This document shows, piece after piece, positions 1-64,000 of a stretch of DNA of 64,000 bases (position 1 is the stretch's first letter; every line of letters starts with the position of its first letter). The stretch covers positions 2,108,001 through 2,172,000 of the forward strand of contig JARWIR010000051.1 in assembly GCA_029959085.1 (NCBI GenBank), given 5' to 3'. Origin of the DNA: Nemophila menziesii (taxonomy: Eukaryota; Streptophyta; Magnoliopsida; Boraginales; Hydrophyllaceae). A program made the position numbers and the translations under genes. A model generated the notes under the pieces. It worked only from the letters and a program-made list of their open reading frames with translations, had not been told where the DNA came from and made no database searches.

Positions 1-2137
1 TTGTTTGTTTCTCCTTTCCACAAAGTTGTTTTTACATCCATTTGATTAATTGTAAGGTTGTATACGAATCTATAGAAATTAACATTCGATTATAATATAT
101 TCTCATGGCTATATAATGTGTCAAAATAGTCAAGTCAATCCCTTTGACAATAATTTTTTACAGCAAGGAGAGCATTGTACTTTTTATAAATACATTGTTT
201 TTCAATTCCTTCTTGAATTTAAATTTGCATCCTAGGGATCTATTTCCATGAGGTGTCCCACTAGTTCCAATATATGGTTATGTATTATGGTATATATCTC
301 ACTATTTACAGCTTGTTTCTAGTTAAGGGTGACATGGGTTGACATAAACTCTTTGGATTTTTGTGGTTAACATGTAAGCTTGGAAGTCATGACCCAAAAT
401 ACGTAGAGGTTCTCATCCACTTACTTATTCTTGGTTCTTCCTTGTTTGTAAATTATGCTCGGTCTTGCTCTTCAATTTGAAATAACTCTTTCTCTTGATC
501 TTTTTGAATTGCATCGTGTGTTCCTTTTAAGGAACTAGATTATAGTGTAGTCTTGTATAGGGTAGTTATTTTAAAAAAATGTGTTTTTCTTGATTTAATC
601 ATCATATTGATGTGAGAGTTTGTGAGATAATACTTGTACACCAAGAACCTATGTCCTACTCTTGTTTACGCATATCTAATAATGAAGAAACTAATCGTAT
701 TTGGACTTATCTTGACAAAATTTTGAAGCCTATGTTACTACATTTTCAAAGAATCACACACTTTTAAGCATTGGAAGATATATGGTTTCATTTATTAATT
801 TATAAGTAGTTTTATAGATCTTCTTGTGTGGTACCTTGTTAAGGATGTGGTTTGTTTAGATAATTGTATCTCAACAAGTTTGTAGTAATCATGAGTTAAT
901 CAGTAATATATTCATCATTTCCTTCAACATGTGGTTCTTGCATTCAATAATATTCATTTGTTGAGATAAATAGGAACTTATGGTTTGATGGATAATTCCA
1001 TGTTCAATGTAAAGACCCCAAAATTAAACATAGATTCTCCTCCACTAATTGGTCTTAGATTTTTAATCTTTTTTGTAGTATGTTCTCAACTTCATTTTTT
1101 ATATTTTTGAAAAGGCATCATCCTTACTTCGAAGGAAGTATTGACAATACATAGTGCAATCGTAACTAAAAGTTATGAGTACTTCTAATTTGCACAGAAT
1201 TTAAGTCACATATGTTGATTTCAATAAGCTCTAAAGGTACCAAAGTTATTTCTATATACATAAATGAGTTCTGGTTAATTTGACTCAACACATACTAAAC
1301 ATTGTTGTTTAGAATTGAAGTTCACATTAGGTAGTAAGATGGAGTTTACTAACTTATTTACAGACCCAATAATACCATGTCCTAATTTATTGTCCCACAA
1401 ATTAGTCAAGTCGATCATATACACATAATCCAATTTCTCATTCATTTCCTCATCGGTTCCATTTTGGTTGGCATCACGCTTATTATATTCATCTTAAACA
1501 AACCTTCGTAGAGGTACCATTTTCCTACATTCACTTTGTTCATAGTTAATACAAACTTATCATCTACAAGTACAAGTTTAAAACTAGCCTTACTAAGTAA
1601 GGTCTGAGGAACTAAGTTCTTGTAGATGTCTAGAACATGCTGGACATTGTCTAAGGTCAACTATATCCTAAAGGTCATCTTCATGATAATCTCAGTAGTA
1701 CCTTAAACATTCAAGGTGACAGAGTTTCCCACATATAAGGTTTATTTGTTTATATCTTTTTGTTTGTTTTGAATATAATTTTGTACGAAAACACATGTCT
1801 CTCTAGTTTCTACCCATCGTTGTCTTGGGTTTCTAACTAGGTTAACTTTTAATACCATTGCTACTAGGTTTGAATTGTCAACAACATACAGATGACCTTT
1901 CTTACCCTTATTTTAGTTTCTTTATACTTTCTTATTTTGAAAATTCTTTGCATGATGCTCATGCTTGCTAGAATTGTGACAATACTCATTGAATTTTAAC
2001 TTCTTATTGTTGTCACCTTTTTACCGTCCTTCCCTCTTATGCTCGTTGTTTTTGTTAGACCTTTATTGTTCTACAACTATTGCCTTTGCTTTATATGTGT
2101 GAGGTTTAGTTTCCTTTTCAACTTTTTGGTTTTCTTT
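1..2137 (-). pseudogene. Ty1/copia pol remnant (copy M1, 3' part)
   Basis: This is a decayed copia polyprotein read on the minus strand, so the C-terminal side lies to the left. Around 1-320 the translation resembles reverse transcriptase (a degenerate 'QMDVKTAF' region). About 550-1350 resembles integrase, with the ECKNHMLKEMMN stretch near 900-960. Positions 1442-1660 encode the gag-pre-integrase segment (TLDNVQHVLDIYKNLV, then VDDKFVLTMNKV), the best preserved part. About 1700-2130 corresponds to the protease/zinc-knuckle linker. Stops and frameshifts are frequent, so it is dead. Gag of the same element resumes at about 3681, after an inserted solo LTR. The family assignment rests on motif order and the similarity of three copies in this window. 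Confidence 0.72.
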
Positions 2138-3675
2138 TAATGTCTCCTCATTTGTGATGATTTAATATTAAGATGAGACATCATTTTTAGTGTTTTAGAA
2201 GTCTTTCTAGTCGATTTTCTTTTGAAATATTACACTTTCCTATTTCTAGTCTTGATTTAATAAATTATTGTTTTTAGAGCATATTGAGTTTAATTATTTA
2301 TTTAGTGTGAAGCTTTAAAGATAATTATGGAGATTAATTAGAGTCTAAGTCAAAGTCTAATAAATAAGGAAAGAAGATAAGCATGGAAATTGGAGATAAG
2401 GAAACAAAAGCTAAAGTATGAAAAGGAAAAGCTGTCAAATAAATCTGAATTTCACCACCCATGACCACAAATCAGCTTATATCTCAAAATCGGTGAGGAA
2501 TTTGGAAGAACGGTAAAGAGCAAAGTTAAATATCTTTCCGAGAAGACGAATTTCGACTACTCATACGCGTCAAACGGGTAAGTATTGAAGTTGTTAGGCC
2601 CAAAACAAAAACGGGGCTGATTTCATATTTTAGGGTTACGAATTTGAGTTGGGCTAGGAGTCCACTACTTACCTTCTCCTTCAAGAAAACGAATTAGGGC
2701 TTCTCGACACCTATAAATACACCCTTATATCACTTTTAAATCATCCCTCCCTCATAGTAATTAGTCCTTAGGTTTATTTTCATCAGAATTATTGTAGAGA
2801 GCAAGATGAAGTCTTTCATTATTTATTTTAGTTTATTTCCTTCAGGTATGAACTAACCTTCCCATAGCTTGGGTTTTGCATCATGTATAATCTATGAATT
2901 ATATTTTCTTTCTAAGTTTCTTTGGGAATTATATGTTTTAATCTGATATTAGCTTCTTATCTATATATTTGTTTATGTGTTTTGATTTAATGAATGTTTT
3001 CCTTGCTAGTGCACGAGTATAGGATTACCTTAATAGTAGTTAGATGATCACCTTAGCTAGGTGTCTAATTACTGAAACACCACATAACGTCTAGTGTCGA
3101 TATTGGTCTTGACAACACTAAATCTAGCTAGATAGTCATTATGGTATATTTTGACCACTATCACCATGTTTGGAATTGATTGCTTAGGGCCTTGGTAGCG
3201 CTTGTTAACCCTATTTAAACCAGCCTCATGGTGTGTCTGTAGCCCCCTTAGTTGCTCTCCAGGTCTAAGGTATGGGAATTTAGAATCCTGACTAAGTATC
3301 TAAGAGCTAATTATCTCCCTTATTAACTAGAATTTGATAGAAAGAATTAGAAGGATTAGTGCATACTAGCAAAACCTAAGCTATACTTCTCATCTCATAT
3401 TTCTTATCTTTTATTTTATTGTCTTTAATTTTCATTAGTTTAATTAGTTTTCTCTCTATCGTTCCTATTTATTTTCTGCATTTTAATTAATTACTCTCTA
3501 CTCGCTATTATTGCTCATAACGTGTAACACACTAAGTCCTTGAGAACGAATCTAACTTATCATTAAAACTTACATACGTCATGTATTACTTGCAGTACTG
3601 TTCTTGTCTAGGGTAAAAGTGCATTGTTTTCTAGCTTATTTTTATCTTATTTTTATCACACCCTAGGCGACACCA
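2138..3675 (+). repeat. Solo LTR related to elements A and B
   Basis: A complete LTR of about 1.54 kb in plus orientation with no internal region attached. It starts taatgtctcc (canonical tgatgtctcc with one change) and ends ggcgacacca. The flanks are tcttt (2133-2137) and tcttc (3676-3680), a target-site duplication with one mismatch. The sequence matches the reverse complement of the LTRs at 4505-5946 and 7382-8902. The first 300 bp look like B, the rest like A. A TATA-like box ctataaata lies at 2711-2719. It interrupts the copia copy M1. It probably arose by LTR-LTR recombination of a full element. Confidence 0.88.
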
Positions 3676-4504
3676 TCTTCCTTAATTTTCAATACTACAA
3701 ATAGGTATTCAAGACTATCGGTTTGAATTTGTGCTTGATCTATTTTTTGAATTATTTGTACAACAAGCCATCTTTTCGGTAATTGAAACCAATTTGTAAA
3801 GGCATCACCAGATAAATTCCTTCACCTCTCAACTCATTTATAATCAACTAGTATTGTTGTAATTTTAAAATTAAAGTTCTTAAATTCACCATCGTCAACT
3901 CAAGGAACCTACCAATCATAAACTTGTTTGTACCTGTATCTTTGGTGTTGTATTTCTTCTCAAGCGATTCTCACAGTTTTGGAGGTTTTCATGGTGACGT
4001 ACACATTATATAAGGAATTCTCCAAACAATTCACAATATAGTTCACACATGAAATCAACACGTTTCCAAAGATCTATTGTAATGTACGTCTTATTGTCTG
4101 GATAAAATCATAATTTCATGTGTATATTCTTTCAAAAACTTTGTAAAGCTCTACGTGGTAAAATAGTACACCATCTTTTGTTTCTTACTCTTAAAGTCGG
4201 AACATTGATCTTTCCAGGCCTAACGGCTAGTCGAATGAGTATGGCTACAATTACCTTTATTCTTAACCTTTCAATGAGTGTGGGTACAATAACCTTTATT
4301 CTTAACCTTGTTCTTAAGTTTGAACATGACACAGATTTCTTTATATCTTTATCAATATTTCCTCCCATATTTTATATGAAATGGAAATATAATGATAATA
4401 TTTATTTCTTGTGTATAATCACGAGCCCAAAATATTATGTAAGAAAAGGAAATGGTAAAATAGATATGATAAGTGAAGAGAGTGTATTGAGTTTCCTTAT
4501 TAAG
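3676..4504 (-). pseudogene. Ty1/copia gag remnant and 5' LTR/UTR (copy M1)
   Basis: Continuation of M1 beyond the solo LTR. On the minus strand about 4200-3690 reads as a copia Gag (UBN2-like): an 'EKKYNTKDTGTNKFMIGRFL' stretch, then a region like 'LPPLWKDFKNYLK', broken by stops. About 4320-4504 is AT-rich and resembles 50740-50860 of copia copy M3, so it is taken as the 5' UTR/LTR. Element A is inserted at 4504/4505 and duplicated ttaag (4500-4504). Confidence 0.6.
4234..4311. repeat. 39-bp tandem duplication
   Basis: Two imperfect copies of a 39-bp unit beginning aatgagt, each containing acctttattcttaacc. They lie in the decayed copia gag/UTR. The duplication creates part of an apparent open frame on the plus strand that is not a gene. 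Confidence 0.8.
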
Positions 4505-5946
4505 TGGTGTCGCCTAAGGTGTGATAAAATAGAGATATAAATAAGTGCAAATAAACACCCAAAGCTGAGCACGGTTTCGCAAGTATTACAGGACGTATGC
4601 AAGTTTTAATGATAAGAAGATTCGTTCCTCAGAGACTACGAAAGTTAGAGAGATCTTATGCAAATTATCAAGTGCAGATATTAGAGCTAGAGATAATAGT
4701 ATGCAAGTAGAAAGAAAGAAAGGTAGATTTTTAAACTAATAAACTAAAAGACAGAAAACTAAATAAGCAAAGAACATATAGTATGATAGTTTAGCCTGGG
4801 TAATTAGCAAGTAATCTCCACTAGTTTTGCCGTTCTAAACATGTAAGGGATGAATCATGTAGTATTTCAATAATTTGGTTTCAACTGCGCTAGGTAGTTT
4901 CAAATAGGGTTTGCCTGTGTCAATAAGAACCTAAGCAAACTTTTCTTGCAATTGATTAAATAGCAATACACTAAACCATTGACTATCTAGTTAGGCTGAT
5001 TGTCAGATCAAACCTTATTCAAGACGTTGTGTGCTAATTATATAGTTAAATATACTATTGATAATGGTTATTTAACTACTATGGTGGTAATCCTATACGT
5101 TTGCAACCGTAAGGAACACAGATCAAAACATAAATTCAATCAAATTAGATAAATGTCAACCAAAAATAGGGTTCATACATATATGCTAAAACTCAAGCTA
5201 AATTTATTTAACTCATACTAAGAAAAGAAAAAAAAAAGAATTACAGAATCGAAGGTTGAAGAAGACATGATTGATGCACAGCTCCTTCCAGACTTCTCTT
5301 CTTGTGTTGTAGCTTCTTCCTGACCTAAGGTTTGGCCCAAGATTAATTTCTAATGATAAGAGGTTGTATTTATAGTGTATAGGAAGACCTAATTCGTTTT
5401 CTTGAAGGAGAAGGTAAGTAGTGGACTCCAAGCCCAACTCCAATTCGTAACCCTAAAATATGAAATCAGTCCCGTTTTTGTTTTGGTCTTAACAGCTTCA
5501 ATACTTATCCGTTTGACACGTATGAGTAGTCGAAATTCATCGTCTCAGAAAGATATTTAACGTTTCTCTTGACTGTTTCTCCAAATTCCTCACCGATTTT
5601 GAGATACAAGCTGATTTGTGGTCGTGGGTGCTGGAATTCAGATTTATGGCAGCTTTTCCTTTTCCATAATTTTAGCTTTTACTTCCTTATCTTCAATTTC
5701 CATGTTTATCATCTTTCCTTTAACTCTTGGAACCAAATTAGACTCTAATTAATTACCATATATCTTTAAAGCTTAACAATAAATAAACAATTAAACTCAA
5801 TATGCTCTAAAAATAATAAATAATTAATTCAAGACACAAAATAGGAAAGTGTACTAAATCATGTGAAAATCAACCTATAAACTAATAAATACAACTAAAA
5901 TGACGTCTCCAGCTAGGATTAATTCATGACAAATAGGGAGACATCA
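4505..5946 (-). repeat. 3' LTR of element A
   Basis: 1442 bp, matching 18879-20368, with several indels between them (one of about 28 bp near 4725). The terminal inverted motif is TG...CA. A TATA-like box ctataaata (minus strand) lies at about 5367-5375. Near the U3 end, gacgtctcc (5904-5912) is inverted relative to ggagacatc (5937-5945). Confidence 0.93.
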
Positions 5947-5982
5947 AGACCCCCAACTCAAAGTTGTATCGTCCCGATACAA
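5947..5982 (-). promoter_or_regulatory. Polypurine tract and hairpin of element A
   Basis: On the minus strand the sequence CTTTGAGTTGGGGGTCT directly abuts the 3' LTR, where plus-strand DNA priming is expected. Just upstream in the sense direction is a perfect stem: ttgtatc (5964-5970) and gatacaa (5976-5982), with loop gtccc. The same arrangement occurs in elements B, C and D. Confidence 0.75.
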
Positions 5983-7381
5983 TAAAAATAAAGAATAGTA
6001 GGGTAGTCAGATAACCAAGAGGAAGAAGTAGGAGGAGAATAAGAACAGAACATAATGAATGATCCTAGAGCATAAATATATAAAAAGTCTCATGTAGTAA
6101 TGCTCAAGAAATAATGCACACGTATGCTTAATATACACATAGTCAACAATCCATGAATTTCAAGTCAAGATTAATTTCGCAGTGCCTGAAGGAGAGGTCT
6201 CAACTCAGTTCGTGCTAATGGCTATAGGTTGTTCATAGGTTCTAATATAGCATCCAATGGTCCACTCACCTACTACCTAATAGCTCAATTGTTTCTCCAC
6301 CAAGCAGTTAAGAATCCTAAGGTCTTTGGTTATAACGTGGCTTAGGGACGGTGTGGTATATTTGGATAAATGAAATGTGAGCTTTTAGCTCTCTCCTCAC
6401 ATTCCATCAACGAATCGCCCTAGAGTTTGAGTTTTCACTCGAAGATGTTCTCACTCAACCCAATTTTTGATGCTTTTGATGTGCATCCCCAACAATCCCC
6501 AATAAAACTTTTTATGATGATATACAAATTCCACTTTGCCGGTCCGAATATATATTCTTTTCATATCAATTTTTTCTTTTGTATAGCTATGACTCTCTTT
6601 TTGATGTTCGAGATATCACGCTATTTTTTTTCAAAATTATGCCTTTTCATAAATTTAGCTCGTAACTTCTTTTTCATTCACTATTGCCCTGGCAAAGGGT
6701 TACAATATTATTTTTTCATCATCAATAAATTCATAATTACAACCCGAACCCAATGTTCCCTTAATGATGAAACCCACCACCCCAAACTCAAGCTCTAAAA
6801 ACGACTTGTCTCAAGTTTTGCGATTCGAATGCGGGTCATATAGACTAGTCCTACAAACTAAGGGTATGGATTATAATGTGGTTAATAAAAGGCTTTAGAA
6901 AGGCCCAGAGGGGCTAAGGCGGATAAATAATAACAATTAAAAAAAAAGGTGAGGAGGTATAAAAAGGCTTCAAGTGGCTTCAATATGAAAGAACTGCCTT
7001 ATTCATTTTTCTAACTACCGGATTTTGTTACTATTTCACTACTAGTTCATAGACAAGTGGGTTTTCAACTAATTTCAAACCTCACATTCTACACATCAAA
7101 TAACTCTCCCTAAGTTTCAACGTAACTTCTTAGCATTGCTCATTAACTTTTCTATCTTTTATTTCCTGTTTTCATACATGCATGCTAAACATATTTGTAA
7201 CATCTTTCAAAAACATACTACTTACTATCATTGACCTAATTAGCTCATGCTCAAATAGGTACACTCAACATATTATATGCCTATTTCAACCCAAAAATCT
7301 TAAATTTTATGCAAACACAAAAAGGTAAGATGAGAACAACGAATCCCCACCCCCAACTCAAAAGTGAGTCGTGTCCCCACG
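5983..7381 (-). other. 3' untranslated region of element A (distal part)
   Basis: No coding sequence is supported here. It is homologous segment by segment to 8938-10425 in B, 28049-29402 in C and 36367-37749 in D. It contains two further PPT-like motifs (ccccaaactcaag near 6780, ccccaactcaaa near 7352). At its end is the left arm of a hairpin, gagtcgtg at 7366-7373; element B is inserted in the opposite arm. Confidence 0.7.
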
Positions 7382-8902
7382 TGGTGGAGGCAAAGGTGTG
7401 ATAAATAAATAGATAAATAAGAATAATAATAAAGAGCACACACCCTTGAGAACTACGGAACTCACTGGAAGTATCACAGATCGTTTGCAAGTTTTAATGA
7501 TAAGTCAAGTTTGTTCGCAGGGATTGTATCCGTTAGATCTACTTATATTTAACAAGCGTAGATGAATTTAGATGTTTTAAATAAAAATATAAAAAGATGA
7601 AATAACAATCTACGCAATTAAATAATTAAAACAAATAAACAATACAAATAACTAAATATGAATGTAAGTCAAATAGATTATGATTACTAATATGAGTCTA
7701 TTATTAAATCGTTATTCTAACCTGTCACAGATTAAGCATTATATATTAACCAGGATTCTAAATTCTACCTAGCCTTTTCTAGACTTAGGAGCAACCTCTC
7801 CATTACTAGGGATTCCTAAGTAATGATTGGTGATTAAATCAAACCTTAATGACTATCTAGTTAAGCAAGGGATCAAAACTAGACGATTATGTGGTGTTGT
7901 CAATAACTAAGAATAATCCTAAGATTGGCCAAATCTAAGGTGTAACAATATGTCAAAACACATAATAACAATATACGCCAAGCTCAATCAATTAAAATAA
8001 CAAATAGTATTTAAAGACAAAATAATAATTAAACAATTAAAAGTAAACTTACAGAATAAAAGCTTAGAAATATGGTTGAGAATAGATCTATAGCTAATTA
8101 CTCTAAATATAGAGAAGGTGAGATGTAGAAGAGGAGTTTGTCAGTCTCCAATCTTCTTCTTCTTGTCTTCCTCTACAGGTCAGCTTGCTTCTTGGATGAA
8201 TAGCTTGATTCTAAGGATGAATAATAAATTAAAGGCTAAGCTATTATTTAAAAGTGAGAAAATACAAGTAAGGACTAAGACTAAGCTTGAAACTGAGCAA
8301 GGACATGTTTACAATGATAAGAGGGTGTATTTATAGGTATCTTGGAAGCCCTAATTCGTTTTCTTGAAGGAGAAGTAAGTGGTGGACTCCAAGCCCAACT
8401 CTAATTCGTATGGAAATAAAGATAAACACTGCTGGACCGTTTTGAGCATATCTTCTTCGTTATTGGTCGGTTTGAGCTCCATAAGATACCAAAAGAATCG
8501 CAACGGAATTATCTTGACCCTTTAGAAGGAAATCACCAGATTCGGCCTATTTCTTAGGTAAAAACGCATATCTTTGGACGTGTATGTAGAATCCCATATT
8601 TAGGCAGCTTTTCCTTTTCCATCTTTTTAGCTTTTATTTCCTTATCTCCAATTACCATGCAAATCTCTTTCCATAAGTTGTAATCTTTGACTTGGACTCT
8701 AATTAAGCTCCATAATTATCTTTAAAGCTTCACACTAAATAAATAATTAAACCCAATATGCTCTAAAAATATTATTTTACTAAATCAAGATTCAAAATAG
8801 GAAAGTGTAGCATTTCTCAAGAAAATCGACTATAATGACTTCTAAATCACTAAAAATGATGTCTCATCCTAATATAAATCTATCACAAATGAGGAGACAC
8901 CA
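7382..8902 (-). repeat. 3' LTR of element B
   Basis: 1521 bp, nearly identical to 14432-15947. It begins tggtggaggc and ends gacacca (the other copy ends gacatca). A TATA-like box (ctataaata on the minus strand) lies near 8328-8337. The antisense open frame at 8118-8336 recurs in the other LTR only because the LTRs are copies. Confidence 0.95.
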
Positions 8903-8937
8903 AGACCCCCACTCAAAGTTGTATCGTCCCAATACAA
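8903..8937 (-). promoter_or_regulatory. Polypurine tract and hairpin of element B
   Basis: The minus-strand sequence ACTTTGAGTGGGGGTCT abuts the 3' LTR. The adjoining stem ttgtatc/aatacaa with loop gtccc is the imperfect counterpart of the hairpin in element A. Confidence 0.7.
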
Positions 8938-9588
8938 TAAAGATAAAAACAAAGGGAAGTCTCTAAATACACACCTAGGTCAATTAAGCAAAGAAGACAG
9001 CAGATAGAAGAATATGGAGAATAGACTCGAAGCAACTACTCAGAAAATTTCATGTAATAATATTTAAAAACTACATACCTGTACACTTCTCATATCCACA
9101 GTCAACACGGCTTGAATTCAAGATCAGATTAGCTTCGCAATGTAAGAAGGATTGGGACTTTACTCAGTTCCCGAAGGAAGCTATAGATTGTTCATCGACC
9201 TTCACTAGTAAGATCCATTTAACTACTCTCTATTGGCTCAATCACTTCTCAATTACATTGCAAAGAATCAAAAGGTCTTTAAGGTTGTAATTTAGGCTTA
9301 GGGACGGTATGATAAATATATTTGGATAATTTAGAGTGAGCTTTTGGCTCTCTCCTCACTAGCCATCAACGAATCGCCCTAGAGCTTGAGTTACTCTCAT
9401 AAAACGTTTCTCACTCAACCCAATGATTTCTTGATGCATAGCATCCCCAATAACCCAATTAAAGCATAAGATGTTCACATAAAAATTCCACTTTGCCGGT
9501 CCGAATATATATATTTTCTTTTCTTTTCAAATCAATTTCTTTTCTATAGCTATGACTCTCTTTTTATGTTGAGATATCACACTAATTT

Positions 9589-9591
<3 letters not shown>

Positions 9592-9634
<43 letters not shown>
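9592..9634. repeat. (TA)n microsatellite
   Basis: About 21 uninterrupted TA dinucleotides inside the 3' UTR of element B. Element D has a shorter TA tract at the homologous place (near 37016-37036). Confidence 0.95.
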
Positions 9635-9637
<3 letters not shown>

Positions 9638-10405
9638 CTTTTAATGCCCTTGTTGGCAAAATTAGCTCGTAGCTTCTTTTTCATTCACTATTACCCTGGC
9701 AAAGGGTTACAATACAAATCTGTGAAAAATCATCACTATAAAGCACAAAGCACAATTAATAAGCTCAAAAATCCCAACCCAATAACAATTCCCATAATGG
9801 TGGACCCACCACCCCAAACTCAAGCTCTAAAACAACTGTCTATGCATCGCGATTCGAGTGCGGGTCATATGGAAAAGTCCTATAATCTAAAGGGATATGG
9901 CTTATAACGTGGTTCAATAAAAAGCTTTAGAAAGGCTAGAAGGGGCTGAGAAGGATATGACATATTAAATCAATAACAAGGTGAGAAGGTATAAAAAGGC
10001 TTCAAGTGGCTTCAATATGAAAGAACTGCCTTAATCACTTTCTACACCATGTAATTTCGTTATTTTCTTACCTTTATCACTTTCATCAAATGGGTTTATC
10101 AACTAGTTTGGATCTCACGGCCTACACACTTCTCAAGGTTCCCTGAGATCGAACATACTTTCTATCGCATTGCTCACTAATCTTCTCTTTACTATCAACG
10201 TGTGTTTTCCTGTAAATACTCAAAGCATACAAATAACATAGCTCATAACATATTACTTACTATCATTAACTCACTGAGCTTATGCTTTTAAGCTATTAAA
10301 CACACTCTACATACATCTAAACCTTCAAAAAATTTAATTTTACCTGAAAACAAAAAAAAAATGGAGATGAGAGACAACGAATCCCCACACCCCCAACTCA
10401 AAAAT

Positions 10406-10425
10406 GAGCCGTGTCCCCACGACTC
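10406..10425 (-). other. Conserved internal stem-loop of element B
   Basis: gagccgtg (10406-10413) and cacgactc (10418-10425) pair around a tccc loop with one mismatch. The PPT-like motif cccccaactcaaa precedes it on the plus strand. Identical architecture is at 29383-29402 (C) and 37730-37749 (D). In A it is disrupted by B. Confidence 0.7.
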
Positions 10426-10945
10426 GAAAAGACTCAAAAATAAAATAAAAGAAAATTAAAATTTTACAAATATTGCACATAAAGAAAAGGTAGGGAAGAA
10501 AGAAAACATACTCTTCGAGGCTATTTACCTCGCCTGATCAATACCCGAAATAGGGTGCAGCGCTTTCATGTATGTAAATTTATATTATATCACCAATTTC
10601 GCTTTCCCTTACATCTTCTTATGCTCCATCCCAATCAATCACACTCTAGAAATCTTTTGTTAATCTTCTTCCAACTTTGCTCTTTGAATAATCTCTCATG
10701 TGACAGTTGTTCATCTAGGAATATGTTTTGAACACAGCTACTAGCGTCCCAGAAGATTTTATTCATCTCTGATATAGGAATCTTTGATTAGAAGAGGTAT
10801 TGGCATCTTCTGTTCCCTAATTACAATTGCTTGTTTTTTAGGATTTGAATCCACCAAAAACCGGTTCCTCTCTAATTGCTTGACTCTAATTATCTTGTAC
10901 TATGTTCCCAAACTATTACCCATCTCAATTGATTTCATCTAGAAC

Positions 10946-11128
10946 TTACCCAATACCTTGCTTTGATTCTTTATATCCCATAACACTTGATAATATCTCT
11001 ATTCTCTTCATAATCTCTTTTGACCCCCAACTCAAAGCTTTAAACACTCTTGAAATTTGTAATTCATGATCATAGGTGGAACAAGCTTTATTTTGGTTAG
11101 GAAAGGTGTTAGGATGACAATTCTCCAT
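10946..11128 (-). pseudogene. ORF3-like remnant of element B
   Basis: A 60-residue open frame at the place where element C carries its downstream ORF3. The stretch NTFPNQNKAC...QISRVFKALSWGS is conserved in element A (near 16650-16710, NTFPNPTKAC...QISRVVKALSWGS), which suggests a once-coding segment. ALSWGS is encoded by the PPT-like motif agctttgagttgggggtc. Further downstream the frame decays. I do not recognise a domain in it and give no function. Confidence 0.35.
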
Positions 11129-11447
11129 GTGGGTATGATTGAATTAAGGTTTAGTGATGTGGGTTTAATGAATTTTTGGGAAAAGATTTTGAAATTCATG
11201 GTTTTGATTCTTGGATTCTAGGTGTTTTGATATGATTTGGGTGCTTGAATCTTCTTTGTAATGATGTAGGGAAGGATTTGGATTTGAATTCATGGTTATT
11301 TGGTTGTGTTTCGATGTTAGGTGAAGGTTTGTTGAAGCTTCAATGGAGTTTGGAGATTTCTGGAGAAGAGAAAGAGGCTTGAGGTTTAGTAAATTTGGAA
11401 TAATGGCTTAATACCTCATTTATACACTTGAATCCCGTTTCTTTCTC

Positions 11448-11830
11448 TCTCCAGCAACGCGGCGCGGACCATGTTTGAGGACCATGGGTGTACCGCGGGG
11501 TACACCGCAACATCTGATACTCGATAATTTTGACCATCTGGATGATACACGTGGTAGGACCCCGTGGTACGCGTTTTGGCTCTGCGGACCAGGGCGCGGT
11601 ACACCGGAGGGTACCCCGCACCTTCTGTAGCTTTCTCCGTCAAAATACCCGTGGCACCTACCCCGTGGCACGCGTTTTTGAGGCGCGGACCATGGCACGG
11701 TATAGGGGGTAGTCCGCGGTCAAATTTTTTCTTGGTTCTGGATCGAACCCGTGGCTCCACCCGTGGTACGGGTTTTGACCCTGCGGTGCATACCTGCGGA
11801 CTAGGGGTAGTCCGCGCAGGTCATTCTTTC
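11448..11830. repeat. GC-rich palindromic repeat array of element B
   Basis: A sharply GC-rich island in AT-rich sequence with about 3.5 direct repeats of roughly 100 bp. Each has a core with gcggacc, ggtac and ccgcg elements (for example gtaccgcggggtac near 11489) and a linker with acccgtgg...cccgtggtacg...gtttt. The linkers match those of element A (17078-17350), but the cores do not. It lies directly downstream of the coding region in the sense direction. Apparent ORFs across it on both strands (11340-11896) are by-products of its low stop-codon content. Confidence 0.8.
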
Positions 11831-12044
11831 GCTCCAAAAATTTTCGTTTTCTTCCCTAACTCGATTTCTCCATTACTTGAACATCAAAAACACTAATACC
11901 TTCTTCAAATATGCAATATCAACTAAAAATAACTAAACTAAACTAAAACTAAAACTAAAACATAAAAACATAAAATTTAATATGGGATGTCTCCCAAAGG
12001 GCACTTTTGTTTAGCGTCTTTCAAAGTTAGACGAGTTACCTCGG

Positions 12045-12407
12045 TTATTTCTTTTTATAGCCTCCCCAGCAGTGAGTGAGATGATTAAAACTTACCAAAT
12101 CAAGCTTGCAACCTTTTATAGCCTTGATTTCGACCACTCCTTCTGAGATAATTTGTGTGATAACATAAGGTCCCTTCCAAGAACTGCTCCGTTTGGGGTT
12201 GGGAGGTTTCCATGCCACCTCGTCTCCTACCCCAAACTCAATCTTTTTCTCTATGGTTTCTTGGAGACTTTCAGGTTCTGACTTCTTGGTTACTGCTCTG
12301 ATTGGATATAGTTCTTTTGACTTCTTTTTCCTCTTCTTTCCCGAAACATAGAATGTTTCAGCGTTATCTTCAATATTAAGAGTCACGGTTCCTTGATTCA
12401 CATTCAC
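12045..12407 (-). pseudogene. GPY/F-like tail of element B polyprotein
   Basis: Last 120 residues of the B polyprotein, in frame with the protease segment and separated from it by one stop codon (12516-12518). It starts with the end of the protease-like sequence (VNVNQGTV region). A lysine-rich linker follows, then GVGDEVAWKPPNP...SSWKGPYVITQI...VEIKAIKGC...LTHCWGGY. The WKGPY core resembles the GPY/F module at the C-terminus of gypsy integrases (compare WSGPYIVTKV in element C). Elements A and D carry the same tail, and none of the three has an integrase catalytic core. GPY/F modules are known to promote integrase multimerisation; a role in recruiting integrase in trans is only my inference. 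Confidence 0.6.
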
Positions 12408-12515
12408 TATAGTATCGCTGGTGGCTAGGAATGGACGCCCAAGAATGAATGGGACGTTCTTATCTACTTTGTAGTCAAGAATTATAAAGTCCGTTGGAAT
12501 AACAAGGTTACCTAC

Positions 12516-12977
12516 TTAAACGAGTACATCCTCAATTACTCCCCACGGCTTAACTGTAGATTGATCCGCAAGTTGTAAGATTACGGATGTCGGTTTCTCT
12601 TCACTAATACCAATCTTCTTGAATACACTTTTGGGCATGATATTCACACTTGCCCCTAAATCACACATGGCTTTTCCATGAAATATACCACCTATTTTAA
12701 TTGGGAGATTGAAACTTCCTGGATCTTTACGCTTCGGTGGTAATCTTCGTTGAACTCGTGCTGATACCCCTTCGTTGATTGCTACAGACTTGGCTCTTGT
12801 GAATCTTTTCTTATTGGAGAGTGCCTCCATAAAGAATCGATCATAGTTTCTCCTTCCTTCCATAGCTTTGAGTAAAGGGACGTTAATTTTCACTTGTTTT
12901 AACGCCTCTATACACTTCTGATGTTGCTCCGTGGGATAGTGGCAATGTATGGGGGTTTTTCTTGCTCTACTTCTCTC
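12516..12977 (-). pseudogene. Retropepsin-like protease segment of element B
   Basis: The segment shares the pre-protease region KINVPLLKAMEGRRNYDRF with C and D. It then has the aspartic protease signature AMCDLGASVNIMPKSVF (DLG at about residues 78-80 of the 12893-12516 frame). DLGA in place of DTGA is usual for this lineage. A stop codon at 12516-12518 (VLV then stop, VGNL following) cuts the protease before its ILGRPFLA motif, which is present in the same frame near 12450. The start is also shifted: gag ends at 12978, and the reading frame changes around 12900-12960. In an intact relative it would process Gag. Here it looks inactive unless the stop is bypassed. Confidence 0.75.
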
Positions 12978-14303
12978 TTAAATTCTTGGTTCATCAACCA
13001 CTCTAGACTTCTTAATCTCATTATGTTCAACTTCTTCAACCCAATCTTCAACAATTATCTCATCTAAGTTCATCCGACTTACGTTTGACTTGTTTGGTAG
13101 AACGTCCCCTTTTGAGGGAGATGGTAGCGCTTCGGTGATTATCTCACCGCGTTCTTTAATCTTTTGAGCTTGAAGACTAATAGTCTTAACCTTATCGTCA
13201 ACGTATTGGATCTTCTTCATTTTAGTAGTTGTATCTTGGGTCAATTGTAGGAGTTGACTTTGCATTTGTTCTATGATTGTAGTGAGCCGCATCACATTCT
13301 TCTCTAAAAGTTGATTATGCTGTTTAAGATCTTGGTTCTGTTGTTGCAGGCTTTGCACTACTGATGCATCAATTTTTGATTCAAGTCTGCTCATATTTTC
13401 CTTCGAGAAGTTGATGAATTGACTAATAGTCTCTTTTAACTCAGTAATCTCTTCTTGAGGACGTGATTGAGCTTGACTTACATTATGCACAGTATAGCTC
13501 GGTGGTTGATCAGCTTGATTTTCATAGGCTTGCTCTTGTAGGTATAACTGTTGATGTGGCTTTAGGATGCTTTCCTTAACAGTTATAGCGAGTTGTTGTA
13601 TTTGATCTTGCAAGCTTGAAATCCTCGCATCTTCTTCTTCGTTAGTGGTAGAAGTTTTTCCTTGTGGCCAACTCATGTTGCTCTCAATGATTGTTTCCAT
13701 ACCACTTTTTGCTTCTTTGGGATCCATAGAGACAAAATTTCCACGACCCATATTATCTGCTCTCAGCCTTGACTCTCTATCGAGTCCATTATAGAACATG
13801 GATAATTGTAATTGTGGCGTGTATCCATGTAGTGGACATCTTGCCAACATCTTTTGAAATCTCGTCCATGCTTCACCAACACTCTCTCCGGCTTTTTGTA
13901 AGAAATTCATAGGCTCCAATAGTTCCTTCACGCGCATACTTGTAGGATAAAATTTATCGAGGAATCTTTCTTGAAGCTGATCCCAATTGGTTATTAGCTC
14001 GGGAGGTTGATCATCGAACCAATCGCTTGCTTTCCCGGTCAAGAAAAATTGAAACATTAAATAATACATCTGTTCTTGTGTAACACCTTCATTAATGTAG
14101 GCATCACAAAATTGCATGAATTTTTTAACAGATCTGGCCGGATCTTGATTTGTATCACCATTAAATTTCCCATAGCTCGCGAATTGATTAATTAAATCAG
14201 GACCAGGCTTGAATCTAACGGCTTGGATAGTTGGGATGTGAATCCCAATGTGTTGAACTCGAAATTTACTAGGTAAACCTAGCTCTAACCGTTGATTATC
14301 CAT
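12978..14303 (-). CDS. gag: Gag-like capsid protein of element B, lacking a zinc knuckle
   Basis: An intact 441-codon frame. Residues about 60-185 are a retrotransposon Gag capsid domain: DPARSVKKFMQFCDAYI, WFDDQPPELITNWDQL, FLDKFYP, then WTRFQKMLARCPLHG and the FYNGL motif. After about residue 225 the sequence is glutamine-rich and strongly heptad-like (roughly 225-245 and 285-365), probably a coiled coil. The CCHC zinc knuckle found in elements A, C and D (CxxCxxxxHxxxxC) is missing, so RNA binding would need another basis or a partner Gag. The ATG at 14303 lies about 105 nt downstream of the PBS and is the first good start. It probably forms the particle shell. The C-terminus ends at a frameshift into the protease. 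Confidence 0.88.
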   Translation of the reverse strand: MDNQRLELGLPSKFRVQHIGIHIPTIQAVRFKPGPDLINQFASYGKFNGDTNQDPARSVKKFMQFCDAYINEGVTQEQMYYLMFQFFLTGKASDWFDDQPPELITNWDQLQERFLDKFYPTSMRVKELLEPMNFLQKAGESVGEAWTRFQKMLARCPLHGYTPQLQLSMFYNGLDRESRLRADNMGRGNFVSMDPKEAKSGMETIIESNMSWPQGKTSTTNEEEDARISSLQDQIQQLAITVKESILKPHQQLYLQEQAYENQADQPPSYTVHNVSQAQSRPQEEITELKETISQFINFSKENMSRLESKIDASVVQSLQQQNQDLKQHNQLLEKNVMRLTTIIEQMQSQLLQLTQDTTTKMKKIQYVDDKVKTISLQAQKIKERGEIITEALPSPSKGDVLPNKSNVSRMNLDEIIVEDWVEEVEHNEIKKSRVVDEPRI

Positions 14304-14407
14304 CTAAAATCCTGAGAAAGACTAAAACAAAAAGAAAGCGTAAAACTGAAAACAAATAAAAACTTCTACACTAAATAAACACAAAATAGATTTAAGTTAA
14401 AGATAAA

Positions 14408-14425
14408 TCCCCGGCAGCGGCGCCA
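14408..14425 (-). promoter_or_regulatory. Primer binding site of element B
   Basis: The minus-strand sequence TGGCGCCGCTGCCGGGGA lies 6 nt from the LTR edge. It is near-complementary to the 3' end of plant tRNA-Asp (one mismatch, C for T, within the first 15 nt), the primer used by Athila-lineage elements. Confidence 0.85.
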
Positions 14426-14431
14426 AAAACT

Positions 14432-15947
14432 TGGTGGAGGCAAAGGTGTGATAAATAAATAGATAAATAAGAATAATAATAAAGAGCACACACCCTTGAG
14501 AACCACGGAACTCACTGCAAGTATCACAGATCGTTTGCAAGTTTTAATGATAAGTCAAGTTCGTTCGCAGGGATTGTATCCGTTAGATCTACTTATATTT
14601 AACAAGCGTAGATGAATTTAGATGTTTTAAATAAAAATATAAAAAGATGAAATAACAATCTACGCAATTAAATAATTAAATAATTAAAACAAATAAGTAA
14701 ATATGAATGTAAGTCAAATAGATTAGGATTACTAATATGAGTCTATTACTAAATCGTTATTCTAACCTGTCACAGATTAAGCATTATATATTAACCAGGA
14801 TTCTAAATTCTACCTAGCCTTTTCTAGACTTAGGAGCAACCTCTCCATTACTAGGGATTCCTAAGTAATGATTGGTGATTAAATCAAACCTTAATGGCTA
14901 TCTAGTTAAGCAAGGGATCAAAACTAGACGATTATGTGGTGTTGTCAATAACTAAGAATAATCCTAAGATTGGCCAAATCTAAGGTGTAACAATATGTCA
15001 AAACACATAATAACAATATACGCCAAGCTCAATCAATTAAAATAACAAATAGTATTTAAAGACAAAATAATAATCCAACAATTAAAAGTAAACTTACAGA
15101 ATAAAAGCTTAGAAATATGGTTGAGAATAGATCTATAGCTAATTACTCTAAATATAGAGAAGGTGAGATGTAGAAGAGGAGTTTGTCAGTCTCCAATCTT
15201 CTTCTTCTTGTCTTCCTCTACAGGTCAGCTTGCTTCTTGGATGAATAGCTTGATTCTAAGGATGAATAATAAATTAAAGGCTAAGCTATTATTTAAAAGT
15301 GAGAAAATACAAGTAAGGACTAAGCCTAAGCTTGAAACTGAGCAAGGACATGTTTACAATGATAAGAGGGTGTATTTATAGGTATCTTGGAAGCCCTAAT
15401 TCGTTTTCTTGAAGGAGAAGTAAGTGGTGGACTCCAAGCCCAACTCTAATTCGTATGGAAATAAAGATAAACACTGCTGGACCGTTTTGAGCATATCTTC
15501 TTCGTTATTGGTCGATTTGAGCTCCATAAGATACCAAAAGAATCGCAACGGAATTATCTTGACCCTTAAGAAGGAAATCACCAGATTCGGCCTATTTCTT
15601 AGGTAAAAACACATATCTTTGGACGTGTATGCAGAATCCCAGATTTAGGCAGCTTTTCCTTTTCCATCTTTTTAGCTTTTATTTCCTTATCTCCAATTAC
15701 CATGCAAATCTCTTTCCATAAGTTGTAATCTTTGACTTGGACTCTAATTAAGCTCCATAATTATCTTTAAAGCTTCACACTAAATAAATAATTAAACCCA
15801 ATATGCTCTAAAAATATTATTTTACTAAATCAAGATTCAAAATAGGAAAGTGTAGCATTTCTCAAGAAAATCGACTATAATGACTTCTAAATCACTAAAA
15901 ATGATGTCTCATTCTAATATAAATCTATCACAAATGAGGAGACATCA
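14432..15947 (-). repeat. 5' LTR of element B
   Basis: 1516 bp, almost identical to 7382-8902. It should contain the promoter: a TATA-like box ctataaata on the minus strand lies at 15373-15381. The U3 end carries tgatgtctc (15902-15910 region) and its inverted copy gagacatca (15939-15947). Confidence 0.95.
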
Positions 15948-15952
15948 CCACG

Positions 15953-16740
15953 ACTCGAAAAAGACTCAAGAAAGAAATAAAATTTAAAATTATCAAACAT
16001 ATTGCACATAAAGAAATGGTAGGGAAGAAAGAAAACATACTCTTCGAGGCTATTGCCTCGCCTTACCGACGTTCCAAGTATTTCTTCTTCACCCAAAATC
16101 ATATCAACTTTCCGAACAAGACACGTGATCATTGTAGGATATTGCATTAAATAACGACATGGGAGAAATCGAAAATCGCATCACCTCCTCATAGATCAAC
16201 TATGCCACATCCTCTTCTTCTCTTCAAAATACAATTCAACAAAAATAACGTCTTACCATGAACGTAGACCAACCCAATCTTTCCAAATCTCCAAGAAACG
16301 TTTTGTATTCTCCTTTATCAATTTCTTCTTTAGATACTTTCTCATTAGAAAAGAGGTAGTTCCTTTAATTGTTTCTTTGTAGAAGATATCATGGCCATTG
16401 AAGCTTTCTCTTTTTCTTCGGGTGTAGGGTCTTCGAATTGGAGAGGTTGTGTTGTTTTCTTCACTAAAGCTGGAACCTTTTTGCCCACAACACATCATGT
16501 TGACCTCTCCTTTCTTGACTTGTTTTACCCTTTGTATGGAACTAGAACTTTTCTTACTTGATTTATTCTCAATAAAATCCACTACCTTGACTTTTTTCAT
16601 CTCCCTTACAGTAGATAATGTTTATGTTTTCTTAATCATCTAAATTGACCCCCAACTCAAAGCTTTAACCACTCTTGAAATTTGAAACTCTTGATTATTG
16701 GTTGTACAAGCTTTAGTTGGGTTAGGAAATGTGTTTTGAT
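15953..16740 (-). pseudogene. ORF3-like remnant of element A
   Basis: Several open stretches on the minus strand between the GC array and the 3' UTR. The longest is 16253-16600: 115 residues, very basic, with SSKKSSSSIQRVKQVKKGE and RRPYTRRKRES, then FLEIWKDWVGL. Another piece at 15914-16147 contains TCLVRKVDMILGEEEILG. Upstream (16650-16710), QISRVVKALSWGS matches element B. Position and lysine-rich composition fit a decayed downstream ORF like that of element C, but I see no alignable domain. Function unknown. Confidence 0.35.
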
Positions 16741-17077
16741 GATCATCCTCTATATGGGTAAGATGGATTCTCCATGGATTTGTATGGATTTAAGAAATTG
16801 TTGGATGAATTTCTAAAATTTAAGCTTTTGATTCTTCGACTCAACGTGTTTTGGTATGATATGGATGGTTGATTCTCTTTGTAGTGATGTGGAGAAAGGA
16901 TTGGATGTGTTTTTATGGTGATTGGGTAGTGTTTTGATGTTTAGGGAAGGTTTGATGAAGCTTTAATGGAGTTTGGAGAGGTTTGGGGAAGAAAGAGAGG
17001 CTTAAGGATTGAAAAATTCGGACTAGATCAACCTCCGCTTCCTTATAACCTGAAAAACGTGAAAATTTCCTCTCTCC

Positions 17078-17350
17078 AGCGGTGTCGGGCGGTATACCGG
17101 CCGTAGGGCCTGGTATACCGGAGCTACTGTTCTTCCAGAGTCAAGCTGCGTCAAAAAACCCGTGGTGCGAACCCGTGGGCTCGGGTTTTTGTTTTGGCCG
17201 GCATACCAGAGGTATGGCCCGGTATACCGGAGCTATCCTCCTTCGAAATTTTGACTTTCTGCCTTGAACACGTGGAGACACCCGTGGGCTCGAGTTTTCT
17301 GACCTGCGGTATACCGCCGGTGAGGGCCGGTATACCGGTGGTGTGATAAG
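17078..17350. repeat. GC-rich palindromic repeat array of element A
   Basis: About 2.5 direct repeats of roughly 108 bp. The self-complementary core ggtatacc occurs five times (17091, 17112, 17221, 17308 and 17329 regions), usually as ggtataccgg or ccggtataccgg. The linkers contain acccgtgg...acccgtgggctcgggtttt, matching element B although the cores differ. It sits directly downstream of the coding region, in otherwise AT-rich DNA. Confidence 0.85.
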
Positions 17351-17560
17351 ATTTTCCCAAAAAATTTCGTTTTTCCTCCCAAATTCGATTTCTTTAATAC
17401 CTGAACATCAAAAACACTAATACCTTTCTCAAATATGCAATATAAACTAAAAATAACTAAACCAAACATGAATTAAAATCCTAAAAACATAAAAACTACG
17501 GGTTGTCTCCTGTACAACACTTTTAATATACGTCTTTTAGAGTTAGACGAGTTACCTCGA

Positions 17561-18142
17561 TTAAGAATGACAAAATTTCCACCCCTTGCCTCTAATTCCC
17601 ACGAACTTCTCAGCTCTATTCTTTATAATCATGGATGGTGCCATCCAAGAGTTCGTGGTTGTGGGTGTGTCTGGTGGTAACTTGATAACATTACACTCCT
17701 CTGGTGATTCACTCATATCCTCAGTTTCGAATCTTCGTTTGTTAGAAAGAATGTCCTTCATGAATTTCAGATATTTTGGCATTCTTTTGAGAGCTTCTAC
17801 AAACTGTATGTTAATCTTTATCTTGTTCACCATGTCAAGGAACTTCTGGAAATCTTTTTCGTTGTTCTTGGTTTTGACACTTGATGGGAATGGTGGAGGA
17901 GGACGTGTATTGGTTACCACCGTGCTCTCTTTCTTTTCATGTGTCTTCTCTGGGACACTCTTTTGTTCAATTACCTCTTCTACTTTGTCTTTAACTGTTT
18001 CTTCAACCACTTTCTTGGGAATAGAGGTTGGTTCTGGTTCTACACTCGGTGGAGGTAATTGTTTTCCACTTCTTAATTCAACTGCATGAAAAACATCATC
18101 TTCTGGAGCACTAGTATCACTTGGTAATTGCCTTTTTGCCAA
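17561..18142 (-). pseudogene. Gag C-terminal/GPY/F-like fusion of element A
   Basis: A 193-residue frame. The N-terminal part LPSDTSAPED...ELRSGKQLPPP and RPPPPFPSSVKTKNNEKDFQKF aligns with the Gag-protease linker of elements C and D (LRSGKNLPPPP, RPPPPFPSRVQKKGD). KRMPKYLKFMKDILSNKRR matches the pre-protease region. After SPEECNVI the sequence jumps to NSWMAPSMIIKNRAEKFVGI, the GPF-like tail seen in D (SSWIGPFMVAKV...VGIKAKGCKF). The whole protease has therefore been deleted, joining linker to tail. The tail stops early (GWKFCHS). It is probably non-functional as a protease and may still be a structural Gag product. Confidence 0.65.
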
Positions 18143-18151
18143 GATTTGAAG

Positions 18152-18760
18152 TTAACTCACCATTTGTGACATTGTATGCTCAATATTCTTAAGCACCTTG
18201 GATTGGTTTTGGAATCTTTGTTGGCTAATCTTCATATTTTCTTCAACTAAGTTCATCATCTTAGCCATGCTTGAATTCAAACTCGAAGGTTGCTCTTGTA
18301 TGGTTTGTTGCATTGAATAAATAGGTGGTTCTTGATAAGATTCATTATACATCGGCGCTTCTTGATATATAGGTTGTGGAGGATAATAAGATTGTGGTCG
18401 CGGTTGATAATATGCTTGTTGATTTCCGACCCAATTATGATTCTGTGGGGGCTGATAATTAGCGTAATTTCCTTGAGATTGATAATAACCATTATAATAA
18501 TGGTTTCTTTGATAAGGTATGAAGGAAATCGAAGCTGGATTCTTCATGCAATTCTCCCACGAGTGATCTCTTGCTCCACAACTAGGACATGAAGGTAAAG
18601 TATGTACTAGATTTCCCTGAGCTATTTCTCGCGCTAGTTCGTGTAATTCATCAAGTTGTTGGTCTATCTTGATGTCAAGAATATTCTTCATATTGAATTA
18701 GCTTCTGCAGGATCTAGTAATACAAAAATTTCCTTCCCTAACAAATCTGCTCTCGCCTAA
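18152..18760 (-). pseudogene. gag: Truncated Gag (zinc-knuckle part) of element A
   Basis: The open frame 18691-18152 (179 residues) has one CCHC zinc knuckle, CPSCGARDHSWENC, at about residues 35-48. A tyrosine/glutamine/proline-rich stretch follows and ends at a stop just before the next frame. The matching element D Gag places this knuckle near residue 292, so about 250 residues of capsid are missing. Upstream, about 18760-18700, a few codons of the capsid end (RADLLG...VLLDPAEANS) survive in another frame. The element thus has a nucleic-acid-binding segment without capsid, the converse of element B. Confidence 0.7.
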
Positions 18761-18854
18761 AGATTTGTAAAACAAAAACTAAAAGAAAAAAAGCGTAAAA
18801 TAGAACTAACTAAAATATAAGCACTAGATAATTGCACAAGGACTAACGATGTAG

Positions 18855-18871
18855 TCCCCGGAAGCGGCGCA
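18855..18871 (-). promoter_or_regulatory. Primer binding site of element A (mutated)
   Basis: The minus strand reads TGCGCCGCTTCCGGGGA next to the 5' LTR. Against the TGGCGCCGCTGCCGGGGA of elements B, C and D it has lost one G and has one G-to-T change, so priming by tRNA-Asp would be weakened. Confidence 0.75.
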
Positions 18872-18878
18872 AAAAACT

Positions 18879-20368
18879 TGGTGTCGCCTAAGGTGTGATA
18901 AAATAATGATATAAATAAGTGCAAATAAACACCCAAAGCTGAGCACGGTTATGCAAGTATTACAGGACGTATGCAAGTTTTAATGATAAAAAGATTCGTT
19001 CCTTAGAAACTACGAAAGTTAGAGAGAACTTATGCAAATTATCAAGTGCATATATAAGAGATAGAGATAATACTATGCAAGTAGAAAAAAAGAAAGGTAG
19101 ATTTTTATTTGGTTTTTGATAAAAGAAAATTAAACTAATAAACTAAAAGACAAAAAACTAAATAAGCAAAGAACAGATATAGTATGATAGTTTAGCCTGA
19201 GTAATTAACAAGTAATCCCCACTAGTTTTTCCGTTCTAAACATGTAAGGGATGAATCATGTAGTATTTCAATAGTTTGGTTTCAATTGCGCTAGGTAGTT
19301 TCAAATAGGGTTTACCTGTGTCAATAAGAACCTAAGCAAAATTTTCCTGCAATTGATTAAATAGCAATACACTAAACCATTGACTATCTAGTTAGGCTGA
19401 TTGTCAGATCAAACCTTATTCTAGAGGTTATGTGCTAATTCTAAAGTTAAATATACCGTTTTCAATGGTTATCTAACTACTATGGTGGTAATCCTATACG
19501 TTTGCAACCGTAAGGAACACAAAGTATAAATCCAACACATAAACAGAGAAATCAAAACATAAGTTCAATCAAATTAGATAGATGTCAAACAAAATTAGGG
19601 TTCATACATATATGCTAAAACTCAAGCTATATTTATTTAACTCATACCAAGAAAAGAAAAGAATACAGAACCGAAGATTGAAGAAGACATGATTGATGCA
19701 CAGCTTCTTCCAGACTTCTCTTCTAGTGTTGTAGCTTCTTCCTGACCTAAGGTTTGGCCTAGGATCTTTTTCTAATTATAAGAGGTTGTATTTATAGTGT
19801 ATAGGAAGACCTAATTCGTTTTCTTGAAGGAGAAGGTAAGTAGTGGACTCCAAGCCCAACTCAAATTCGTAACCCTAAAATATGAAATCAACCCCGTTTT
19901 TTTTTTGGTCCTAACAGCTTCAATACTTATCCGTTTGACGCGTATGAGTAGTCGAAATTCATCGTCTAGGAAAGATATTTAACTTTTCTCTTGACCGTTT
20001 CTCCAAATTCCTCACCGATTTTGACATACAAGCTGATTTGTGGTCGTGGGTGCTGGAATTCAGATTTATGGCAGCTTTTCCTTTTCCATAATTTTAGCTT
20101 TTACTTCCCTGTCTTCAATTTCCATGTTTATCATCTTTCCTTTAGCTCTTGGAACCAACTTGGACTCTAATTAATTACCATATATCTTTAAAGCTTCACA
20201 CTAAATAAATAATTAAACCCAATATGCTCTAAAAATAATTAATAATTAATTCAAGACACAAAATAGGAAAGTGTACTAAATCATGTGAAAATCGACCTAT
20301 AAACTAATAAATACAACTAAAATGATGTCTCCAACTAGGATTAATTCATGACAAATAGGGAGACATCA
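18879..20368 (-). repeat. 5' LTR of element A
   Basis: 1490 bp. It begins tggtgtcgcc and ends gggagacatca, followed by the duplication ttaag. A TATA-like box (ctataaata, minus strand) lies at 19789-19797. Divergence and indels relative to 4505-5946 are clearly higher than for the LTR pairs of B and D. Confidence 0.93.
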
Positions 20369-20373
20369 TTAAG

Positions 20374-20640
20374 GAAGATACTAATACGTATGATGAGGCA
20401 ATTAAATAGGTAGATGCTAATTTTTTGGTATTGATTATAAACTATAATCTATTATATCGAACCACATTTAGGATTTAATTTATTTACCCATGTGTCGTAA
20501 ACCAATTAGTTACAAATATACTTTAAGAACAAATTGCGAACAAATAGTTGATTGAACATAAATAATCCTCTTACCGACATATCTTCATGAGTGATGGACC
20601 TAAGGACAAAATAGAACGGGTAGAAGAGAAAAATTAATTA
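20374..20640 (-). other. Probable copia M1 LTR edge, right of element A
   Basis: AT-rich with no open frame. The first bases (gatactaatacgtatgatga) resemble the 51170-51200 region of copia copy M3, which supports reading them as the outer LTR of M1. The remainder shows nothing I can identify. Confidence 0.35.
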
Positions 20641-22100
20641 TACTTTTATTTATTCAATCATCGTATTGATGTGAGAGTCAATGAGTTAATACTTGTATAC
20701 CAAGAACCTATGTGCAACATTTTTTTAAGCATGTCTAATAATAATCGAATTAATTTTTTTTGCCCTATCTTGACCATTTAGCCGAGACTGCTACCTTTTC
20801 AAAGAATCCCATAGTTTTAAGCCTTCGAAAATATATCTTAAGGAGCTTTATCAATTTTCTTGGGTGGTACCTTGTTAAGGATGTTGTTTGTTGTGACAAA
20901 GTCTCTCTCCACAAGTTTTGTGGTAACTCTGAGTTAATCGTCAATACATTCATCATTTCCTTCAACATGTGGTTCTTGCATTCATCAATTTGTTTGTTGG
21001 GATAAACAAAGACATATGGTTTGATGGATAATTCCATGTTTAGAGTAAAAATCCACAATATGATACATAGATTCTCTTCAATTACATGTTCTAAATTCTT
21101 AATCTTTTATTTAGTGGGTTCTCAACTTCAGTTTTTATAATATTTAACTTCTTCTAAGGCATCATCCTTACTTCGAACAAAGTATATTTGATAATACATA
21201 GTGATATTATAACAAACATAATACGTAGTTCTAGTTTTCACAAACTTTAAGTCACATATGTCTATTAAAATAAGCTCTAATGGTACTAATGTTATTTCCA
21301 TAAACATAAACGAGGTTTTGGTTAATTTTGACTCAATACATACTTCATATTCTTGTAAAATTGAAGTTCAATCTAGGTAGTAAGATGGATATTACGAACT
21401 TATTTAAAGAATCAAAACTAACATGTCCTAATTTATCGTGCCACAAATTAGGCAAGTCAAATATATACACATAATTTTCATTAATTTTTTCCCCGGTTCC
21501 ATTTTGGGTGGCACCACGGTTATTGCAAACATCTTAAATAGACCGACTTAGAGGTACCATTTTCCTAGATACAATTTGTTTTTAGTTAATAAAAAATTAC
21601 CATCTACAAAGACAAGTTTAAAACTAGCCTTGCTAAGTAAGGTCTGGGGAACTAAGTTCTTGCAAATATCTGGAACTTGTAGTACATTAATCCTGGTCAT
21701 TTAATTCCTAGAGGTCATCTTCAGTATAATCTAACAAGTACCTTAAACATTCGAGGTAATAGAGTTTCCCACATACAAGGTTTACTTGTTTGTAGGTTTT
21801 TGTTTGTTTTGAATATAGGTCCGTATGAACACATATGTCTCTCTACGGTCTTATGAATTCTTGGTCACTGTAGAGTACTCTAACCACAAGATTAACTATC
21901 GATCTTAGAAAATAATTTTTTTCAAGACCAAATCAACAAAAAATGCAAGAAAAGTAAAAACCGAAAGTAAATCACTAATTCGAGACTTAGAGTAGATATG
22001 ATGTATTAAAAGTGTTTGGACCACTTACTGATGTCTTACATGTGTTGGGTACAACCTCTATAATACAATTAAAAAAGTACTTAAAAGAAATGGACACACA
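20641..22100 (-). pseudogene. Ty1/copia pol remnant (copy M2)
   Basis: A second copy of the copia family of M1, homologous to 570-1820. On the minus strand 21058-20765 is integrase-like (ECKNHMLKEMMNVLTINSEL, PQNLWRE), and about 21740-21510 is the gag-pre-integrase segment. Beyond about 21880 the sequence resembles the LTR/UTR of M3 (near 50950-51170), so gag and protease have been deleted. Many stops; dead. Confidence 0.68.
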
Positions 22101-22440
22101 AATTTTTCAAAATTTTAAATGATCTTGACAATATTGCTTTTTGCCTACATCTCTTATAATTGGTAATGCTTCAAACTTTTAAAAAATTGAATAAATAAAA
22201 AATATTGGATGAACAACCCTTTATAAGAAAAAAAGAAAGATGATAAACACAGCTATTCATGAAGATATATAAGTTTTCAAAAGATATAAAATTATTTATC
22301 TTAAATATGGAAAAACCTAACAAAAAAGTAGGCTCATTGGCTAAGTAGTCCATGTAGGACCAATAAACAGTTATCTTCGTCTTTTATTTAGAAAATACAG
22401 GCCGTTTAAAAAAATATATTTAATAATATTGATTTTTAAT
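22101..22440. other. AT-rich spacer without a recognised feature
   Basis: No gene or repeat is supported. The open frame on the minus strand at 22171-22353 is short, AT-driven and unlike any family I know. Confidence 0.5.
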
Positions 22441-23721
22441 ACAATTTTTATTTATTGACCTTCCCTGTGTCTAATTATACTAAAGCCTTTAAACTTGACC
22501 TTACGTGGCTAAAAATCCCTTCGTGTAATAATGTCATTTCAAGCTGCCTGAACAACTCCTTGAATTTTAGTGGACCTCCCCATACTAAACTCTCTAAGAG
22601 ATTAGTTAGGTACATGAAGACTATCTTAAGATGGAAGAAAGCGAACCTTAGAAACAATGCTACAATGATTAATCTCCTCACTAATAAACTTAAAAATTGA
22701 TGTCCAGCTGTCCATTAGGACTGTATGGATCCTCCCTCCAAAATAATAAACATGGGATTTACACTAGTAAGTCAGGTTATTCCTAAGCGGTTATAAATAA
22801 TATTCTCCCTCCAAAATTTCCTACTCCTTCATTGTGAATGGGCAAGAAAAATGTGGTGTTTGTCACCCTTACATTGTAGTGTTGATCCCTCCTCTATGGT
22901 AGGACTCAATACTTGGATAGGGGAGTTACTAGATAGAGGTGTGAATAAGAAAGATAAAACAAAACTTTCACTTACTATTATAGCTTGTTTATGTTCTATC
23001 TGGATTATGCGTAATAAGAAAGTTATCGAAGTTTCCCCTATCAACTTTGATACTGGATTAGCCCTAATGTATTCTACTTGCAGGGACATTTTTTGTGATG
23101 ATGAAGTAAATTTGGAGAGTCCCTCATTCAATCCTGCTATTGATGCTCCCCCTTGAAAGTCTTTATCCCCTACATGGATTACACCTCCCCAGCACGAAGT
23201 CAAGATCAATGCTGACGCCTCCTTTATCCCTGGTAAAGCTTTTTCTGTCGACGTGGACCGATAGTATAGGTGAAGTAATTTCTGGTTTCTCCATGAAATC
23301 TTCTGCCTGTACTAGTTTTGAGGCGAAAGCAAAAGCTCTTCGTAGTGCTCTACGTTTTGCTATTGACCAAGTCCTCCCTTGCACCAGTGTTGAAACTGAT
23401 ACTGAAGCAGTTGTTAATGTCATACATTCTTCTGGCGTGTCCTGCTCTTGGAATAACAGGCCAATCCTGGAGGATATTAAAAGTATGACTAAAGCCCACC
23501 CCAACATCAAGATTCGTGGGATAAGAAAAACTGCTAACAAAACTGCTTATTAGATAGTTAAATCTTTTTCTATGATGTCTTTACCTATTAATTGGGTATG
23601 TAGTTTACCTATTGATCTTAAAACTTTACTATGTAATGATATTGGTACTTTTGACACAAATGGAGTAGGCAGACTACTATAGCTTTCTCTATTTACATAA
23701 GTTTATTTTGCCTAAAAAAAA
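22441..23721 (+). pseudogene. LINE (L1-type) remnant with RNase H, internally deleted
   Basis: Plus-strand fragments of a plant non-LTR retrotransposon ORF2. 22455-22700 matches the linker between endonuclease and RT (KAFKLDLTWLK...LVRYMKTILRWKKANLRNN). 22851-23156 fits the region after the zf-RVT domain. 23180-23680 is an RNase H of the RVT_3 type: VKINADASF (first Asp), a frameshift, FEAKAKALRSALRFAID (Glu), VETDTEAVVNVI (Asp) and a degenerate C-terminus. The whole RT between 22700 and about 22800 is missing. An A-run at 23714-23721 marks the 3' end. Confidence 0.75.
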
Positions 23722-24068
23722 TTGATCATATATTTTTAATTTATGATATAGGGACTACAAATTTGATATGAATTGTGAGTTGTCCATTATGAATCATTTC
23801 AAGGTAATAAAATAAATTTTATTTAATGTTAAACTAGGCTATCAAAACCTATTTTTTTATCGACAATAATGTATAATAATGTTAACTCAATTTCGCAATG
23901 GGTGCCTATGATATTTCACATCAAATAATAAGCCAATAATTAATCTTTGTATATAATGGAGTTCCAAGTTTATTTGATATCTTCTAATACTCATATTGTG
24001 TTAGTTGATTTGAAAGTCAAATACTTACTTCTAAAACTAGCAAAACCAATCTCTGTTGCAGATCTAGA
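23722..24068. other. AT-rich spacer without a recognised feature
   Basis: No open frame, repeat or element end can be supported between the two LINE fragments. Confidence 0.5.
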
Positions 24069-24800
24069 GTTCTAAATCTGAAGACGTGGCATTAGATAAA
24101 AGCTTTTATTGCAGCCCAAATGTCATTCTACCTAACACTCTTAAAACTCCTCTCAGCCCAACACCCAACCCAAACACAAATATTCCAAACCTTATTAATC
24201 AATCTGATAAAACAATTAACCCTAAATCCCCAATCAATCCTATCTTGTCCACCATCAACACCTCTTCTCCTCCTCAAAATCTTCAACCTCCCGATGACTT
24301 CACCACACCCAAACCGACTATATCTCACAACTTCACAACCTCTCACTCGGCCACAACCCTTTTTAGAGATAGTGTGAGCATTGAGGGCTCTCAATTATAT
24401 ATTATGAAAAAGAAATTCTTTGGAGAGTTCAACAACAGAATCTCAATCAAATACAAAAGTATAAAAGGTAAGAAGAACAACACTACTCAATCAAATGATA
24501 AGCGACAAAAAACCCTATGGGCAACAAGAAAAGGAGAATTGATTGAAAGTGTTATTACAGGTAAAGAAAATCAAGAACTCGAAACTACAAATGAAAGAGA
24601 TATTGGTATTGATGAAGCAAGTAGCTCGGGTACGAAGAAGGAACATTCAAGTGCTAACACGGTTTGCGGGGTTGACCTAGATCAACCCCTTCATCCTCAA
24701 TGATACACCTCTCCTGGAACTGTCGGGGTATTGGCAACACCTTGACAATCCATAAAGCTTGAAAAAAGATGAAGATTAAAAGGGTATGGGCTAGAAGCAT
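24069..24800 (+). pseudogene. LINE ORF1 C-terminus and start of ORF2 endonuclease
   Basis: An open frame of about 205 codons (through 24703) opens after a TAG at 24066. It has no convincing ATG at its beginning, so it is a truncated gene. It is rich in Pro, Asn, Thr and Ser, then basic (KYKSIKGKKNN), which fits the tail of a plant LINE ORF1. At 24701, overlapping the stop, a frame opens with MIHLSWNCRGIGNTL. WNCRGxGN is the hallmark start of the ORF2 apurinic-type endonuclease. It decays within about 30 codons. It may be the 5' part of a different LINE from that at 22441-23721, since it lies to its right. Confidence 0.65.
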
Positions 24801-24989
24801 ACTATGGCATGATCGGTAACTTATTGTATTTAATCACGTTGATTCCCAACAATATTTTATTTGTTTTCTTGTGCACAATATTTTAATCTTGTCCAAAGGA
24901 GTCCTACCTTAGTTTCCTTTAACTAATCTTGAGATGCTTGAAAGTCATGTTACCCCTAGGTCTTTAGTACCCAAAATTCACGTTTATTT

Positions 24990-25430
24990 CAATCCAACTT
25001 CGCGTTAGACTCGTTAGTAAGACTATTAGTGGAATTTGTCAATTCTAGGACATTCTCGCGTGTCTTTGTCTAGTAGAAAGCAAAATAATGTTGAAATATT
25101 CACCATCGAGGTGGAATATGTAAGGTCGAAAATAATGTGGCCCATGTCATATGGATGAAGCAAAATTTTCATGATATTGTGCGTAACTATGTAATGTTCC
25201 CATCCGATGTGATAATACGAGTGATATCAACCTCACGAAGAATCCAATTCAACATTCGACAAAAAAACATTAATATCGCATATTCTCACATTAAAAAATT
25301 AGAGACTGGACTAGACTTCGTGAAATTAGCAAACCAATTGGCCGACATATTTACAAAAAATACGTCCTAAAGAAAAAATTAAAAAGATTATGTGTGACAT
25401 AGGAATGAAAATCATCTGAGGTACCCTTAC
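24990..25430 (+). pseudogene. Ty1/copia (SIRE-like) RNase H C-terminus
   Basis: On the plus strand the translation contains LGHSRVSLSSRKQNNVEIFT, then a WMKQ region, and from 25137 ILVTSTRRIQFN-like and NQLADIFTK. These mark the end of copia RNase H (GH..VSW.SRKQN..ALST, LADIFTKPL). SIRE/Maximus-type elements have this wording. Several frameshifts. A purine-rich tract, tccaatgggggagaagaaac, follows at about 25452-25471. The next 250 bp are a candidate 3' UTR. Confidence 0.65.
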
Positions 25431-25639
25431 TTGTCCCCTCTATTCTTAATTTTAATGGTTTCCAATGGGGGAGAAGAAACATTAATATCGCATATCTCTG
25501 AAAATTATAGATGACATGTTTATCGTAAGTAATTAGTATGCATGATCTATGGTGAGTCTAGTTTTTTTTTATTATGTTATATTCTTAGTGGATACATTCT
25601 TGACCTTAAGTTTTATTTGTGATTATATTATGCGAAGAT

Positions 25640-26442
25640 TTGTCAATCATCAATATAGGGGAGAATATTGGTGTAGTAAAAGGTTTGCATGATCTTATTG
25701 TATCAAATATACATGTTTATGTGGTGGTTTATTACATTGGTATACTCATATCTGTTCAATTGATCTTAGTAAGCAAATTTTCAAGATATTGGTGTCAAGA
25801 ATTAATTGAAACAACATGAACGGACCACTGAAACACCAAAGAGTCGAACTGGAAATAGCCACCTTAAAACTGTCCAAACAAAGAGCTAGAGTTCAAACCT
25901 CTAAACAAAAAAAATTAGACCATCGAAAAGCATATATGAAATAGGCAAGAGTATATCAAGAGATCATAACCCTAAGCTATGATATTTTTGGACTGAAGAA
26001 GAGCGTCCAAGTAAAAGGCCAAGACCTTCCACATGTGTTGCTAGAATAAGCGAACCACCAAAGTGCATCTGAAATATAGTCTATATTTAAAGTAGTGGAC
26101 CTCTGATCGTATACAAGCGGACAACCAAGACTAAAAATTATAAGAGGAAACTAAATGTTAAATAGCTATTATACAAAAGGGAAACTAAGAACAAAAAGAT
26201 TGGAATGTCGAGGCAAGGACCGGATATCCAAGGAAAGCAGCGAACCTCTGACATCCAAATCCCTTTTTTGTTTAAAATCACATGACTGTTTGAACTCTCA
26301 AAATCTCCAAATACATGGTAAATTTTTTGAGAAAAAATGGGTACGTTGTTCAACATATTTCAAGCTATCAAAAGCATATCTAGAGCATAATTTAGAGAGA
26401 TATCCTAATAACCCTAGCTACATAATTTTCATTCTTAAGTCC
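25640..26442 (+). repeat. SIRE-like copia LTR, left part (split by element C)
   Basis: Candidate 3' LTR beginning after the PPT-like aataggggagaata (about 25655-25668). It has no genes. It is interrupted by element C; the agtcc at 26438-26442 is duplicated at 48392-48396, where the sequence resumes. The start coordinate is approximate because the other LTR is not in the window. Confidence 0.45.
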
Positions 26443-28012
26443 TGGTGGTCCTTTGTGTGTTCTAAAATAAATGTAAAAGTAATCGAACCACAACCGCAGG
26501 TGTACGGTTGTCCCAAGTAGTAATAAGTGATTCTAAGATCGTTCGCAGGGACGGTTTGGTTAACTACAATGCTTATCAAATAATGAATGGTTGCACTTAT
26601 GAAAGCTAGTAAAAGTTTTAATGATTGATTGTTTGTTTGTTTTAATTCCAAATAATGAAATACTATAAAGGAAATGCAATTAAATACTAAGACGCGAGTA
26701 AATGAATGTGAAACGCAAATATGAGAAGGTAGCACTTGAGAACGCAAGGGATCCTCCTAATCCTATTTCATAACCTATGTTGTTTAAGGGTTAAATCGGT
26801 CAATTACAATGGTCGGGATTCTAAATTCCTTATACTCCCGTCAGGGTGGACAATAAGGCTATCCTAGAGTGTCACTAGTCCCGTCAGGTAAATATGATCC
26901 ACTTTTAGACGATTAAGTTAATTACCACTTTGGCCCTAAAATTAGCTAAGTTCGTCAGAATCAATAGCTTCTATTTTAGATTGAATAAATAAATCTGTAC
27001 CTAAACCCTCCGTCAGGATGATCCACACGCCACATATGTGGAATAGCCTAGATACTAATACCTGTTCTTAGTTCATGACTCCAAAAACAGTAAATAATCT
27101 CAATTTATCGAAAAGAGTAAAAGACCCAATTTAATTTAATTTAACAGAAACCCAAATTCAAATATAGAAGTTCAATAGAATTGGGATTTACCCGTAAAGC
27201 ATTCTCAAGCACTAAAATGAAATTAGCTCATACTAATTAAAAAGAAAACTAAATTAAAAATAATGGAATTCATATTGTCTTACAAAATTAAAGATAAAGA
27301 AAACTTAATTTCCGGAATTGGAATGGCTGAGAATTGAGATATAGACCCTCTCCAGCTCTTACAACTTCTTCTTTCTTCCTTCTGTTGCTTCTCTCTGATG
27401 TTTTTAATTTGTAAAAAGTGAATTGTTCTTAAAAATAGAAGTCAAGGGCTCCTTTTATAAGTGGAAAAACGGATTAGGGCTTGGACTTAAGAATAAATCA
27501 CTAATTAAATGTCCAAACCCAATTTCTAAGCCCAAAATCCCGTAACTGCTGCACCACCTTCACTAAAACGGCTCTAGCCGCTTCGTTATAACTCCGATTG
27601 ACCTGAAATCACTTGCTAAAGTTTCGTAACTCGATAAGGAATCTAATCTCTTCAAGGATCAGCGGCTAAATCATCTCTTAAGTGCCTCGAAATCAGCAAT
27701 CTTTGGCCTGTTTTCCAGATTTGCAGCTCTAAAATCAAATTCTTTCGGGATTTATCTTCAAGTCTTGACTCCATATCACGATCTTTGACTCTCTTCTCGG
27801 ATTCCATTCATAGCTAATATTCAAAACCTACAAACTTTTCACTAAAATACACAAGATTACGCGCAAAAGTTTAATAAATCAAAAATATTAGAAATAAAAT
27901 AGGAATTCCGGATTATTGCATTTTTAACTTAAAAGTTTATCAAAATATTCAATTAAACAAAAAAAATGATGTCTCCCAAGAGTCAAAAATAAGAACATTT
28001 GGGGAGACATCA
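26443..28012 (-). repeat. 3' LTR of element C
   Basis: 1570 bp, starting tggtggtcct and ending ggggagacatca. A TATA-like box (cttataaaa, minus strand) lies at about 27453-27461. It pairs with 46822-48391. Confidence 0.95.
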
Positions 28013-28048
28013 AAACCCCCAACTCAAACCTTTGTCGTCCCGACAAAG
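28013..28048 (-). promoter_or_regulatory. Polypurine tract and hairpin of element C
   Basis: GGTTTGAGTTGGGGGTTT on the minus strand abuts the 3' LTR. The perfect stem ctttgtcg (28030-28037) / cgacaaag (28041-28048), with loop tcc, follows on the plus strand. The stem sequence differs from that of A and B, but the position and shape are the same. Confidence 0.75.
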
Positions 28049-29798
28049 TAAAACAAAACAAATCAAGGGGTAGAAGTAAACGTAAGAACAAATAGGAGCT
28101 AGCAAATACACCTAAAGCAATTCTTAAGATAAATCTCATATAGCAAAACTCAAGGAACTAATATATACATAAACTTATCATTCAAAATCGAACATAAATC
28201 ATCTCAATCATAAAACTAAAGTTGCAATGCTTGAAGGTTACACTTGTACTCATCTCTGTATATTGGCTATAGGGTGGTCATTAATCCTAACTCGCTTTGA
28301 ACGCTCCACCTAGTATATTCCCTATCAACAGAATCATAAATTCACTATGCACTTAGGAATCATGAGGACTTTACGGTTTTAATAATGGCTTAAGGACAGT
28401 GTGGTATGTATATTTGGTAAATTTGAAGTGAGCTTTTGGCTCTCACCTCACTTACCATCAACAATGTCCTCGAGCTTGAGTTTACACTCAAAAATGTTCT
28501 CACTCACCCATTTGACGCACTAATGTTGCGTCCCCATGTCAACCCAATGAAAACTAAGATGATTTCCAAAAATAGTCCACTTTGCCGGTTTATTTTATTC
28601 TTTCTTTTTTTTTGTACAAGATACCCATGAATATTATTTTGATATGAAAGGTCATGTCTCTTATAATTCTTTTCTTTTCTCTTTTTTCTCTTTTTTTTAT
28701 TTTTTTTTCTTTTCAAATCCCGGCAAAGGGTTACAGATAATAATATCATCTTCTATTTTTGTGCCTCAATACAAACACATAAATCCCACCCAATGAATTT
28801 CCCAAATGTGGACCCTCCACCCCAAACTCAAGATCGAGACAAGTCTCAGGGTTGTGATTCAAGTGCGGGTCATTTGGTCATGCCTAATAATCTAAAGGAT
28901 AATGGGCTTATATCGTGGCTACAAAAGAAAAGGCTTAAGGCTCAAAATTGGGCTAAGACGGATAACATTATAATAAGGGATAGCAAGCTAAAATGCTTCA
29001 AATGGCTAACAAAGAACTGCCCCTATCATTTTCCTAAGTACATAGTTCGTTTTTAGTTCATATCTAGGTGGGTTCTCTACTAATTAGGATTTCACGTTCT
29101 ACACACCAAACATATTCCTTAAGTACAAGCTTACTTCATTTGCATTGTTCATTAATTTTTCTATCAATTACCTATGTTCGCATGCAATTCTAAGTGCGTT
29201 TTATATTATTCCCTAAAGTCCACTATTTACTATCATTAATTCATCAAAAGTATGTTTAAAGGGACATTTAAAATCTTCTACAGTCAAACGCAACTCCGAA
29301 AATTATTTTATTAAAAGCAAATAAAACATATAACACATAAAAACTGGGATGAGGCAACGAACCCCACCCCAAACTCAAAAATGAGTCGTGTCCCCATGAC
29401 TCGAAAAAGACTCAACGCAATAAAATAAACTAAACTAAACTAAAACGCGGAAGGGATAGAAAACGTATCTCAACCAGCGCGTGGCTGGTCATCGGTGTTG
29501 CATCCATGAACTTTCTTCTTCGTAAGTAAACCATAGGTGGCGTGTTGAATTGTGCTCACCCCCATTAACATGTTTCAGAGAAGTTCTAGCTCTTTTGTAA
29601 CGTTTCCCAAAGAGCAATCATCTTCACTTGGTTCTCTTCTAACACCTTCACTTTCGCTACCAACTCGCTATCGGTATGCATCTTCTTCTTTGGAGGAGCT
29701 CTAGGAGTTCTTACTGCTCGTAACACTTCATCATGAATATTCTGGACTAAAGCTATACCCATGTTCTCACCAACTACAACACAGTCAATCTCTGCGTC
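28049..29798 (-). other. 3' untranslated region of element C
   Basis: No supported gene. It contains PPT-like motifs near 28817 (ccccaaactcaag) and 29367 (ccccaaactcaaaa). The stem gagtcgtg (29383-29390) / catgactc (29395-29402), with one mismatch around a tccc loop, is conserved in A, B and D. Confidence 0.65.
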
Positions 29799-30814
29799 TT
29801 AACGCGGAACTTTTGCGTCTAAGAACAAAGTAGTGATGGTACAAGGGAATTTGAGATTTTGTTGCGAAGTTGGAATTCTAGCAAATTCCATGATGGTATC
29901 ATAAATCACGCGAGCAACATCCATAGGTTTCTCCTCAACAATACACTTGATAAACAAAAGATGCTCCTTCTTTACTTCCGATATGTGTTTAATTCCGAAG
30001 AAGGTAGGGATTATGAAACGGGACCATACCTTAGCACATGGTAACAAATTACTGCTATACATCTGCCAGGATATCTCTCTCCTTCGGGAATTGGGCCGGC
30101 CCCATCAATAAGAACTTTTCCCCAAAGGGATTCATAATCAAAAGAAGGTTCTTTAAGAGATTCTTGGAAAGGGCATAGTCCAGAAAATTCGGGTAATTTT
30201 AATGATTTACGAATAAGCTCAACGGAGAAAGGAACTACCTTTTTGCGAATCACAACTGCATCTTTGGAGAAGGCCAATCCTTCATAAAAATCTCGCACCA
30301 AGGTAGGAATATACTCAAGCTTCCTTTCTCTCAATTCTTTCCAACCCAATTTGTCACAAGTAATACCATAGTCTTTATAAGCACTAGTCATAATACCCTT
30401 AGGAAGATTCATTTCCTCACCAAACTTCAAAAATTGAATTCTATCACGAACCTGGGTTTCCCACGGAATAAAGACTCTCTTTGGCTTTTGAGCCCATGTT
30501 TTCCTACTCGGAGGTTTTTGTTGTTGCACGGGTTCTTCGGGAACTTCTTGTTCTGTTTCTTCTTCAAACTCTTCCTCCATCTCTTCCTCAACCTCTTCGT
30601 CGCTTTCTTCGTCACTTTCATCAATTAATCAACTCTTTTTTGGATTAGCCTTACTTGGATTTTCCTTTCTCTTCGGAGCAATTGGTATTTGTTTAGTCTT
30701 TTTGGATCGCGAATCCGGAATCTCAATTGCTTGGTCTGGGCTAGCACCAACAGTGTTCCTGTTTCTTGGCAAGGTTCTTCGATAGTTACACATGGAAGCA
30801 GTTCTGTTAGTCAT
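29799..30814 (-). pseudogene. ORF3 of element C (plant transposon-protein domain, downstream of pol)
   Basis: Downstream ORF in the env-like position of Athila elements. It begins at 30814 (MTNRTASM, RRTLPRNRN) and has a basic stretch, then a TGA at 30629-30631. It continues in the same frame with a strongly acidic region (EEEFEEETEQEVPEE) and then a folded domain: RVFIPWETQVRDR, KLGWKELRERKLEYIPTLVR, DFYEGLAF and PFSVELIRKSLKLPEF. Near 30050 the frame shifts to AKVWSRFIIPTFFGI and FIKCIVEEKPMDVARVI. The wording fits the Pfam 'putative plant transposon protein' family (Transposase_32), common in Athila/Tat elements and of unknown function. One nonsense codon and one frameshift make it a pseudogene. 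I see no membrane anchor. Confidence 0.65.
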
Positions 30815-31182
30815 CTCTTTTCACCCCAAACTAAAAACTTCAAATAGTGAAAAGGCTAGAGAAAAGCTTAGAACTTTGATGTTTTGAGGCTTTAAACTTG
30901 AAGAATATGGTGGAATATGAGATGGGTTAAGGTTAATTGAGAGGAATTATGGAAGAATTGGGTTTAATATCAAGGTTAATTGATAGTTACACGTGGAAGC
31001 AGTTCTGTTAGTCATCTCTTTTCACCCCAAACTAAAAACTTCAAATAGTGAAAAAGCTAGAGAAAAGCTTAGAACTTCGATGTTTTGAGGCTTTAAACTT
31101 GAAGAATATGGTGGAATATGAGATGGGTTAAGGTTAATTGAGAGGAATTATGGAAGAATTGGGTTTAATATCAAGGTTAGGA
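30781..31182. repeat. 201-bp tandem duplication in element C
   Basis: Two adjacent copies (30781-30981 and 30982-31182), nearly identical: both run from gatagttacac to atcaaggtta. The unit spans the N-terminal codons of ORF3 and its upstream leader, including one ccccaaact motif. The high identity suggests a recent duplication. Element D has a single copy. Confidence 0.9.
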
Positions 31183-31384
31183 AGAAGAAATTTGTGGAGA
31201 AAAGATGAAATTTGGTGATGTTTTGGAGAAGATATGAGTTGATTGTGTATTTTTGTGATGAAAGAAGGCTTGGTTTGATGATTTAATAGTTGTTTAATGA
31301 TGATTTTCGGAGTAGGTGGAGGAAAGGATTCGGAATATGAGGTTGGCTTGGAAAAGGAGGCAAAAAACTAAGTTTTGTAGGCTA

Positions 31385-31830
31385 AAAACCGCCTCTCGCT
31401 ACAGCGCACCGGCTAGCCGGCGGATTCGCCGGCATGCCGGTCGCGAAGGCGGCGAAAAAATTACTAAATTCGTTTTGTTTTTACCTCAGACGCAAGCTAC
31501 CTTGCGTCATTGCTGACGCAGTGATCAGAGACTTCATCCTCCTTGGCCGGCTAGCCGGTCATCTGACTGGCATGCCGGCGGCATGTCGCTGGCGCACTTC
31601 GAGACGCAGCGTTCTTGCGTCGTTGCTGACGCAATGGTCAGAAACTCGTTCGTCATTGGCCGGCTAGCCGGTCATCTGACCGGCATGCCGACGGTTCCTC
31701 GCTGGCGCAAATCGAGACGCAGCTATGCTGCGTCATTGCTGACGCAGTGGTCAGAGAGTTGGGGTCTCTCAGCTCATTTGGCCGGTATGCCAGCCAGCTC
31801 GCCGGCTAGCCGGTCAAACCTGCTGTGGAC
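31385..31830. repeat. GC-rich palindromic repeat array of element C
   Basis: Four copies of the perfect palindrome ccggctagccgg (31409, 31547, 31660 and 31802), spaced 138, 113 and 142 bp. Nearby are copies of ccggcatgccgg or close variants (31429, 31568, 31680). The linkers carry cgctggcgca...gagacgcag...gctgacgca...ggtcagaga, which match the linkers of the element D array. It lies between the integrase end and ORF3. Open frames across it (31316-31861) are not genes. Confidence 0.9.
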
Positions 31831-32051
31831 TCCAAATTTTTTCGTTTTCTCATCGTTTTGACCCCAAACTCATGACCATTTTACCCCTGATATCATCAAA
31901 AACAAACACCCTTCCTCATTTCTTAATAATAAACACTAAATTCAACGAAAGTTAAACTAATTTACACTACGAAAATTGAAATACTAAGTCTAATATACAA
32001 GAAATTGGCTTTTGTTTAACGTCGTTAAGCTCGACGGGTTACCTCGTGCTT

Positions 32052-34765
32052 CTAAGGAGCTTCGAGGAGGTACATGACCTCTCCGGGATGTGGGTCCTTC
32101 GCACGATCGGTATCTTCACCTCCGTGATATATTTTTAAACGATGACCGTTCACCATGAATGTACGGTTTTCAAGTGGATGTTCTATCTCTATAGCTCAAT
32201 GAGGTGTAACTTTGGTCACAATATACGGTCCTGACCACTTTGATCTTAACTTTCCCGGATAATTGCTGAACTTTGAATTATATTTTAATACTCTTTGTCC
32301 CACTACAAAGTTCTTCTCTCGAATTCGATTATCATGCCATCTCTTGGTATTTTCTTTGTAAAGTTTAGCGTTTTCATAAGCATGTAATAGGAATTCATCA
32401 AGCTCATTAAGTTTCATCATTCGATTCTGACCGGCTAAAGTAGGATCTAAGTTTAATTTTGCGATAGCCCAATATGCACCCATTTCAAGCTCAAGAGGTA
32501 AGTGACAAGCCTTACCATATACCATTCGATACGGAGATGCACCAACTGGAGTTTTGAACGCAGTACGTTAGACCCATAATGCATCATCTAATTTCATTTA
32601 CCAATCTTTTCTAGTAGGACCAACGGTTTTCTCTAAAATAGATTTTACCTCACGATTTGAGACTTCGGCTTGACCATTGGCTTGTGGATGATAAGCGCTA
32701 GATACACGATGTCTCACCCCATACTTATCTAAGACTGACTTTAAATACCTATTAACGAAATGAGTACCTCCATCGCTAATAATTACCCTCGGAGTGCCAT
32801 GTCTAGTGAAGATGTGTGATTTGAGAAATTTAATCACTACCCGCGAATCATTGGTGGGTAGGGCAACGGCTTCTACCCAATTAGACACGTAATCAACAGC
32901 TAATAAGATGTAGAGGTTACCATTTGAAGGAACGAACGGACCCATAAAGTCTATACCCCAAACATCGAATATTTCAACTTCTAACACATTATTACGTGGA
33001 ATTTCATCCCTCTTGGATATGTTTCCGGTAAATTGACATCTTTCACAACTTTTAACATACTCATGACAATCTTTCATAATAGAAGGCCAGTAAAAACCAG
33101 ATTGTAATACCTTAGCAGCAGTTCGATCTCCTTTAAAATGTCCACCATAAGGTGAATCATGACACCAAGCTACAATCGCCTCAATTTCTTCCTTGGCTAC
33201 ACATCTTCTCACCATTTGATCAGCACACACCTTGTAGAGGAAAGGATCCTCCCAAAAGAATTGTCTTGCACGGTGAGCTAATCTTTTTCTCTCTTGATAA
33301 GTTGAACCTTCAGGAAAAGAACCACTTACCAGTAAATTAGCAATATCTGCATACCAAGGAGCTTCATAATCACGAACAACAAATAAACTCTCATCAGGGA
33401 ATTCTTCTCTAACTGCTTCAGTACCACTATTCATCTCTGAACCTTCAAGACGCGATAGATGATCTGCAACCTGATTCTCACACCCCTTTCTATCCTTGAT
33501 CTCTAAATCGAACTCTTGAAGCAATAAAACCCATCTGGTTAACCTTGGTTTAGCATCCTTCTTCTCCATAAGATATCTAATCGCTGAATGATCTGTATAA
33601 ACAATAACTTTCGCTCCAAGAAGATAAGAGCGAAATTTATCAAATGAATACACAACTGCTAGCAACTCTTTTTCTGTAACCGTATAATTAACTTGAGCAC
33701 CATTAAAAGTTTTACTAGCATAGTAAATCAAATGAAAAACTTTCTCTTTTCTCTGTCCTAATACAGCTCTCATACATAAATCACTCGCATCACACATAAC
33801 CTCAAACAGTAAACTCCAATCTGGAGGTAACACTATAGGAGCAAAAATGAGTTTTTCTTTGATTGCTTGAAAGGCCGCTAAACAAGCTTCATCAAAAAGG
33901 AATCTGGAATCCTTTTCGAGTAAGTTGCATAACGGTTTAGCAATCTTAGAAAAATCTTTAATAAAACGCCTATAAAAGCCAGCATGGCCTAGAAAACTTC
34001 TTACCCCTTTAACAGAAACAGGAGGGGGAAGAGTTTTAATTACCTCTATCTTTGCTCTATCGACCTCTAATCCAGCACTCGAAACTTTGTGACCCAGAAC
34101 AATACCTTCGTGAACCATGAAATGACACTTCTCCCAGTTTAAAAGCAAATCTGTTTCTTTGCATCTGATTAACACTTTCTCCAAGTTATCTGAACATCTA
34201 TCGAAATCATCACCAAACACGGAGAAATCGTCCATAAACACTTCAAGAAAATTATCGATCATATCCCAGAAGATGGCCATCATGCATCTTTGAAAGGTAG
34301 CAGGTGCATTACACAGCCCAAATGGCATTCTGCGATATGCAAAAGTGCCAAAGGGGCATGTAAATGTAGTTTTATGTTGATCTTCTGGAGCCACGTAAAT
34401 CTGATTATACCTAGAATCGCCATCCAAGAAACAGTAGTATTCTCTTCCGGCTAATTTATCTAACATTTGATCAATGAAGGGCAAAGGGAAGTGATCTTTT
34501 CTGGTGGATTTGTTCAGCTTTCTGTAATCCATGCAAACTCTCCAACCAACTACCGTTCTTGAAGGAATCGCTTCATTTTTATCATTAAGAACTGTTGCCA
34601 TTCCTCCTTTCTTCGGTACACACTGAACTGGGCTCACCCATTCACTACTTGAGATGGGATAAATAATCCCCGCATCTAAAACCTTAATGACTTCCTTCTT
34701 CACTACATCCTTCATAACGGGCATTAATCTTCTTTGACCTTCAACTGAGCGTGCGTTATCATCTT
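32052..34765 (-). pseudogene. pol: RT-RNase H-integrase part of element C pol
   Basis: The 708-residue open frame 34724-32598 continues the C polyprotein after the D insertion. [13 protein letters not shown] at about 61-71, FLDG at 99-102 (catalytic Asp101, followed by the unusual DSRYNQI instead of YSGYNQI), [13 protein letters not shown] at 133-145, and FMDD at 163-166. RNase H: D312, E353, D378 and D421. Integrase: zinc ligands H522, H529, C560 and C563; catalytic D592, D651 and E687. Stops follow at 32598 (after KDW) and about 32570. The GPY/F end lies at 32525-32052 (WSGPYIVTKV), with one further TGA at 32196-32198. All catalytic residues survive, but the integrase C-terminus is broken. 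By family it makes cDNA and integrates it, probably once serving non-autonomous relatives. Confidence 0.95.
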
Positions 34766-36330
34766 TGGTGGTCCTTTTTGTGTTCTAAAATAAATGCAAA
34801 AGATAATCGAACCACGACCGCAAGTGTATGGTTGTCCCAAGTAGTATAACTGATAAATCAGATTCGTTCCAAGGACGGAATGGTTGATCACAATGCTTAC
34901 CTATTAATGATTGATGCACTTATGAAAACAAATAAAGGTAAAATGTTTGTTTGGTTTTGTTATTAGAACTAATGGATGGAAGACTAATATTAAAATGCAA
35001 GTAAAAGCTAAGACGCAAGTAAAATAAGTGAAAACGCAATATGAGATGTAGTACTTGAGAGACGCAAGGGTTTTCCTAACTATCATTCATTTCATACATT
35101 GTTTAAGGGACAAATCGGTAAATTTGTATTGGTCGGGATTCAATAATCTCCTTACCCCCGTCAGGGTGGACTAAGGAGCAACTCTCAAATGCTACAAACC
35201 CCGTCAGGGTGATTATAGTCCACTCTCAAGTGCTTAAATTCAATTTACCCAAAAGGCCATAGGTTTAATTAAGCTCGTCAGAGTCAAATAATTTCTAACC
35301 TACATTCATTAACTAGTTCGGTACCCAAACCCCCCGTCAAGGTGATCCAATCGCCACTAATTGGAATAGCTTAGATACTAAGTCCTATCATTGATTGATC
35401 AGGTCAAAAATAGTAATTAAAGTGCAAATTAAAGAAAAATACAATTTACCCAATTTGATTTAAATAATAATAATCCCAAATCCAAATGTATAAAACGAAA
35501 TCAAATTGGAATTAACCCATTATGCGTTCTCAAGCACTATGTAAAGTTTAGCTCATATTAAATGCAAAAACTAAATTAAAATAAATGGAATTCATATTTT
35601 ATTACAAAATTAAAATTGAAAGAACCTAATTTCCGGAATTGGAATGACTACGAACGGAGCTATAGACCCACTCCAGCTCTTGTAGCTTCTTCTTTCTTCC
35701 TTCTGTTGCTTCTCTCTGGTGTTTAATCTTGTGGAATGTGAATTGTGTGAAAAATAGAAGTCCAGACCTCCTTTTATAAGCATAAATTCGTTTTAGGGCT
35801 TGGACCAGAAAATAGAATATTAATTAAATGTCCAAGCCCATTTTCTAAGCCCAAAATCCCGTAACTGCTGATACACATTCACTAAAACGGCTTTTCCCGA
35901 TGCGTTACAACTCCGATTGACCTCATTCCAGTTGCTAAAGTTCCGTAACTCGATAAGGAATGATTTCTCTTCAAAGGTCAACAGCTGAATCATCGCTTAA
36001 GCACCTCGAAATCAGCAATCTATGGCCTGGAAAGTGGATTTTCAGCTCTAGAATTAATATCTTCGGGATTTGTCTTCAAGTCTTGACTCTAATTCACGAT
36101 CTTTGACTTTCTCCTCGGATTCCTCTCCTAGCTAACATCTAAAACCTGTAAACTTTACACTAAAAATACCAATATTACGCGCAAAAGTTTAATAAATTAA
36201 AAATGCTAGAAATAAAAAGAGAATTCCGGATTATTGCAAATTTAGTCCAAAAATCTATCGAATTAATTAAATAAACACAAAAAATGATGTCTCCCAAGGG
36301 TCTAAAATAAGAACAATTAGGGAGACATCA
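34766..36330 (-). repeat. 3' LTR of element D
   Basis: 1565 bp, beginning tggtggtcct and ending gggagacatca. The U3 end is a perfect 11-bp inverted repeat: tgatgtctccc (36285-36295) and gggagacatca (36320-36330). A TATA-like box lies near 35773-35781 on the minus strand. Confidence 0.95.
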
Positions 36331-36366
36331 AGACCCCCAACTCAAACCTTTGTCGTCCCGACAAAG
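36331..36366 (-). promoter_or_regulatory. Polypurine tract and hairpin of element D
   Basis: GGTTTGAGTTGGGGGTCT on the minus strand abuts the LTR. The perfect stem ctttgtcg (36348-36355) / cgacaaag (36359-36366), with loop tcc, is as in element C. Confidence 0.75.
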
Positions 36367-37012
36367 TAAAACAAAACAAAGGGGTAGAAGTAAACGTATA
36401 AACCAATAGAAGCTAGCAAATAAACCCTAAAGCAATTCTCAAAATAAATCTCATATAGCAAAACTTTAAGAACTAACATATACATACACTAATCATGCAA
36501 CATCAAACATAAGTAATCTCAATCATAAAATTAAAGTCGCAATGCTTGAAGGTTACACTTGTACTCATATCTGTATGATGGCTATAGGGTGGTCATTAAT
36601 CCTAACTCGCTTTGAACGCTCCACCTAATATATTCCCTATCAACAGAATTATAAATTCACTATGCACTTAAGAATCACGAGGTCTTTATGGTTTTAATAA
36701 TGGCTTAAGGACGGTATGGATGTATATTTGGTAAATTTGAAGTGAGCTTTTGGCTCTCTCCTCACTTACCATCAACAATGTCCTCGAGCTTGAGTTACGC
36801 TCAAAAATGTTCTCACTCACCCATTTGACGCGCTAATGTTGCGTCCCCAATGTCAACCCAAATACAACTAAGATGATTTCCAAAAATATTCCACTTTGCC
36901 GATTTATTTATTTATTTTTTCTTTCTTTTTATTTTCTTTTTTTTCATTTCTTTTCTCTCTTTTTTGTACAAGATACCCATGACTATCATTTCAATGTGAA
37001 AGGTCATGTCTC

Positions 37013-37043
<31 letters not shown>

Positions 37044-37799
37044 CTTTTCAAATTTCGGCAAAGGGTTACAAATAATAATATCATCTTTCATTTTTTTGTG
37101 CCTCAATACAAACACATATAATCCCTTCCCAATATAAATTCCCCAAATGTGGTCCCACCACCCCAAACTCAAGCTCGAGACAAGTCTCAGGGTTGTGATT
37201 CAAGTGCGGGTCATTTGGTCATGCCTAATAATCTAAAGGATAATGGGCTTATATCGTGGCTACAAAAGAAAAGGCTTAAGGCTCAAACTTGGGCTAAGAC
37301 GGATAAAATTAATATATAAAGGATAGCAAGCTAAAAGGCTTCAAATGGCTAACAAAGAACTGCCCCTATCATTTTCCTAAGTACATAGCTTGTCTTTAGT
37401 TCATATCTAGGTGGGTTCTCTACTAATTAAGATTTCACGTTCTACACACCAAACATATTCCTTAAGTACAAGCTTACTTCATTTGCATTGTTCATTAATT
37501 TTTCCTATCAATTACCTATGTTCGCATGCAATTGTAAGTGCGTTTTATATCAATCCCTAAAGTCCACTATTTACTATCACCGATTCATCAAAAGTATGCT
37601 TAAAGGGACATTTAAAATCTTCTATAGTCAAACGCAACTCCGAAAATTGTTTTTATTGAAAGCAAATAAACATATAACACATAAAAAAAACTGGGATGAG
37701 GCAACGAACCCCACCCCAAACTCAAAAATGAGTCGTGTCCCCACGACTCGAAAAGACTCAAAGCAATAAAATAATCTACACTAAATGAGAAGGGATAGA
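36367..37799 (-). other. 3' untranslated region of element D
   Basis: No supported gene. It has PPT-like motifs near 37160 and 37712 and a TA tract near 37016-37036. A perfect stem, gagtcgtg (37730-37737) / cacgactc (37742-37749) with loop tccc, is conserved across the four elements. The region is closely similar to 28049-29460 in element C. Confidence 0.7.
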
Positions 37800-38175
37800 A
37801 AACGTATCTTAACCAGCGCGAGGCTGGTTGTCGGTGTTGCGTCCCTGAACTTTATCTCGCGTCTAGACATCGTAAGTTGTGCTTTGAACAAATAAAGTTC
37901 AACTTGTTTGTAACGTTTCCCAAAATAGCGCACCGCGTATCCAGATTCTCTTCCAACACCTTGATTTTCGATTCCAACACATTATCGAATCATTTGCTTC
38001 CTCACTTTCAGGTTCCTCAATCACTTTCCTCTTCTTCGGATCGGCCTTAATTTGAACCTCTTCAGTCTTGTGAAATAGGAATCTCAATAGCTTGTTCTTG
38101 AATAGCACCAAAAGCGTTTCTGTTTCTTGGAGAATTCCTTCGATAAGCACACATGAAAACGGTTTTGATAGGCAT
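37800..38175 (-). pseudogene. Internally deleted ORF3 of element D
   Basis: The start at 38175 (MPIKTVFMCAYRRNSPRNRN) matches the ORF3 start of element C (RRTLPRNRN). After about 35 codons it reaches stops. The open frame 38150-37899 is out of frame and not a protein on its own. The end (KVLEENLD region near 37960) matches the end of the C ORF3 (KVLEENQV). The folded domain between them, about 200 codons in C, has been removed. Confidence 0.6.
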
Positions 38176-38544
38176 CTCTTTCCACCCCAAACTCAAAACT
38201 TCAAATAGTGAGAAGCTAAGGCTTAGAACTATGATGTTTTCAGGCTTAAGACTTGAAGATTATGGTGGAATATGAGATAGGTAAAGGCTAATTGATGTGT
38301 GAGAAGAGGGAATTGGATTTACTTTGAAGTTTGGATGAAGAACAATTGGAGAAAAGTGGGAATTTCATGGTGATTCGGATAGGAGATGAATTGATTGTAT
38401 GTTATTGTGGTGGAAGAGGGTAGGATTTGATGATTATGTGGTTGTAGATGATGATGTTCAGGAAATACTGGGTCTTGGGAGTGTTTTTGGAGGCTGGGTT
38501 GAAGGAGGAGGTAAAAATCTAGGGCTAAAATGCTTCAAACGGCC

Positions 38545-39010
38545 CTGTCACAGATGAAACCGGGTACCCGCATTTGCAAATGCGGGGCCCCAGTTTCGCG
38601 TCGCTGTGTCGACGCGATTTTTTTTTTTTTTTTTTTTTTTACCTCAAAACGCAGCCAAGACGCGGGAGCCAAAACGCGGGGTCAAAGAATTTCCCTTCGA
38701 AACCGGGTTCCCGCATTTGCAAATGCGGGTACCCGCATTTTCGTCGATGGCGCGAGCCAAGACGCACCAAAACGCAACCTCCCAAGACGCCGGGTCAGAG
38801 AATTTGGAAAAGTACAGCTCCGAAACCGGGTACCCGCATTTGCAAATGCGGGGACCCGGTTTGTGTCGATGGCGCGAATCCAAAACGCAGCAAAACGCAG
38901 TGGTGACGCAGCAAAACGCGGGACCCAAGACGCAGGGTCAGAAAGTTGGAATTTTTATCTTTCGAAACTGGGTACCCGCATTTGCAAATGCGGGGACCCG
39001 GTTTTGCCCC
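38545..39010. repeat. GC-rich palindromic repeat array of element D
   Basis: Four copies of a self-complementary core made of gggtaccc, gcatttgcaaatgc and a closing gggtaccc or ggggacccgg (starts near 38557, 38699, 38823 and 38964). The spacings are 142, 124 and 141 bp, close to the 138, 113 and 142 of element C. The linkers carry tcgatggcgcg...agacgca...gggtcagaga, homologous to C. One linker contains a run of 23-24 T at about 38617-38640. Nothing here is a gene despite open frames on both strands. Confidence 0.92.
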
Positions 39011-39237
39011 TGGAACACCACAAATTTTTCTCCTATTTTCGCCCGTTCGACCCCAAACTCATGACCTTTTTATCCCTGAAATCATCAAAAACAACTACCC
39101 TTCCTCATTTCTTAATGATAAACACTAAAATTACGAAAATCAAACTAATCTAAATTGCAAAAATTTAAAAACTCAGCTAATATACAAAGAATTGGCTTTT
39201 CTTTAACGTCGTTAAGCTCGACGTGTTACCTCATTCA

Positions 39238-39684
39238 TTAGTCATTGACATAACCTCCCCAGCAGTGAGTGAGGTTGTCAATATTCGCAACTCGAAATTT
39301 ACATCCCTTTGCTTTTATTCCCACTAGTTTATCTGAGATAACTTTCGCGACCATGAATGGTCCTATCCAAGAACTTTTGGGTTCACGTACCTTTGGATGG
39401 GGGTTCGGTTTCTTCATAGCTACTTCTTCACCTACTTTGAACCCCTTTTTCTTTCTTTCTTTCTCAGGTTCCTTTGGAACTTTCGTGGTACGTGCTTTCT
39501 CTTTCTTCTTTGCATGATTGAGTTGTGGATTTTTGGGATATGGAGGAGCTTTAATTGGTGATTTCTTTCGTAGCTCTTTCTCCTCCACCCCTAAAGTGTC
39601 CACAACATTACTTGGCTCTTTTCTTACCGGTTCCCTTATATCTATACGAAAACATTCTTCCTTGGAATCCGGAAACTTCATAGG
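39238..39684 (-). CDS. GPY/F-like tail of element D polyprotein (after an in-frame TGA)
   Basis: 147 residues from the ATG at 39681, in the same frame as Gag-protease and separated from it by TGA and one codon. The first 20 residues (MKFPDSKEECFRIDI) match element C just after its protease (MKFTYSQEDFFRMDV), where C has CGA instead of TGA. The rest is not found in C: a lysine-rich linker, then FKVGEEVAMKKPNP, SSWIGPFMVAKVISD (GPF at about 107-109) and VGIKAKGCKF...LTHCWGGY. It resembles the C-terminal GPY/F module of gypsy integrase without zinc finger or DDE core. Close relatives occur in B and A. Expression would need stop readthrough or re-initiation. The function is unknown; binding to integrase supplied in trans is my inference. 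Confidence 0.6.
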   Translation of the reverse strand, partial: PMKFPDSKEECFRIDIREPVRKEPSNVVDTLGVEEKELRKKSPIKAPPYPKNPQLNHAKKKEKARTTKVPKEPEKERKKKGFKVGEEVAMKKPNPHPKVREPKSSWIGPFMVAKVISDKLVGIKAKGCKFRVANIDNLTHCWGGYVND

Positions 39685-41916
39685 TCAAAACACATTAAAC
39701 TTCATCTCCTCGTCTTGGATTCTCATAATCATTTCTCCGTTCTCTACATCAATCAAGGTACGCCCCGTGGCTAGGAATGGTCTTCCCAAAATAATGGGGA
39801 CATTCCTATCCGCGTCGTAATCAAGTATAATGAAATCAGCGGGAAAAATTAACGTACCTGCCTTAACGAGAACATCTTCGATTCGGCCATCTGGATGTGC
39901 AAGAGATCGATCCGCCATTTGCAAGACCATAGAAGTGGGTCTTGCTTCAATATTAAGCTTGTCAAAGACTGATTTGGGCATAAGATTTATGCTTGCACCC
40001 AAATCACATAGTGCCTTACCTCTCCATTCATTACCAATAGATATCGGAATTGTGAAGCTCCCAGGATCAACTAACTTTGGAGGTAATTTACCTTGACAAA
40101 TAGCACTACATTCCTCAGGGAGACCAATCATCTTATTATCACAATACGGCCGTTTGTTGGTGAGGGCTCTTTTCAGAAACTTAGCATACTTGGGTACATC
40201 TCGAATAGCTTCTAGCAACGGAATATTTATGCTAAGACCTCTTACCTTGTTAAAGAATTTTTGATACTCAGCCATATCACCCTTCTTTTGAACTCTCGAT
40301 GGAAATGGTGGAGGAGGACGATTAATCATAGTATCATCTTTCTTCTTTAGAATCTCACTTGGCCTCACTATTTCTTCAACCTCACTATCTTTCTCATTCT
40401 CTTTCTCTTTCTCTTTTTCACCCACTTCCTTTTCTTTTCTTGGGACTTCTTTCTCTTTCATAACGGGAAAAGGAGGTGGAGGAAGGTTCTTACCACTTCT
40501 GAGAGTAATAGCCTTACAATCTTCGATTTGGATTGGATTCTCAGTATCGCTAGGGAGTTGCCCTTGTGGACGTTGATTCAGTTGTTTATTAATTTGACTC
40601 AGTTGATTCTGTAACAACTTCATATTTGCTTCGACTGCATTTTGACGTTCCAAAGCTTGTGTCTGAAGAGCAATCAAACTTTCAACTGTTTTCTGAAGGG
40701 TAACTCCTTCTTGTGGGTGGGCAGGTAAGGCTTTCTGATTCATTGTGTCATCGTAATTGTCTTGAGGAGCTTGTCTCTGAACATAATTTCCCTGATTCTG
40801 TCCTTCTTGATAATTATTTTGTGGTCTTGGATTGTAATTGTTACCTTGGGGACGCAGCTGATACGCATATGTAGGATTGGCTGCCCCATTAGGATTTGAG
40901 TATTGAAACCCAGGATGGTTTCTGTTAGGCTGATATCCATTACCACTTGAATTAAAGTTACCTCTGTTGGAGACAAACATCACGGATTCTTGGTTATTTT
41001 GACAATTTTCCCAACTATGATCATTAACACCGCAATACTCACATCCATATACCTCTTGTGCAACCTTTACCTCACCTCTTTTATTCGAAAAACCTTCTTT
41101 CACGGCTAAAGTGAGTTGTTTCAATTGTTGTTCTAATGTGGTTTGAATCTTATTCTCAAGCGTAGCAAATTTCTCTTCCATATTAACATTATTGACTCCT
41201 CCTCTAACTGGTGTTCTTACTGAATTCCACCCAACTTCATTCTTGACTGTTCTTTCTAGGATGATTTTAGCATGAGCCGGTTGAACTTGAAGAAAACCTG
41301 CACCACATAACATATCCAATTTCTCTCTTGAAGTCCCATCAAGGCCTCTATAGAATATTTTTAATTGTTGTTGTTCTGAAAAGCCATGATTGGGGACTCT
41401 ACGTAAGCACATCTGAAATCTTGTCCAACTCCTACCCAAAGTTTCATCATATTCTTGACGGAACTGCGTCAACTCTAATTCAGCATCTAACCTCATGTTA
41501 CTTGGGTAATACCTGTCAAAGAAAGCAATCTCTAATTGATCCCAATTAGTAATTTTCGTTGGATCTTGCGTATCGTGCCATTCACTTGCTCCATCAATAA
41601 CAAAAAATTTAAACACAGCGTAGTACATCTGTTCTTTTGAAACTCCTTGTGTGATGTAAGAATCACATATCTGTTTGAATTTCTGTATCGCTCTAAGAGG
41701 ATCTTCTCCAACTCTACCACGAAAATTTCCAAAGTTTTGGAATTGAGCTAACATACCCGGATCTGGACGAAACTTCGGAACATTTATATCTGGAGCACCT
41801 ACTCCTATAGCAGGGGCACGGAATGGGACTTCTGGTAGGCCATTAGTAAACCAAGGATCTTGATTCATCACGATTTGAGCTTGTCCGTTATTGTTCTGAA
41901 TATTAACGTTCTCCAT
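39685..41916 (-). CDS. gag: Gag-protease of element D (intact frame)
   Basis: 743 codons without interruption. The capsid domain lies at about residues 70-190 (DPLRAIQKFKQICDSYI, WHDTQDPTKITNWDQL, RYYPSNMRL, WTRFQMCLRRVPNHG). The zinc knuckle CEYCGVNDHSWENC is at 292-305, with C292, C295, H300 and C305. An Asn/Gln-rich region and the proline-rich linkers LRSGKNLPPPPF and RPPPPFPSRV follow. The aspartic protease has CDLGASINLMPKSVF (active DLG at 638-640) and IILGRPFLATG near 708-718. The start is the first ATG. An upstream in-frame extension (RRRLFKDLEP, about 44 codons) lost its ATG (now ATT) but is still open. It probably makes virus-like particles and processes itself. It ends at a TGA where element C reads CGA. 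Confidence 0.92.
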   Translation of the reverse strand: MENVNIQNNNGQAQIVMNQDPWFTNGLPEVPFRAPAIGVGAPDINVPKFRPDPGMLAQFQNFGNFRGRVGEDPLRAIQKFKQICDSYITQGVSKEQMYYAVFKFFVIDGASEWHDTQDPTKITNWDQLEIAFFDRYYPSNMRLDAELELTQFRQEYDETLGRSWTRFQMCLRRVPNHGFSEQQQLKIFYRGLDGTSREKLDMLCGAGFLQVQPAHAKIILERTVKNEVGWNSVRTPVRGGVNNVNMEEKFATLENKIQTTLEQQLKQLTLAVKEGFSNKRGEVKVAQEVYGCEYCGVNDHSWENCQNNQESVMFVSNRGNFNSSGNGYQPNRNHPGFQYSNPNGAANPTYAYQLRPQGNNYNPRPQNNYQEGQNQGNYVQRQAPQDNYDDTMNQKALPAHPQEGVTLQKTVESLIALQTQALERQNAVEANMKLLQNQLSQINKQLNQRPQGQLPSDTENPIQIEDCKAITLRSGKNLPPPPFPVMKEKEVPRKEKEVGEKEKEKENEKDSEVEEIVRPSEILKKKDDTMINRPPPPFPSRVQKKGDMAEYQKFFNKVRGLSINIPLLEAIRDVPKYAKFLKRALTNKRPYCDNKMIGLPEECSAICQGKLPPKLVDPGSFTIPISIGNEWRGKALCDLGASINLMPKSVFDKLNIEARPTSMVLQMADRSLAHPDGRIEDVLVKAGTLIFPADFIILDYDADRNVPIILGRPFLATGRTLIDVENGEMIMRIQDEEMKFNVF

Positions 41917-42168
41917 TTGGTGAATTAATTCTTCTACCTCTGAGTATTCTTGTTCTTTCCTTCTCTTGTTAGCAAGTCTGATTAATGATTCTGGATTATT
42001 AAGGATCGGAGGTGTTGGCTCTAGATCCTTAAAGAGTCTCCTTCGAATACACCAAACCTAAAAACCTGAGAAAACTAAACAAGCAAAAAGCGTAAAACTG
42101 ATAAAAACAAAAAATAAAAATAAATGCAACTATCACTAAAGGATAAACACCGTGGTCACACGCTACCG

Positions 42169-42186
42169 TCCCCGGCAGCGGCGCCA
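42169..42186 (-). promoter_or_regulatory. Primer binding site of element D
   Basis: TGGCGCCGCTGCCGGGGA on the minus strand, 6 nt inside the 5' LTR; tRNA-Asp-like. Confidence 0.85.
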
Positions 42187-42192
42187 AAAACT

Positions 42193-43757
42193 TGGTGGTC
42201 CTTTGTGTGTTCTAAAATAAATGCAAAAGATAATCGAACCACAACCGCAAGTGTACGGTTGTCCCAAGTAGTATAACTGATAAATCAGATTCGTTGCAAG
42301 GACGGAATGGTTGATCACAATGCTTACCTATTAATGATTGATGCACTTATGAAAACAAATAAAGGTAAAATGTTTGTTTGGTTTTATTATTAGAACTAAT
42401 GGATGGAAGACTAATATTAAAATGCAAGTAAAAGCTAAGACGCAAGTAAAATAAGTGAAAATGCAATATGAGATGTAGTACTTGAGAGACGCAAGGGTTT
42501 TCCTAACTATCATTCATTTCATACATTGTTTAAGGGACAAATCGGTAAATTTGTATTAGTCGGGATTCAATAATCTCCTTACCCCCGTCAGGGTGGACTA
42601 AGGAGCAACTCTCAAATGCTACAAACCCCGTCAGGGTGATTATAGTCCACTCTCAAGTGCTTAAATTCAATTTACCCAAAAGGCCATAGGTTTAATTAAG
42701 CTCGTCAGAGTCAAATAATTTCTAACCTACATTAATTAACTAGTTCGGTACCTAAACCCCCCGTCAAGGTGATCCAATCGCCACTAATTGGAATAGCTTA
42801 GATACTAAGTCCTATCATTGATTGATCAGGTCAAAAATAGTAATTAAAGTGCAAATTAAAGAAAAATACAATTTACCCAATTTGATTTAAATAATAATAA
42901 TCCCAAATCCAAATGTATAAAACGAAATCAAATTGGGATTAACCCATTATGCGTTCTCAAGCACTATGTAAAGTTTAGCTCATATTAAATGCAAAAACTA
43001 AATTAAAAGAAATGGAATTCATATTTGATTACAAAATTAAAATTGAAAGAACCTAATTTCCGGAATTGGAATGACTACGAACGGAGCTATAGACCCACTC
43101 CAGCTCTTGTAGCTTCTTCTTTCTTCCTTCTGTTGCTTCTCTCTGGTGTTTAATCTTGTGGAATGTGAATTGTGTGAAAAATAGAAGTCCAGACCTCCTT
43201 TTATAAGCATAAATTCGTTTTAGGGCTTGGACCAGAAAATAGAATATTAATTAAATGTCCAAGCCCATTTTCTAAGCCCAAAATCCCGTAACTGCTGATA
43301 CACCTTCACTAAAACGGCTTTTCCCGATGCGTTACAACTCCGATTGACCTCATTCCAGTTGCTAAAGTTCCGTAACTCGATAAGGAATGATTTCTCTTCA
43401 AAGGTCAACAGCTGAATCATCGCTTAAGCACCTCGAAATCAGCAATCTATGGCCTGGAAAGTGGATTTTCAGCTCTAGAATTAATATCTTCGGGATTTGT
43501 CTTCAAGTCTTGACTCTAATTCACGATCTTTGACTTTCTCCTCGGATTCCTCTCCTAGCTAACATCTAAAACCTGTAAACTTTACACTAAAAATACCAAT
43601 ATTACGCGCAAAAGTTTAATAAATTAAAAATGCTAGAAATAAAAAGGGAATTCCGGATTATTGCAAATTTAGTCCAAAAATCTATCGAATTAATTAAATA
43701 AACACCAAAAATGATGTCTCCCAAGGGTCTAAAATAAGAACAATTAGGGAGACATCA
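42193..43757 (-). repeat. 5' LTR of element D
   Basis: 1565 bp, about 99% identical to 34766-36330 by eye. A TATA-like box (cttataaaa, minus strand) at 43199-43207 is the likely promoter of the element RNA. Confidence 0.95.
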
Positions 43758-46555
43758 ATCTTCAAGTATGATTTTGTGTTGACAATAGGAGGGACTAATG
43801 CCTTTGATGTCAGCAATTGTCCAACCTATTGCCTCTTTGTTGGCTCTTAACACACGCAACAGTTTATCTTCTTGAGGACCTGTTAAATTAGCTGAAACAA
43901 TAACAGGTAGAGTTTCATTAGTACCTAAATACGCATACCTCAAGTGTGCTGGTAATGGATTTTCTTCCAATTCCGGAGGAGATTCAATTGAAGGCTTATT
44001 TTTAGGAATAATCTCCCCCGGTTCTCTCACAGGTTCATAGGCAAGACGCCTATACTTTGGATTTTCAGAATTGAGAGCTGCCACTGTTTCGGCAAGCTCT
44101 TCCAGCATCTCAGGTATGTCTAATGTTAAAGCGGCCTGCAAAATATCATCATAATTAAAATAATCAAATACCTCTTGCGATGCCTGCTTAACTACATCCA
44201 TTCGGAAGAAATCTTCTTGAGAATATGTAAATTTCATAGCTCGGAACACATTGAATTTGACCTCCTCGTCTTGTATCCTCATCGTTAATTCTCCATTTTC
44301 TACATCAATCAATGTACGCCCCGTGGCTAGGAATGGTCTTCCCAAAATAATGGGGACATTCCTATCCGCATCGTATTCAAGTATAACGAAATCAACGGGA
44401 AATATAAGTGTACCTGCCTTAACGAGGACATCTTCAATTCGGCCTTCTGGATGTGCAAGAGACTTGTCCGCCATTTGCAAGACCATAGAGGTAGGTCTTG
44501 CTTCTCCAATTTTTAGCTTATTAAAGATTGACTTGGGCATCAAATTGATGCTTGCACCCAAATCGCATAGTGCTTTACCTTTCCATTCTTCTCCAATCGA
44601 TATCGGAATTGTGAAACTCCCAGGATCAACTAACTTTGGAGGCAATTTACTTTGACAAATAGCACTACATTCTTCAGGATGGCCAATCATCTCATTATCA
44701 CAGTATGGCCTTTTATTAGTGAGGGCTCTCTTCAAAAACTTCGTATACTTAGGAATATCTCGAATAGCCTCTAGTAACGGAATATTAATACTAAGGCCCC
44801 TCACTCTATTAAAGAACTTTTGAAATTCGGCCAAATCACCCTTTTTCTGAACTCGAGATGGAAACGGTGGTGGAGGGCGATTACTAACAACATCATCTTT
44901 CTTCTTCGGAATTTCACTTGGCCTCTCTATTTCTTCAACCTCAACATCTTTTTCTTTCTCACTCACTTCCTTTTCTTTTCTTGGAACTTCTTTCTCTTTC
45001 ATAACAGGAAAAGGAGGTGGAGGAAGGTTCTTACCACTTCTAAGAGTAACAGCTTTGCAATCTTCATGTTGTCTCAGATTTTCTGTGTCACTAGGGAGTT
45101 TCCCTTGTGGACGCTGATTAAGCTATTTTGCGAATTGATCCATTTGATTCTGTAATAACTTCATGTTTGCGTCAGACGCTTGTTGACGTTCCATAGCTTG
45201 CGTCTGAAGAGCAATTAAGCTTTCTACGGTTTTCTGAAGGGTAACTACACCTTCTTGTGGATGAGCAGGTAAGGCTTTTTGGTTCATGGTTTCATTGTAC
45301 GCGTCTTGAGGAGCTTGTCTTTGCACGTAATTTCCCTGATTCTGTCCTCCTTGATAATTATTGTGTGGTCTTGGATTGAAGTTGTTACCTTGGGGACGTG
45401 GATGATACACATATGTAGGATTGGCTGCCCCATTAGGATTTGATTATTGATACCCAAGATGGTTTCTGTTAGGCTGATATCCATTACCACTCGAATTAAA
45501 GTTACCTCTGTTGGAGACAAACATCACGGATTCTTGATTATTCTGACAATTCTCCCAACTATGATCATTAACACCACAATATTCACATCCATACACCTCT
45601 TGTGAAACTTTTGCCTCACCTCTTTTGTTCGAAAAACCTTCTTTCACGGCTAAAGTAAGTTGTCTCAATTGTTGTTCTAGTGTGCTTTGAATCTTGGTCT
45701 CTAAGGAGTTGAACTTTTCTTCAATATTGACATTATTGACTCCTCCTCTAACTGGTGTTCTTACGGTATTCCACCCAACTTCATTATCGACTGTCCTATC
45801 CAAAATAATTCTTGCATACGCAGGTTGAACTCGCAAAAACGTACCACCACACAACAAATCTAAATCTTTCCTAGAGCCACCCTCAAGACCATTATAAAAA
45901 TCTTCATCTGTTGTTGTTGAGTAAGATCATGATTCGGGACTCTTCTTAAACAATTCTGAAATCTTGACCAACTTTTACCTAACGCTTCATCATACTCTTG
46001 CTTGAAATGCGTTAACTCAAGTTCAACATCTAACCTCATATTGGACGGATAATATCGGTTAAAAAACGCAGTTTCTAATTCTTCCCAGTTTGTTATCTTC
46101 GTAGGATCTTGTGTATCATGCCATTCACTCGCTCCATCAATAACGAAAAATCGAAACACAGCAAAATACATTTGGTCTTTGGAAACTCCTTGTGTGATGT
46201 AAGAATCACATATCTGTTTGAATTTCTGTACTGCTCGAAGGGGATCTTCTCCAGGTTTACCACGAAAATTTCCAAAATTTTGGAATTGAGCTAACATACC
46301 CGAATCTGGACGAAACCTCGGGGCGTCTATATTTGGAGCACCTACCCCTAAAGCAGGAGCACGGAATGGAACTTCTTCTAGACCATTAACAAACCATGTA
46401 TCTTGATTAATCGCCATTTTAACTTGGAATTGAGGATTTGGAATGCCAGGCAGAGCCAAAGGATTAAGAACTTGTGGCGCTATAGGCTGGCCATTCTCGT
46501 CTAGCTGAGCTTGTCCGTTATTGTTTTGTTGATTCTGAATATTAACACTCTCCAT
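43758..46555 (-). pseudogene. gag: Gag-protease part of element C
   Basis: Starts at 46555 with a capsid domain (DPLRAVQKFKQICDSYI, WHDTQDPTKITNWEEL). A one-base deletion near 45885 shifts the frame after QQQQMKIF. It then carries CEYCGVNDHSWENC (zinc knuckle), a TAA near 45444 (where D has Tyr) and a TAG near 45123. The final open part, 45113-43758, has LRSGKNLPPPPF, the protease CDLGASINLMPKSIF, IILGRPFLATG, and a linker to RT ending HKIILED. Pol resumes beyond element D at 34765. CGA is retained at FNVFRAMKF, showing that the ancestral polyprotein ran through the point where D has TGA. The element cannot make full Gag now. Confidence 0.9.
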
Positions 46556-46559
46556 TCTG

Positions 46560-46688
46560 TTAAATTAATTCTTCTACCTCTCTAGCTTCTTGTTCTTTCC
46601 TTCTCTTGTTAGCAAGTCTGATTAATGATTCCGGATTATTAAGGATCGGAGGTGATGGCTCTAAATCCTTAAAGAGTCTCCTTCGCAT
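46560..46688 (-). pseudogene. Displaced Gag N-terminus of element C (short ORF)
   Basis: A 42-codon frame, MRRRLFKDLEPSPPILNNPE...EVEELI, ending in TAA just before the gag ATG. In element D the same sequence is in frame with gag (EELIHQMENVN) but has lost its ATG. In C a one-base insertion near 46560 put it out of frame. It is best read as the original Gag N-terminus in C. As it stands it would act as an upstream ORF. Confidence 0.65.
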
Positions 46689-46797
46689 ACACCAAACCTA
46701 AAAACCTGAAAAAGATGAACAAACAAAAAGCGTAAAACTGAAATAAAAATAAATGCAACTATCACTAAAAAATAAACACCGTGGTCACACACTACCG

Positions 46798-46815
46798 TCC
46801 CCGGCAGCGGCGCCA
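46798..46815 (-). promoter_or_regulatory. Primer binding site of element C
   Basis: TGGCGCCGCTGCCGGGGA on the minus strand, identical to that of B and D; tRNA-Asp-like. Confidence 0.85.
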
Positions 46816-46821
46816 AAAACT

Positions 46822-48391
46822 TGGTGGTCCTTTGTGTGTTCTAAAATAAATGCAAAAGTAATCGAACCACAACCGCAAGTGTACGGTTGTCCCAAGTAGT
46901 AATAAGTGATTCTAGGATCGTTCGCAGAGACGGTTTGGTTAACTACAATGCTTATCAAATAATGAATGGTTGCACTTATGAAAGCTAGTAAAAGTTTTAA
47001 TGATTGATTTTTTGTTTGTTTTAATTCCAAAAAATGAAAGACTATAAAGGAAATGCAATTAAATACTAAGACGCAAGTAAATGAATGTGAAACGCAAATA
47101 TGAGAAGTTAGCACTTGAGAACGCAAGGGATCCTCCTAATCCTATTTCATAACCTATGTTGTTTAAGGGTTAAATCGGTCAATTACAATGGTCGGGATTC
47201 TAAATTCCTTATACCCCCGTCAGGGTGGACTATAAGGCTATCCTAGAGAGTCACTAGTCCCGTCAGGGTAAATATGATCCACTTTTAGACGATTAAGTTA
47301 ATTACTACTTTGGCCCTAAAATTAGCTAAGTTCGTCAGAATCAATAGCTTCTATTTTAGATTGAATATATAAATCTGTACCGAAACCCTCCGTCAGGATG
47401 ATCCACACGCCACATATGTGGAATAGCCTAGATACTAATACCTGTTCTTAGTTCATGACTCCAAAAACAGTAAATAATCTCAATTAATCGAAAAGAGTAA
47501 AAGACCCAATTTAATTTAATTTAACAGAAACCCAAATTCAGACATAGAAGTTCAATAGAATTGGGATTCACCCGTAAAGCATTCTCAAGCACTAAAATGA
47601 AATTAGCTCATACTAATTAAAAAGAAAACTAAATTAAAAATAATGGAATTCATATTGTTTTACAAAATTAAAGATAAAGAAAACCTAATTTGCGGAATTG
47701 GAATGGCTGAGAATGGAGATATAGACCCTCTCCAGCTCTTACAGCTTCTTCTTTCTTCCTTCTGTTGCTTCTCTCTGATGTTTTTAATTTGTAAAAAGTG
47801 AATTGTTATTGAAAATAGAAGTCAAGGGCTCCTTTTATAAGTGGAAAAACGGATTAGGGCTTGGAATTAAGAATAAATCACTAATTAAATGTCCAAGCCC
47901 AATTTCTAAGCCCAAAATCCCGTAACTACTGCACCACCTTCACTAAAACGGCTCTAGCCGCTTCGTTATAACTCCGATTGACCTGAAATCACTTGCTAAA
48001 GTTCCGTAACTCGATAAGGAATCTAATCTCTTCAAGGGTCAGCGGCTAAATCATCTCTTAAGTGCCTAGAAATCAGAAATATTTGGCCTGTTTTCCAGAT
48101 TTGTAGCTCTAAAATCAAATTCTTTCGGGATTTATCTTCAAGTCTTGACTCCATATCACGATCTTTGACTCTCTTCTCGGAAACCATTCCTAGCTAATAT
48201 TCAAACCCTACAAACTTTTCACTAAAATACACAAGATTACGCGCAAAAGTTTAATAAATCAAAATACTAGAAATAAAATAGGAATTCCGGATTATTGCAT
48301 TTTTAACTCAAAAGTCTATCAAAATATTCAATTAAACATAAAAAATGATGTCTTCCAAAGGTCGAAAATAAGAACATTTGGGGAGACATCA
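46822..48391 (-). repeat. 5' LTR of element C
   Basis: 1570 bp, about 3% different from 26443-28012 by eye. The TATA-like box is at 47833-47841 on the minus strand. Confidence 0.95.
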
Positions 48392-49025
48392 AGTCCCGTT
48401 CAAGATATTGTATTCACTCAAAAAAGAGTATATATCTAGGTAGATTATATATAATTGTACAAACTCTAGTTTGGACATTCCTTATGTAGAGTAGGAAAGG
48501 GGTTTCCTCGGAAGAGAGAAAATGACTTAAGCGATGTGCAAACACTTGTTATATTGTGTTGTGGGAGAAAAAGAGGTAGCTTCGAAGGGTTTCCTGAAGT
48601 GTTTGTACAGTTTTATGAGATCACCTTGCTAAAGAGTCATGGAAGATATAGTATAGGATCTTGAAAAATCCAAGGTTCAAATAGACCTTAGGTAGTGGAC
48701 TAAGCCTACGGGAGTCAAACCACTTCAAATACTCTGTATCTCATATTGTACATTGATTTTTACTTTCTTGCATGTTATGTGTTTAATATTATGTCTCATC
48801 ATAATTTCTTAGCTAATTTAAAGATCTTACATGTTAGTTGTTTGAGTAATTGTACTTCAATAGTTGGAATTTATCTCATTCTTTCATCGCATGATATGTT
48901 TGATAAATTATCTCATACAATCTATATATCTTACATTATCTCTTAGATATGTCCCTATTGACTTGAGTTAGTTAGTTGGTTTTGTAATAAACCATAGTTC
49001 ACATTCACCCCTACCCCTCTAGGAC
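48392..49025 (+). repeat. SIRE-like copia LTR, right part
   Basis: Resumes the LTR interrupted at 26442 (shared agtcc). It ends around cattcacccctacccctctagg (about 49000-49022), wording typical of the LTR end and start of the internal region in plant copia elements. Beyond this the sequence joins copia copy M3 in the opposite orientation. The exact end is not resolved. Confidence 0.4.
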
Positions 49026-51200
49026 TATCGATGAAAACAAGTTTTTATTATTTAAATGTGTCAAAGGACCAATCCTTACTTTGAAATAATTATATTTGGA
49101 AATAGTTTGTGCAATCGTCAATAAAAGTTATGAAATACTTTTTCCTAATACTAGTTACTATAAATTTTAATTCATGGATGTTGTTGTAAATTAGTTCTAA
49201 GGGTACCAAGAAAAATTGTAGATATTAAAACGAGGTTATGTTTGATTTTGACTCAACGCTTACTTCACATTTTTTTAAGAGTTAAAGTTCACATTAGGAA
49301 ATAACTAGTGTTTACTTTTTTTTAATAACTAAAATTAACATGTCTTAATCTATCATTCCATAAATTTGGTGAGTCGATCATATACACGTAATCATAATTC
49401 TCACTCATTTCACTCTCGGTTACAGTTTTTGTTCGTACCACGATCATTACATTCAACTTAAATAGGTCGTTGCAGAGGTACATACATTTTGTTCTTAGTT
49501 AATACTAACTTACAAGATACAAATATAAGTTTAAAACTATCCTTGCTAAGTAAGGATCCATAAACTAAGTACTTGCAGATGTCTGGAACGTACAAGACAT
49601 TGTTTAGGGTCAAAACTTTCCTAGATGTCATTTTTAAATTAATCTGCCCAGTATCATGAACCTTTGATATTGCAAAATTTCCCATTTACATAGTTTTAAA
49701 AATTGTATCTTTCATGTATGTTTTGAAGACAAATGTATATGGACACATATGTCTAGTTTCTACTGTGTACTTATAATTATCTTGGGGATCTGACTAGGTT
49801 TCTTCTTAGTCTGTTGTCGCAAGATTCAAATTATCAATACATTTGGATATATCTATTATAGATGGATGAATGACCATTTTATCCTTATTTGGGATTAGAT
49901 TTTACTTTCTTGTTTTGGTGGTCTTTTGCAAGATGTCCAAGCTTTTAATAATTGTGATGATCATCGTTGAACTTCAACTTCTTATTGTTGTCATGATTCG
50001 AATGTACTTACCTTTTATGCATGTTGTTGTGATTGGCTCTACATTGTTCCACAACATTTTTCTTTGATTGATATGATTGATGGTTAGTTTCATTCTCATC
50101 CATTCATTTATCTTCCTCAATTTTCAGTCTTACAATTAGATATTGAAGTATCTATTTGTGCATGTGTTCTAGTGATTATTGAAATATTTGTACAACAGGG
50201 GCAGGTTTTCAACAAGTTCACCAACTTGGAAAGGTTCTACTAAATTCATACCTTCAGCACTCACCTCATGCATGATCAAATGGAGTGTTGTAATTGTGAC
50301 ATTAAAGGATTTGAATGCATAATTTTTTTAGTTAAGAAACCTATCGATCACGATCTTCTTTGTGTTGATGTCTTTATTCTTGTATTTCTTCTAAATAGAT
50401 ATATACATGTGCTTGAAAGTTGTCATGTTGCAGTACACATTATACAAGTAGTTTTCCAAAAAATTCAACATATGGATCTTACATTTGAACTATCTTGCTT
50501 CAAAGCGTCCATTATTTTAAAGGTATCATTGTTTGGTTCAACTCCCAATTCGGTTTGATCTTCCTTCAAAAAAATTCAAGTTTAGGGTAGTTGGAGAAAA
50601 CAACATCTTGTGTTGCCACCTGTAGATGTCAAAACTATTGAACTTCTTTGTCCTATCAGTTGTTCAAGTGGGTGTGGACACATATAACTTTATCTTAATT
50701 ATATCTTTAAGATTTAACTCATCTTAATTTACTTTTCAATTGTTTAGTATTTCTCCCAGATTCTATATTATGCAGTAATATGGTGTTAGTAAGTAATAAA
50801 ATCTAATATTTATACACAAGCACACTATATATGATAAGAAAGGAAAATAGTAGAATATAATCATTTACCCCTCTATACACAGACCCAAACCCAAAGGTTG
50901 GAATAAATGGAGTTTTCAAGATATAGCTATAAAGTTTATTTGGTTATGAAAAAAGTGAACATACATACCTTAAAATATTGTGTTTGATCTGTATAACCCA
51001 AAATTTTTTTTTACAAGAAATGAACAAAAAATGCACGAAAAGTAAATAACAAACAAAATATGCAAAATTAAATATTACTTGTCGAAACTCGGATTCGATC
51101 ATATAACTATAAGGCATTTAGGTCATGTACCGGTATCTTATGTGTGTTAGAAAGTAGATGACTCGTAATAACATCAATACGTTTGATGATGCTACTTGTG
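49026..51200 (-). pseudogene. Ty1/copia remnant (copy M3)
   Basis: Third copy of the M1/M2 copia family. On the minus strand: integrase traces at 49400-49030; the gag-pre-integrase segment at 49685-49458 (TLNNVLYVPDICKYLV, SLLSKDSFKLIF); protease/zinc-knuckle linker at about 50080-49700; and Gag at about 50640-50150 (DINTKKIVIDRFL, LHLIMHEVSAEGM, LVENLPLLYKYF). Positions 50700-51200 are AT-rich 5' UTR/LTR and resemble the ends of M1 and M2. Many stops. Confidence 0.65.
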
Positions 51201-51429
51201 ATCTACTCAAGAATGAGTGTATTTGAGGTTTCTTGACCTCATACTTAAACGTATATTACTAAGTCTAGCTCTCACAAAGAATTGCAGTATAGAGTAAGAG
51301 GATTGAAATAAAAAGGGTGATATATCTGGTTCGAAAAGATCAATATCAATAGTCACAAGAAAATAAAGTACGATCATAAGAAATAAAAGAGTGAGATGAG
51401 ATGCTACATTTATGACAAGTTGTGTCATT

Positions 51430-54400
51430 TAGCTTGCGAGCCTAATATAGTAGCACTATCTTCTTTTTATGACTTTTGCAACTATTGCTACCATCATGTT
51501 GCTAATTGATCTTATCCTATGTGGATTATGGACTTAGGAGCAATAGACCTTGTGACAAGAAATTGAGAGACCTATGTAGTGTACCATGAATAAAAATTTG
51601 AGTTGGTATGAGATGGATATATGTAGATGACAACAATAATGTTGAAGTCAATGGTTTGGCATAAGTAGTTGAGCTTGCGAAGTGGTCAAACCTTGTATCT
51701 ACATGATATCTTAGGTGTACAAATTTTTAACACAATTTGATCTCGATTATTGTTCTTCTAGGATTGAATCCAGTACCCATGTTCATGACAAAAAATAAGT
51801 GTCCTACATAATATAGAATTGTCTTTAGAGAAAATGGTTCTTTGGTATTTAGCAAAGGTTGACTACAAGAAATATTATCTTAATAGTCGTTGATTTTCTA
51901 TTAATGTCTTTTATATTATTAAAGATATTGGAAAATTTCATGAAATATTAAGATATGTCATAATAGTTATGACATGAACCATATTGTTGGTGAAGGATAT
52001 TCATTTAATTCACTTGATGAAATCCTTTGCCCAAACTATGGATAGTGCCTAGTATTGAAAGTGATGTGACTTTTTTTGGAAAGCTTGAACTAAATGTTTC
52101 AATATCCGTTGGATTTGATTCATTCTAACATTTGTAGACTCGTTGAGTTAACAAGATGTGGGGTATACTATTTCATCGCCTTATGGATGATTTCACATGG
52201 TTTAGTAAAATCTATCAGATTTCTTGCAAATTAGAAGCACTGAGATGTTTCATAAATTTGTTAACTAGAAATTTGTGAATTAGATAGAGAGGAAGGGTAA
52301 AACCCTGAGAAGAAGCCGTGATCAAGAATATCGATTTGAAATATTTTAAAGAAGGGTGTGATGAGAACGGGATCATAAATAAGTTTATTATTTTTCACAT
52401 GCCACGACATGGAATAGTAGGTAAAAGGAGGAATGTAACTCTCCTGATTAATGTGTATAATTGCTCAAATTAATCTCAATATATGGTTGGGAGATAAATT
52501 TTTATTGCTACTCGTGTACCCACAAAGTTACTTCCATAAACTCCGTATGGACTATGGACAAAAGAAATATCACCTTTCATACTTGATCTCATGGGGGTTG
52601 GTATGTTTGTGACTTATCCAATGAGTATTGAAAGTTGGGTCACAAAAGGTAAGAATGATTTCTTTGAAAGATATTTCAAGACTCTAAAGGACATGTGTTC
52701 AAGGTTGATCATAATGATGAAATTTGTTAAGACAGAGTTACACGATGTTACAATGGATAGTAATGTTTTTCCTAAATAAAGATGTGGTTATTTAAAATCT
52801 CATTTTACATGAATTAAATGAGGTTGAAAAAGATGTATGCAATTAAAGGTGTTACTAGATAAGGTACTACATGCACTAGGAAGGCAAGATTGCCTCAATT
52901 TTGACTCGAAAGAAATTATTGCATCATCTAGTGAATTTGTTTCATAATAACTTCACCTAGAAGGAGTCATCGAGGGATACTTTTTGGTTGCCTATTTAAG
53001 ATCCATGGATAAATATGTATGATATATCCATAAGACAAAGAAGAACCTCAGAGAGTACATGAACTCTTCATATCCTACTAGGAAAGATGAAGACGATGAA
53101 GAGAAATCAATTCATAAAGTTGGTTGATCTTCCCAAGGACACAATGTGATTGAGAATAAATAGATTCTTAAAATGAGAAGAAAACTAGACACTTCATTTG
53201 AGAGGTACAAATCTCTTCTATGACAAAAAGGCTATATTACAAGGAAGAATTATTTTTTTATTTGGGATAAATATTTTTTCTATTGTTAAGAGATTTACCT
53301 CATTTGGTTATATACTAGCTGTTGTGTGTATCTTGATTATGATTTGCACTAGATGGATGTCAAAACTAGATTTCTCAATGGAGGATAAAAACAGAGATAA
53401 ATATAAAGAAACGATGTTTAGATATAATGTTAAACGCCAAGAAAATACATTGTGTAATTGAAGAAGCCAATTTATGGTCTTTAACATACCCAGGACAGTG
53501 ATTTTTTGAGATTCATGAGTTATTTCAGTTAGTAGTTTTAAAATGATACGTGAAGATCACTTGGTCTATATATCAAAAAGTTCAATAAGAAAAGTTTGTG
53601 AATTTATCTCTTTATGTAGATGATATTCTACAAGTTAGGAATGACATGCGATTTGTCAAAATTAAGGAGTTGTTATATTTCATATTTGTTGAGGTGAAAG
53701 GTATGATAAATGTGATTTCTATTGTTGATGCTATGATTCTTAAAAAATGTTTAAATTTTTGTTGTCCCTATTTCAAAAATTATACATCAAGAAGATGCGT
53801 GAACACTTTTACATGATATAATTTAATGTCATTAACACTCCAAATAGCTGCAAGCAAAAGCTATAATCTTCTTATATGTCCTAGTACTCCATCAATGAAA
53901 CAAAAAAGATCAACAATACCATATCAGTAATTACAGTACCAATGATAATATTATGTATGCCATGATGTACACTAGGCCAAATATTTTGTTTTGCCTTGAT
54001 AAGTTATCCATTTGTTAATGATGTTTACTAGACCAGACATTTCTATGTCATAGGTTTATTTAGTCCATTTTAAATGAAATTATGGGCATGAGAATTGAAA
54101 CCTGAAATATGAGCAATGAGATGCCTTAAAAAGACTAGGCTCATGCTATATGTTTTCAAATATAATATTTACACCTAAAGTATATCCATATGTTAATTGG
54201 TCTAACAAAATGGATGAGTGTAAATGTCTCTAAGTTGTGTATTTTGCTGAAAGATTTGCTATATTAATGGAGTAATAAGAAACAAACCTATATATTGTTA
54301 TGTTTATTGTGAATATTGAGTTTGTGGCTTACTCAGCTAAAATTCAAAATGTTTGTTTGGTTTAAAACTCTGTTTTAACTTTTATGATTCTCAAGTGATA
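51430..54400 (+). pseudogene. Ty1/copia pol remnant on the plus strand (P2)
   Basis: Domains occur in copia order over about 3 kb, all heavily mutated. Protease-like WIMDLGAIDLV is near 51530, followed by a gag-pre-integrase-like segment (LYLHDILGV). Integrase covers about 52100-52790, with GIVGKRRNVTLL (ancestral 'VAERRNRTLL') and TPYGLWT. RT covers about 53000-53860: LVDLPKD, 'QMDVKTAFLNG' reduced to RWMSKLDFSM, and SLYVDDILQVRNDM (catalytic YVDD) at 53601-53642. RNase H traces run to about 54330. It is older and more damaged than the gypsy elements. Confidence 0.68.
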
Positions 54401-55711
54401 GTGGGAGTTCAATTTTGAAATACTGAAATGAAAAAATGGCAATGACTTATGTGATGAGCACATAGTATTACAGTATAACCAAACATATTGACATAAAGTA
54501 TATCTAGATAAGAGACATTATTGCACATAAGAATATGAATTTGCAGTTAATACCCACATGTAATATTTTTGTGAATATATTTTTGGAACTAATTGCATGT
54601 TATGCAATTCCAGATCTTGCTGGATCTATATAGTTATGTATACAGCAAATTAATGTGCAATTATATATTTTCATTATTGAGTGGTAATATATATACGTGT
54701 GGGTGTATGTCAGATAGACTAAGATTGGCCTTCTCACACGGGAAATCACCTTTGGCATTAGAGGATGTGCAAGGATGAGACTAACTTATGTAAAAGAGTA
54801 ACCTTTCATGTAAATAACGCGAGTTACGAAAGTCTCCTTAATAGATGTTAATATGAGATCATAAACATGTAGCACAATATGTTAATTGTAATTAGTGATC
54901 AAAGTAGATCCACACTATCTATTTAGTCTATAAAAGCCAAATATGCAATTCTTAAGTGATTTCAGAGAGGGTTGATTAATTGAAAAATTCGTTTCAGACA
55001 ATAAGGAATGTCTAATTATATATATGGATGATATTAACGGATACATGACATATGACATGAATAAATGAATAATATGGTAGCTCGCGAGTCATACCGTGTG
55101 TGTATGTGCCCAAAAAGAAGTGAAGAATTGATCCATGTTTCTTCATTGTGTGAGACCTTTGAGTAGTACCCTTATTACTTTTGACTTAATTTTGATGTTT
55201 TGATCTGGTATTTTCTACTTTAGCATATTATCGATGGTCATGAATAATTTGACCTAACGGATAGGTATGGGAAAGCAACCAGATCATTATAGAAAGATTC
55301 AAGTGTAAAAGGAATACTATAATGGATATCAAAGTATGTGCTTGCAGGTCGACCAATCATGTAAGTCATTAAGGATCATGGTATGATAGTGAAACACATG
55401 ATATTATGTTAGTGAACTCTTACAATCACAAAGATAACGTGATATGAAATCTGGGGGTTCAGAGTTACTATGATATTGATATTATAATTTTTTAGTTTAG
55501 GGAACTGCAAGATCGAAAGGATTATGAATCGTTTGAGCAGCTATCTACCCTAATAGGATTATAGCAAAAGGAATGCTCGTATTCTTGCCGGTCGCACGAT
55601 CTATTTGCCAAGTATGATGGATTTTGTTGATATTCTTGAGATGAGAGAAAGAGTTGCATGATGCATAGAACATGGGTATGAGAGTGAACCCATCATGTGC
55701 AAGTGGGATAA
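54401..55711 (+). other. 3' untranslated region and PPT of copia P2
   Basis: About 1.3 kb without genes after the RNase H remnant. It ends in gtgcaagtgggataa (55697-55711), close to the common plant copia polypurine tract gtgcaagtgggaga. The candidate LTR begins with TG at 55712. Confidence 0.5.
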
Positions 55712-56080
55712 TGAAAAAAATAGTTTTTGGGCCTAGTCCAAATTATATGTGCCCATAATGGGTTAGCTCGTCCCATTTTGTGTTAGTTATTTTTCAAATA
55801 ACTATATTTAAATAACTTTGAGAAACTTATTTCATAAGATACAGACAACACAATGTTTCTTTTCTCAGACACACTTTTTTCTGTTATTTATTTCGTCTTT
55901 GATAAAAACAAAATATAAATTCTCTCAATATCTCTTCTATATTTTAGATCCAGTGACATTTATGTTGTGGAATAGCAATCTTCTTCGTCACATAAGTAGA
56001 TTCAATACCGGAGCATTTCAATCTATAATTCTACCTAAAAGATATGTTTGGAACCCTTTAAATTTCTTACAAATAGTGTA
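55712..56080 (+). repeat. Candidate 3' LTR of copia P2
   Basis: Begins tgaaaaaaatag directly after the PPT-like tract. It contains no gene; the open frame at 55818-56081 lies inside it. The 3' boundary is a guess, because the partner LTR is not recognisable. Confidence 0.35.
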
Positions 56081-56185
56081 ACAACAAAAAAAATACGAAA
56101 TATAAAGAAAGACTGGTTTTTTTGTAAAAAAAATTTCTAAGTGTAAAATGGAATATAGCCAAAAAAAATGTTATAAGGAGATGTA

Positions 56186-56263
56186 AATTTTGATAAAATT
56201 GTTGGTTATAAATTTTGATAAAATTGTTGGTTATAAATTTTGTGATAAAAATGTTGGTTATAA
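56186..56263. repeat. About 27-bp tandem repeat (three copies)
   Basis: Three consecutive copies of aaattttgataaaattgttggttat, the third slightly altered, in AT-rich sequence with no gene. The rest of 56264-57260 shows nothing recognisable. Confidence 0.85.
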
Positions 56264-57262
56264 ATTTTTTTGAAAAAAGATTTTATTTTTTAGTTTAAAG
56301 ATGATTTTGTGAGAGAGTATTCAAGAGATAAGAAATAAAAAAATTTAATTTAGTTTTAGATGTAAAACTTTGAGGATAGAGATAAAAAAAAGTTATTTTG
56401 GAAGAGAGTTTAGAAAAAACAATTGGGGATAAACTCTACTTTGGAGTAATTTAAAGATATAAATATTTAGTCTGAATTGAATTAATATTTAAGTTGAAAG
56501 AATTAATATATGTCTTTTAAAATTTTATCTTAAAAATTAAAAATTCTACCCTACATCTCGGTTCAGGCAACCCTCCAAATTGCCGTCCAAGATCCGCTGT
56601 GCTGCTCATGACATATGGCATTGTAAATTTTCAAGGTTGGCGGCTTTATGAGATAGGTTTCTTACGCATGCGAGATACGTATATGATTTTGTACAGATAC
56701 ATTTTTTTTTTTTTTGTTAAAATGAAAACTTAAATATAAATAAGAAAATTGCACATATGGTTTAATAAATTAAAAGTACAAATAAAAAATCAATCCAATA
56801 ACTAAGGTTTATATTGCTTCTCGTACATACCAAAGTATCCGTTAGGAAATTGAATGATCGATTAATGTGCATAACCTTTCATGTGGGGAACTTGACAAGC
56901 CAGTTCTTCATTTCGACAATAAAAGGTGAAATTTTCCAGCAAAAATCTAATTTATTTGAAATACCTTGAATTAAGTTCAAGATTATCAGAGTAAAACGAC
57001 ATACATGTAATTGCATTTAGAAATGAAATCACTTCATTAATTAATCTTCTCTTTTACTTTATTTGTGATTTATCAATATTATACTATATTTCTCTGTTCC
57101 AATTTTAATTATAAATTTTTCTATAAGAGACAACGCTCAATTAATTATACGAAAAATAAAATTATTCCCAATTAACTATATTCTAAATTAATTCTAGATT
57201 AAGAACAAAAAATTAGAAAAATACAAAAATACCTATAAATCTATTAATTATTACTTTAACTT

Positions 57263-57263
<1 letters not shown>

Positions 57264-57338
<75 letters not shown>
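57264..57338. repeat. (TA)n microsatellite
   Basis: About 37 TA dinucleotides. It generates a poly(Ile-Tyr) open frame that is not a gene. Confidence 0.97.
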
Positions 57339-57343
<5 letters not shown>

Positions 57344-57368
57344 TATTATCTTCAAAGTCTTTTTTTTT

Positions 57369-57700
57369 CAGCACCACCTCCACCTCCACCATCACCCCCA
57401 TCACGACCACCACTTCCATTACCATTCACCACAACCACACCCCTACCACCACCCCTACCATCACCACCCCACCACCAACACCACCATTAATACCACCACC
57501 ACTCCACCGACCACCACAACCCTCACCACCACCATCACTACCATCCCACCACCACCCCCCCCCCACCACCACCCACTCCCACCTCCACCACCACCACCAC
57601 CATTGACCCAAACCACCACCATCCATCCCACAATCACCCTAACACCCCCACCACCACCATCACCACCCCTACCCCACTCCTACCACCACTATTATTCTCC
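57369..57700. repeat. (CCA)n-rich tract
   Basis: About 330 bp of imperfect CCA/CCACC repeats on the plus strand, with CCCC interruptions. The glycine- and tryptophan-rich open frame on the other strand (57426-57626) is an artefact. A reverse-orientation (GGT)n tract lies about 1.3 kb to the right. Confidence 0.93.
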
Positions 57701-57924
57701 GTCGACCACCACTTTCGTCCATAACCACCACCGACTAGTTACGTCACCACCAACTAATTCAATCACAAGCGCGCGTCCGTGAAATTTAAAAAAAATCATA
57801 AATAATTCTAGAAAAACATAAAAATGAAAAAATTGCATTTTTAGACGAAACAAATTACGTCAATGAATTTTTTAATTTTTTTGAATTTATATAATTTTTT
57901 AATTTTTTAATTTCGATTATGCGG

Positions 57925-58945
57925 TTTATATATTGCTATAACACACAAAAAAAGATTTTCCAAATTCCACAAAACGTGCGAGTGAATTTTTTTTATAAAA
58001 AATTATATTAAATTTAAAAATATTAGAAAAGTTAAAAAGTTCTATTTTTTTACGATGCGAGTTCATATCTATATCAGCAAAGTTTTTTTATTTAGTTTTT
58101 TTTATTTTATTTTGATATTCAGTTTTATGTGTTCCTACAATACACAAAAATATATTTATGTATTCCTGTAACACACAAAATCATAGAATCAATCTAAAAC
58201 ATTTCCTATTTTAACAAAATCATTATTTCTCTTTATTAATTACATATACCCTATTTTTACTCGTTTTTTACTATCTTGATGTATTATCTTTGTGTCCAAC
58301 CTCTTTTGTTATTTGTGTGTTAATCTAATACACAAAACAGTCATTTGTGTATTACAGCAACACACAAAATCATGTAATTTCTTTTAGTCATGCCCTTTTC
58401 AGTTTGTGATTTTGTGTATCACGTGAACATACAAACCGATGGTTTTGTGTAATAATGTAATAGATAGAAAAAAAACCAGTGTCTAATACCTTAGCGTCGG
58501 AGACCCTAAACACTAAAAACCATTAAATTTCAAAACTAAAAATGATAAAACCTCAACCCTAAAAACCATAAAACCTAAAAATCAATAAAACTCTATACCT
58601 AAAAACTCTAAAGCTTAGCCCCAAAACAGTAGCCCTAAACCTAAAAACACTAACCCTAACCCTAAATCTGAAATCTAAAACCCTAAATCTGAAACCCTAA
58701 ACCCCTAAATCCTAAACCCTAAACCTTAAATCAAAATAACAATAACCCTAAAACTGAAAACCCTAGAGCCTAAATCCTAAAAGCAGAAAAAAGACTAATA
58801 CGATGGGGTCTGTTATTATATATTCTGGGAATACAAAAAACTGAGTTTTATGTGTTCCTCAAACAAAATAAATTGCAAAGAATGAGAAAAATTACTAGTA
58901 TGATGGGGTCTATCATTTTGTGTGTTTCAGTGCTACACAAAACTA
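57925..58945. repeat. Dispersed ttgtgt...acacaa inverted-repeat cluster
   Basis: Roughly nine occurrences of tgtgttnnnnnnnacacaaaa-type short palindromes (near 57933, 58127, 58150, 58315, 58350, 58412, 58440, 58850 and 58915) in a 1-kb AT-rich stretch. There is no gene. The origin is unknown. Confidence 0.55.
58500..58770. repeat. Telomere-like (CCCTAAA) degenerate repeats
   Basis: Interspersed ccctaaa, cctaaa and aaaccctaa motifs, best at about 58630-58745. CCCTAAA is the plant telomere unit, but the array is short and irregular. It is an interstitial degenerate tract, not a chromosome end. Confidence 0.7.
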
Positions 58946-58961
58946 ACTTTTCTGTAATATA

Positions 58962-59290
58962 AGGTGGTGGTGGTGGATGGTGGATGCATGAGGTGGTGGT
59001 GGTGGTGGTGGGGTGGTGGGGGGGTGGATGCATGAGGTGGTGGTAGTGTAGTGGTGGATGCATGAGGTGATAGTGGTATTGGATGCACGAGGTAATTGTA
59101 GATGCATGTGGTGTGGTGGTGGTGGATGCATGAGGTGGTGGTGGTTGTGGTGGTGGTGGTGGTGGGTGCATGAGGTGGTGGTGGTTATGGGCGAAGGTGG
59201 TGATGGTGGTCAGGGGACAATGTATGAGGTGGCGATGGTAGTCGGTGGTAAATGTATGAGGTGGTGGTGGTAATCGGTGGCGGTGGTCGA
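58962..59290. repeat. (GGT)n-rich tract
   Basis: About 330 bp of imperfect GGT repeats broken by atgcatgag units (ggatgcatgaggtggtggtg recurs about six times). It is opposite in strand to the (CCA)n tract. Open frames on either strand (58848-59273) are not genes. Confidence 0.93.
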
Positions 59291-59611
59291 ATTTTATAAT
59301 AAAAAGAACAAAAAATAAATAAATAATATATTTTGAATATTATATAATAAAACAATTAAATTGACATTAAGAAGATGTGTACGAAGATGTTCTATTGGAA
59401 GACGCAATATCTACACTAATAGTGATGATTAAATTGTAGGCATTAGCGTTTACAAGACATATTATAAGTACTTATTGTTTTGTTTTGCAACTGAATGTTT
59501 TTATCAGATTGCAAATAGTGTTGGATAATTGGTTTTAATGTTATTTATATGGTTATTGAGTCCTCTTTTAGAACAAGTTTAAAAACAATTGTGCATTATT
59601 TAATAAAATAG
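59291..59611. other. AT-rich spacer without a recognised feature
   Basis: No gene, repeat or element end supported. Confidence 0.5.
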
Positions 59612-59756
59612 GGGAAAACAGTTTTTAGCATTCGCGATGACATTGTCGCCGCTATTGACCAATGAACTCGTCGCGATTAATAGTAGTCACTCGTCGCTAC
59701 ATATGTCGCATTAAAAGCAACGACATTTTCGTTGAAGATGAGCATTAAAAAATGAA

Positions 59757-60162
59757 GGGAAAAATCCCTCATTGATACCCACTACTTCGCGATTTGGACA
59801 AATAAGTACCCAAGTTTTCAAAAGTGACAAACAAGTACCCAACCTTTTATTTTTTGTCTTCTGTTAGTACTCGTAGTGAAGTTTGACGTTAAATGTCATG
59901 TGTGAATAAATAACAAAAGGACTCTATTTTCAAATAAAGTACGTTGGATACCTATTTGTCCACTTTTGTAAACTTGGGTACCTCATTTTGGAAGGAAAAG
60001 TTAGCCACGTCATTGACACGTGGTGTTTAACGGAAAATTTCACGACGGGTATTAGCGGAAGGTAAAAAAATAGAACGTTGTGTACTTGTTTGTCATTTTT
60101 GAAAAGTTGTGTACTTATTTGTCAAAAGTTGAAACACTGGGTATCCTAAGGGGAATTTTCCC
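59757..60162. mobile_element. Mutator-type MITE (406 bp)
   Basis: The terminal inverted repeats are long: gggaaaaatccctcattgat (from 59757) pairs with the reverse complement of tcctaaggggaattttccc (to 60162). Pairing continues through caaataagtac...aagttttcaaaa...gacaaacaagtac on both sides. The flanks aaaaatgaa (59748-59756) and gaaaatgaa (60163-60171) are a 9-bp duplication with one mismatch, the length expected of MULEs. No coding capacity. Confidence 0.85.
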
Positions 60163-60462
60163 GAAAATGAATTAATTCACTAGGTGGTCTGATCCCCCCC
60201 CCACATATTATTAGCGACGACAAATATCACTAGCGACGATATGTATCGTCGCTGAAGCTCGAATTTAAAGTTTCGAGGTAACTGATGGAGATATAACTCC
60301 TCCTGCGTGGTAATTAAAGCGGCCATTAGCTACGACAACAACCGTTAATAGCGACGACAAAAATGTCATCGCTAGTAACAAGCCCAATAACTACCTGCCG
60401 GGACTCATTTCTGCCATAACCTTCCATACCAAAGAAAACAAGAGCACTATGAGATTTTCTTC

Positions 60463-60501
60463 CATTTCCAAGGCATTTCCAAGGCATTTCCAAGGCTTTT
60501 C
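60463..60501. repeat. 12-bp tandem repeat
   Basis: Three copies of ttccaaggcat followed by a partial copy, inside the CACTA-like element. Confidence 0.85.
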
Positions 60502-61211
60502 AACATCAAAAACATCAAATACGTAAGTAATTCATCCATTTCCGTTACTTTTTCATGTTTTTTTTGTGATTAAAAAAATTAACCCTAAGTTTTTATTTTG
60601 TGTTTATATATGTATGTTAATGGCATAGATTGTAGCAGTATCAATGATCAATTTTCTCAAAAAATGTACGTTTTTAAGCATATTTATGTCATTAATTTTT
60701 TTGACTAAATTTTTCATATTAAATTTTTTTGTATGTTTCTATTTTAATATTAAATCAAATATTTGTGATTGTTTTTAGAAGTGTTATAGTTGATTATTAA
60801 TTAGAATAATAAGTAGTTACTGCATGAATTAATTTTATAATTTTAAAATGGAATTTTAGATGAAAATTAAGGTTTAAAATTGTCATATTTGGAAATTAGT
60901 TTTGTGATTATATTAAATTAAGTAAAAGTAGCCTTAGTATACTTTAAGTAATATAGGTGACTTAAATTTCATTAAGAAATTTATTTATAAAAGTTAATTT
61001 CTTAAAAAATTTAGTGATAAAGTTGAAAAATTATAAAAATTAAAGTCTTGGAGTTTTTAAGTTAGTATATAATTTACAAATTTATAAAATATAGGTTTTT
61101 TAGAGTTTTTTTTAACAATTTTAGTGGCTAATTTGTAATTCTTAACATAAACGCACATAAGGTTTGTTAAGAAATGTAAGGCATTTGCGGAATTTTTCAC
61201 TTTTGCTCCAG

Positions 61212-61336
61212 GCCAAGTTAACAATCCTCCAACAGGTTCATCTTCCTCTTGCAATCAATAAGGCGCGTCTAGTAGTCGACAACTCGAGGACGAAAGAGCT
61301 GAAGATGATGAAGAACGTTTATGTGATCCTTAGATT
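61212..61336 (+). pseudogene. Possible last exon of a CACTA-associated gene
   Basis: After a good splice-acceptor context (ttttgctccag at about 61201-61211) one frame reads GQVNNPPTGSSSSCNQ, a stop, then GASSSRQLEDERAEDDEERL and a stop. An acidic, serine-rich C-terminus occurs in several plant CACTA proteins, but the match is only compositional. Confidence 0.2.
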
Positions 61337-61957
61337 GTTGTTGTATTTGATATTTTTATAATGTAATAGGCTTATTATTTATTCATGTTTGACTTTATTT
61401 TTATATTAATCTAACTTTTATCGAGATATGTTAATATTATTTGTTTCTATTAATTTATGCATTAATTTATCAATTTCAAAAGCTTAGAAACAAAAAAGAA
61501 ATACAAATCAAGTTTTGTTAAAAATAATTAATAAATTAAATATAATTTTGAAAAAAAAAAACTCGTTGCTAATGAAATTAAAGCTAACGCGTCATTCCAA
61601 TAAACCGCGACAACAATTTCGTGGCTACTAATATAGTTATTAGCGGTGATAAAAAGGCTTTCGAAAGAATTAAATGTTACTAGCAACCTCAAGTTGTCGC
61701 TAGAAAAAGACATTAACGTCGACAAATATGTGGTCACTAGAAATCATTACTGCCTACGACATGTTTGCGTCGCTGGTAACAAAAACTTCTGGCGAAGACA
61801 AACCAAAAGTTCATTCTTGATTTCTAACGACAAAAGAGTTGCAACCAAATTGTGTGATAACATGTCATCGCGAAAGATCAATAAAGTATTTAGCGACAAA
61901 ATTTTGGATCACTAGCAACGACAAAAGTCGTCCGCAGTGAAGAAAAACGTAGCAGTG

Positions 61958-62187
61958 TTACTCATGCGGAGTACTCTGAGATCAAATTTTCCCTCTCATC
62001 TTGCTATGTACGCATCTTGTCAAGTTTCCCAAAGATGATGGTTTTGTAATTCTCAAATTTCTATTGGATGAATTGTTGCTTAGATGCACCGTAGTTGGAG
62101 GTCCCAACTTTGTTCTTTATTGATGCCACTAAAGTTTCATCCATCCTTGTTCTTCCTTGAATACATGTTGTCATGTTAGTAACACAG
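61958..62187. other. Spacer without a recognised feature
   Basis: No gene or repeat supported between the CACTA-like end and the foldback element. Confidence 0.5.
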
Positions 62188-62722
62188 GTATAAACACATA
62201 GACAATCTCACACGTGCATTGAGTATCACAAAATTATTCAAATTTAGATTCATACAAACATCATGTTCATGTGCCGACATTTTTCTTTAAGAAACCAACA
62301 AAAATATATTCAATATTCAAATCAGACAAAAAGTATATCTCGACCATACAATTACCATATTCAGAAGACATGACAGAAATAAAATTCATACTAGAATTTG
62401 TTATCCGCCATGTCGAGAAGAAGTCGTCTCGTCAACTATGGTCCAACAAGACATAACAACACCGTGGATGAGGCAACCTCTTCTCGTCATGGTGGATTAT
62501 TACATATTTTAATATGAATGTTATTTTCATGATATCTTCTGATCATGGTAATCATATGGTTGAGAATACTTTTTGTCTAATATAAATATTGAATATATAT
62601 ATATTTCTTAGTTTTTGGAAGAAATATTAAGGTACAAGAATATGATTTTTGTATGAATATATATAAATTTGAACAATCTTGTGATATTTAATGCATGTGT
62701 GAGATTGTTTATGTGTTTATCT
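62188..62722. mobile_element. Foldback (full-length inverted repeat) element
   Basis: Almost the whole 535 bp is one imperfect inverted repeat: left arm about 62190-62442, right arm about 62461-62720, loop about 18 nt. Matching points include ataaacacata with tatgtgtttat at the ends, acaatctcacac with gtgtgagattgt, gacaaaaagtat with atactttttgtc, and ccatgtcgagaag with cttctcgtcatgg near the centre. Identity looks near 80%. A transcript would fold into a very long hairpin. I could not identify a target duplication, so superfamily is open. The open frame at 62271-62456 is a by-product. Confidence 0.8.
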
Positions 62723-63160
62723 TTTAACTTATTTATTAACGTAAACGTAATTTTAATTCTTAAAAAAAAATAATACGTTCGTGCTGAATGCTTAAAAGTT
62801 AAATAGAAAAATTTATTTTTATGCTAAAGAATATTATTTTTACCATATATTATCTAAAAAAATTATCATATTTTATTTTATAAAATAATTATTTGAAAAA
62901 AATCTGTTCACCTTACAAATTAAATATAAATTTAAAAATTTGACATTAAAAATTATTATATTATTTTTGCTAAAAAAATTCAAAAAATTTGTGTCTAAAA
63001 AATGTAAATTTTATCTCTTAAATTTTATAGAGATAATTCCCAATTAATTACAATTGCTCACTTTTCATTCTCAAAAAAAAGGAAGGAAGAAATTAGTTCC
63101 TACTTACTCACAAAAAAACAACTTAATTCCCAATTAATTACTTTTGGCATTTTCAGCTTC
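62723..63160. other. AT-rich spacer without a recognised feature
   Basis: Strongly AT-rich, with no gene. Two nearly identical short stretches, gttcctacttactcacaaaa and ttcccaattaattac, recur around 63050-63150. Confidence 0.5.
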
Positions 63161-63260
63161 CATTTCTACCCCTTATAAATACCTACATTATATCTTAATT
63201 ATATCATTAATGTTGAAACCCTAACATTTAATAATTCCCTATTTTTCATTTTCTTCTCTT
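63161..63260 (+). promoter_or_regulatory. Candidate host-gene promoter
   Basis: ccccttataaatacctac (TATA-like, 63170-63187) is followed about 30 bp later by a pyrimidine-rich leader (ctctttattactctctac and tctctcacac at 63260-63330). This arrangement is common in plant promoters and 5' UTRs. No element LTR explains it. Support is from composition only. Confidence 0.35.
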
Positions 63261-63572
63261 TATTACTCTCTACAATTCAACGCTTCAGTAAAGTCAACCT
63301 ACCTACCTTCTCTCACACCTTCATCTCTCGCGCGACACATTCAATATCATTCTCAATTTCTGCTTCAAATTAATCCCTAATTTCTCATGATTTTTGCTCT
63401 AATCATTCATATATATCATATTACTACTTCACACGGCAAGAATTTTGTTACCTCGCCGCTTTTTTTTCTTAATTTTTTATGCGCTTAATTGTTGCTTTTT
63501 TATAATCTGAGTTGTTGATGTTAATTTGTTGTTCGAATTTGATTTTTATCATGTTTTATCTCGTCAACAACT

Positions 63573-63611
63573 ATGGATTCTTCATTAATTCATGCTATTT
63601 GCTACATCCAG
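63573..63611 (+). CDS. Candidate first coding exon (partial gene)
   Basis: An ATG at 63573 opens MDSSLIHAICYIQ and reaches ccag|gtaatt, a consensus 5' splice site, at 63611/63612. The following intron would contain the antisense LINE at 63745-64000 and run out of the window. Thirteen codons cannot identify a protein. It may equally be non-coding. Confidence 0.25.
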
Positions 63612-63744
63612 GTAATTCTTCTATCCTTACTGTATTCACAGTTATATTCTGATGTTTTGCTTATTACTTTGCCTTGAATTTTCGTGTTTCAATTTTGTAT
63701 AGTTGTTATACACGACATCTTGATGATTCAAATGTTACTTTACA

Positions 63745-64000
63745 TTTTTTTTTGGTCGGAATAAAGCTTGAATATAAAATCAAAGTAACAAGTTACAAAA
63801 ACATCAACCTATCCCTAGAGGCTGAAAATTCGACAACAGTAGCTTAGCTAATTGAGGAGGTGGAAGAAAGTTCCAAATACTAAACAAAGATCCCTTAAGC
63901 TTTTGTTTAGTAACCCAATCAGCACATCTATTTTTGGATCTCTTAGCAAAAGAGATTTTAAGATTACAAGCTAATTTACAACTCATAATACAATTCACAA
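63745..64000 (-). pseudogene. LINE 3' end (RNase H C-terminus), minus strand, cut by window edge
   Basis: On the minus strand 63998-63804 reads AKRSKNRCADWVTKQKLKG and LPPPQLAKLLLS, then a stop. This is the typical RNase H C-terminus of plant L1 elements (NxxADxLA..., PPP..L..LL). A T-run at 63745-63753 is the poly(A) tail in this orientation, preceded in sense by ctttattccgacc. The rest of the LINE lies outside the window. It is likely inserted in an intron of the candidate gene. Confidence 0.75.

Follow-up and report, generated by a model that had tools for sequence, protein, structure and literature searches.

The GC-rich tandem arrays of four LTR retrotransposons in Nemophila menziesii probably represent DNA-level cis-regulatory modules of Athila-type Ty3/gypsy elements, perhaps with an anti-silencing role; this reading is drawn from sequence features and is held with moderate confidence. 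The arrays consist of tandem, family-specific units located between pol (or gag-pro) and the 3' LTR. In elements A, C and D, a two-box frame of these units is conserved, whereas its centre and spacer are exchanged between families. The analysis covered one genome (assembly of 1,516,695,462 bases in 361 contigs), four elements within the window, i.e., the whole 64,000-nucleotide stretch of DNA analyzed, and a 200 kb sample of one contig.

The four LTR elements of the window (A, B, C and D) all have their sense on the minus strand, with B lying inside A and D inside C. Coordinates are summarized in Table 1. LTR-pair identities over aligned bases amounted to 0.948 for A, 0.986 for B, 0.970 for C and 0.990 for D. 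In C, the Pfam domains RVT_1, RT_RNaseH, Integrase_H2C2 and rve follow each other in Ty3 order within a single frame, and by this domain order C is of the Ty3/gypsy type. The two pieces of the broken ORF downstream of the C array matched Transposase_32 with 62.1 bits (29802-30104) and 23.4 bits (30014-30628), i.e., over and under the cut-off of 45. A 201-bp tandem duplication (97%) was also observed at 30770-31179, immediately downstream (sense) of the C array.

Table 1. Features of elements A to D within the window.
Feature	Position	Strand	Remarks
A array, three units	17080..17345	-	boxes 21 bp apart, centre TATA; GC 0.58, CpG o/e 1.04
B array	11440..11830	-	dyad cores; two-box units absent at the threshold applied; GC 0.58, CpG o/e 1.06
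C array, four units	31400..31815	-	boxes 20 bp apart, centres CATG and CTAG; GC 0.59, CpG o/e 1.20
C 3' LTR	26443..28013	-	0.970 identical to C 5' LTR
C frame-broken ORF downstream of array	29802..30628	-	Transposase_32 match in two pieces
C RT-RNaseH-integrase frame	32598..34724	-	
C 5' LTR	46822..48392	-	
D 3' LTR	34765..36331	-	0.990 identical to D 5' LTR
D array, four units	38545..39010	-	GC 0.53, CpG o/e 1.35, CpG-island-like
D core 4 (sense order)	38560..38593	-	
D linker c	38594..38702	-	GAGGTAAAAA (also in C linker c), then A run
D core 3 (sense order)	38703..38736	-	
D linker b	38737..38825	-	
D core 2 (sense order)	38826..38859	-	
D linker a	38860..38967	-	
D core 1 (sense order)	38968..39001	-	two CCGG-N4-CCGG boxes 22 bp apart around ATTTGCAAAT
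D conserved flank, sense 5' of array	39016..39245	-	0.84 identical to C; 0.75-0.76 to A, B
D open frame with integrase C-terminus-like stretch	39241..39684	-	no Pfam match
D gag-protease open frame	39688..42057	-	Retrotrans_gag; aspartyl protease match below curated cut-off
D 5' LTR	42192..43758	-	primer-binding site adjoins

Applying tblastn (E up to 0.01), the D gag-protease frame was matched by A and B, and no match to the RT-integrase frame or the Transposase_32 ORF of C was obtained for A, B and D. The integrase C-terminus-like stretch of D showed a weak match to the C integrase end (16/61 residues, E 2e-4 in a single comparison) and a match to the Athila-like sequence L001 (E 0.003; see below); weak matches to it were also present in B and A. 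An in-frame stop at 39685-39687 divides the gag-protease frame of D from the integrase-like frame. Non-autonomous plant LTR elements that keep gag are known as the TR-GAG type. A, B and D resemble this type in having a gag or gag-protease match without an RT-INT match, and differ from it in that they also retain the array and, by weak matches, the integrase C-terminus-like stretch. Furthermore, TGGCGCCGCTGCCGGGGA adjoins the LTR in B, C and D, with a variant in A, and the primer-binding site next to the 5' LTR of D is taken by us to be of the tRNA-Asp type. A primer-binding site complementary to tRNA-Asp is a feature of the Athila clade; the family label Athila is assumed here for A to D from general clade features.

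A GC-rich array occupies the equivalent place in all four elements. The A, B and D arrays begin 227-231 bp past the integrase-like match, and the position of the C array was assigned from the aligned flank. This sense-5' flank shows an identity of 0.84 in the C-D pair, 0.83 in the A-B pair and 0.72-0.76 in the remaining pairs. Within D, GCATTTGCAAATGC starts at 38570, 38713, 38836 and 38978. The four D cores described in the first-pass annotation were thus confirmed, with spacings of 143, 123 and 142 bp instead of the 142, 124 and 141 bp given there. In C, the starts of CCGGCTAGCCGG at 31409, 31547, 31660 and 31802 correspond to the spacings of 138, 113 and 142 bp already described. Allowing up to two mismatches, six matches to CCGGCTAGCCGG were counted versus 0.16 expected. 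The four exact copies of the 14-base D centre all lie inside the D array, and at up to three mismatches its whole-window count is not above chance (reached by 9 of 100 shuffles). Chance palindromes were set aside based on array match counts, CpG islands and the box excess over shuffles.

Each of the 11 units in A, C and D is composed of two CCGG-N4-CCGG boxes (each with at most two mismatches), whose starts are separated by 21 bp in A, 20 bp in C and 22 bp in D; two more rows of the box-pair table are overlapping by-products and were not counted as units. This spacing equals two helical turns. The N4 centre is TATA in A, CATG together with CTAG in C, and GTAC plus variants in D, and is palindromic in 17 of the 22 boxes of these elements. 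The cores of C and D had been regarded as unrelated and 'completely different', which is an overstatement, since the units of both have one two-box frame at fixed spacing. With at most one mismatch, all 20 CCGG-N4-CCGG sites of the window are located within the arrays (A 5, B 1, C 9, D 5), which account for 2.5% of its length, and no such site occurs in the LTRs of A to D; at two mismatches, 36 of 59 window sites are within arrays. Box counts in A, C and D were each higher than in all 500 shuffles, and their numbers of box pairs 19-24 bp apart were reached by 1, 0 and 3 of 500 shuffles, respectively. B showed neither box pairs nor a box excess (224 of 500 shuffles reach its count). Moreover, four of the six CpG-island-like stretches in the window are the arrays, and none of the others lies within A to D. 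Core identity within the element was 0.91 in D, 0.82 in A and 0.74 in C, and the B cores were not uniform as judged by eye. Accordingly, the uniformity of cores within each element postulated previously applies to D, is weaker in A and C and fails in B.

The first C unit (sense; 31782-31813) has its box order reversed, and the last C unit contains a different spacer. The reversed first unit recurred in 12 of 14 C-family loci (L063-L076), the first unit being undetected in the other two. D-type arrays likewise repeat the strand pattern of an asymmetric core.

As one idea, the first-pass annotation had suggested that the cores form hairpins in the RNA of the element, which could determine its partners in dimerisation or packaging and thereby act as an 'address'. 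All four arrays fold better than shuffles (z -10.8 for D, -7.9 for C, -4.5 for A and -2.4 for B; no shuffle of 100-200 was as good), and of the five places in the window where a 110-nt fold falls below -40 kcal/mol, four overlap with arrays. The D cores represent 34-nt hairpins whose spacer is fully dyad, the D core type is common to an RT-bearing locus (L042, see below), and A, B and D retain the array without an RT-INT or Transposase_32 match, as a cis signal for helper use predicts. However, palindrome-rich DNA always folds well, and RNA needs no fixed spacing of 20-23 bp. The N4s of the C boxes pair with each other at just 1-2 of 4 positions and the boxes are mostly self-complementary, which DNA dyads suit better; D alone would suit a hairpin, and the C boxes suit DNA. 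Furthermore, the dimerisation palindrome of Ty3 is placed at the RNA 5' end, likewise that of HIV-1 and Ty1, in the available text of PMC11381356, whereas the arrays are located 3' of pol. Dimerisation at the RNA level is considered less likely than a DNA-level module, and quite unlikely overall.

The linkers between the cores of C and D had been described as homologous. Six of the nine C-D linker pairs were formally alignable above chance (at most 4 of 200 shuffles as good; best z 9.2), and Cb-Dc, Cc-Da and Cc-Db remained at chance level (74, 29 and 18 of 200 shuffles). The mark GAGGTAAAAA was recovered in the third linker (sense order) of both elements, as reported. All six within-element pairs of C and D scored at least 44 and all nine between-element pairs at most 43, and mean global identity was 0.73 within C, 0.68 within D and 0.59 between C and D, compared with a shuffled baseline of 0.55. 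Because the C and D linkers are closer within the element than between elements, they change in concert too, which contradicts their description as fixed. The A and B linkers are 0.67 identical between elements versus 0.65 and 0.68 within; being alike across elements while the cores differ, they represent a better case for the earlier idea. No resemblance above chance was found between A/B and C/D linkers at 4 of 200 shuffles. Position-by-position orthology of linkers was rejected, since C and D share a mark in the third linker only and the A and B linkers are equally alike between and within elements. GAGGTAAAAA resembles a splice donor and TTTTTGATGATTTCAGG, found before the arrays, a splice acceptor; these candidate readings were set aside.

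In order to avoid selection by core, D and C loci were chosen by their flanks. For the D flank, 2,737 first-look candidates were obtained in the genome, 40 were scored and 12 of the 39 other listed places were used; for the C flank, 14 of 39 other listed places were used (2,264 candidates, 40 scored). D-type cores were present in all 12 D loci and C-type units in all 14 C loci. Mean divergence in D was 0.022 for cores versus 0.053 for linkers (column-bootstrap interval of the difference 0.011-0.051), and mean divergence in C was 0.109 versus 0.155 (0.016-0.075); the bootstraps over columns take no account of relatedness, and the C alignment is blurred by indels. In both families, the mean divergence of cores is thus below that of linkers, though unevenly. 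In D, the linker excess is due to linker a (0.054) and linker b (0.084); once the A run is omitted, linker c shows values (0.020 and 0.007) as low as those of cores. In C, divergence is higher in core 2 (0.146) and core 1 (0.152) than in linker a (0.082), and CpG columns are nearly equal in cores (0.161) and linkers (0.173), the difference residing at other columns. The divergence of cores could likewise be reduced by exchange among units.

A 25-mer of D had 963 + 912 = 1,875 exact genome matches, some cores counting on both strands, and its reversed control had no genome match. For 20 loci on contig C1 chosen by this 25-mer, which are part of more listed there, divergence was 0.04-0.056 in cores, 0.076-0.105 in linkers and 0.094-0.124 in flanks, with 0.039 for a 23-base linker piece and 0.189 for the A run. 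A protein homologue search retrieved five plant proteins; among viral contigs, a DNA scan for the D core gave 0 matches and protein-based scans no relative.

To survey the box beyond the window, 20 stretches of 10 kb (200 kb) spaced evenly along contig C1 were screened. With at most one mismatch, 46 boxes were detected in 10 of the 20 stretches, compared with 5, 3 and 8 sites for three control motifs. Twelve of the 13 box pairs 9-60 bp apart fall at 20-23 bp, and one further pair is closer than 9 bp. N4 was palindromic in just 15 of the 46 boxes, GTTC being commonest. Arrays adjoining an Athila-type flank, gag or integrase match were found at L035, L042, L044, L047 (two) and L048; L043, with a weak flank match (69%), had no boxes. 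At L047 (6620-8117), gag-protease runs directly into a D-like integrase-end stretch adjoined by an array of E-like boxes, without an RT match. An internal promoter with a TATA box was considered for Athila-type arrays and rejected, as TATAWA occurs within 400 bp downstream in just 5 of 10 arrays examined, with A, C, D, L044 and L047a lacking the motif.

The four cores of an array had been supposed to be replaced together. Two of the 20 D-type loci are mosaics, with two E-type units, a hybrid and two D-type units at L015 and three D-type units, a hybrid and one E-type unit at L027; the hybrid is located at the join of types, and the E-type core consists of CCGGGAACCCGG twice. At L042, the flank is 0.92 identical to D and the cores are of type E or D/E-intermediate. 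This locus matches the RT-integrase frame and the Transposase_32 ORF (the latter below the Pfam cut-off), and its flank yielded 1,210 candidates, of which the 40 scored are all listed at 100%. An extra double box (CCGGGTTCCCGG twice, 23 bp apart) was observed at 4326-4360, ~2.5 kb from the L042 array. Hybrid units and mosaic arrays show that turnover proceeds unit by unit and not in all four units at once. Gradual core drift, which the first-pass annotation had set against its own idea, was therefore found in part, through the L015 and L027 mosaics and the L042 intermediates.

Core and pol are discordant in some comparisons. C and L042 are close in RT-INT (92% across 459 residues and 88% across another 146) and in the 5' flank (0.87), and their cores differ (similarity 0.65). 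C and L044 are more distant (RT-INT 67% over 713, flank 0.80) and have CTAG/CATG-type boxes in common (0.76), the L044 array being decayed, with one clear unit of three detected. In this handful of elements, the core type can change out of step with phylogeny, by way of hybrid units and mosaic arrays, and the proposed independence of cores from phylogeny holds to that extent. Across nine elements (36 pairs; B was left out, having no two-box units), Spearman correlations of flank with core (0.29, p 0.08) and of flank with linker (0.21, p 0.21) were not significant. Pure, hybrid and mosaic arrays may provide a natural series for studying how a cis-regulatory code switches.

These observations also bear on the assumption that the arrays are 3' tandem repeats of OTA-clade elements that are hypervariable and neutral, changing in copy number and sequence by template switching and serving no function. 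In the available text of PMC7004042 and PMC11963269, arrays of the Tat lineage are common and family-specific, with origin and function unexplained. Like the arrays described here, the 3' repeats of Tat/Ogre/Retand belong to the Ty3/gypsy OTA superclade, are located downstream of pol and are kept in non-autonomous elements. Linker turnover in C and D, the mosaics and uneven core conservation are compatible with neutrality. However, the arrays studied here differ from these repeats in their Athila-type hosts, their number of about 3-5 units and a palindromic frame kept across families, and neutrality leaves unexplained why different families use a single box frame at a fixed spacing. It likewise does not account for the CpG richness of the A array (o/e 1.04 at an LTR identity of 0.948), for the lower mean core divergence in two families or for boxes in a copia element. 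The neutral reading is therefore disfavoured and regarded as rather unlikely.

The copia element in question, L032, was assigned to this type by an RVT_2 match. It contains three double boxes 20-21 bp apart (CGG-TACA-CCG or TGCA), of which just one pair passes the strict threshold (one mismatch). The boxes come after the PPT-like AGGGGGAG and AT/TG, with a TATA box 107 bp downstream. A 24-base stretch of L032 had its best match in B (22/24 bases; 0 of 300 shuffles) and its second-best in A (1 and 0 of 300 shuffles on the two strands), and no match in C and D. The octamer letters of AGGGGGAG presumably are those of a Sirevirus-type PPT. An AT/TG junction after the PPT is described for Sireviruses in the available text of PMC2829016.

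According to the same text (Bousios et al. 2010, PMC2829016), Sirevirus motifs are palindromic, of the CGG-CCG form and element-specific, and they create CpG islands in LTRs and upstream of env. These RM boxes resemble those of A, C and D in the palindromic CGG-CCG form, the element-specific centre and the many copies, B failing the CGG-CCG test; as in the A to D arrays, their clusters are the CpG islands of the element. Furthermore, the Citrus motif AATCCGGCTWRCCGGATT includes CCGGCTAGCCGG of C among its readings (PMC2829016). In contrast, RM boxes are hosted by Ty1/copia elements, whereas C (RVT_1 to rve order) and D (Retrotrans_gag) are Ty3/gypsy, and they always occur in LTRs, whereas the A to D sites with at most one mismatch lie outside them. 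RM boxes are also located before env; here, an ORF matching Transposase_32 follows the array in C and L042, and A, B and D have no such match. The portions of PMC2829016 at hand call the RM motif Sirevirus-specific, report it missing from the classic Ty1/copia set and do not mention box pairs at 20-23 bp combined with long linkers. Among the titles and opening abstract lines listed for open-licence PMC papers, no description of such boxes in Athila-type elements was found. The results extend a motif class described for Ty1/copia Sireviruses to Athila-type Ty3/gypsy elements, similar boxes being present in copia and gypsy elements of one genome, and the spacing of two helical turns points to a protein reader.

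Based on these features, each unit is predicted to serve as a docking site whose two dyad boxes face the same side of the helix at a distance of two turns. About three to five such units lie in a CpG-rich island that follows pol (or gag-pro) and precedes the 3' part of the element. The boxes would probably be read by a dimeric DNA-binding factor, either host- or element-derived, which may promote transcription or counter silencing, with centre and spacer setting specificity. Types would turn over between families by recombination between arrays, yielding hybrids and mosaics, after which a new type would spread; inside a family, cores would on average be restrained from change. The two-turn spacing, the dyads, CpG richness, lower core divergence and copia boxes beside a TATA box fit a protein-read module, and the palindromic CGG-CCG precedent of Sireviruses counts in its favour. 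Several observations count against it, namely the failure of B in the box test, TATAWA in just half of the ten Athila-type arrays, the low share of palindromic N4 in the sample, the uneven core conservation (D linker c; C cores 2 and 1; CpG columns), the missing boxes of L043, the single strict pair of L032 and two related sequences without an array. The latter, L001 and L002 (NZ_QPKJ02000021.1, NZ_JABGCL010000066.1), encode an Athila-like gag-pol (RT-INT 64% to C) on contigs without an array, so that the array is not universal. Both contigs are filed under bacterial species, two in number, and probably represent plant contamination of both assemblies.

A transposon family outside the retrotransposons, VANDAL21, offers a further comparison. 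Its VANC targets are, like the arrays, short noncoding tandem-repeat motifs that differ between families and diverge together (Hosaka et al. 2017, PMC5735166; Sasaki et al. 2023, PMC10398659), and VANC illustrates that a transposon protein is able to read fast-changing tandem motifs, as reported in the available text of both papers. The VANDAL21 motif YAGTATTAY is not palindromic (PMC5735166), in contrast to the arrays, and binding by a transposon-encoded protein has been demonstrated there, whereas a protein reader of the arrays is putative. Joint divergence of VANDAL21 motifs (PMC5735166) and element-specific palindromic repeats of Sireviruses (PMC2829016), both as given in the accessible text, provide precedents for the core replacement, for which the first-pass annotation knew of none. 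An anti-silencing target of the VANC type is bound by an element-encoded protein, which removes methylation. By analogy, the box centre may be a family address read by a VANC-like cognate DNA-binding protein of the autonomous element with an anti-silencing or activating effect; the non-autonomous D would then be served by L042-type elements and not by C, unit-wise switching would permit escape from silencing or competitors, and the code would be common to Ty3/gypsy and Ty1/copia. This extended proposal is tentative and considered unlikely in its entirety. The double boxes make the question of private addresses per transposon family testable.

Two further roles were weighed against the DNA-level module. 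A promoter or leader function for the downstream Transposase_32 ORF, which is in an env-like position, would agree with the array being 5' of this ORF in C and L042 (the L042 match being below the Pfam cut-off) and with Sirevirus linker motifs preceding env in the available text of PMC2829016. It is very unlikely, as A, B and D have no match to the ORF (tblastn, E up to 0.01) and the LTR identities of B and D (0.986 and 0.990) imply that ORF-less elements moved fairly recently with the array kept, which suggests that the module serves the element itself. The other role, in which the arrays are host-facing hairpins acting chiefly as small-RNA sources that mark the element for silencing, would favour their loss and is regarded as highly improbable. 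Small RNAs are in excess at the palindromic clusters of maize Sireviruses (PMC10760457, reporting Bousios 2016), although the same source, in its available text, suspects that the structure is kept for a cis-regulatory function.

Elsewhere in the window, the sole strongly foldable 110-nt region off the arrays was observed at 62391-62510, representing an imperfect hairpin that is perhaps a small-RNA precursor. Degenerate CCCTAAA-like (telomere-type) repeats were also observed at 58633-58730, in a contig-internal position.
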